A stretch of 32,211 bases of DNA, from contig CANPYG010000029.1 in assembly GCA_947588205.1 (NCBI GenBank), forward strand, positions 1 through 32,211, written 5' to 3'. How positions within the stretch are numbered: position 1 is the stretch's first letter; every line of letters starts with the position of its first letter. A program made the position numbers and the translations under genes. This document shows positions 1-32,211 of the stretch, in pieces. The stretch is from an uncultured Acetatifactor sp. Its GTDB lineage: Bacteria > Bacillota > Clostridia > Lachnospirales > Lachnospiraceae. The notes beneath the pieces are model-generated. The model had not been told where the DNA came from and did no database searches. It worked only from the letters and a program-made list of their open reading frames with translations.

Positions 1-647
1 TATCCTGTCAGGCGCTGGAAACGGAGCCCCTTTACAGCTCTTACATTATGGGGAGAATGGCTTACGCCGCCATGGAGGGGGGCGCCGTCGGAATACGCGC
101 CAATACGCCCCAGGACATTGTGGAGATCAAAAGGAATGTTACCCTCCCGGTCATCGGTTTGTATAAAGCCGTTTATGAGGATTCGGAAATCTATATTACG
201 CCCACCATGCGGGAGGTGGATGCGCTGATGGAAGCGGAGCCTGAAATCATTGCCATGGATGCAACGGACAGGTTAAGACCGCAGGGGCAGACCCTGGAAG
301 ATTTTTTTACACAGGTGAAGGAGAAGTATCCCGGGATGCTGTTTATGGCTGACTGCGCAACCTATGAGGATGCAGTCCGCGCCCAGGAGCTGGGATTTGA
401 TTTCGCGGGAACGACGCTTCGCGGATACACAAAGGGTACAGAAGGGATAGCGATCCCCGATTACGGTCTGCTGGAAAAAATGTGCGCGTCCCTGCGGATC
501 CCGGTTATTGCGGAGGGCGGCATCTGGGAAAGGGATCAGCTGAAGAAGGTCTTTGCCTGCGGGATACATGCGGCGGTAATCGGAACGGCGATCACCCGTC
601 CCAGGGACATTACCCGCCGTTTCGTGAAGGCTATTCAGGAAATGTGA
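1..647 (+). CDS. nanE: N-acetylmannosamine-6-phosphate 2-epimerase, 5' truncated by the window
   Basis: Converts ManNAc-6-phosphate to GlcNAc-6-phosphate in the cytoplasm, the last dedicated step of sialic acid and ManNAc catabolism. The frame is open from base 3 with no start, and the first residues (SCQALETEPLYSS) already match the N-terminal strand of NanE, so only about 15 residues should be missing. Family signatures include GRMAYAAMEGGAVGIRAN, LPVIGLYKAVY, the AMDATDR strand and the phosphate-binding end of the TIM barrel (VIAEGGIW and AAVIGTAITRP). About 214 codons are visible of a usual 225-235. It is followed 100 bases later by a sialate-lyase-like gene, which is the classical nan pairing. 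An internal ATG at 48 is not the true start because the homologous sequence continues upstream. Confidence 0.93.
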   Translation, partial: SCQALETEPLYSSYIMGRMAYAAMEGGAVGIRANTPQDIVEIKRNVTLPVIGLYKAVYEDSEIYITPTMREVDALMEAEPEIIAMDATDRLRPQGQTLEDFFTQVKEKYPGMLFMADCATYEDAVRAQELGFDFAGTTLRGYTKGTEGIAIPDYGLLEKMCASLRIPVIAEGGIWERDQLKKVFACGIHAAVIGTAITRPRDITRRFVKAIQEM

Positions 648-747
648 TTTTCTCTGCCCCGGAGAGGGAAACGAACGTGGAGGATACAGGACCGGATTGG
701 ACAGATTTTTATCTGGGAAAAGAAAAGCTGTGAGGAGGATGGACAAA

Positions 748-1665
748 ATGAGCCGAATTGAAAAATATCAGGGAATTATTCCGGCATTTTATGCCTGCTA
801 TGAGGAGGATGGAAGAGTCAGTCAGGCAAGGACCAGGGAATTGACCAGGCACTTGCTCGCCAAGGGAGTAAAGGGCGTGTATGTCTGCGGATCTTCAGGG
901 GAGTGCATCTATCAGGACAAGGAGGAACGCAAACTCACGCTGGAAACCGTGATGGAAGAAGCCGCCGGGAAAATGACGGTGATCGCGCATGTGGGCTGCA
1001 ATAATACGAGGGACAGCAAAGAGCTTGCCGCCCATGCCCAGTCTCTCCATGTGGATGCCATCGCTTCGATTCCGCCTATTTATTTTCACCTGCCGGAGCA
1101 CGCCATTGCGGAGTACTGGAACGATATTTCCGGGGCAGCGCCGGATACGGACTTTATCATTTACAACATCCCCCAGCTCGCGGGAACGAGGCTTACCCTG
1201 CCCCTTTATCGGAAGATGCTTGAGAATCCCAGGGTGGCAGGCGTAAAAAACTCATCTGAGTCCGCCCAGGATATTCAGATGTTCAAGGATGCCGGCGGAG
1301 AGGACCATGTGGTGTTCAACGGGCCGGACGAGCAGCTGGTGAGCGGCCTTGCGATCGGTGCGGACGGCGGGATCGGCGGCACCTACGGCGTGATGCCTGA
1401 AATTTATCTGGCAATTTTTGACGCCATGAAGAGGGGCGACGTACAGAAGGCGAAGGAACTCCAGAACGACGCCTGCAGGATCATTTATGCCCTTTGCGCA
1501 TGTCATGGCAACCTGTATGCGGTGATGAAGAAGGTTATGGAGCTCAGGGAGGGCGTCCTCCTGGGAGGCGTCAGGAGACCTTTGCCCGACATCATCCCCG
1601 AGGATATGCCTCAGATAAAAAAATGTATAAAAATGATTGACGAAACCATATTAAAGCTAGTATAA
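748..1665 (+). CDS. nanA: N-acetylneuraminate lyase-like aldolase (DapA/NanA superfamily)
   Basis: Predicted class I aldolase cleaving N-acetylneuraminate to ManNAc and pyruvate. Start 748 is chosen because AGGAGG at 733-738 sits 9 bases upstream; in-frame ATGs at 697 and 739 are less well placed. From this start the protein is 305 residues, normal for the family. Visible motifs are the carboxylate-binding loop CGSSGE, the catalytic tyrosine in IIYNIP (Y139) and the Schiff-base lysine in VAGVKNSS (K167), very close to E. coli NanA Y137 and K165. The YNIP signature favours sialate lyase over dihydrodipicolinate synthase, as does the upstream nanE. A different 2-keto-acid substrate cannot be excluded from sequence alone. 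Confidence 0.85.
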   Translation: MSRIEKYQGIIPAFYACYEEDGRVSQARTRELTRHLLAKGVKGVYVCGSSGECIYQDKEERKLTLETVMEEAAGKMTVIAHVGCNNTRDSKELAAHAQSLHVDAIASIPPIYFHLPEHAIAEYWNDISGAAPDTDFIIYNIPQLAGTRLTLPLYRKMLENPRVAGVKNSSESAQDIQMFKDAGGEDHVVFNGPDEQLVSGLAIGADGGIGGTYGVMPEIYLAIFDAMKRGDVQKAKELQNDACRIIYALCACHGNLYAVMKKVMELREGVLLGGVRRPLPDIIPEDMPQIKKCIKMIDETILKLV

Positions 1666-1933
1666 TAAGTTATCTAAAGTTAAGGAAGCGGGTTTATCTG
1701 TTTTTAATATTTTCTGTGAGGGTAGTTCTTGCTTTTTGTCGGATTGTTGACTTTTGAATAATGGATTTCCTGTAAGAAAGCAGTTTTTTTACATTTGTTT
1801 TTCAACGATCTGTCCTTTTTTCTTTACCATGATTTGCTTTTATTAATTCTTTGTTGCTGCAGCAGAATGCCGTTAGTGTTTTGCTGGACTTTTTCATTGC
1901 ATAAAGGAAGACTATATCGAGGAGGAAGAATAT

Positions 1934-3817
1934 ATGATCTTACTGCCATTGCCCAAAATGGTAAAGGAAATGGAAGGCAGCCTTATGCTGGGAGGGAATA
2001 CCATGATCGTGATGGGGTTTTCCTGTCCCGTTGGGGCATATGTTTATGCCGATATGCTGAAAGAGGAATTGAGCAGATGGGCAGGGCTGCATATTCCGGT
2101 TTCCCGTGGGAAAGCGAAGAAGGGGGACATTGTTTTTAAGCTGGATACCGCCCTGGGGAAGGACCGGTACCGCCTTACAATCGATGAGGAGGGCGTGGGC
2201 CTAACGGGCGGAAGCCTGAATGCCCTGGGGTGGAGCGTACAGACTCTGCGCCAGATCGTGCGGCAGAGCGCGGGCTTACTGCCTTATATTGCAATATGGG
2301 ATGAGCCGGATCTTAAGAACAGGGGTTTCTATCACGATGTGACGAGGGGGCGCATCCAGACGATGGAGAATCTGAAGAAGCTGGCTGATACCATGGCGTT
2401 TTATAAAATGACCGAGCTGCAGCTCTATGTGGAGCACACCTACCTGTTCCGCGATATCCCGGAGCTGTGGAGGCATGAGACTCCGCTGACGGCGGAAGAG
2501 ATATTGGAACTGGACCAGTACTGTTATGAAAGGGGAATTGAGCTGGTTCCTTCGCTGGCGAGCTTCGGACATTTGTGCAATCTGCTGAGCACCAGGACCT
2601 ATGCGGATCTGTGCGAACTGCCGGACAGTGTCGGAAAGCCGTTTTCCTTCTTTGGCAGAATGGAGCACCATACCATCAATGTCTCGGATCCCCGTTCCAT
2701 GGAGTTGATCAAACAGCTGATCGGAGAATACATGCAGCTGTTCCGCACGAACAAATTTAATATCTGCGCAGATGAGACCTTTGATCTTGGAAACGGGAGG
2801 AGCAAGGCGCTTGCGGAAGAGAAAGGAAAGGGAAATCTCTATGTTGAATTCATTTCCGGCCTGTTTGATTTCCTGATCCAGAATGGAAAGCAGCCCATGT
2901 TCTGGGGGGATATCATCTGTGGTTATCCGGCGCTCCTTAAGAAGCTGCCGAAGAACATTATCTGCCTGAACTGGGGGTATGGCGAGGAGCAGAGGGATAC
3001 GGAGACCAGGATCCTTCACGATGCGGGGGCGACGCAGTATATCTGTCCGGGCACCCGCGGCTGGAATAACTGGGTAAATGATATCTACAATGGCTATCGC
3101 AATATCACCAGGATGTGCGGCTTTGGAAGGAAGTACGGCGCCATCGGCGTCCTGAACACGGACTGGGGTGACTTCGGTCATATCAACCATCCGGTATTTT
3201 CTATCCCCGGGCTCATTTACGGAGCGGTATTCTCCTGGGGCGATGCGGATCTGGATTTTGAAGAACTGAACCGTCAGATTTCGATTTTGGAATTCGGTGA
3301 TCCGACAGGGCAGCTGGTGGGATTGTTGTCCAGGATCAATCAGGAGACGGTATTCAGCTGGCACAATGTGGTATCCTTCAAGGAGTGGACCCAGAGGGGA
3401 AAAGTGCAGGATGAGATTCTGGCGCGCTTCCGTCAGGAGGATATGTCAAGGGTGCCTGCAGCAAATGAACGCCTGGATGGGCTGGAGGAGGATCTGCGAA
3501 GGCTCAGCCGGGGCATGGACAGCGGCAGCCGCGGAATCGTTGCCGTTGCGCATTCGGCGATGCTTGCCATCCGGACCTGGAACGAGGTCGGCTGGTATCT
3601 GTCCGGGATTTACAGCGGTATGTTGTATCTGGAAAGTGAAAAGAATGGTATGGAGCTTGCGGCAGACCTGGAGAACTGTCTGCGCTTCTACCAGGAAATC
3701 TGGAGGGAAAACAGTAAGGAGGGTGACCTGCCAAGAATATCGGATGTATTTTATTGGTACGCTGATCTGCTGCGGGATGATTACCGAAAGATACACGGTA
3801 TGAAGCAACAAATTTAA
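1934..3817 (+). CDS. GH20-type beta-N-acetylhexosaminidase, cytoplasmic
   Basis: Predicted to remove terminal beta-linked GlcNAc or GalNAc from oligosaccharides. A strong site (GGAGGAAG, 1921-1928) precedes the ATG. Of 627 residues, about 1-120 resemble the alpha/beta GH20b domain that precedes the barrel, and about 125-500 the catalytic TIM barrel (DEPDLKNRGFYHDVTRGRIQT, then ELQLYVEHTYLF). The expected Asp-Glu acid pair is probably D280-E281 in NICADETFDLG, where classical enzymes have a GGDE motif. Residues 500-627 form a helical tail. No signal peptide or membrane segment is visible, so the substrate should be imported oligosaccharide. It lies 268 bases after the lyase gene and is followed by the LacI regulator. 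The GH20 assignment is good; the exact specificity is not known. Confidence 0.78.
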   Translation: MILLPLPKMVKEMEGSLMLGGNTMIVMGFSCPVGAYVYADMLKEELSRWAGLHIPVSRGKAKKGDIVFKLDTALGKDRYRLTIDEEGVGLTGGSLNALGWSVQTLRQIVRQSAGLLPYIAIWDEPDLKNRGFYHDVTRGRIQTMENLKKLADTMAFYKMTELQLYVEHTYLFRDIPELWRHETPLTAEEILELDQYCYERGIELVPSLASFGHLCNLLSTRTYADLCELPDSVGKPFSFFGRMEHHTINVSDPRSMELIKQLIGEYMQLFRTNKFNICADETFDLGNGRSKALAEEKGKGNLYVEFISGLFDFLIQNGKQPMFWGDIICGYPALLKKLPKNIICLNWGYGEEQRDTETRILHDAGATQYICPGTRGWNNWVNDIYNGYRNITRMCGFGRKYGAIGVLNTDWGDFGHINHPVFSIPGLIYGAVFSWGDADLDFEELNRQISILEFGDPTGQLVGLLSRINQETVFSWHNVVSFKEWTQRGKVQDEILARFRQEDMSRVPAANERLDGLEEDLRRLSRGMDSGSRGIVAVAHSAMLAIRTWNEVGWYLSGIYSGMLYLESEKNGMELAADLENCLRFYQEIWRENSKEGDLPRISDVFYWYADLLRDDYRKIHGMKQQI

Positions 3818-3903
3818 TGATTTAAAATGACCAGACTGAGAATGAGGGGGCATTATTCATAAGACCTGACTGAATCAATAGTTTAATATGTTGCCGCAAG
3901 ATA

Positions 3904-3932
3904 TTGCATTTTAACTTTTTATATGTTAAGAT
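3904..3932 (+). promoter_or_regulatory. possible promoter for the LacI-family gene
   Basis: TTGCAT (3904-3909), a 17-base spacer and TAAGAT (3927-3932) lie 38 bases upstream of the regulator's ATG. Each hexamer matches the sigma-A consensus only partly, so this is a tentative call. No clear operator dyad is visible beside it. Confidence 0.35.
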
Positions 3933-3969
3933 ACGATTATTTGAAACGGGCAAAGGAAAGAGGAAAACT

Positions 3970-4986
3970 ATGAACAAAGTGACTATGCAGGATATCGCGG
4001 ATGCTTTGGGCATATCGCGGGTAACGGTATGGAAGGTCTTCAATAATCACTCAGGAGTATCGGCACCTCTACGAGACAGCGTGTTTGACAAGGCAAGAGA
4101 GTTAGGCTATACCAGGGGTATTCAGGAACCTGCCCATACTGAAGTTGAAAAAAACGTATCTTTGATCGTGTCCAGACCGGATTCTTCTTCCTTCTGGACG
4201 AGTATCATTCACAGAATGGCACAGGAATTGTCATTCCATAATGTAAATTTAATGTATACTTATATGCCTTCCAGCTACTCTGATAAGTTCCGTATGCCCT
4301 CAGTCCTCTCAAACAATGCGGTTCAGGGAGCCATTGTGCTGAATGTCTATGACGAGAAGCTGCTGCATATGGTCAATAAGCTCGACATCCCGAAGGTTTT
4401 TCTGGATGTTGTGCCCCAGATTGATCCATTGCGCCTGAATGGCGACCTTATTCTGATCGAAGGCTATAACAGTATGTACAGGATTACGGAGTCGGTTTTG
4501 CAAAAAGGATTGACCAGAATCGGTTTCGTGGGAGATATTTATTACGCTAAGACCAACTTGGACCGTTATGAAGGCTTCTGCCGGTGTATGAAAGACCATG
4601 GCCTTTCGGTGGATGAAAAGCTTTGCCTGACCAACCATATGGGTATTTTCTCATATTATCAGGAGATCAGCAGATTTTTGGATTCTCTGCAGGAGCTGCC
4701 GGAAGCGTTCATTTGCGCCAGCGATTATATTGCGCATCACCTTCAGGTTTATTTCTCGGAGAACCAACACCGCATACCCGATGGAATCGTGGTGACCGGG
4801 TATGACGGCAGCAAGGAGTACAGCAATATTGACGGAATTATTACAACTGCCGCCGTGAAGCTGGATATGCTGGGCAAGAGGCTTTCCATGCAGATCCTTT
4901 ACCGCATGGAACACGCGGAGGCGCCTTTTGAACAGACTCTGATCCACCCCTCCATCCTGTACCGGGATTCGGTTTTGTATGGATGA
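3970..4986 (+). CDS. LacI/GalR-family transcriptional regulator
   Basis: Sugar-responsive DNA-binding regulator of 338 residues. The N-terminus MNKVTMQDIADALGIS plus RVTVWKVFNNHSGVS is a textbook LacI helix-turn-helix and hinge, and residues 60-338 form the periplasmic-binding-protein-like effector domain (SLIVSRPDS, QGAIVLNVYD, RIGFVGD, FICASDYIA, VVTGYDGS). The frame is open from 3904, but the ATG at 3970 places the HTH at the N-terminus as in all family members and has an AGAGGA-like site just upstream. The gene sits between the sialate/hexosaminidase genes and the CBM9/GH3 pair, so it is a good candidate regulator of one or both, and perhaps of the transporter operon. Its effector cannot be read from sequence. 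Confidence 0.92.
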   Translation: MNKVTMQDIADALGISRVTVWKVFNNHSGVSAPLRDSVFDKARELGYTRGIQEPAHTEVEKNVSLIVSRPDSSSFWTSIIHRMAQELSFHNVNLMYTYMPSSYSDKFRMPSVLSNNAVQGAIVLNVYDEKLLHMVNKLDIPKVFLDVVPQIDPLRLNGDLILIEGYNSMYRITESVLQKGLTRIGFVGDIYYAKTNLDRYEGFCRCMKDHGLSVDEKLCLTNHMGIFSYYQEISRFLDSLQELPEAFICASDYIAHHLQVYFSENQHRIPDGIVVTGYDGSKEYSNIDGIITTAAVKLDMLGKRLSMQILYRMEHAEAPFEQTLIHPSILYRDSVLYG

Positions 4987-4998
4987 GGGAAGAATCGG

Positions 4999-5029
4999 AT
5001 GGATGATGGAATCGAATGGATGATGGAAT
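4999..5029 (+). repeat. short direct repeat, 14-bp unit twice
   Basis: ATGGATGATGGAAT occurs at 4999-5012 and again at 5016-5029, just after the stop of the LacI-family gene. It is purine-rich and probably a local slippage duplication with no evident function. Confidence 0.8.
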
Positions 5030-5058
5030 GAAGAATGTTTACAGGGGAAATATGTGGA

Positions 5059-5091
5059 AAAGGGCGAAGAATGAAGAGTTCTTCGCCCTTT
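5059..5091. terminator. bidirectional intrinsic terminator between convergent genes
   Basis: A perfect 13-bp stem pairs 5059-5071 with 5079-5091 around a 7-base loop, with GGGCGAAG at its core. It is flanked by an A-rich run on the left and a short T run on the right, so it can work on both strands. It lies between the LacI-family gene (stop 4986, plus) and the CBM9-like gene (stop 5152, minus), where a shared terminator is expected. Confidence 0.85.
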
Positions 5092-5151
5092 CAATGCTAT
5101 AGGATCATGCAAGCGCGGTATTATCAACCGTCATTCATTATGCGCGGAACA

Positions 5152-6216
5152 TTACGCAGGAAAAACCGCAGTCCTGCCATCCGAGAAGATTGCCAGCAGG
5201 CTTTTCCCATCCTCGGCCGGACAGGTGATCTCAAAGGTGTGGGCAGTGAGGGTCAGATCATAAGCCAGATCGCGTACTGCCTTATTTGCCTCACAAGGGC
5301 TGATGCGCGCAAGAATTTCATACAGGTCTTCCAGCTTATCCGCGTAGCCCCCGTTTTCATCCAGGTATGCCTGCTGGGCATAGTAGAGTTTGCGCAGCTC
5401 CCATTTCCGGTATTCGTTCTCCGGAATCCGCAAATCGGCTCCTTCCCCGTTTTCCCCCGTAAAGAAGACAAATGCCCAGAGCTCAGGGTAATGGATATTG
5501 ACCACGCCGGTGGGGGCCCACACCCAGTTATCCTCGGGCAGAGGGGTATCGGTGCCGGGCCTTAAGCGCTTTTTAAAGCCTCCGTCCACAACGTCTACCT
5601 TCCACTGAACCCTGGAGAAATTCACACGGTAATATTCTCCGCAGACCGGAACTCTTTTCTCTTCGGAGCACTCCAAAAGTGTGGTGAAGGGAATCACTAC
5701 TTCTACAGACCAGAACCTGTTTCCCCCTGCGGGCTGGTTCAGCTTACCGTCGATATGTACGGCGCTGCGAAGCCCCTTGAGCTCCAGCCCGTTGACAGGC
5801 TTGCCTCCGTCGCGGTATGCTTTGGTGAGCAGCAGATCCCAGGTGGTGCCCAAGGCGTTCATCTCGTACTCCACATAGACTTGGGTGTCGGAATCGGGAT
5901 CAATAAAAATCTCAAAATCATTGTCGCGGAAAATCACATCGTCGTGTTCTGTCACGGCCGCCCAGATCTCATCCCCCTCCAGGACGGCTCCGATATACAG
6001 GTTCTCCCGGTCCCAGGCCATCTTGGCGCGGGTGCGGAAACGGGGAACGGGACGGATGTCGCCCTCTATGTCCGGAAAAGCGTCTGTGAAAGGGATGTCC
6101 TTCCAGAAGTCCTTGTCCAGACTGCCGTCCAGGGTGAAGGGCTTTGGATTGAAGCGGCAGGCGTAAATGGGCGGCGCGAAAGGAACCGCCGGTACAGGTA
6201 TGCGTAGTTGACTCAT
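5152..6216 (-). CDS. CBM9-like carbohydrate-binding protein without secretion signal
   Basis: A 354-residue protein resembling the stand-alone 'carbohydrate-binding family 9-like' group, whose biochemical role is not established. The start at 6216 (MSQLRIPVP) has AGAAAGGA 7-8 bases upstream on its strand; an in-frame ATG at 6249 has no such site. Typical CBM9 features are LDGSLDKDFWKDIPFTDAF near the N-terminus, MAWDRENLYIGAVLEG, the DNDFEIFIDPDSD strand-loop, a FWSVEVVIPF strand, and YRVNFSRVQW with NWVWAPTGVVNIHYPE at the end of the sandwich. The last 80 residues (from about 275) are helical and less recognisable. No signal peptide or anchor is present. The gene is divergent from the GH3 gene, and their promoters abut. 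It may act as an intracellular accessory or enzyme of unknown reaction. Confidence 0.8.
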   Translation of the reverse strand: MSQLRIPVPAVPFAPPIYACRFNPKPFTLDGSLDKDFWKDIPFTDAFPDIEGDIRPVPRFRTRAKMAWDRENLYIGAVLEGDEIWAAVTEHDDVIFRDNDFEIFIDPDSDTQVYVEYEMNALGTTWDLLLTKAYRDGGKPVNGLELKGLRSAVHIDGKLNQPAGGNRFWSVEVVIPFTTLLECSEEKRVPVCGEYYRVNFSRVQWKVDVVDGGFKKRLRPGTDTPLPEDNWVWAPTGVVNIHYPELWAFVFFTGENGEGADLRIPENEYRKWELRKLYYAQQAYLDENGGYADKLEDLYEILARISPCEANKAVRDLAYDLTLTAHTFEITCPAEDGKSLLAIFSDGRTAVFPA

Positions 6217-6260
6217 AATAAAATCCTTTCTGAAAATTGTCGGTTTCACTGCATATGCGG

Positions 6261-6283
6261 CCAGCGCCCATGAGAAGCGCTGG
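6261..6283 (-). repeat. inverted repeat at the predicted 5' end of the CBM9-gene transcript
   Basis: CCAGCGC (6261-6267) pairs perfectly with GCGCTGG (6277-6283) around a 9-base loop. With a predicted start near 6287 on the minus strand it would form a GC-rich hairpin a few bases into the mRNA, or serve as an operator just downstream of the promoter. Confidence 0.65.
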
Positions 6284-6293
6284 GCTTGGGATG

Positions 6294-6322
6294 ATTATAA
6301 CATTTGCGCAGGGGAAAGTAAA
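6294..6322 (-). promoter_or_regulatory. sigma-A-type promoter for the CBM9-like gene
   Basis: Read on the minus strand: TTTACT (6322-6317), a 17-base spacer, then a perfect TATAAT (6299-6294). The predicted start near 6287 gives a leader of about 70 bases. Its -35 element is only 9 bases from the -35 of the divergent GH3 promoter. Confidence 0.6.
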
Positions 6323-6331
6323 TCAATTTAT

Positions 6332-6360
6332 TTGCATTTTGGTGGCGGTTATAGTATACT
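6332..6360 (+). promoter_or_regulatory. sigma-A-type promoter for the GH3 gene
   Basis: TTGCAT (6332-6337), a 17-base spacer and TATACT (6355-6360). The -10 is near consensus and the -35 weak, suggesting activation or repression. The predicted start near 6367 coincides with the left arm of an inverted repeat at 6366-6420. Confidence 0.6.
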
Positions 6361-6365
6361 TTGTC

Positions 6366-6420
6366 ACAGTTCACTCGTCCGCCAGGCGAATCTATTCGGC
6401 TTGGGTGCGGAGTGAACTGT
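6366..6420 (+). repeat. long interrupted palindrome at the GH3 transcription start
   Basis: ACAGTTCACTC (6366-6376) and its exact reverse complement GAGTGAACTGT (6410-6420) enclose 33 bases that contain a second, imperfect dyad centred near 6392 (CGAAT-CT-ATTCG core). It lies between the predicted GH3 promoter and the ribosome binding site, so it could be an operator or a 5' leader hairpin. It does not resemble a typical short LacI-type operator. Confidence 0.7.
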
Positions 6421-6450
6421 AACTATACTTTCACTATATTGGAGGTTTCT

Positions 6451-8646
6451 ATGGAGCTGAATGAGAATCAGGAACTGATTGCGCAGTACAGGGAGCGTGC
6501 GAAGGCCCTTGTGGCACAGATGAGTCTGGAAGAGAAGGTGGAGCAGACGGTTTATTACGCTCCCGCCATTGAAAGGCTGGGGATTAAAGCATATAACTGG
6601 TGGAACGAAGCGCTGCACGGCGTGGCCCGGGCCGGGATCGCCACGGTGTTCCCGCAGTCGATCGGTCTCGCCGCCACCTTTGATGAAGAATTGATCGAGA
6701 AGGTGGCAGACGCCATTTCCACGGAGGCGCGGGGTAAATTCAATATGCAGCAGGCCCAGGGCGACATCGGCATTTACAAGGGTCTGACCTTCTGGTCCCC
6801 CAATGTGAATATTTTCCGCGATCCCAGATGGGGCAGGGGGCATGAGACCTTCGGCGAAGATCCGTACCTGACTTCCCGCATGGGCGTGGGTTTTGTGAAA
6901 GGCATCCAGGGACATGATGGCCATTATCTCAAGGCGGCGGCCTGTGCCAAGCATGTCGCTGTACACAGCGGGCCGGAGGGAATCCGCCACAGCTTTGACG
7001 CCGTGGTGGGAAAACAGGATCTGTATGAGACCTATCTTCCTGCGTTTAAGGCGTGTATCCAGGAGGGACATGTGGAGGCGGTAATGGGGGCGTATAATCG
7101 CATCAACGGCGTGCCCTGCTGTGCCAATAAGGAGCTGCTTGAAGATGTGTTTCGGGGCCAATGGGGTTTCCAGGGCCATGTGGTTAGCGACTGCGGCGCT
7201 ATCCAGGATTTCCATGAAGGGCATCATGTTACGGATACGCCGGAGGAATCCGCCGCGATGGCCATGAACAACGGCTGCGATCTAAACTGCGGTCACATGT
7301 TCCATTTCCTGAAGCAGGCCGTCCGGGACGGTATGGTGGAGGAGAGCCGTGTGGATGAAGCGTTGGTGGCATTGTTCACCACCCGCATGAAATTGGGCGT
7401 GCTGGATGAAAAAGGAGAAAATCCTTACGACAGGATCCCGTACAGTGTAGTGGACAGCGCACCCATGCAGAAGTTAAACAGAGAAGTGGCGGCGAAGTGC
7501 GTTGTGCTTTTGAAAAATGAAGGCAATCTCCTGCCCCTGGATAAGAAGTCCATAAAAACCATCGGCGTCATTGGACCCAACGCCAACAGCAGAAGGGCGC
7601 TGGTGGGCAACTATGAAGGAACCGCGTCCCGATACTGGACGGTGCTGGAGGGCATCCAGGAATATCTTGGGGAGGATGTCCGGGTGCTTGCCTCGGAGGG
7701 CTGTCACCTCTACCATGACAGGCTGGAGGGCTGTGCGGAAAAGGGCGACCGCTTCTCGGAGGTGCGCGGCGTCTGTGACCTGAGCGATGTGGTAGTGGTC
7801 TGCCTGGGGCTGGATGCCGGCCTGGAAGGAGAACAGGGAGACGCCAACAATGAATATGGAAGCGGCGATAAGCCTGATCTGAACCTGCCCGGACTGCAGC
7901 AGGAGGTGCTGGAGACAGCCTGCGCTTCTGGCAAGCCCGTAATCCTGGTATTGCTTTCAGGGAGCGCCCTGGCGGTGAACTGGGCGGATGAGCATGTGCC
8001 TGCCATTATCCAGGGCTGGTATCCGGGCGCCCAGGGAGGACTTGCGATCGCGCAGCTTTTGTTTGGGGAGCGCTGCCCGGAGGGAAAACTGCCTGTGACA
8101 TTCTACCGGACTGTGGAGGAACTGCCGGATTTCACGGATTACAGTATGAAGGGCAGGACATACCGGTATATGCAGAATGAGGCGCTCTATCCCTTTGGAT
8201 ATGGACTTTCCTACACCAGCTTTTCCTATGACAATGTGCGGCTTGATACGGACACCGTGACGGAAAAAGGCATAAATGTGAGCGCTGCGGTAGAAAATAC
8301 AGGCCGTATGTCCGGTGGTGAAACCGTTCAGGTTTATGTGAAGATCTGCAGGGAAGGCGCGCCTAATTATCAGCTAAAAGGGATTAAAAAAGTCCATCTT
8401 GCCCCCGGGGAGCGTAAGGAAGTAAAAATTCATCTTCCGAAGGAGGCGTTTGGGCTTTATGATGAGGACGGCAGGCTGTGTTTCCATGAAGGAAAGGCCC
8501 AGGTCATAATCGGGGGACAGGCGCCTGACCCGCGCAGCGAGAAGCTGACCGGCAGGAAGGATACCCGGCTGGAGGTAACAATGCCGGCGGAATCCCGCGC
8601 AGATGGGCGTGCAGGTGTATTGTATGATATGCCGGAAAAATTGTGA
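6451..8646 (+). CDS. GH3 family glycosidase (beta-xylosidase/beta-glucosidase type), cytoplasmic
   Basis: Retaining exo-beta-glycosidase of 731 residues. Start 6451 follows GGAGG at 6441-6445. The N-terminal barrel carries YNWWNEALHGVAR, ATVFPQSIGLAATFD and FWSPNVNIFRDPRWGRGHETFGEDP, the KH pair in AAACAKHVAVHSG, and the nucleophile D247 in HVVSDCGAI. Domain 2 (from about residue 360) starts with VVLLKNEGNLLPL, and a C-terminal fibronectin III-like domain follows (ALYPFGYGLSYTSF, then SGGETVQVYVK). The NEALHGVAR block is most familiar from bacterial beta-xylosidases and arabinofuranosidases, but glucose or HexNAc specificity is not excluded. No signal peptide is present. It is divergent from the CBM9-like gene and sits 524 bases upstream of the transporter operon, with which it may be co-regulated. 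Confidence 0.9.
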   Translation: MELNENQELIAQYRERAKALVAQMSLEEKVEQTVYYAPAIERLGIKAYNWWNEALHGVARAGIATVFPQSIGLAATFDEELIEKVADAISTEARGKFNMQQAQGDIGIYKGLTFWSPNVNIFRDPRWGRGHETFGEDPYLTSRMGVGFVKGIQGHDGHYLKAAACAKHVAVHSGPEGIRHSFDAVVGKQDLYETYLPAFKACIQEGHVEAVMGAYNRINGVPCCANKELLEDVFRGQWGFQGHVVSDCGAIQDFHEGHHVTDTPEESAAMAMNNGCDLNCGHMFHFLKQAVRDGMVEESRVDEALVALFTTRMKLGVLDEKGENPYDRIPYSVVDSAPMQKLNREVAAKCVVLLKNEGNLLPLDKKSIKTIGVIGPNANSRRALVGNYEGTASRYWTVLEGIQEYLGEDVRVLASEGCHLYHDRLEGCAEKGDRFSEVRGVCDLSDVVVVCLGLDAGLEGEQGDANNEYGSGDKPDLNLPGLQQEVLETACASGKPVILVLLSGSALAVNWADEHVPAIIQGWYPGAQGGLAIAQLLFGERCPEGKLPVTFYRTVEELPDFTDYSMKGRTYRYMQNEALYPFGYGLSYTSFSYDNVRLDTDTVTEKGINVSAAVENTGRMSGGETVQVYVKICREGAPNYQLKGIKKVHLAPGERKEVKIHLPKEAFGLYDEDGRLCFHEGKAQVIIGGQAPDPRSEKLTGRKDTRLEVTMPAESRADGRAGVLYDMPEKL

Positions 8647-8746
8647 AATAGTCACCATCCCCTATTTTGACTGATATATAAAAAGTAAATTCTTTAAATG
8701 TTTTATGCAGGGATTTGTATAATCAGTGCATACTTCCCATGGAAAA

Positions 8747-8762
8747 GTTAAAAAATATTAAC
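8747..8762. promoter_or_regulatory. candidate operator, copy 1 (GTTAA-N6-TTAAC)
   Basis: GTTAAAAAATATTAAC is a dyad with 5-bp arms, repeated with one mismatch at 8840-8855, 93 bases downstream. Two near-identical dyads upstream of one promoter suggest sites for the same dimeric regulator. The sequence is not a catabolite-control (cre) box. Confidence 0.45.
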
Positions 8763-8792
8763 GCATTGGATGATTTGCGGGCTACAAATGTA

Positions 8793-8810
8793 AATTCCGC
8801 CGGTGGAATT
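8793..8810. promoter_or_regulatory. candidate operator dyad with AATTCC/GGAATT arms
   Basis: AATTCC (8793-8798) and GGAATT (8805-8810) flank GCCGGT, forming an 18-bp near-palindrome with a GC centre, the general shape of a LacI-family site. It lies about 120 bases upstream of the -35 element. Confidence 0.4.
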
Positions 8811-8814
8811 AAGG

Positions 8815-8837
8815 AAAATTTGTTGCCCACAAATTTT
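8815..8837. repeat. AT-rich inverted repeat with 9-bp arms
   Basis: AAAATTTGT (8815-8823) pairs exactly with ACAAATTTT (8829-8837) around TGCCC. It could be a weak terminator for the GH3 transcript, but the stem is AT-rich and the T run is short, so an operator role is equally possible. Confidence 0.5.
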
Positions 8838-8839
8838 TT

Positions 8840-8855
8840 GTTAAAAAATGTTAAC
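8840..8855. promoter_or_regulatory. candidate operator, copy 2 (GTTAA-N6-TTAAC)
   Basis: GTTAAAAAATGTTAAC matches copy 1 at 8747-8762 in 15 of 16 positions. It lies 74 bases upstream of the -35 element of the operon promoter. Confidence 0.45.
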
Positions 8856-8928
8856 ATGAAAATATGACCAAAGTTAAAAGACGCGATGGGTATTATTAAC
8901 GAAAAATGAAAATAAAATAAAAAAATAA

Positions 8929-8957
8929 TTGACAAATTGCTCAAATAAGTATATAGT
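8929..8957 (+). promoter_or_regulatory. strong sigma-A promoter for the transporter operon
   Basis: TTGACA (8929-8934), a 17-base spacer and TATAGT (8952-8957) match consensus at 11 of 12 positions. The predicted start near 8964 gives a leader of about 207 bases before the first gene. Confidence 0.8.
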
Positions 8958-9170
8958 TAATATGCTCGCATCCCGTGAGCTTTGTTCATGTTTGAAATGC
9001 GTCATTAATTGTTGGCAATTACATATCAAATACATACCAAAAACGGTTTTTTGACAGGATTCATGAGGGATGCTATTTGTAAAAAGGTAACAACAGCGGC
9101 TCTGGGGGAGCAGGCGCCGTTGATGTTATAAATATGCGCGGAAGCGCACAATAAAAAAAGGAGGATAAAA

Positions 9171-10697
9171 ATGAAGAAAAAGTCAATCATGAAGTTTTGC
9201 GCTGTCGCTTTGACAGTTGCAATGATGGCTACAATGGTTGCTTGCGGTGGGAATGACGATGGCTCATCCACACCCAGCTCCAGTACGCCCAGCTCCAGCA
9301 CACCTTCCTCAACGCCTGAGGAAACTACTCCCTCTACCGAAGAAGGAGAAACCTATGATTTCGGCGGCCAGGAACTGAAGGTTTGGGGCGCATACTGGGG
9401 CAACCTGAATCCCGAATCCAGCGATTATGCGAAGTATTCCGATATCGCAAAGACTGTTGAAGAGAAGTACAACGTAAAGTTTGTATATTCCGAACCGGAC
9501 GGCTATGACGGATACAATCTGCATGAGCTTATCATTGCCGGTATCACCAACGGCAACGGCGTTCTGGACATCGCTGGTATCGATCCTGTTGGTCTGAGCG
9601 CTCTGATCGCAGGCGGTTATCTTGCGGATATCACAGATTCTTATGAGCAGTTAGAGCTTGGTTCCCTTTATACCGAGGCTGCTACCTGGCAGGGCCATGT
9701 ATATGGATTTACCCATGACAATATCGGTGATACCCATATGCTGATTTACAGCCGTGATTATCTGAATGATATCGGTATGGAAGAGACCCCTACTGACAAG
9801 TTCATGAAGGGTGAGTGGGACTATGACAGCTTTAAGGCTTATCTGACCGAGATGAAGGCTAAGCTTCCTGATGGCATTTATCCGATTGGTCAGCATTATT
9901 TCCAGTGGATCTCCATGGCAGGCGCTGCTAACGGCGTAATCGACATTGATTCCGATGGCAACATCAATTTTGATGATGAGCACTACATCGAGGCTATGGA
10001 GCTTTATGTAGATCTTCAGAATCTGGGCCTGGCTGAGCCCATGGTTCCTACTGACAATGGCGACGGAACCTATTCTTCTTCCTTCACCACTGGTACGGAT
10101 GCGATCGCTCATGGCGGTCAGGGCACCTATGTTATGACCTGCGTTGAGCTGTGGCAGTTAAGCGGTATGGCTGACAGCATCGGTCAGTTCGGTATTGTGC
10201 CTTGGCCTTGGGGCAGCAATGTTACCATCGGACAGAGCGGCACAAAGGGCGACTATAAGACCCTGGATGACAATTACAAGACTGCACACCTTTACTGGAC
10301 TCCCACCGTTGTTATGAGTGATGCAGCAGCAAGAACCGGCATTGACAATGCAACCCTGTTTAAGATCGCCCTTGATTACTATGAGGCATGCGATCCTGTC
10401 AGATTTGCAGCATATCATGAGGCATATCAGGCAGAGCAGAGCGGACAGCAGCCTGTAATCGGCTTTGAAGCAGGCACTGCAAGAAACTTCTGCACAGAGG
10501 ATGATATTGAAGTATACGACTGGATGCATACCAGGGTAGAGTACAGCTGGTCTAAGCCTATGAACGACGGCGGCTATGTAAACACTTGGGAGCTTGCAAA
10601 GAGAAGCATCGCTGTTAAGCTGGATGCGAGGGCCCAGGCTGAGAGCTACAAGCAGGAAGGCCTTGCGGCTTTGAGGGATGCAAAGCTGATCCAGTAG
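9171..10697 (+). CDS. family 1 extracellular sugar-binding lipoprotein of an ABC transporter
   Basis: Cell-surface lipoprotein of 508 residues that should capture the oligosaccharide for the permeases encoded downstream. It has a strong AAAGGAGG site, a basic N-terminus, a hydrophobic core and a lipobox MVAC with Cys25. A Ser/Thr/Pro linker (about 31-57) is built from SSTP units. The mature domain begins DFGGQELKVWGAYWG and shows the family-1 two-lobe pattern: NGNGVLDIAGIDPVGLSALIAGGYLADIT, TWQGHVYGFTHDN, LIYSRDYLNDIGM, and GQFGIVPWPWG. Its codon choice looks strongly biased, consistent with high expression of a binding protein in excess over permease. It is the first gene behind the strong promoter. 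Substrate is not readable. Confidence 0.9.
   Translation: MKKKSIMKFCAVALTVAMMATMVACGGNDDGSSTPSSSTPSSSTPSSTPEETTPSTEEGETYDFGGQELKVWGAYWGNLNPESSDYAKYSDIAKTVEEKYNVKFVYSEPDGYDGYNLHELIIAGITNGNGVLDIAGIDPVGLSALIAGGYLADITDSYEQLELGSLYTEAATWQGHVYGFTHDNIGDTHMLIYSRDYLNDIGMEETPTDKFMKGEWDYDSFKAYLTEMKAKLPDGIYPIGQHYFQWISMAGAANGVIDIDSDGNINFDDEHYIEAMELYVDLQNLGLAEPMVPTDNGDGTYSSSFTTGTDAIAHGGQGTYVMTCVELWQLSGMADSIGQFGIVPWPWGSNVTIGQSGTKGDYKTLDDNYKTAHLYWTPTVVMSDAAARTGIDNATLFKIALDYYEACDPVRFAAYHEAYQAEQSGQQPVIGFEAGTARNFCTEDDIEVYDWMHTRVEYSWSKPMNDGGYVNTWELAKRSIAVKLDARAQAESYKQEGLAALRDAKLIQ
9273..9302 (+). repeat. 15-bp tandem repeat in the lipoprotein linker
   Basis: CCCAGCTCCAGTACG (9273-9287) is followed directly by a near copy (9288-9302), encoding PSSST and PSSSTP units. 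The 15-bp period keeps the frame, so copy number could vary without breaking the gene. Confidence 0.75.
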
Positions 10698-10806
10698 TAA
10701 GAACGGAACTGTTATAAATGAAGTATGACTTTTGACGCTGTGTGGCTGTGGTTCTATGAAAGTAGACTGCAGTCACATAGTGTTAGGAAACGGAAGGGCT
10801 GATGGG

Positions 10807-13764
10807 GTGAAAAAGAAGAAGGATAAGACCCGCATTCGCAATATTGCTATTCTGATTGCGCTCGTGATCGTAGCAGTTGTGGCATACAATATCGCTTCCA
10901 GAGACGATGACGCGGAAACCAGGGAAATGGTGCTCGCAAAGTATCTGAGCTATGAGGATCTGAATGCCGTTACCTACGAGGATTACCTGTCGCAATTTGG
11001 CAAAGCATATGTGGATGATACGGCAGATATTATTACATTGAAAGCTTCTGATTATTCAGATGCGGACATGAATGGTCTGACGGAGACGAATGGCGTTGTC
11101 TGGACACAGGGCGAAGGCTCCATTACTTACGATTTTAATGTAAAGGAGGCTGGTCTGTACTATATTCAGCTTACATATTATCCGGATACGACCAGCACGC
11201 AAAGCATACTGCGCAATGTTTATATCAATGGGAAATTGCCGTTTGATGCTTGCGAGGATATTACGATCAACCGCCTGTGGGTGGACGATAACAAGAATTG
11301 GCTGATGAATACCAATGGCAACCAGGCGGCCCCTACCCAGGTACAGGAAGAAGGACCTGCGGTTGCATATATTAATTCTGCGGACTATGATACCATAGGA
11401 AGCTATATGTTCTATTTTGACAAGGGAAGCAACAAGGTGACGCTGGAATCCGCACAGGCGGCTTTGGGCATCAGTGAGATTGCATTGGTTCCTGCGTCGG
11501 AGCCCCTTTCTTACAGGGAATATTATGAGTATTATGCGGACGAGATGGACGCTGAGATCATGGGCGCCAACAGCATTCAGGGCGGCGCGATTTATATCCA
11601 GGCGGAAGACACCCTGGTGAAGTCCAGTTCTTCCCTCTCTCCGAATAACGACCGTACTTCCGTGGCTACCCAGCCGTATCATGCCACCTATATTATCTAT
11701 AATACGATCGGTGGTTCCAACTGGGCGACTGCAGGACAGACGCTGACCTGGAGCGTGGATGCCCCTCGTGCCGGTCTGTATAGGATTGCGGTCCGTTTCA
11801 AGCAATACCTGAACAGAGGATTTTATTCTGCCCGCTATCTGACAATTAATGGCAGGCTGCCATTTGAAGAAGCGGCTCAGATTGAATTTAATTACGCGCC
11901 TGACTGGCAGATCTCTTATCTGGGGGATGAGAGCGGGGATTATTATTTCTACCTTGAAGAAGGCGAGAATACAATTTCCATGACTGCAACGTTAGGTGAT
12001 CTGGCTGGCGCCGTGGCTTTGGCAAGCCAGAGCGTGGATAACTTGAACAATCTGTATCGTGAGATCACGGCGGTGACAGGTACAGATCCTGACCAGTACC
12101 GCGACTATAGCATTACCACCTATGTGCCAGAGATGGTAGATATCCTGGAGCAGGAGTACACCAGGCTGAATGCGGTGGTAGGAATGTTCGGCGAGGATAT
12201 GGATTCTGCCAACAAGACTTCCCAGCTTGTGGATATGATGAAGGTCATGATCAAGCTGATTAAGAAGGCTGACGATGTGGCGGAGTACCTGAAGGACTTC
12301 AATGATAAGCTGTCCGCCCTTGGCGACTGGATCAATAGCATCAATAATCTTCCGTTGGAAATGGATTATCTGATGGTAACCGGAGACTCCTATACGCTTC
12401 CTGCCGCCAATGGCAGCTTCTTCGCGAGACTGGGGCATACCTGGAATGCGTTTATTGGTTCCTTTTCCAATGATTTCAAGGTTCATGCAGAAGGTTCTGA
12501 CAATGACACGAAGAAGGAGCAGCTGGATGTGTGGGTTACAGTGGATACCCGAAGCCAGTATGACATCATCCAGAAGATGATCAATGCCAACTTTGCAAAT
12601 ACCAATTATGAAGTGAATCTGAGCATGGTAAGTGCGGATACGGTGCTTCCGGCTACCGTTGCAGGGGCCGGTCCTGACGTTGTGCTGCAGTCCAGCTACA
12701 GCCAGCCTACCAACTTCGCTTACCGCGGCGCGGCTTATGACCTCACACAGTTCCCCGATTTCGAAGAGGTGTTTAACAGCCGTTTTGCACCGGATCTGAG
12801 GGCGTTCCTGGAGTATGAGGGCGGCGTCTACGGCATGCCGGATCAGATGTCCTTCCCTGTTATGATTTATCGTAAGGATATCCTGGATGCGCTGAATTTG
12901 GAGGTTCCGGAGACCTGGGAGGATCTGATTGCGTTGATCCCTTATCTGGAAGCCGATAACATGAGCGTATATCTGGCCAGCAATGAGTATAATACACTGG
13001 GCGGCGGTACCAGCTCCACGACCATTCCTGTGAACAGTATCTTCTTATCCATGCTGTATCAGAAGGGTTATGAGCTTTACTCACCGGACCATACCCACAC
13101 CCTCCTGGATAATATTGAAGAGATGCTGGTCTTTAAGGAGTGGACAGAATATTATACCAATCAGGGTCTTGACTACGCTGTAAACCTTGTAACAAGATTC
13201 CGTACAGGTGAGATCCCGGTCCTTGTTGTGGATTATACTTATGTGAATACTCTGACCCTTTCCGCGCCTGAGGTTTCAGGCAAGTGGTCGATCGCCAAGA
13301 TCCCGGGAACACGGAAGGAGGATGGCACGGTTGATCATTCGGCGGCTGCCATGATTGGAACCTGCTTTATCGTCGCTTCCTCTGTGGAAAAGAACGGTAT
13401 GGCGGATGAAGCCTGGGAATTCTTGAAATGGTGGACCAGCGAAGAGACCCAGAGCAACTATTCTGTGGAATTGAAAGCGCAGAACGGTGAAGCTGCGGAA
13501 TTCCCCGTATCCAATGTGAACTCCATTAAGAACGGCGGCCTGAACGCTGAGTTCAAGGAAGTGGTTCTGACCATCCTGGACGACCTGAGGGCGGAGCCCC
13601 AGATCCCCGGCGGTTACATTACAGGACGTGTGATCCGCAATGGCTTTACTTCCGTGGTAACTGAAAATACGGAGCCGGTAGATACACTCTATCTTCTGTT
13701 AGATGATATCAATACCGAGATCAATAACAAACGGACCGAGTTCGGTCTGAATGTAGCAGAGTAG
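10807..13764 (+). CDS. membrane-anchored solute-binding protein fused to two beta-sandwich (CBM-like) modules
   Basis: A large surface protein of about 985 residues. GTG at 10807 is preferred: AAGGG lies 8 bases upstream and it gives a short basic N-terminus (VKKKKDKTRIRN) directly before a membrane helix (about 12-28). The frame is open from an ATG at 10732, which would add 25 unusual residues. Two related beta-sandwich modules follow (about 75-230 and 262-405); both contain AGLY followed later by a TINGRLPF or YINGKLPF strand, so they look like an internal duplication of a carbohydrate-binding fold. Residues 410-540 are helical. The rest (about 570-985) is a family-1 solute-binding domain (VSADTVLPATVAGAGPDVV, GGVYGMPDQMSFPVMIYRKD, EAWEFLKWWTSEETQ). 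There is no lipobox, so the helix is the anchor. Probably a second receptor of the same transporter. Confidence 0.85.
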   Translation: MKKKKDKTRIRNIAILIALVIVAVVAYNIASRDDDAETREMVLAKYLSYEDLNAVTYEDYLSQFGKAYVDDTADIITLKASDYSDADMNGLTETNGVVWTQGEGSITYDFNVKEAGLYYIQLTYYPDTTSTQSILRNVYINGKLPFDACEDITINRLWVDDNKNWLMNTNGNQAAPTQVQEEGPAVAYINSADYDTIGSYMFYFDKGSNKVTLESAQAALGISEIALVPASEPLSYREYYEYYADEMDAEIMGANSIQGGAIYIQAEDTLVKSSSSLSPNNDRTSVATQPYHATYIIYNTIGGSNWATAGQTLTWSVDAPRAGLYRIAVRFKQYLNRGFYSARYLTINGRLPFEEAAQIEFNYAPDWQISYLGDESGDYYFYLEEGENTISMTATLGDLAGAVALASQSVDNLNNLYREITAVTGTDPDQYRDYSITTYVPEMVDILEQEYTRLNAVVGMFGEDMDSANKTSQLVDMMKVMIKLIKKADDVAEYLKDFNDKLSALGDWINSINNLPLEMDYLMVTGDSYTLPAANGSFFARLGHTWNAFIGSFSNDFKVHAEGSDNDTKKEQLDVWVTVDTRSQYDIIQKMINANFANTNYEVNLSMVSADTVLPATVAGAGPDVVLQSSYSQPTNFAYRGAAYDLTQFPDFEEVFNSRFAPDLRAFLEYEGGVYGMPDQMSFPVMIYRKDILDALNLEVPETWEDLIALIPYLEADNMSVYLASNEYNTLGGGTSSTTIPVNSIFLSMLYQKGYELYSPDHTHTLLDNIEEMLVFKEWTEYYTNQGLDYAVNLVTRFRTGEIPVLVVDYTYVNTLTLSAPEVSGKWSIAKIPGTRKEDGTVDHSAAAMIGTCFIVASSVEKNGMADEAWEFLKWWTSEETQSNYSVELKAQNGEAAEFPVSNVNSIKNGGLNAEFKEVVLTILDDLRAEPQIPGGYITGRVIRNGFTSVVTENTEPVDTLYLLLDDINTEINNKRTEFGLNVAE

Positions 13765-13778
13765 AAAGGGGGAGCAAA

Positions 13779-14708
13779 ATGGCTGCAGCTAAAATTTCAA
13801 TGAAAAGAAGAGTACAGTTAACGCTGAGAGATGTGAAGCGAAGCATTCCTCTGTATGTTATGATCGCCCCCTTCATGCTGCTTTTTGCGGTGTTCGTTGT
13901 TTATCCGGTGTTAAAGGCTGTATGGTTCAGCTTCACAGACTATAATGTGCTGGAAGCCGCCAATTTCATCTTCCTTGAAAATTACAGGAAGCTTTTCCTG
14001 GATGACAGCACCTTTATTACCGCCATTAAGAACACCTTCATTATTGCAGTAATTGTAGGACCCGGTGGATATATCATGTCCTTCCTGCTCGCATGGATGA
14101 TCAATGAGCTGCCTCATAAGGTAGGAAGTGTCCTTACCGTGATCTTCTATGCCCCAAGTATGGCGGGTAGTGCTATTATTTCGATATTTACGATGATTTT
14201 TTCCAACGACAGCAACGGTTTTTTGAATGCATTCCTGATGAATATGGGAATCATCAAGGAACCCGTCCTATGGCTTTCGGATGCAGATGTGGTCATGGTT
14301 GTCGTAATCCTGGCCTCCCTGTGGACCAGCCTCGGCGTTGGATTCCTGTCCTTTGTGGCAGGCATTAAAGGCGTGGATGAAGCCCAGTATGAAGCCGGCG
14401 CAATTGACGGCATCAGAAACCGCTGGCAGGAACTGTGGTACGTCACCCTGCCCAACATGAAGCCTCAGCTTCTGTTCGGCGCCGTCATGACCATTACAGG
14501 TTCTTTGTCTGTTGGTAGCATCGGCGATTCCCTGGTTGGCTTTCCCAGCCCCAACTATGCAACCCATACCATCGTCAACCACCTGAACGATTACGGTTCC
14601 ATCCGTATGGAGATGGGTTACGCTTCCGCAATCGCGGTAATCCTGTTCCTGATTATGATCGTATGTAACATGCTGATTCAGAAGCTGCTTCGTAAAGTAG
14701 GAACGTAA
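13779..14708 (+). CDS. sugar ABC transporter permease, MalF/UgpA type (first pair)
   Basis: Inner-membrane permease of 309 residues with about six membrane helices, the first at about 26-48 (IPLYVMIAPFMLLFAVFVVYP). The EAA loop that docks the ATPase is present as EAGAIDGIRNRWQELWYVTLP. The gene follows the binding-protein fusion by 14 bases with a strong AAGGGGGAG site. It pairs with the next gene to form a heterodimeric channel. No ATPase gene occurs in the window, so a shared sugar ATPase is expected to be supplied from elsewhere. Confidence 0.93.
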   Translation: MAAAKISMKRRVQLTLRDVKRSIPLYVMIAPFMLLFAVFVVYPVLKAVWFSFTDYNVLEAANFIFLENYRKLFLDDSTFITAIKNTFIIAVIVGPGGYIMSFLLAWMINELPHKVGSVLTVIFYAPSMAGSAIISIFTMIFSNDSNGFLNAFLMNMGIIKEPVLWLSDADVVMVVVILASLWTSLGVGFLSFVAGIKGVDEAQYEAGAIDGIRNRWQELWYVTLPNMKPQLLFGAVMTITGSLSVGSIGDSLVGFPSPNYATHTIVNHLNDYGSIRMEMGYASAIAVILFLIMIVCNMLIQKLLRKVGT

Positions 14709-14729
14709 TCAGAGAGAGGAAGGGTGAAT

Positions 14730-15656
14730 ATGGAAACATTAAAAAGATTGTATTATCAACATATTGCAAAGAAAAAGGCCAATGACTTCACACCGTTTGT
14801 GAAGAAATCCCAGAGAAGCTTCTGGGGCAACGTAATCCTGGGTCTGTTCCTTCTTCTCATGGGTGTTATGTTCTTCTTCCCGGTGGTGTTTATGGTGAGT
14901 AACTCTATAAAGCCGATGAACGAGATGTTCATTTTCCCGCCCAGAATCATTGTGTCCAATCCCACGTTGGATAATTACCGTGATTTTATCAACGTATTGG
15001 CCAATACGGTGGTGCCGGTGACGAAGTCTCTGTTTAATTCCGCTTTTGTAGTGGTGGTTGGCTCCGTGGGACATATTGTGATCGCCTCATTGTGCGCTTA
15101 TCCTCTGGCGAAGTACAGATTCCCGGGCTCGGCCTTTTTCAATCAGCTGATCGTGTATTCACTGATGTTCAATGCCACAGTTACAATGATCCCTAACTTC
15201 TTAACCATTGCGGGACTTGGAATGCTGGATACCCAGTGGGCTATCATTATTCCTGGATTCGCATCCACCCTGGGCCTGTACCTGATGAAGAACTTCATGG
15301 AACAGATTCCGGACAGCCTGATGGAGGCAGCCCAGATTGATGGGGCCGGTTACGTCCGCATCCACTTTACCATTGTAATGCCGGTGACAAAGCCCGCCTT
15401 GGTAACTGCATTTATTCTGGTGTTCCAGAGCTTCTGGACCAATACCGGTGATAAATTCATCTATACCGAGGCGAAAAAGGGATTTGCGTATGTGGTAGGA
15501 CAGCTGGCGAGCGGCAGGATCAGCGGCGTAGGAAGTTCCTATGCCGGTATTTCTGCAGCATCTGCCGTAATCATGTTCCTCGTACCACTGCTTGTGTTCC
15601 TGTTTATGCAGAATAACGTAGTGTCAACGATGGCAACATCTGGTATGAAAGAATAA
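14730..15656 (+). CDS. sugar ABC transporter permease, MalG/UgpE type (first pair)
   Basis: Partner permease of 308 residues. Start 14730 has GAGGAAGG about 6 bases upstream; an in-frame GTG at 14724 overlaps that site and is less likely. Helices are visible near residues 31-53 and in the core SVGHIVIASLCAYPLAKYRFPG, a MalG-family hallmark. The EAA loop reads EAAQIDGAGYVRIHFTIVMP. It follows its partner by 21 bases and precedes the propeller-Yip1 gene by 10. Confidence 0.93.
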   Translation: METLKRLYYQHIAKKKANDFTPFVKKSQRSFWGNVILGLFLLLMGVMFFFPVVFMVSNSIKPMNEMFIFPPRIIVSNPTLDNYRDFINVLANTVVPVTKSLFNSAFVVVVGSVGHIVIASLCAYPLAKYRFPGSAFFNQLIVYSLMFNATVTMIPNFLTIAGLGMLDTQWAIIIPGFASTLGLYLMKNFMEQIPDSLMEAAQIDGAGYVRIHFTIVMPVTKPALVTAFILVFQSFWTNTGDKFIYTEAKKGFAYVVGQLASGRISGVGSSYAGISAASAVIMFLVPLLVFLFMQNNVVSTMATSGMKE

Positions 15657-15666
15657 GAGGTGGCGT

Positions 15667-17745
15667 ATGAGAAAATCAAATAAGATTTGGAGTAAGTGCC
15701 TTATCGGGCTTGCTCTTATGATCAGTGCCATCCTTGGATTTGGCACGGTGTCGTTAGCGTCCGAGACCTACATGTACGATATCTGGGGCAATGTCATCGC
15801 CGCTCCGGATGCTTATAAACTGGAACGGACAATCTACGCATCGGATCTGGGACTTCCTAATATGTCGACCACTTCCGGCGTTTTCTATCGGAATGATAAG
15901 GTATATCTCATCATGAACGGATATATTGTGATCACCGATAAGGAATTTGAAAATGTGAGGACCATTACCGACTTCGTGAAGGAGGATGGCAGCGCAGGCA
16001 AAATAAACTCTCCCAGCGGAATCTATGTGACAGAAGACGAGCATATTTATATCTGCGAACCGACTCAGGGAGAAATCATCGAGTTTGATGAAAAGCTTCA
16101 ATATGTGAGGACAATAGGCGATCCCGGCTGTACGGGCCTGACGGTTACCTATCGTCCCAGCAGAATTGCCGTGGACAGCGTAGGCCGTATCTATGTACTG
16201 GTACAGAACTGTTACGAGGGCTTTGCAGAGTTGAACCCGGAAGGCCAGTTCAACCGTTATGTGGGTGCAACAGAGGTTATGTATTCCGCATGGGATCTGT
16301 TCTGGAGATCTTTGATGACGGAGGAGCAGCTTTCCCGAAGCGAGATGTGGCTGCCTACAACCTACAGTGATCTTGCTATTGACCAGAACGGATTTATCTT
16401 CGCCAGTGTGGCGGACAGCGAGACCGCACAGCCGATCAAAAAGCTGAATTCCTCAGGTGAGGACGTTATGACCACAGGAGAATTCATCAATTATCCTATG
16501 GGCGACTATGTGGGAGAGACCTCTCTTTCCAACCTGACCCGTATTGCCGTTGCGGACGATGGAAGATTCGCAGTGCTCGATACCAACTATTCCAGAATCT
16601 TTGTCTACAGCGGAGACGGCTACCTGATGTATGAGCTGGGCGGTTCCGGAAATGCAAAGGGTCTGCTGAGTTCCCCGACCAACATTTGTTTCATGGACGA
16701 CAAGATCCTTGTGACGGATATCGTGTATGGTTCTGTCGAGATTTACATGCCCACTACTTATGGCGGACTGATCAATTCCGCACTGGAAGCCCAGTCTAAC
16801 TATGATTATGAGTTGGCGGCAGATTACTGGCAGCAGGTACTGGATATCAACAGCAGCTTCTATTATGCGAACCTTGGGCTTGGTAAATACCAGCTGCGCA
16901 ACGGGCAGTATGAAGAAGCGATGAACAACTTCTTCCTGGGTGGAGACAGATCCTATTATTCCAGCGCCTATAAGCAGGTATCGGGAGAATGGTTTGATAA
17001 TAACTTCAGCAGGATCGTGGTAATTGCGGTGATCCTACTGGTGCTCATTGCAGCCTGGAGAATTTACAGACATTTTAAACCCGCGCAGCCGAAAGATACC
17101 AAGCTCCGCAGGGCATGGAACAAATTTAAGTTCGTGGCGTTCAAATGGCCCCTGTATGTGTTGTCCAGTCCATTTAAGGCCTTTGATGATGTAAAGTATT
17201 ATGGGGATGGTTCTCTGGTATTCAGTATCGTGGTGATCATCCTTTACGGCTGGATCAGTCTGATTAAGTACAGGTATACCGGCTTCCTGGTAAGTTTTGT
17301 GGATATCACCTATGTGAATGTGCCCCTGATTATCGGCAGCGCACTCCTCCCCTATGTGGTATTTATTATGGGCAACTGGGCGGTAGGCGTCCTGCTATCC
17401 GGTAAAGGAAAGGCGGTACATGTGATAAAGGTCGTTGGTTATTCCCTTTATCCCGCCTGCTGGCTGAATCTGGCGGGCACGATCCTGTCCAACTATGTAT
17501 CGGAGGATGAGGCGGCGCTTGTAAGCGCATTGTTTGTCTTCGGTATGGTGCTGTTCTTCTTCTATATGTTTATCGGCACCATCATGGTACATCAATATAC
17601 ATTTACCAAGAACGTGGCGACGTTGCTTTTGTCAGTAGTGGCGATGCTGATCATCTTCTTTATACTGATGCTGTTGGCAACCCTGTTGTCACAATTCGTC
17701 AATGATGTGACCGAGATCATAAGAGAAATTCGGTTATTAATCTAA
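15667..17745 (+). CDS. secreted NHL-type beta-propeller, TPR-like segment and Yip1 membrane domain in one protein
   Basis: A 692-residue membrane protein. Residues 1-32 are a signal peptide (KCLIGLALMISAILGFG, cleavage near SLAS). About 50-360 is an NHL-like propeller of repeated blades (INSPSGIYVTEDEHIYICEP, RPSRIAVDSVGRIYVL, LSNLTRIAVADDGRFAVLD, SSPTNICFMDDKILVTD). Residues 365-440 look like TPR helices (YELAADYWQQVLDINSS, ANLGLGKYQLRNGQYEEA). A membrane helix at 449-466 is followed by a basic segment (KDTKLRRAWNKFKF) and a five-helix Yip1-type domain (about 500-690). The propeller and TPR would be outside the cell. Yip1-propeller proteins recur beside sugar transporter genes in Firmicutes, as far as I recall, but no function is established. 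It may support assembly or anchoring of the import complex. Confidence 0.82.
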   Translation: MRKSNKIWSKCLIGLALMISAILGFGTVSLASETYMYDIWGNVIAAPDAYKLERTIYASDLGLPNMSTTSGVFYRNDKVYLIMNGYIVITDKEFENVRTITDFVKEDGSAGKINSPSGIYVTEDEHIYICEPTQGEIIEFDEKLQYVRTIGDPGCTGLTVTYRPSRIAVDSVGRIYVLVQNCYEGFAELNPEGQFNRYVGATEVMYSAWDLFWRSLMTEEQLSRSEMWLPTTYSDLAIDQNGFIFASVADSETAQPIKKLNSSGEDVMTTGEFINYPMGDYVGETSLSNLTRIAVADDGRFAVLDTNYSRIFVYSGDGYLMYELGGSGNAKGLLSSPTNICFMDDKILVTDIVYGSVEIYMPTTYGGLINSALEAQSNYDYELAADYWQQVLDINSSFYYANLGLGKYQLRNGQYEEAMNNFFLGGDRSYYSSAYKQVSGEWFDNNFSRIVVIAVILLVLIAAWRIYRHFKPAQPKDTKLRRAWNKFKFVAFKWPLYVLSSPFKAFDDVKYYGDGSLVFSIVVIILYGWISLIKYRYTGFLVSFVDITYVNVPLIIGSALLPYVVFIMGNWAVGVLLSGKGKAVHVIKVVGYSLYPACWLNLAGTILSNYVSEDEAALVSALFVFGMVLFFFYMFIGTIMVHQYTFTKNVATLLLSVVAMLIIFFILMLLATLLSQFVNDVTEIIREIRLLI

Positions 17746-17762
17746 GGAAGGAGGCAGAGAAA

Positions 17763-20339
17763 ATGAGAAAATATAAAAAATTGATTTACCCTATTCTGAT
17801 GATTCTTTGCCTGAGCCTTCTGGCAGGCTGTGGTTCTTCCGACGAAAAGACAACTCAGGAGGAACAGGCGGAAAGCTATTGGGAGAACCAGAGCTATGAT
17901 ACCCTGAGCGGCTCTGATTTTATCGAGGTTGGAAAAGGCGGCAAGATGCAGCTGCTGCTGAATCCGGAGAGCGGTACGATACGCTGGATGAATACGGAAA
18001 CGGGAGCTTTTCATGATTCCAATATGTCATATGACGAGAATCTGGCAAATAAGACAAATGGAGAGCGTTCCGATCTGTTGGTGACGTATTACAACGGTAC
18101 CCTGAAAAATAACCTGTTATATTCCAAAACCAATAGGTATGATTCCTACAGCATGTCATCCAGCCGTGGGCAGATTGCCTATCAGTTAATTGATAACGGG
18201 GTACGGGTTGTTTATACGCTGGGCGATGACTCGGTGACCTACCAGTATTTCCCGAAGCGTATTTCTGAAGAGAGATTTGAAGACCTGGTATTGCAGTACC
18301 TGGATGACAGGCAGAGAAATACGATGACGACAACGCACTATACCCAGCTGGCGTCAGGCGACTATTATCGTAACTTCAATACCAATGACCAAAACAAGAT
18401 AGGTCCTCTTGCGATCAAAGAGGTATACAACATGTTCTATGAGGTAGGACACTATACCATTGATGACCTGATGGAGGATGTGGATAATCTTGTAGCTGCG
18501 GGACTGTGCGACGACACAGACTATCCCAGCAACCTGAAGATTGTTGTTGCGGTTGATTATTATCTGGACGGGGAAGAGCTTGTAGTAAGGGTGGATCCTA
18601 CAAAGATTGAAACGGATGCAAGCCATCCTATCTACAGATTGGAGCTTTTGCCTTATTTCCTTACCAGTGCAACCGATAACGATGCAGAGGAAGGCTATAT
18701 GTTCATCCCGGATGACAGTGGAGCGCTGATTTATCTGGACAGCACCAAGACCAGGGAATACCACTATTCGGCGCCCTTCTATGGGGGAGACCGCCTGAAC
18801 GGTGCAACTGTCTATAACAGCGTGGATAACGAGATGAAAATGCCGGTATTTGGTATGAAGACTTCCGACAGCACGGTATTCTGCATCATTGAAAACGGTG
18901 CGGAAGTCGCTTCCCTGGATGCCTATGTGTCATACACGGATATGTCAGAACCTTTCTCCAAGATGAAGCTGACCTTTGACATTCAGTCTCAGATGCAGAT
19001 TGAAGCAGGAAGCGGTCTGGGCGGCACCTATATGCTGTACCGCGCCTCCGATGACGTTTACGATGAGGACATTTCCCTGCGTTATTTCTGGCTGGAGGAT
19101 GAAGCCGGTTATGTGGAGATGGCCAAGTGCTACGCTAATTACCTCACGGAAAAGGGAGCCCTGACTGCGGAGACGGCTGAAACACAGGCACCCTTCTATG
19201 TGGAAGTGCTGGGCACTACGGATAAGACACAGTTTATGCTTGGTATTCCTTATGACGGCAAGCAGGTGGTGACTTCCTTCAAGGAGGCCCAGACCATTCT
19301 GAACGAACTTACGGATGCAGGAGTGAAGAATATCAAGATGATCTACAGCGGCATGGCGAATGGAGGAATGAACCAGAGATCCTTATCCTCCGGCGTGAAG
19401 TTTGCTTCCGGTCTGGGTGGAAGCTCCGCATGGAACAGTCTCAAGAAATATGCGGACAGCATAGGAGCCCAGATCTTCCCGAACCTGCAGCTGCAGACGG
19501 CTTATACCAGATCTGATCTTGCCAATTCCGTGGTAGCATGGAATATCAGCAATGAGAGGGCACAGATTTATTCCTTTAATCCTGTTGAGAAGAAGATTGA
19601 TGAGGAAAACGATTATCCGCTTTTCATTATCAGTCCCAACTATCTTGACAAGTATTTATCAAAAGTGAAAAGCACCGTCAGCAGCAAGCTTGGCGTGAGT
19701 ACGATTGCTTCCAGCGATCTGTATTCCTTCATACCTACAAATTACAAGGATCAGCAGGTATCCATCTCAACTGGTGAGGATATTCTGAACAATGCTGTTG
19801 CAAGCCTTACAGATGGAATGACCTTAATGCTTTCCAACCCGATCAGTGACGCATACGGATACAGCAATTATCTGACGGATATTCCAAGCACCAACAGCGG
19901 CATGAGGGTTCTGGATGCTTCAGTTCCGTTTATGCAGCTCGTGCTGGATGGATACAAGACCTATTCGACAGAGTCGCTGAATCGTGAGAGCACGGATGTA
20001 TATGAGAACTTTATGCGTGCGATCGAGAGCAACAGTGTGCCGAAGTTTACCTTCACTTACCGCGACAGCTCTTTATTATCCGATACGGAGCAGGAAAACT
20101 ACTTTGCAGTAGACTACAATTACTGGAAAGACAAGATCGGCGACTATTATAAGGAGTATGAACAGGTCTATAACCGCCTGCAGAATGCGACGGTGGTAAG
20201 TCATGAATTGTACAACCGTGACGATGACCTGAGGATTGTTACCTATTCCAATGGTGTTAAGATTTACTTTAACTACTCCGATCTTGAAGAAAATATCGGT
20301 GGAGTAACGGTACCGGCTTTCAGCTATGTAATGGAGTAA
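17763..20339 (+). CDS. DUF5696-type surface lipoprotein with possible glycosidase-like barrel
   Basis: An 858-residue lipoprotein behind a strong GGAAGGAGG site. The signal ends in lipobox LAGC (Cys23). Residues about 55-460 are beta-rich (KMQLLLNPESGTIRWMN, YFPKRI, GYMFIPDDSGALIYLDS, FYGGDRLNG), and about 475-770 alternate helix and strand like a TIM barrel (FKEAQTILNELTDAGVKNIK followed by MIYSGMANGGMNQR, then GAQIFPNLQLQTAY). A C-terminal beta region (about 810-858) closes the protein. I recognise the overall pattern as DUF5696, a family without proven activity; the barrel and sandwich order resembles large glycoside hydrolases, which is inference. It lies between the Yip1 protein and the second permease pair, so it probably binds or trims substrate at the cell surface before uptake. 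Confidence 0.75.
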   Translation: MRKYKKLIYPILMILCLSLLAGCGSSDEKTTQEEQAESYWENQSYDTLSGSDFIEVGKGGKMQLLLNPESGTIRWMNTETGAFHDSNMSYDENLANKTNGERSDLLVTYYNGTLKNNLLYSKTNRYDSYSMSSSRGQIAYQLIDNGVRVVYTLGDDSVTYQYFPKRISEERFEDLVLQYLDDRQRNTMTTTHYTQLASGDYYRNFNTNDQNKIGPLAIKEVYNMFYEVGHYTIDDLMEDVDNLVAAGLCDDTDYPSNLKIVVAVDYYLDGEELVVRVDPTKIETDASHPIYRLELLPYFLTSATDNDAEEGYMFIPDDSGALIYLDSTKTREYHYSAPFYGGDRLNGATVYNSVDNEMKMPVFGMKTSDSTVFCIIENGAEVASLDAYVSYTDMSEPFSKMKLTFDIQSQMQIEAGSGLGGTYMLYRASDDVYDEDISLRYFWLEDEAGYVEMAKCYANYLTEKGALTAETAETQAPFYVEVLGTTDKTQFMLGIPYDGKQVVTSFKEAQTILNELTDAGVKNIKMIYSGMANGGMNQRSLSSGVKFASGLGGSSAWNSLKKYADSIGAQIFPNLQLQTAYTRSDLANSVVAWNISNERAQIYSFNPVEKKIDEENDYPLFIISPNYLDKYLSKVKSTVSSKLGVSTIASSDLYSFIPTNYKDQQVSISTGEDILNNAVASLTDGMTLMLSNPISDAYGYSNYLTDIPSTNSGMRVLDASVPFMQLVLDGYKTYSTESLNRESTDVYENFMRAIESNSVPKFTFTYRDSSLLSDTEQENYFAVDYNYWKDKIGDYYKEYEQVYNRLQNATVVSHELYNRDDDLRIVTYSNGVKIYFNYSDLEENIGGVTVPAFSYVME

Positions 20340-20349
20340 AGGAGGAGCA

Positions 20350-21306
20350 ATGATGAAAAAAGAAAAGAAAGCGGCAGTTGGTAAAAAGCCGTCCCTTTCG
20401 TCGTTGTATAAGAGAATGGACTTCTCCAAAAAGACGGCGCTCTGGGGTATTATATTCCTGCTTCCATGGCTCTTTGGTCTGATTTTCTTCTTCCTGAGGC
20501 CATTGGCGAATACCCTGTGGTATTCTCTGTGCAATATGCAGATTGTGGATGGTAAATTTACCGGAACCTTCATTGGAATTGAAAACTACAAATGGGTACT
20601 GACTGTAAATCCTGATTATACCAGAATGCTGGGCGAATCCTTCATCAACATGGCAACACAGGTTCCGTTTCAGATTTTCCTTTCCTTGTTTATCGCTATT
20701 CTTTTAAATGGTGAGTACAGGGGAAGAGGTTTCTTCCGTGCCGTGTTTGTTATCCCGATCATATTGGCAACGGGAATCGCTACATTCAGCCTGAGCGAGA
20801 CCTCAGTTGCCGAGGAAGTGACAGAATCGGTGGTAAATATGGATTGGCTGGTGGATCTGGTGGTGAATTCCGGTATCCCTTCCGAGTTGACTTCAACGTT
20901 GGTCACTTATGTGAATAATATTTTTGATGTTGTAACCACCTGTGGCGTACAGATTTTGCTTTTCCTGGCAGGACTGCAGGCAATTTCCCCTTCTCTTTAT
21001 GAGGTGGCGAAGATAGAAGGATGTACTACTTTTGAAACCTTCTGTAAGATAACATTGCCCATGGTATCCCCTACCATCCTGGTCTGCCTGGTCTACAGTA
21101 TTTCAGAATCCTTTGCAAACGCTCAGGTTACCAGCGGTACAAGTACAGTGGCTTTTTCAGATTATATCCACAGCGTTACCTTCAGTGGTGCGTCTGAATA
21201 CTTCGGTTACAGTGCTGCAATGAGCTTTATCTACTTTATTGCGACCCTTGTAACAATTGGTGTGGTCAGCGGCATCGTATCAAAGGGGGTATTCTATTAT
21301 GACTAG
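20350..21306 (+). CDS. sugar ABC transporter permease, MalF/UgpA type (second pair)
   Basis: Permease of 318 residues. A basic N-terminus is followed by a helix at about 33-54 (ALWGIIFLLPWLFGLIFFFL), a large loop and further helices. The EAA loop reads EVAKIEGCTTFETFCKITLP. GGAGGAG at 20341-20347 lies close to the ATG at 20350; the second in-frame ATG at 20353 has better spacing and may be the real start. A long insertion between helices (about 140-190) is unlike the first-pair permease. It overlaps the next gene by 8 bases. Confidence 0.92.
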   Translation: MMKKEKKAAVGKKPSLSSLYKRMDFSKKTALWGIIFLLPWLFGLIFFFLRPLANTLWYSLCNMQIVDGKFTGTFIGIENYKWVLTVNPDYTRMLGESFINMATQVPFQIFLSLFIAILLNGEYRGRGFFRAVFVIPIILATGIATFSLSETSVAEEVTESVVNMDWLVDLVVNSGIPSELTSTLVTYVNNIFDVVTTCGVQILLFLAGLQAISPSLYEVAKIEGCTTFETFCKITLPMVSPTILVCLVYSISESFANAQVTSGTSTVAFSDYIHSVTFSGASEYFGYSAAMSFIYFIATLVTIGVVSGIVSKGVFYYD

Positions 21307-22354
21307 AAAAGAAAGAATGGCGAAAGCCGAAGAAATGGCGGGTATCAGCTTTTGGGTCGACTTGCGGAAGGGCCGTTTAACGAAATATGCGATTCAGAAG
21401 CAGGTGAAGAGATTCCTGGTATCCCTGTTCCGTTATCTCCTTTTGGTCTGCCTCGGTTTTATTATTATCACACCCTTGTGGAAGCTGGCGAAGGATGCAT
21501 TTACAGATCCTTCTGTGCTGAGCAATAAGTCCAGCATATGGATTCCCCAGAAGTTCTCTACGATTTTCGTGGAAATGGCATGGTCCAAAAATCTTCTGAA
21601 CTATTTGCCCAGCCTTGGGTACACCCTGTTCAACACGCTGGTGTTGACCGTACTGCAGGTGTTGTCGTCTGGTCTTGCGGCTTATTCCTTTGCCAGATTG
21701 AAATTCAAAGGAAGCGGGCTTTTGTTCGGCGGCGTGATCCTCACCATTGTCGTGCCTTCTGATTGTATCATGCTCGCACAATATGCGGCTTTTCTGAATT
21801 TCGATATTTTTGGGATTGTCGGTTTGATCACGGGACACGGCATAAACCTTTTGGGCAATCCTTTGTCGCAGTTTATTCTTGCGGCATCCGGAATGGGCCT
21901 TAAGAGCGGTCTGTATATTTATTTCCTGCGTCAGGCTGTAAAGGGTCTGCCGATTTCCGTAGAGGAAGCTGCCTTTGTGGATGGCGCCGGATTCTTAAGA
22001 ACATTTTTCAGCGTTGTGGTTCCCAGTATGTCAGGTTCTATTCTGACGGTGTCCGTATTGAGCTTCCTGTGGAACTATACCGATACTTATTATGTCAGCC
22101 TTCTGAATGCCAATACAAAGCAGCTGGCATACAATTATGCAAGACTTCAGGGAAATATCCGTTGGAGTATTTCGGATGCCCTCAAGGCGAATGAGGTATG
22201 GATGAGTCAGATTGACGCAACGAACCCTTATGCGCAGAATTCTATGATTTCCGCATGTGCCCTGCTGATCATCCTGCCCCTGTTCATCGCATACTGTTTC
22301 GTACAGAAGCGGTTCGTGCAGGGTGCTGCAAGAAGCGGCCTTGGCGGAGATTGA
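21299..22354 (+). CDS. sugar ABC transporter permease, MalG/UgpE type (second pair)
   Basis: Permease of 351 residues. Start 21299 (MTRKERMA) lies inside the end of the previous gene, with AAGGGGG 9 bases upstream, so the two are translationally coupled; the frame is open from 21257, but that would only add residues read inside the upstream gene. The cytoplasmic N-terminus is longer than usual (about 40 residues). Core motifs are SSGLAAYSFARLKFKGSG and the EAA loop EEAAFVDGAGFLRTFFSVVVP. It is the last gene before a hairpin terminator at 22405. Two full permease pairs in one operon imply two channels or exchangeable partners. Confidence 0.93.
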   Translation: MTRKERMAKAEEMAGISFWVDLRKGRLTKYAIQKQVKRFLVSLFRYLLLVCLGFIIITPLWKLAKDAFTDPSVLSNKSSIWIPQKFSTIFVEMAWSKNLLNYLPSLGYTLFNTLVLTVLQVLSSGLAAYSFARLKFKGSGLLFGGVILTIVVPSDCIMLAQYAAFLNFDIFGIVGLITGHGINLLGNPLSQFILAASGMGLKSGLYIYFLRQAVKGLPISVEEAAFVDGAGFLRTFFSVVVPSMSGSILTVSVLSFLWNYTDTYYVSLLNANTKQLAYNYARLQGNIRWSISDALKANEVWMSQIDATNPYAQNSMISACALLIILPLFIAYCFVQKRFVQGAARSGLGGD

Positions 22355-22376
22355 TGTCTGGTTCAGAGTAACAAAA

Positions 22377-22398
22377 TTGCAAAGCATTTGGTTTGCAA
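22377..22398 (+). repeat. small inverted repeat after the second permease pair
   Basis: TTGCAAA (22377-22383) pairs exactly with TTTGCAA (22392-22398) around 8 bases. It lies just before the terminator stem and may be a folding part of the same 3' end or a protein-binding site. Confidence 0.5.
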
Positions 22399-22404
22399 TA
22401 CAAT

Positions 22405-22449
22405 GGGCGGGGTCAGGATCAAACGTCCTGGCTCCGCCCTATTTATTTG
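22405..22449 (+). terminator. intrinsic terminator at the end of the transporter operon
   Basis: A 14-bp stem pairs 22405-22418 with 22426-22439 with two G-U pairs (GGGCGGGGTC against GGCTCCGCCC) around a 7-base loop, followed by TATTTATTT. It sits 50 bases after the last permease and 60 before the GH130-type gene. Its imperfect U tract suggests that some read-through into the phosphorylase gene is possible. Confidence 0.82.
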
Positions 22450-22509
22450 ATTACAACGGTGCGTGCAGAGCTCAGCATCCGTTGATTAACAGGAAACGGA
22501 GAATATTGG

Positions 22510-23502
22510 ATGAGCAGAATTATTGGAAAATCCTTGCCCGGTATGCCCTGGCAGGACAGACCTGAGGGCTGTGATAAGGTAATCTGGCGTTATTCGGAAA
22601 ATCCGATCATCGGACGGCATGATATTCCCATTGCAAACAGTATTTTTAACAGTGCAGTGGTTCCTTTTGGCGATGGGTATGCAGGTGTATTCCGCTGCGA
22701 CAGCCTGTCAGTCAGCATGGATATCTTTGCGGGTTTCAGCAAGGATGCGGTTCACTGGGAAATCAACCATGAGCCGATCACCTTCCTTGGAGAAGATCCG
22801 GAGGTAATAAAGCGTGAATACCGTTATGATCCGAGGGTGACCTGGATAGAGGACCGGTACTATATCACCTGGTGCAATGGCTATCATGGTCCTACCATAG
22901 GTGTGGCGTATACCTTTGATTTTAAAACCTTTTATCAGATGGAGAACGCATTCCTTCCTTATAATAGGAACGGTGTATTATTTCCCCGTAAGATCAACGG
23001 ACGTTATATGATGCTGTCGAGGCCGAGTGATACAGGCCATACACCTTTCGGCGATATTTTTTTGAGTCAAAGTCCTGATATGGAATATTGGGGGCACCAC
23101 CGCTTTGTGATGGGAACGGTTCCGGGTGATTTGTCGGCATGGCAGTCCATGAAGATCGGTCCAGGACCATGTCCTATAGAGACGGATGAGGGGTGGCTGT
23201 TGATTTACCATGGTGTACTGCGCACCTGCAGCGGATATGTATACCGCATGGGATGTGCGCTTCTGGATCTGGAAGAGCCATGGAAGGTGAAGATGCGTTC
23301 CAGGATGTACCTTCTGGCGCCGGAAATGCTTTATGAGCAGGCGGGGGACGTTCCTAATGTGGTGTTCCCGTGTGCGGCGCTTGCCGATGCTGACAGCGGC
23401 AGGATCGCTGTTTATTATGGATGTGCCGATACCGTGACCGGACTCGCATTTACTACAGTGGATTATCTGATGGAATGGATGAAAAAATATCCGCTGGGTT
23501 AA
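22510..23502 (+). CDS. GH130-type beta-mannoside phosphorylase/hydrolase
   Basis: A 330-residue cytoplasmic five-bladed-propeller enzyme; GH130 members mostly phosphorolyse beta-mannosides to alpha-mannose-1-phosphate. CGGAG lies 8 bases before the ATG. Family landmarks are [37 protein letters not shown] with the likely general acid D107, [43 protein letters not shown] and the C-terminal [19 protein letters not shown]. The phosphate-contact blocks (SRPSD, the HG pair in IYHGV) appear intact, which favours phosphorylase over hydrolase, but I cannot assign a subfamily. With nanE, the sialate lyase and GH20 nearby, a mannosyl-GlcNAc substrate from an N-glycan core is attractive; plant beta-mannan is the alternative. 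Confidence 0.85.
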
Positions 23503-23582
23503 TCTTGTATAGAGTTTGTTATGGTGGACGCGGAAACAAGTTTTTTCAGGCAGCGGTTATAACGAGGGTATGGTGATAATGG

Positions 23583-24731
23583 ATGTGTGGAATGAATAAA
23601 CCCGGCGTTCCTATAAATGGGAAAAAAGGATTCATATGGAGAAAGAAGGGCGGGCGGCTTATGGCCGCCCTGTTGATGCTTGGGATATTATCGGCCTGTT
23701 CCGCGGTGGAAGACGGGCAGGAGGATATGGTGATCCTGGAGCAGGATGAGGAGAAAATATCCTATAACCTCGCAGTAGCCCGTTATGGGGATGTTTTGTT
23801 GACGCAAAACGTAAATGGTGTGTTTGAGGAGCTTGTGGGGGAAGAAGTTTTTTTCCCGGTAGCCGGTAAGCCTGTTTCGAAGGTTTATGTAAGGACTGGG
23901 GATCATGTAAAAAAGGGGCAGCTTCTGGTCGAACTCGCTGATCATGAGCTGATGCGCCAAAAAAAGACTTATGAATATCAGATAGCGCGAAACGAGACGC
24001 TTTTGGGCTATACACAGATAAATGAGGATTATGAGATTTCTGCACTCTGGCTGCAATATTTATATCAATCCGGACAGACTGACAAGGAAATGGAGAATCT
24101 GAAGGACAGGGTAAAGGAGGTCCAGCAGCAGTACCAGTATCTGAGGGAGGATTATCAGGATGCCATCAATCTGAACCAGATGCGTTTAGAGCAGGCAGAA
24201 AAAGAGTTGGCTGAGGATAAGCTTTATGCGGGCGTAAGCGGAACCGTAACCTGGATACAGGATGGACTTGATTTTTCTGTCTCTCAGAAGGACACCGGTA
24301 TCATGAAAATCGGAAATGATGAGGACCGGCTGTTTGTAATTCAAGGAACGAAGTACCTTTCCCTTTTTGAAGACGGGGATTCCTTTGAGGTTGAGGTTAC
24401 GGCCGGGGATTATGCCGGCATTTATCAGCTCGCCCCATACCAGCGGGGGAAGTGGGAGGAAAACGGAACCATGACTTTTTCGTTGGAGGGAGAATACGGA
24501 GTGATTCCTAAGGGCACGTTGGGGAAAATCCTTTTTGTGCTGGATTGCAGGGAGAATGTGCTCAATCTTCCCCTGGCGGCAGTCCACAGAGCGGACGGAA
24601 AGGCTTTTGTCTATTGCCTCCGGGAGGATAATATACGGGAGATGAAATGGGTGGAAACCGGATTATATGGGGATAGCCGTGTGGAGATTATTTCCGGTCT
24701 TGAAGAAGGAGAGAGGGTAGTGCTGAGATGA
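23583..24731 (+). CDS. MacA/HlyD-type adaptor lipoprotein
   Basis: Periplasmic-adaptor-like surface lipoprotein of up to 382 residues. The start is uncertain: ATGs at 23583 and 23592 lack a convincing ribosome site. A hydrophobic stretch ends in the lipobox LSAC (about residue 39). Then come a beta-barrel/lipoyl half (FFPVAGKPVSKVYVRTGDHVKKGQLLVELAD), a helical hairpin (about 125-205), the second lipoyl half (YAGVSGTVTWIQDG) and a C-terminal domain ending VETGLYGDSRVEIISGLEEGERVVLR, typical of RND/MacA adaptors. Its stop overlaps the next start (ATGA), so it is co-translated with the second adaptor. It should work with the FtsX-like permease downstream. Confidence 0.83.
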   Translation: MCGMNKPGVPINGKKGFIWRKKGGRLMAALLMLGILSACSAVEDGQEDMVILEQDEEKISYNLAVARYGDVLLTQNVNGVFEELVGEEVFFPVAGKPVSKVYVRTGDHVKKGQLLVELADHELMRQKKTYEYQIARNETLLGYTQINEDYEISALWLQYLYQSGQTDKEMENLKDRVKEVQQQYQYLREDYQDAINLNQMRLEQAEKELAEDKLYAGVSGTVTWIQDGLDFSVSQKDTGIMKIGNDEDRLFVIQGTKYLSLFEDGDSFEVEVTAGDYAGIYQLAPYQRGKWEENGTMTFSLEGEYGVIPKGTLGKILFVLDCRENVLNLPLAAVHRADGKAFVYCLREDNIREMKWVETGLYGDSRVEIISGLEEGERVVLR

Positions 24732-27058
24732 GCAGGACAATTGTGCAGTGTTGTGTACATAAAAGAAGCAGATATAAGTGTGTACAGGGCTGTATTGCTT
24801 TGGCGGCAGTATTATTTTTCACCGGCTGCGGGGCCGAAACCGATATGTCCGGTCTGCTGGAGGACGAACAGCCCGTAGCCCTGATCCAGCCGGTTGAGGA
24901 AGAGGAGCTTTGGGAGGCCGCTGCTTATAGAAGCCTGTTTGATGCAGAGGTATATCAGGGAAGCATTTATCCGGATATCCAGGAATATTCTTTCCCTATT
25001 GACGTGGTCTTTGACCGTTATGAGGTGATGCAGGGTAATCATGTGAAAAAAGGGGATATATTGGCTTACGCCAATACAGAGTCAATAGACGCCGATATCG
25101 AGTCTCTGGAAGAGCGACTGAAAACAATGGAGGAGCAGCAGAGGAAAAGTAGTGAAAGGCTTGAGGAAGAGCTTTATGAACCGGAGGCGGAGGCAAAGCG
25201 TCTGTATGATATTGTAAAGGCCTATGAGGAAGCAGAGCCGGAAAAATATCATGGAGGAGAAAACGCAGAGGGATCCGTATCAGGGGGAGATGCCGGGGAT
25301 AATGAACCGGAAGGGCAGGAGATATCGAAGGAATACCTTAAGTGGGAAGAAGAGTTTAAAATGTTTGAAGGCCAATATCGTATTTTGGCGCTCCAAAACG
25401 ATACGGCCAGACAGAATTTCGGGCAACAGACCCAGCTCTATGAGCTGGAACATGCTTATATATTGGAGCAGATCAATGATCTGAAGAAGGAAAGGGAGCA
25501 ATATGTCATAAAGGCCGCTATGGACGGTGAAGTCGTAGCGTTAAAATTTCAGGAAGCCGAACGGGTGTCTGCCGAAAACACCGGAAGGCAGGTCACTGTT
25601 CCGCCCCTGGGACCTATTAAGGCCGGAACTGTCCTGTCAAGAGGGACAGCCGTGGCTGCGGTGGGAAGTCAGGGCGGAAAACTGGTGAAAAGCCCTTACA
25701 TCAGGACAAGTTATATGGAGCAGGCACAGGAGGTCTATGCCTATATTAACGGGATACGCTATGAGGTTGCGCATGTAGAGGGCGGAGACGCGAATTATTC
25801 TGTTTTTGAGCTCCTCGGAGAAGGGGAACAGGTTATGGTCGGGGACAGCGTGTTCATCGTTGTGGTAAACCGTTCCAGAAGAAATGTCCTGACAGTTCCT
25901 CAGGATGCCATATCCGGAGAAAACGGGGGATATTCTGTCTATGTAAGGCAGGAAAGCGGATACAGCCAAATCCCCGTCACGGTTGGGATGACCGATGGAG
26001 TATATACGGAAATCCTGTCCGGCTTGTCTCCCGGAGATGAGGTCCTTGTATCGAACGTGACAACGGCGGGTTCTAAGAGGCAGGTCCTTGAAAGCGGATC
26101 TCCGGAATATATCAAGGAATGCGAAGGACAGTTGTTTTTTCCTTCATTTTATTCAGTCCAAAACCCTATCTCCTGCGGAACCGTCTGTTTCGTGGAATAC
26201 AAAGTAAATCTCTATGAAATGGTAAAGGCGGGGGATGTCATCGCTTCCGTGCGCGTGCAGATAGATGACGCGGACCTTATGGAAAAGCAGATGAAGCTGG
26301 ACAGATTGAAGGCACGTCTCGCGGATCTTGCCGCAAAAGGGGAAAAAGAAAATAAGTATACAATTGAACAGCGTCAGGAAGAAATACGGTTACTGGAGGA
26401 AGAATTAGAGGAGATGCGGCAGGCTCTTTCCGTCACTGCGATCACTGCGGAAAAGTCGGGGATAGTGCTCCAACTCATGCCATATGAGAAGGGCGATGTC
26501 CTGCAGGAGGGGGAAGCCATCGCCGAAATCGTGGATGCTGAAGATGCATATGTTATAGTCAGCGGGGCGGAGCAAACAGTTCGATACGGTGAAGAGGGCA
26601 TTTCAGTTTCCTATTATCCGGATTATTATGATGGGAACGCCGCATTAAAAGAAACCAGTGGGACGATTGTAAGTCTTTCCGCAGGGGGGTTGAGTGAAGG
26701 ATTGGATTCAGAATTTGTTCTGTTGAAGATCTCCCCGGAGGATAGGGATGCGGTGATAGATTCCGTCCTTAATATGGGTGAATGGTTGGTGGAAAGTCAA
26801 ATGCTGCCAAACGGGATGATGAGACCCGAAATCATGCTGAGAGGTAATTTTCATGTTATGATGCCGACAGAGGGGGTCAAAAATGTCGTGATGGTGCCGA
26901 GCTCAGCTGTAAAAATGAGGTCTGGGAAGCCTTATGTAATGGTGGTGCAGGAGGATGGCAGCATAGTTGCGCAGAGCTTTATCCCAGGTGGCATCGGCAA
27001 TGGGTATTATTGGGTAATTGACGGGCTGGAGGAAGGAATGGAAATATGCTTGGAATAA
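24728..27058 (+). CDS. tandem (double) HlyD/MacA-type adaptor lipoprotein
   Basis: A 776-residue protein, roughly twice the usual adaptor length, starting in the ATGA overlap with the previous gene. The signal ends in lipobox FTGC (about residue 34). It contains two adaptor modules: module 1 has a lipoyl half around GNHVKKGDILAYANTES, an acidic helical hairpin (about 115-260) with a Gly/Glu-rich insert, a second half (AAMDGEVVALKF), and the C-terminal signature VGMTDGVYTEILSGLSPGDEVLVS (about 418-441). Module 2 repeats the plan from about 460, with a coiled coil (about 535-595), EKSGIVLQLMPYEKGDVLQEGE and a final GNGYYWVIDGLEEGMEICLE. The second ending closely echoes the first. The protein overlaps the FtsX gene by 13 bases. 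An intramolecular adaptor pair of this kind is unusual. Confidence 0.8.
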   Translation: MSRTIVQCCVHKRSRYKCVQGCIALAAVLFFTGCGAETDMSGLLEDEQPVALIQPVEEEELWEAAAYRSLFDAEVYQGSIYPDIQEYSFPIDVVFDRYEVMQGNHVKKGDILAYANTESIDADIESLEERLKTMEEQQRKSSERLEEELYEPEAEAKRLYDIVKAYEEAEPEKYHGGENAEGSVSGGDAGDNEPEGQEISKEYLKWEEEFKMFEGQYRILALQNDTARQNFGQQTQLYELEHAYILEQINDLKKEREQYVIKAAMDGEVVALKFQEAERVSAENTGRQVTVPPLGPIKAGTVLSRGTAVAAVGSQGGKLVKSPYIRTSYMEQAQEVYAYINGIRYEVAHVEGGDANYSVFELLGEGEQVMVGDSVFIVVVNRSRRNVLTVPQDAISGENGGYSVYVRQESGYSQIPVTVGMTDGVYTEILSGLSPGDEVLVSNVTTAGSKRQVLESGSPEYIKECEGQLFFPSFYSVQNPISCGTVCFVEYKVNLYEMVKAGDVIASVRVQIDDADLMEKQMKLDRLKARLADLAAKGEKENKYTIEQRQEEIRLLEEELEEMRQALSVTAITAEKSGIVLQLMPYEKGDVLQEGEAIAEIVDAEDAYVIVSGAEQTVRYGEEGISVSYYPDYYDGNAALKETSGTIVSLSAGGLSEGLDSEFVLLKISPEDRDAVIDSVLNMGEWLVESQMLPNGMMRPEIMLRGNFHVMMPTEGVKNVVMVPSSAVKMRSGKPYVMVVQEDGSIVAQSFIPGGIGNGYYWVIDGLEEGMEICLE

Positions 27059-29853
27059 TGTTGCGGAAGGTCTGGAATAAAAAATGGTTCAGTATCTGCC
27101 AGCTGGTAGGGGTTATTTTTCTGGTAGCAACGGTCGTCAGCTTTCCCATGTATCAAACGGCTATTTTTAACAGGATGCTGACTGATGAATTTGATCTGGC
27201 GTACAGCCGGACAGGAGAATGGCCTGCCGTTAATTCCCTGTCGTATACTGCCCGCCGGGAGGCGGAAGGGGAAACCATTAAGAAGATAGAAGGCTATGTT
27301 GAAAATCTGCATGGACAGCTGGGGGTAACGCAGAAGGAAATTCTTTTCTATTATGTAACCGGCAAGATGGACGCTTATTCTCAACTGAACAGGGATGATG
27401 TAGATGTGCTTCCCCTCAGGCTTTCCTTTCTGTCTGATATGCAGGACCACATTTCTATTTTGGCAGGAACAATGTATTCTGATACGGGAATCAGCCCTGA
27501 TGGATATGTAGAAGCATTAATCAGTCAGGAATGCATGATCAATTCGGCTTTGTTACTGGGAGAGACGATTGAATTCCCTACCCTGCATAATCCGGAGGGT
27601 GAGACGCTTCGTATACGTATTGTTGGAGTATTTGATGCGAAGGAAAAAAAAGACCTGTATTGGCAGGTTTCTCCTGATGAACTGACGAATAACTGCATGA
27701 TCAGGGAGGAAATATATCGGGAATATTTTATCGGGGAGCAATCCAAGGATATGACGCTGGTAGTCAACTATTATCCAATGTGGGAATATGGGGACTTGAA
27801 AGCGGAGGATGTTCCAGGGCTGTATCAAGAAACGAAATATATGCTGGAGAGAGGACCTTATAGTAAATATTTTGAGGAGGCCGGATATGTATCTGTTTTG
27901 GAGGATTATATGCGGAAAAAGTCCAGAATAGAAGCTGTTCTGTTTCTTTTGCAGGTGCCGGTCTGGATCCTTTTGGGAGCCTTTTTGTTTATGATTTCAA
28001 CCCAGGTATATGATATTGAACGGAATGAAATATCTGTGACTAAGAGTAGGGGCGGTTCAGGCGTCCAGATTTTCCTGCTGTACTTCTATCAAAGCATTTT
28101 TATTGCTGCCCTGGGGGCAGCATGCGGGCTGCCCCTTGGCGGGGTATTTGCACGTCTCCTTGGGGCGACTGACAGCTTCCTTGAATGGAATCTTGACAGA
28201 AGACTGGAGGTGGCGGTCACTCTGGACACAATCTGGTACCTTTTGGCCGCAATGGCAGGGTGTATCCTCATCATGGCCCTGCCTGCCGTGAGACACAGCA
28301 GGCTTTCTATCGTTCATTTAAAGCATGAGAAAGCAACCGTAAAATGGTCCTGGTGGGAGGTTTGCTTCCTGGATGTGATTTTGCTTGGGATCGGCTTATA
28401 TGGATATTTTACCTATGCGCAAAAAGAAACGGAGATTGCGGAAAGCGCTTTGATGGGCGCCAGGATGGATCCTCTGTTATACATCAGCTCTTCCCTGTTT
28501 ATTGTAGGTGCGGGGCTTTTGCTGGTACGCCTGCAGCCTCTTATTGTCAGGCTTCTGTACTTTGTCGGAAGAGTGATATGGGGGCCGGCGGCATATATTT
28601 CCTTTATGGAAAATCGGAAAAACGGAAGAAAACAGCAGTTTATCATCCTTTTTCTTATTATATCGATTTCACTTGGAATGTATCATTCCACCGCCGCGAG
28701 AACCATTTTGCAGAACGCGAAGGAAAATGTTTCTTACCTGGATGGTGCGGATATCATTGTCAAAGAAGTCTGGAGCAATAATTCCTCCATCAGTTATGAG
28801 GGGATTTCAGCCAGACTGGAATATTATGAGCCTGATTTTGATAAGTATGCATCTTTTCCTGGCGCGGCCTCATATACCAGGGTTGTTTATGATGAAGCCT
28901 CCAGGATATCCAGTGGAAAAGGGAGTATGCAGGCGATTACGCTCATGGGAATCCATACGTTTCAGTTCGGCCAGATTACTTCATTGCCCAGAAGGCTTCT
29001 GGAGAAACAATATAATGAATATTTGAACGAGCTGGCGGCTTCTCCCAAAGGCGCGTTGGTATCAAGAAATTTTTGCGAAATTTTAGGATATGAGATTGGG
29101 GATAAAATCAATATTGTAAATGGTGATAATCAGTCTGTAACCTGCGATATCTTAGATTTTTTTGATTATTGGCCGGGCTATATGAGTTCAACCATAGAAT
29201 TAAATCCAAATGGAAGTACGGATACAGTGCCCAAATATCTGGTGGTTGCCAATATTGCCCAGTTGACAAAGGGCTGGGGAAAAGTGCCGTATGAGATATG
29301 GATTTCCATGCAGGAAGAAAATGTACATAATACAAGCCAGTGGTTTCAGGAGCAGAATGTCCACCTGGAAAAATTTGTTGACAGGAACGCGGATATTGAA
29401 GCGGTCGCGGAAGATCCCCTCTTACAGGGAACGAATGGAATTTTAACAATTGGATTTTTGATCACAATGCTTTTGTGTTCGGTCGGTTACCTGATTTACT
29501 GGATTCTCTCTATTAAATCAAGGGAATTAATTTTTGGCGTTTTGCGCGCGGAAGGGATGCATCGCGGGGAGATCTATTGTCTGCTTTTGCTCGAGCAATT
29601 ATTCTGCGGAGGATTTGCAATATTATCGGGAACGCTGGTGGGTATTTTCTCTTCCAGGATGTTCGTGCCGATTCTTCAGGTAGCGTATGCTGCGTCCAAC
29701 CAGGCGCTTCCAATGCATTTGATCACGAGGCAGCAGGATATGATAAAGCTGTACAGCATTATTGGCGTACTGCTCCTGGTGAGTCTTGGTATATTGATGG
29801 CAATGGTGCGGAGGCTGAATGTGGCAAAGGCATTAAAGCTTGGGGAAGAATAG
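27046..29853 (+). CDS. large FtsX-family ABC permease, partner of the adaptors
   Basis: A 935-residue membrane protein with two FtsX-type halves. A helix at about 16-36 is followed by a large extracellular domain (about 40-300), three to four helices (about 300-415, including VPVWILLGAFLFMIS and SIFIAALGAACGLPLGG), two helices near 436-500, a helix at about 530-548 and a second extracellular domain (about 550-800), then three C-terminal helices (ILTIGFLITMLLCSVGYLIYW, ILSGTLVGIFSS, IIGVLLLVSLGILMAMV). It starts inside the tandem adaptor gene, so the three genes form a unit. FtsX permeases need a LolD/MacB-like ATPase, but none follows: the next gene belongs to a toxin-antitoxin unit. Likely role is mechanotransmission or export of a lipid or peptide; the substrate is unknown. 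Confidence 0.85.
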   Translation: MLGIMLRKVWNKKWFSICQLVGVIFLVATVVSFPMYQTAIFNRMLTDEFDLAYSRTGEWPAVNSLSYTARREAEGETIKKIEGYVENLHGQLGVTQKEILFYYVTGKMDAYSQLNRDDVDVLPLRLSFLSDMQDHISILAGTMYSDTGISPDGYVEALISQECMINSALLLGETIEFPTLHNPEGETLRIRIVGVFDAKEKKDLYWQVSPDELTNNCMIREEIYREYFIGEQSKDMTLVVNYYPMWEYGDLKAEDVPGLYQETKYMLERGPYSKYFEEAGYVSVLEDYMRKKSRIEAVLFLLQVPVWILLGAFLFMISTQVYDIERNEISVTKSRGGSGVQIFLLYFYQSIFIAALGAACGLPLGGVFARLLGATDSFLEWNLDRRLEVAVTLDTIWYLLAAMAGCILIMALPAVRHSRLSIVHLKHEKATVKWSWWEVCFLDVILLGIGLYGYFTYAQKETEIAESALMGARMDPLLYISSSLFIVGAGLLLVRLQPLIVRLLYFVGRVIWGPAAYISFMENRKNGRKQQFIILFLIISISLGMYHSTAARTILQNAKENVSYLDGADIIVKEVWSNNSSISYEGISARLEYYEPDFDKYASFPGAASYTRVVYDEASRISSGKGSMQAITLMGIHTFQFGQITSLPRRLLEKQYNEYLNELAASPKGALVSRNFCEILGYEIGDKINIVNGDNQSVTCDILDFFDYWPGYMSSTIELNPNGSTDTVPKYLVVANIAQLTKGWGKVPYEIWISMQEENVHNTSQWFQEQNVHLEKFVDRNADIEAVAEDPLLQGTNGILTIGFLITMLLCSVGYLIYWILSIKSRELIFGVLRAEGMHRGEIYCLLLLEQLFCGGFAILSGTLVGIFSSRMFVPILQVAYAASNQALPMHLITRQQDMIKLYSIIGVLLLVSLGILMAMVRRLNVAKALKLGEE

Positions 29854-29877
29854 CAGACATTTCTTTTTACAGGCTGA

Positions 29878-29905
29878 TATTGGCTGATTTTCTGCGTTAT
29901 TTTTG
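29878..29905 (+). repeat. left direct repeat bracketing the AbiE module
   Basis: TATTGGCTGATTTTCTGCGT at 29878-29897 is identical to 32029-32048; adding 8 bases gives 26 of 28 matches (29878-29905 with 32029-32056). It starts 25 bases after the FtsX stop codon and lies outside the AbiE promoter. Such a match over 2.1 kb is not expected by chance and suggests an insertion or recombination boundary. Confidence 0.85.
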
Positions 29906-29943
29906 TCTGAGAAAAATTGTAAATAATATGATGTAAATTTGTA

Positions 29944-29972
29944 TTGACAGCCGAAGTTTCACAGAATATAAT
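29944..29972 (+). promoter_or_regulatory. consensus sigma-A promoter of the AbiE operon
   Basis: TTGACA (29944-29949), a 17-base spacer and TATAAT (29967-29972) match the consensus at every hexamer position. The spacer contains GTTTCAC (29956-29962), a half-site of the operator-like dyad that follows. A promoter this strong implies repression, fitting an autoregulated toxin-antitoxin unit. Confidence 0.88.
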
Positions 29973-29974
29973 AA

Positions 29975-29993
29975 TTTCACCGAGTTGGTGAAA
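29975..29993. promoter_or_regulatory. operator-like palindrome at the AbiE promoter
   Basis: TTTCACC (29975-29981) and GGTGAAA (29987-29993) are perfect arms around GAGTT, covering the predicted transcription start. Further half-sites are GTTTCAC (29956-29962) between -35 and -10, and GGTGAAA (30026-30032) over the ribosome binding region. AbiEi-type antitoxins are known to bind inverted repeats in their own promoter. Confidence 0.75.
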
Positions 29994-30036
29994 CACGGGA
30001 AAACAATGAAACAGATTGACGAGACGGTGAAAAATA

Positions 30037-31119
30037 ATGAAACATAATCTGATGGAAACACAATATGAACAATTGGCAAGAGAACAGTTTTGCAGGGTCA
30101 TGAATGACATCCCTTTTGTTTCTGATATGGAAATAATACCCATCGGTTTACAAAGGGGATTTGGGGATTTTCATGTAATTGTTCATTTTACGGATGGGGA
30201 AAAACCTGCCCGATTTTGTATAGAGGTCAAATCGAATGGGGAAAGGCGGTTCGCAAATTTATTCATGCTGGCGGCGGAACAGCATAATGATGACGCCTGT
30301 TATGTTTTTATGGCGCCTTATATATCGGAGGAATCCGCCGTAATCTTAAAAAAAGGAGGATTCAGTTACATGGATCTGTCTGGTAACTGTTATATTTTTA
30401 CCAGAAGGATTTTTCTATATGTGAGCGGCCAGGAAAATAAGTTTGTCATAAAAAGGGAAAAGAAAAATTATCTGTCGAAGTCCTCCGGCGCAGCCTCTGC
30501 GATTATGCGCACGATGCTCAATGCACCACAAAAACAGTGGCAGGTAATCACTTTGGCAAAAGAAACCGGAAAAGCGATTGGCACGGTATCTAATGTGAAA
30601 AACTTCTTGAACGACAGAGGATGGATAAGGGAGGAAACGAATGGGTTTCAGCCGCAGAATATCAGGGAATTGTTATACGCATGGGCTAAGGATTACCATA
30701 AAAAGGATGCACGTACCTATGAATTCTATACGCTTGACTCTATAGCGGAATTGGAGCAAAAAATCGCAAAATGGAGCGTTGCCCATGATAATGGGGCGTT
30801 GCTTGGAGGTTTTTGTGCAGCAGCGCGATATGCGCCGACTGTGCGGTATAGAAAGGCAGACGTGTATGTGGAGCCGCAATTTTTTAATGAATTCGTAAAG
30901 GATCTGGATTTGCAGGCAGTGAGCTCAGGCGGGAATGTGGTTATAACGATTCCTCATGATGGAACTCCTTGTATGTATCCGAGATCACTCCAGGAATCGC
31001 TTGTCACATCACCTGTGCAGACCGTTATAGACCTGCTTGGGGAGGCGGGAAGAGGAGAAGAGGCGGCGGATGCCGTTATCCTGAAAGAATATCCGGAGGA
31101 CCGCTATGATAAGGGATGA
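30037..31119 (+). CDS. AbiEi-type antitoxin/regulator with nuclease-like N-terminal region
   Basis: A 360-residue protein, longer than classical AbiEi antitoxins of about 200. Residues 1-135 have the layout of a restriction-endonuclease-like fold, with D44 in GFGDFHVIV and E63/K65 in CIEVKS, i.e. a D-x18-ExK pattern, followed by APYISEESAVILKKGGFSYM and DLSGNCYI. Residues about 150-205 are a winged helix (WQVITLAKETGKAIGTVSNV, FLNDRGWI). Residues 230-345 match the AbiEi C-terminal half (ALLGGFCAAARYAP, TSPVQTVIDLL). The start has only a weak site (GGTGA) that overlaps an operator half-site. It overlaps the toxin gene by 14 bases. Antitoxin and promoter repressor is the likely role; nuclease activity is only a structural suspicion. 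Confidence 0.8.
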   Translation: MKHNLMETQYEQLAREQFCRVMNDIPFVSDMEIIPIGLQRGFGDFHVIVHFTDGEKPARFCIEVKSNGERRFANLFMLAAEQHNDDACYVFMAPYISEESAVILKKGGFSYMDLSGNCYIFTRRIFLYVSGQENKFVIKREKKNYLSKSSGAASAIMRTMLNAPQKQWQVITLAKETGKAIGTVSNVKNFLNDRGWIREETNGFQPQNIRELLYAWAKDYHKKDARTYEFYTLDSIAELEQKIAKWSVAHDNGALLGGFCAAARYAPTVRYRKADVYVEPQFFNEFVKDLDLQAVSSGGNVVITIPHDGTPCMYPRSLQESLVTSPVQTVIDLLGEAGRGEEAADAVILKEYPEDRYDKG

Positions 31120-31945
31120 AAAATTGAAACAGGCAGTAGACTATTCAGAGGGACAGAAGACGGCTGCATATTCGATATTGGGGGAAATCGTAAATTTATT
31201 GGGCGAATTCTCGGATAATATGAGAATCATTGGCGGTTGGGTTCCCACGCTTTTATACCCGGATAGCGATCATATTGGTTCCATAGATGTTGACGTGCTT
31301 TTAAATCAGCTGCGGATCAAAAAAGCGGAGAGCTATATGACGATTAGACGGATTCTGGAGAAAAACGGATATAAAAGACATCCGGAAAAATATTTCACTT
31401 TTGTAAAAACGGTTATGGTTCAAGGAATTGCCTATGATGTAGACGTGGATTTTTTATCTGGGAAATATGGAGGGGATGGCGAGCATGTAAGTAAACATGT
31501 GGATGGCATTAAAACCTTACCTGCAACGGGAGGAAATTTTGCGTTTGAATTTCCTCCGACAGATGTACTGATAGAATTCACTCGTCCAGATGGAGCATTG
31601 GATAAAGGGCATGTAAATGTTATTTCAGTGGTGCCTTATCTTGTTATGAAAGCAGCGGCGCTCGGCAGGGGTAAACCCAAAGACGCTTATGACATATATT
31701 GTACGATTGATAACTACATAGGGGGTGTAAGAGCGCTTGCGCATGAATTTATGCCATATGCTGAGAAAGACATTGTTCAAACTATGTGCCGGAAGCTGAA
31801 TGAAAAGTTTGCTTCAGTCCAGCATGCCGGACCTGCGGATGTGGCTGCTTTTATGGGAATAACGGATGAGGAAGAGGCTATGCGTGTTAAACAGGACGCT
31901 TTTCAAAAGGTTCATTATCTGGTAAGTAAGTTGAAAATGAACTAG
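31106..31945 (+). CDS. AbiEii-type nucleotidyltransferase toxin
   Basis: Toxin half of a type IV toxin-antitoxin pair, 279 residues. The polymerase-beta-like nucleotidyltransferase motif is visible as RIIGGWVPTLLYP followed by HIGSIDVDVLL (D61, D63), with a third acidic strand YDVDVDFLSG (D111-D115). The AbiEii helix KAAALGRGKPKDAYDIYCTI is also present. AbiEii-type enzymes transfer nucleotides to an RNA or protein target and arrest growth; the target of this one is not known. The ATG lies inside the end of the antitoxin gene, with GGAGGA 5 bases upstream, a normal coupling. All catalytic positions seem intact, so the toxin should be active. Confidence 0.84.
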   Translation: MIRDEKLKQAVDYSEGQKTAAYSILGEIVNLLGEFSDNMRIIGGWVPTLLYPDSDHIGSIDVDVLLNQLRIKKAESYMTIRRILEKNGYKRHPEKYFTFVKTVMVQGIAYDVDVDFLSGKYGGDGEHVSKHVDGIKTLPATGGNFAFEFPPTDVLIEFTRPDGALDKGHVNVISVVPYLVMKAAALGRGKPKDAYDIYCTIDNYIGGVRALAHEFMPYAEKDIVQTMCRKLNEKFASVQHAGPADVAAFMGITDEEEAMRVKQDAFQKVHYLVSKLKMN

Positions 31946-32028
31946 ATCAATGAGTAGGAGTGCTGTGGGTCGCCGTGTTCCGCTTTTCTTCTTACGAGAG
32001 CAGCGGATATTAAATTTTCATTCGAAAT

Positions 32029-32056
32029 TATTGGCTGATTTTCTGCGTAAATTTTG
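32029..32056 (+). repeat. right direct repeat bracketing the AbiE module
   Basis: Identical over 20 bases to 29878-29897 and 26 of 28 overall. It lies 83 bases after the toxin stop codon. Recombination between the two copies would remove exactly the promoter, both genes and their short 3' end (about 2.15 kb). Confidence 0.85.
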
Positions 32057-32120
32057 CCCCATTTTTAAAAATTAACTGTGTCAAGCATTTTTGAAAATGT
32101 CTCAAAAAATCAAAAACATT

Positions 32121-32156
32121 AGCACCGTTTATTGAATGCGGTGCTTCTGTTATTTT
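32121..32156 (+). terminator. intrinsic terminator downstream of the AbiE module
   Basis: AGCACCG (32121-32127) pairs with CGGTGCT (32139-32145) around an 11-base loop, followed by TCTGTTATTTTT. It is outside the right direct repeat, so it may have belonged to the pre-insertion locus, perhaps serving the FtsX operon. Confidence 0.7.
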
Positions 32157-32211
32157 TGGGGCTCTGCCCCAAACCCCGCTCCTCGTCGGAGGGGCAGGGG
32201 AACAGCGGTGC
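32152..32211. repeat. GC-rich palindromic sequence, possible interspersed repeat
   Basis: GGGGC-TCT-GCCCC (32158-32170) is followed by a run of C, an interrupted stem (CTCC/GGAG near 32180-32191) and GGGGCAGGGG, cut off by the window end. The composition contrasts sharply with the AT-rich surroundings. It resembles REP-like intergenic elements that I recall from Clostridia genomes, but copy number cannot be seen here. Confidence 0.45.

Follow-up and report, generated by a model that had tools for sequence, protein, structure and literature searches.

The locus described here raises the question of what kind of transport system is built when both the receptor and the permease genes of a sugar importer are doubled. 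Eight genes, all on the plus strand, occupy positions 9171–22354 of a 32,211-nucleotide stretch of DNA (the window; contig CANPYG010000029.1, assembly GCA_947588205.1) from an uncultured Acetatifactor sp. of the Lachnospiraceae, and encode two solute-binding proteins (SBP1 and SBP2), two MalF/MalG-type permease pairs (P1/P2 and P3/P4), an NHL-TPR-Yip1 protein and a DUF5696 lipoprotein. No description of this gene set was found in the literature searched, which does not prove that none exists, and no paper dealing with DUF5696 was found. Our analysis suggests that the set is probably a conserved double glycan importer, in which two blocks, A and B, each corresponding to a CUT1-type ABC importer, are kept together.

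Organization of the locus

The span and the gene content given in the initial annotation were borne out by Pfam, by profiles and by comparison with relatives (Table 1). The start of SBP2 is more likely the GTG at 10807 than the opening of the ORF at 10732. Counted to this GTG, the SBP1-SBP2 gap is 109 bases, in agreement with the earlier figure of about 110 bases for the largest spacing; the remaining gaps, from SBP2-P1 through P3-P4, measure 14, 15, 10, 17, 10 and −8 bases, the last being an 8-base overlap of P3 and P4. The single strong promoter postulated for the unit corresponds to a sigma-70-like site that has the top score within positions 8600–23700, but promoter-like sites in this interval show no excess over shuffled sequences (24 vs 25.4). 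Terminator-like sites in the same interval number 21, compared with 12.1 in shuffles.

Table 1. Features of the eight-gene unit and its flanks in the window.
Feature	Position	Strand	Evidence
Sigma-70-like promoter, TTGACA-17-TATAGT	8929..8957	+	11/12 consensus matches, top score within 8600–23700
SBP1, 508-aa lipoprotein, sugar-binding protein	9171..10697	+	Profile match, lipobox
SBP2, about 985 aa	10807..13764	+	SBP_bac_8, AF2 model, Foldseek; ORF opens at 10732
P1, MalF-side permease, block A	13779..14708	+	BPD_transp_1 2.7e-12
P2, MalG-side permease, block A	14724..15656	+	BPD_transp_1 2.7e-9
NHL propeller-TPR-transmembrane-Yip1-like membrane protein, 692 aa	15667..17745	+	NHL 7.2e-9
DUF5696 lipoprotein, 858 aa, GH129-like fold	17763..20339	+	PF18952 1.2e-137
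P3, MalF-side permease, block B	20350..21306	+	BPD_transp_1 2.1e-10
P4, MalG-side permease, block B	21299..22354	+	BPD_transp_1 9.6e-6, 25.9 bits vs cut-off 26.4
Strong terminator-like hairpin at the end of the unit	22405..22439	+	15-pair stem, 10 G-C pairs, T-rich tail
GH130 mannoside phosphorylase, directly past the hairpin	22510..23502	+	PF04041 9.6e-71

Receptors, permeases and probable ATPase supply

SBP1 features a lipobox around residue 25, recognized by eye. The protein is too divergent for Pfam, where no SBP family was matched at an E-value of 0.1; a profile built from three relatives finds sugar-binding proteins of solved structure (4qrz, 1.3e-8; 6rjy, 1.5e-7), and an alignment comparison links SBP1 to SBP_bac_1-type relatives (hhalign 99.9%, 4.9e-33). 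SBP2 is composed of an N-terminal membrane helix, two beta-sandwich domains, a helical bundle and a C-terminal sugar-binding-protein domain, the latter matched in Pfam by SBP_bac_8 (5.4e-19, ORF residues 624–911) and also by SBP_bac_1. The AF2 model of SBP2 (pLDDT 80.2, pTM 0.66) has Foldseek matches to 5ysf (1.4e-17) and 4r9f (3.8e-17), and weak CBM35-type matches occur in the N-terminal half. Extracellular sugar-binding proteins of the kind used by CUT1 importers are therefore found twice, by Pfam and Foldseek for SBP2 and by profile only for SBP1, and the receptors are indeed doubled, as initially proposed.

BPD_transp_1 is present in all four permeases, slightly below the cut-off in P4. 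The EAA loop, at which the ATPase docks, is also present in P1–P4, with Glu at a frequency of at least 98% and Gly of 100% (63 to 74 sequences per position); the MalF/MalG-type pairs are thus those of a CUT1 importer. In a tree, P1, P2, P3 and P4 form one clade each (100/99, 100/99, 93/92 and 100/99, respectively); the permease pairs are doubled as well. A single importer with spare permeases was rejected, since each permease position has its own clade and the blocks separate. In NCBIfam, none of the eight module proteins, and neither of two relatives, reached a curated cut-off; all matches lay far below. By eye, branching looks similar across the four permease clades.

The initial annotation had the unit devoid of an ATPase, and a Pfam scan of 22 window ORFs yielded no ABC ATPase. 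A single OB_MalK match occurs in the genome, a MAG that is 92.9% complete; it lies outside the operon and corresponds to an orphan MsmX-like ATPase, the gene of which runs off the contig end. This ATPase probably powers both importers.

Conservation and separability of the two blocks

Of the 162 distinct loci, 132 retain the full order SBP2-P1-P2-NHL-Yip1-DUF5696-P3-P4; where enough flanking DNA is available (96 loci), 89 do so (89/99 if three loci slightly below the flank limit, which are without block A, are included). Five module copies are present in the genome from which the window derives, and all five retain the order. In a 299-genome phylum sample, the N-terminal region of SBP2 was detected in all 26 genomes above the DUF5696 cut-off, and 271 genomes had neither DUF5696 nor this region at a strong score. 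A chance cluster was rejected, as the order recurs across loci and the proteins co-occur in the phylum sample. The earlier proposal that the genes form one unit withstood the condition set for its refutation, neighbourhood conservation no better than chance: conservation is far above chance.

Within the unit, SBP2-P1-P2 constitute block A, and NHL-Yip1-DUF5696-P3-P4-SBP1 constitute block B. Each block is found without the other adjoining. Block A occurs alone at four loci (L258, L260, L261 and L262); at three others (L195, L196 and L201), NHL-Yip1-DUF5696-P3-P4 are followed by an SBP gene after P4, with no adjoining block A. Block B lies ahead of block A in L206 and L257. In L154 the set is reduced to DUF5696-P3-P4, and an SBP gene lies nearby. 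Two genomes, G536 and G608, carry both block A alone and block B alone. The doubling described in the initial annotation can hence be refined to two separable importer blocks.

NHL-TPR-Yip1 and DUF5696 proteins

In addition to its NHL match, the 692-aa window protein has a weak TPR match and no Yip1 match at 0.01. Among the 41 ORFs of relatives, NHL was found in 22, Yip1 (PF04893, best 2.9e-18) in 20 and one TPR model in up to 16; the window protein is putatively assigned to Yip1 through these relatives only. Hydrophobic stretches span residues 6–33, 442–470 and 512 onward. RsgI_N was matched by 6 of the 41 ORFs at 0.01, and no regulatory output domain was found by Pfam in the window proteins.

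The AF2 model of the DUF5696 protein (pLDDT 80.4, pTM 0.80) matches 5opq (1.8e-30, TMt 0.69) and 5wzp (5.4e-22) in Foldseek, and homology to the GH129 profile is found by hhalign (98.4%, 6.4e-15). Both searches assign a GH129-like fold to DUF5696, and the notion that it is an isolated unknown was rejected. The columns of the GH129 residues that we take, partly from general knowledge, to be catalytic were assigned by sequence alignment and not from residue-by-residue structural matching, which the Foldseek output did not include. In the window protein, the Asp column is kept (D652) and the Glu column is occupied by S691. Of 157 distinct module copies, 3 retain the aligned Asp+Glu pair, which is present in five of five GH129 proteins and in five of five distinct short stand-alone relatives (L032 and L211 being one gene). 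Considered separately, the Asp at the nucleophile column is kept in 114/157 copies, and the Glu column features N, S, D, K, Q or other residues in all but 11/157. The His/Asp residues of the second and third strands of GH129 are also mostly replaced. On the basis of these alignments, DUF5696 is probably a glycan-binding pseudoenzyme. Residual or different catalysis is possible, because both columns are acidic in 12/157 copies, or in 49/160 when a shift of one column either way is allowed, in addition to the widespread Asp.

Neighbouring genes and probable cargo

The window GH130 is closest to UhgbMP (4udg, 3.9e-154) and to a beta-1,4-mannooligosaccharide phosphorylase (5ayd, 1.5e-141), and is a probable cytoplasmic partner of the module. 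Counted with domain coverage, the GH26 catalytic part lies beside 51, CBM65 beside 52 and GH130 beside 24 of the 80 named-collection loci; none of the three adjoins any of the 20 order loci, and for the 40 class and phylum loci the counts are 4, 0 and 1, respectively. A PADLOC scan of five neighbours gave no match at 0.001.

The link to glycans initially proposed is supported in one clade, the loci of which are flanked by GH26+CBM35, CBM65 and GH130 genes. In this large clade, mostly from Lachnospiraceae, the neighbours suggest that the cargo probably consists of beta-mannan oligosaccharides; other copies would have other cargo. Beta-1,2-mannan was rejected as the window substrate, because the Thermoanaerobacter beta-1,2 cluster is built differently, with one SBP, two permeases and two ATPases (PMC4264767), and the window GH130 resembles UhgbMP and the beta-1,4 enzyme far more than it does the beta-1,2 enzymes.

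Model and alternatives

In the double importer that we favour, the sandwich domains of SBP2, held on a membrane anchor at the outer face, would catch glycan chains. The membrane-tethered DUF5696, with its catalytic pair mostly lost, would bind glycan ends instead of cutting them, and NHL-TPR-Yip1 would hold it beside the P3/P4 pair. Both blocks would be driven by the orphan ATPase via the docking loops of all four permeases. A more specific, tentative version is a new type of glycan uptake machine that operates phylum-wide as one relay. An importer whose receptor has lectin-like domains would work with another that takes its guidance from a pseudo-glycosidase; NHL-TPR-Yip1 would position this inactive GH129-like protein, as a reader of chain termini, above P3/P4, and the two importers would share one ATPase.

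It is conceivable, though doubtful, that two ordinary and independent importers share the operon because their sugars co-occur, for instance as longer and shorter chains of a single glycan, and that DUF5696 is an active surface glycosidase of changed mechanism that feeds both. The separate occurrence of A and B fits this explanation, as do the enzyme fold of DUF5696, the Asp kept in most copies and the few copies acidic at both columns. However, the Glu column and the second- and third-strand residues are altered in most copies, the SBP2 N-terminal region accompanies DUF5696 in every carrier genome of the phylum sample, and the phylum-wide order exceeds what convenience requires.

The same co-occurrence and conserved order, the sharing of genomes by separated blocks and the permease clades, which branch alike by eye, would suit one obligate machine in which the four permeases assemble together and polymer is passed from block A to block B. 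Such a machine is unlikely given the four loci with A alone, the three with B and no adjoining A, and the reduced set in L154. Most improbable is a glycan sensor or an envelope-processing complex made up of NHL-TPR-Yip1 and DUF5696, with regulation or remodelling as output and the permeases as mere neighbours. This would fit the protein-binding role common to TPR and propeller domains, but at the three loci without block A both proteins remain with P3/P4 and an SBP, and no regulatory output domain was seen in the window proteins, despite RsgI_N in some relatives.

If the double importer is real, glycan import in many Bacillota, including Lachnospiraceae of the gut and thermophilic plant degraders such as Thermoanaerobacterium (L099), relies on a broader machine than the textbook importer of one receptor and two permeases. 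DUF5696 would gain a fold and a likely role, bacterial Yip1-domain proteins would gain a setting, and, in the mannan-linked clade, the module would be a direct candidate for the means by which dietary mannan is competed for. The five copies in one genome and the stand-alone half modules are built-in natural experiments, and RNA-seq data of C. phytofermentans grown on galactomannan exist (PMC4230839).

Comparison with known systems

Bacteroides Sus-type systems combine surface capture with import. The likeness to Sus drawn in the initial annotation stands in logic only: the Pfam scan of 22 window ORFs yielded no SusC or SusD family, and the module uses ABC parts in a presumed Gram-positive envelope. 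DUF5696 shares its fold along most of its length, as well as profile homology, with the GH129 enzymes NagBb, an alpha-N-acetylgalactosaminidase, and ZgGH129, an anhydrogalactosidase, but differs in the changed Glu column of the window copy and most relatives, in its membrane tether and in its link to transporter genes.

The mannan locus of Roseburia intestinalis encodes a surface GH26, an SBP, permeases and GH130 phosphorylases (PMC6385246), the same kinds of genes found around the loci of the mannan-linked clade. In contrast to the module, it features one SBP and two permeases, and the term "DUF" is absent from the main text of that report. Another close parallel is provided by the MsmX systems of Bacillus, in which CUT1 oligosaccharide ABC importers rely on a borrowed multitask ATPase (PMC7658222). 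Like these, the module has an SBP with a MalF/MalG pair, EAA loops, an operon without an ATPase gene and one orphan MsmX-like ATPase; unlike these, it comprises two sets per unit, a giant SBP with sandwich domains, and the NHL-TPR-Yip1 and DUF5696 proteins.

Organization of the window module

The initial annotation described an eight-gene import operon. ORF calls and Pfam scans bear out eight closely spaced genes on the + strand, in the order SBP1, SBP2, P1, P2, NHL-Yip1, DUF5696, P3, P4. The spacing is -8 to 17 bases, except ahead of SBP2, where the gap is 34 bases from the ORF start or 109 from the likelier GTG start at 10807. Tight packing, together with a flanking promoter and a terminator-like stem, makes a single transcript likely for the eight genes; the GH130 gene lies downstream of the stem. 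Promoter-like sites in the module region are at shuffle level (24 vs 25.4), and terminator-like sites exceed shuffles (21 vs 12.1).

Features of the window discussed in the text
Feature	Position	Strand	Remarks
NanE, dihydrodipicolinate-synthase-family protein, GH20 protein and LacI regulator genes	3-4986		upstream of module
CBM9-like protein	5152-6249	-	between LacI and GH3 genes
Promoter	8929-8957		11-of-12 consensus match
Eight-gene module	9171-22354	+	
Terminator-like hairpin	22405-22439		15-pair stem
GH130 gene	22510-23502		
Two HlyD-like proteins, 935-aa FtsX-type permease	23583-29853		consecutive
AbiEi-like antitoxin gene, then 279-aa gene	30037-31945		

Conservation and distribution

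The module is real and conserved. The window's own genome (a 2.8 Mb MAG, 92.9% complete) holds five DUF5696 genes, and the full order SBP2-P1-P2-NHL-Yip1-DUF5696-P3-P4 surrounds 5/5. SBP1 was found by BLAST in the window and in the own-genome loci L006 and L009. A weak SBP1 candidate in L008 is the 572-aa lipoprotein following P4, with similarity confined to the signal region and no SBP family match in Pfam; in L007, the SBP1 place is cut off by the contig start.

Loci from the family (20), the order (20) and the class and phylum (40) were hand-picked for score and spread and are non-random. A further 80, kept from 265 confirmed, came from a named genome collection; the query alignment there represents one clade, and the set is therefore biased to that clade. 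Six-frame profile scoring revealed the full order in 5/5 own-genome and 67/80 named loci, where matches are partly by construction, as the profiles derive from these sets. It was also found in 19/20 family loci and in 17/20 order and 27/40 class and phylum loci, the latter two sets being independent of the profiles except for L197, the same gene as L099. The full order thus occurs in 135/165 loci, or 132/162 distinct ones (three genes are present twice), and in 89/96 loci whose flanks reach 8.5 kb or more upstream and 2.5 kb or more downstream, which upholds the conserved neighbourhood expected from the initial annotation. The stricter figure is 89/99, because L154, L195 and L201, with ~8.1 kb upstream, genuinely lack block A (SBP2-P1-P2) in that stretch.

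Four of the seven misses with room are short DUF5696-like proteins without the module (L190, L209, L210, L211). The other three are L206, in which the blocks are swapped, L046, in which P3 is in two pieces, and L167, in which SBP2 and P1 are absent before P2. The remaining 23 misses have too little flank and include 13 named-collection loci at contig ends, as well as L191, a short DUF5696-like protein.

Genome-level counts refer to one phylum, inferred to be Bacillota from named relatives. DUF5696 exceeds the cut-off in 32/100 family, 31/146 order, 68/245 class and 26/299 phylum genomes, and in 0/14 control genomes. The SBP2 N-terminal profile matches strongly (E < 1e-30) in 28 of the 299 phylum genomes. 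These are the 26 with DUF5696 above the cut-off, without exception, and also G577 and G626, whose SBP2-bearing contigs measure 3.8 and 4.3 kb; the two phylum samples are treated as the same genomes because their handles agree. Weak matches occur in 5 further phylum-sample genomes. Frames of ~250-560 aa matching parts of the SBP2 N-terminal region in G482, G528, G566, G600 and G629 fall within one family of genomes, and possibly represent a free lectin family. The window's genus includes another species, G022, in which neither DUF5696 nor the SBP2 N-terminal region is matched, indicating that the module is patchy even inside this genus.

Two separable, predicted importers

Since the blocks are found apart and in swapped order, the doubling represents two predicted importers, namely block A and block B (SBP1-P3-P4 plus NHL-Yip1 and DUF5696). 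In L195, L196 and L201, NHL-Yip1-DUF5696-P3-P4 is followed by an SBP_bac_1 protein and block A is not adjacent, although in L196 this rests on 4.2 kb of upstream sequence; in L201, an ordinary transporter is located farther on. L154 retains DUF5696-P3-P4, and the third gene beyond encodes an SBP. Block A stands alone in 4/14 regions fetched for SBP2 (L258, L260, L261, L262); all four belong to one family and three have similar neighbours, so they perhaps reflect one event. Block B precedes block A in L206 and L257. Two of the genomes with block A alone, G536 and G608, also carry block B alone, and the two may therefore still cooperate in trans.

A permease tree was built from 85 sequences (17 P1, 17 P2, 16 P3, 16 P4 and 19 other own-genome permeases). 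P1, P2, P3 and P4 each form one clade, the weakest supported being P3 (93/92); P1 groups on one side with P3, and P2 on the opposite side with P4. All four retain the EAA loop (own and named-collection sets).

The predicted SBP2 structure (pLDDT 80.2, pTM 0.66) comprises an N-terminal helix, two sandwich domains, a helical bundle and an SBP domain, and its best PDB matches are complexes of sugar-binding proteins, one with sophoro-oligosaccharide and one with mannobiose. Among ten SBP2 N-terminal halves, CBM35 remains below cut-off and GH115_C exceeds it in three. NHL and Yip1 are fused in 28/165 loci and split in 129/165; in the own genome, they are separate genes in 3/5 copies. Among 41 ORFs of relatives examined for the NHL-TPR-Yip1 protein, 22 match NHL and 20 match Yip1.

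DUF5696 and GH129 enzymes

The DUF5696 model, predicted from a 77-sequence alignment (pLDDT 80.4, pTM 0.80), has GH129 enzymes as best PDB matches in Foldseek (5opq, 1.8e-30; the alpha-N-acetylgalactosaminidase NagBb, 5wzp, 5.4e-22), followed by GH101 and GH36-type enzymes. Profile comparison likewise relates DUF5696 to true GH129 relatives (95.2%, 2.6e-8) and a broader DUF5696 set to the GH129 profile (98.4%, 6.4e-15). In a joint MAFFT alignment with intermediates, the GH129 Asp and Glu columns correspond to window D652 and S691, columns that carry some doubt, as hhalign offsets the catalytic region by a few residues. We take these columns to be the nucleophile and acid/base, as in NagBb. The assignment is consistent with the D486N mutant in the title of structure 8rzk.

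Both residues are present in 5/5 GH129 rows and in 5/5 short relatives that stand alone (five distinct genes in 6 rows, one gene appearing twice), but in only 3/157 distinct module copies. Of these copies, 114/157 have Asp, 11/157 have Glu and 12/157 are acidic at both columns; allowing one column either way, acids occupy both positions in 49/160. The own-genome copies read D/S, D/K, D/N, D/S and D/N.

The module-free DUF5696-like proteins of L190, L191, L209, L210 and L211 (a gene also present as L032), which span ~565-600 aa and keep both catalytic residues, look like an unassigned group of active GH129-like enzymes. L033-L038, from the Lachnospiraceae family sample, also match the DUF5696 model, which overlaps GH101, GH129 and DUF6259 in the four that were scanned. 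L034, a member of the GH129 set, matches NagBb at 7.1e-271; alignments of the six to L034 show 54-74% identity, and they look like GH129 alpha-N-acetylgalactosaminidase relatives.

Neighbouring genes and probable cargo

Neighbour counts, for which the catalytic or binding domain had to be covered, are GH26 51/80, CBM65 52/80 and GH130 24/80 in the named set; GH26 is present in 44/54 named loci with >9.5 kb before DUF5696. Counts are 3/20, 7/20 and 6/20 in the family set, 0/5, 0/5 and 2/5 in the own genome, 0/20 for each in the order set, and 4/40, 0/40 and 1/40 in the class and phylum set. Mannan is consequently the likely cargo in the named-collection clade only. Genes flanking the module in L062 encode two lipoproteins, one GH26+CBM35 and one CBM65, together with DUF624, SBP1, a regulator of LacI type (assigned by eye) and GH130.

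The window GH130 is closest to the mannoside phosphorylase UhgbMP and a beta-1,4-mannooligosaccharide phosphorylase. The own-genome module copy on contig C40 is accompanied by a GH130 91% identical to that of the window, as well as by genes for a fucosidase and a sialidase-like BNR protein. As a guess, the window copy would import a mannosyl-GlcNAc or mannoside glycan. The GH130 genes of the window and L006 (14939-15943) share 91% identity vs ~29-54% for the adjoining module proteins, which suggests that the phosphorylase alone was recently duplicated or converted.

Genes upstream of the module, from NanE to the LacI regulator, point to host amino-sugar use. Downstream, one of the two HlyD-like proteins has a lipoyl match only below cut-off, and no ATPase for this set was found among the scanned ORFs. 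The 279-aa gene has no Pfam match, and neither it nor the AbiEi-like antitoxin is matched by PADLOC.

Comparison with known systems

BPD_transp_1 is matched 42 times in the own genome, and the five modules account for 19 of these matches; OB_MalK is matched once, in an orphan gene running off a contig end. This lone gene would fit a multitask ATPase such as MsmX (PMC7658222). DUF5696 is not named in any of the PMC papers searched, no description of the gene set was found among the literature matches listed, and the main text of a 2026 paper on beta-mannan use by Bacillota contains neither 'DUF' nor 'permease' (PMC13278490). As far as the literature searched extends, the module appears to be a previously undescribed variation on CUT1 import, differing from the Roseburia mannan locus, which features one SBP and two permeases (PMC6385246).
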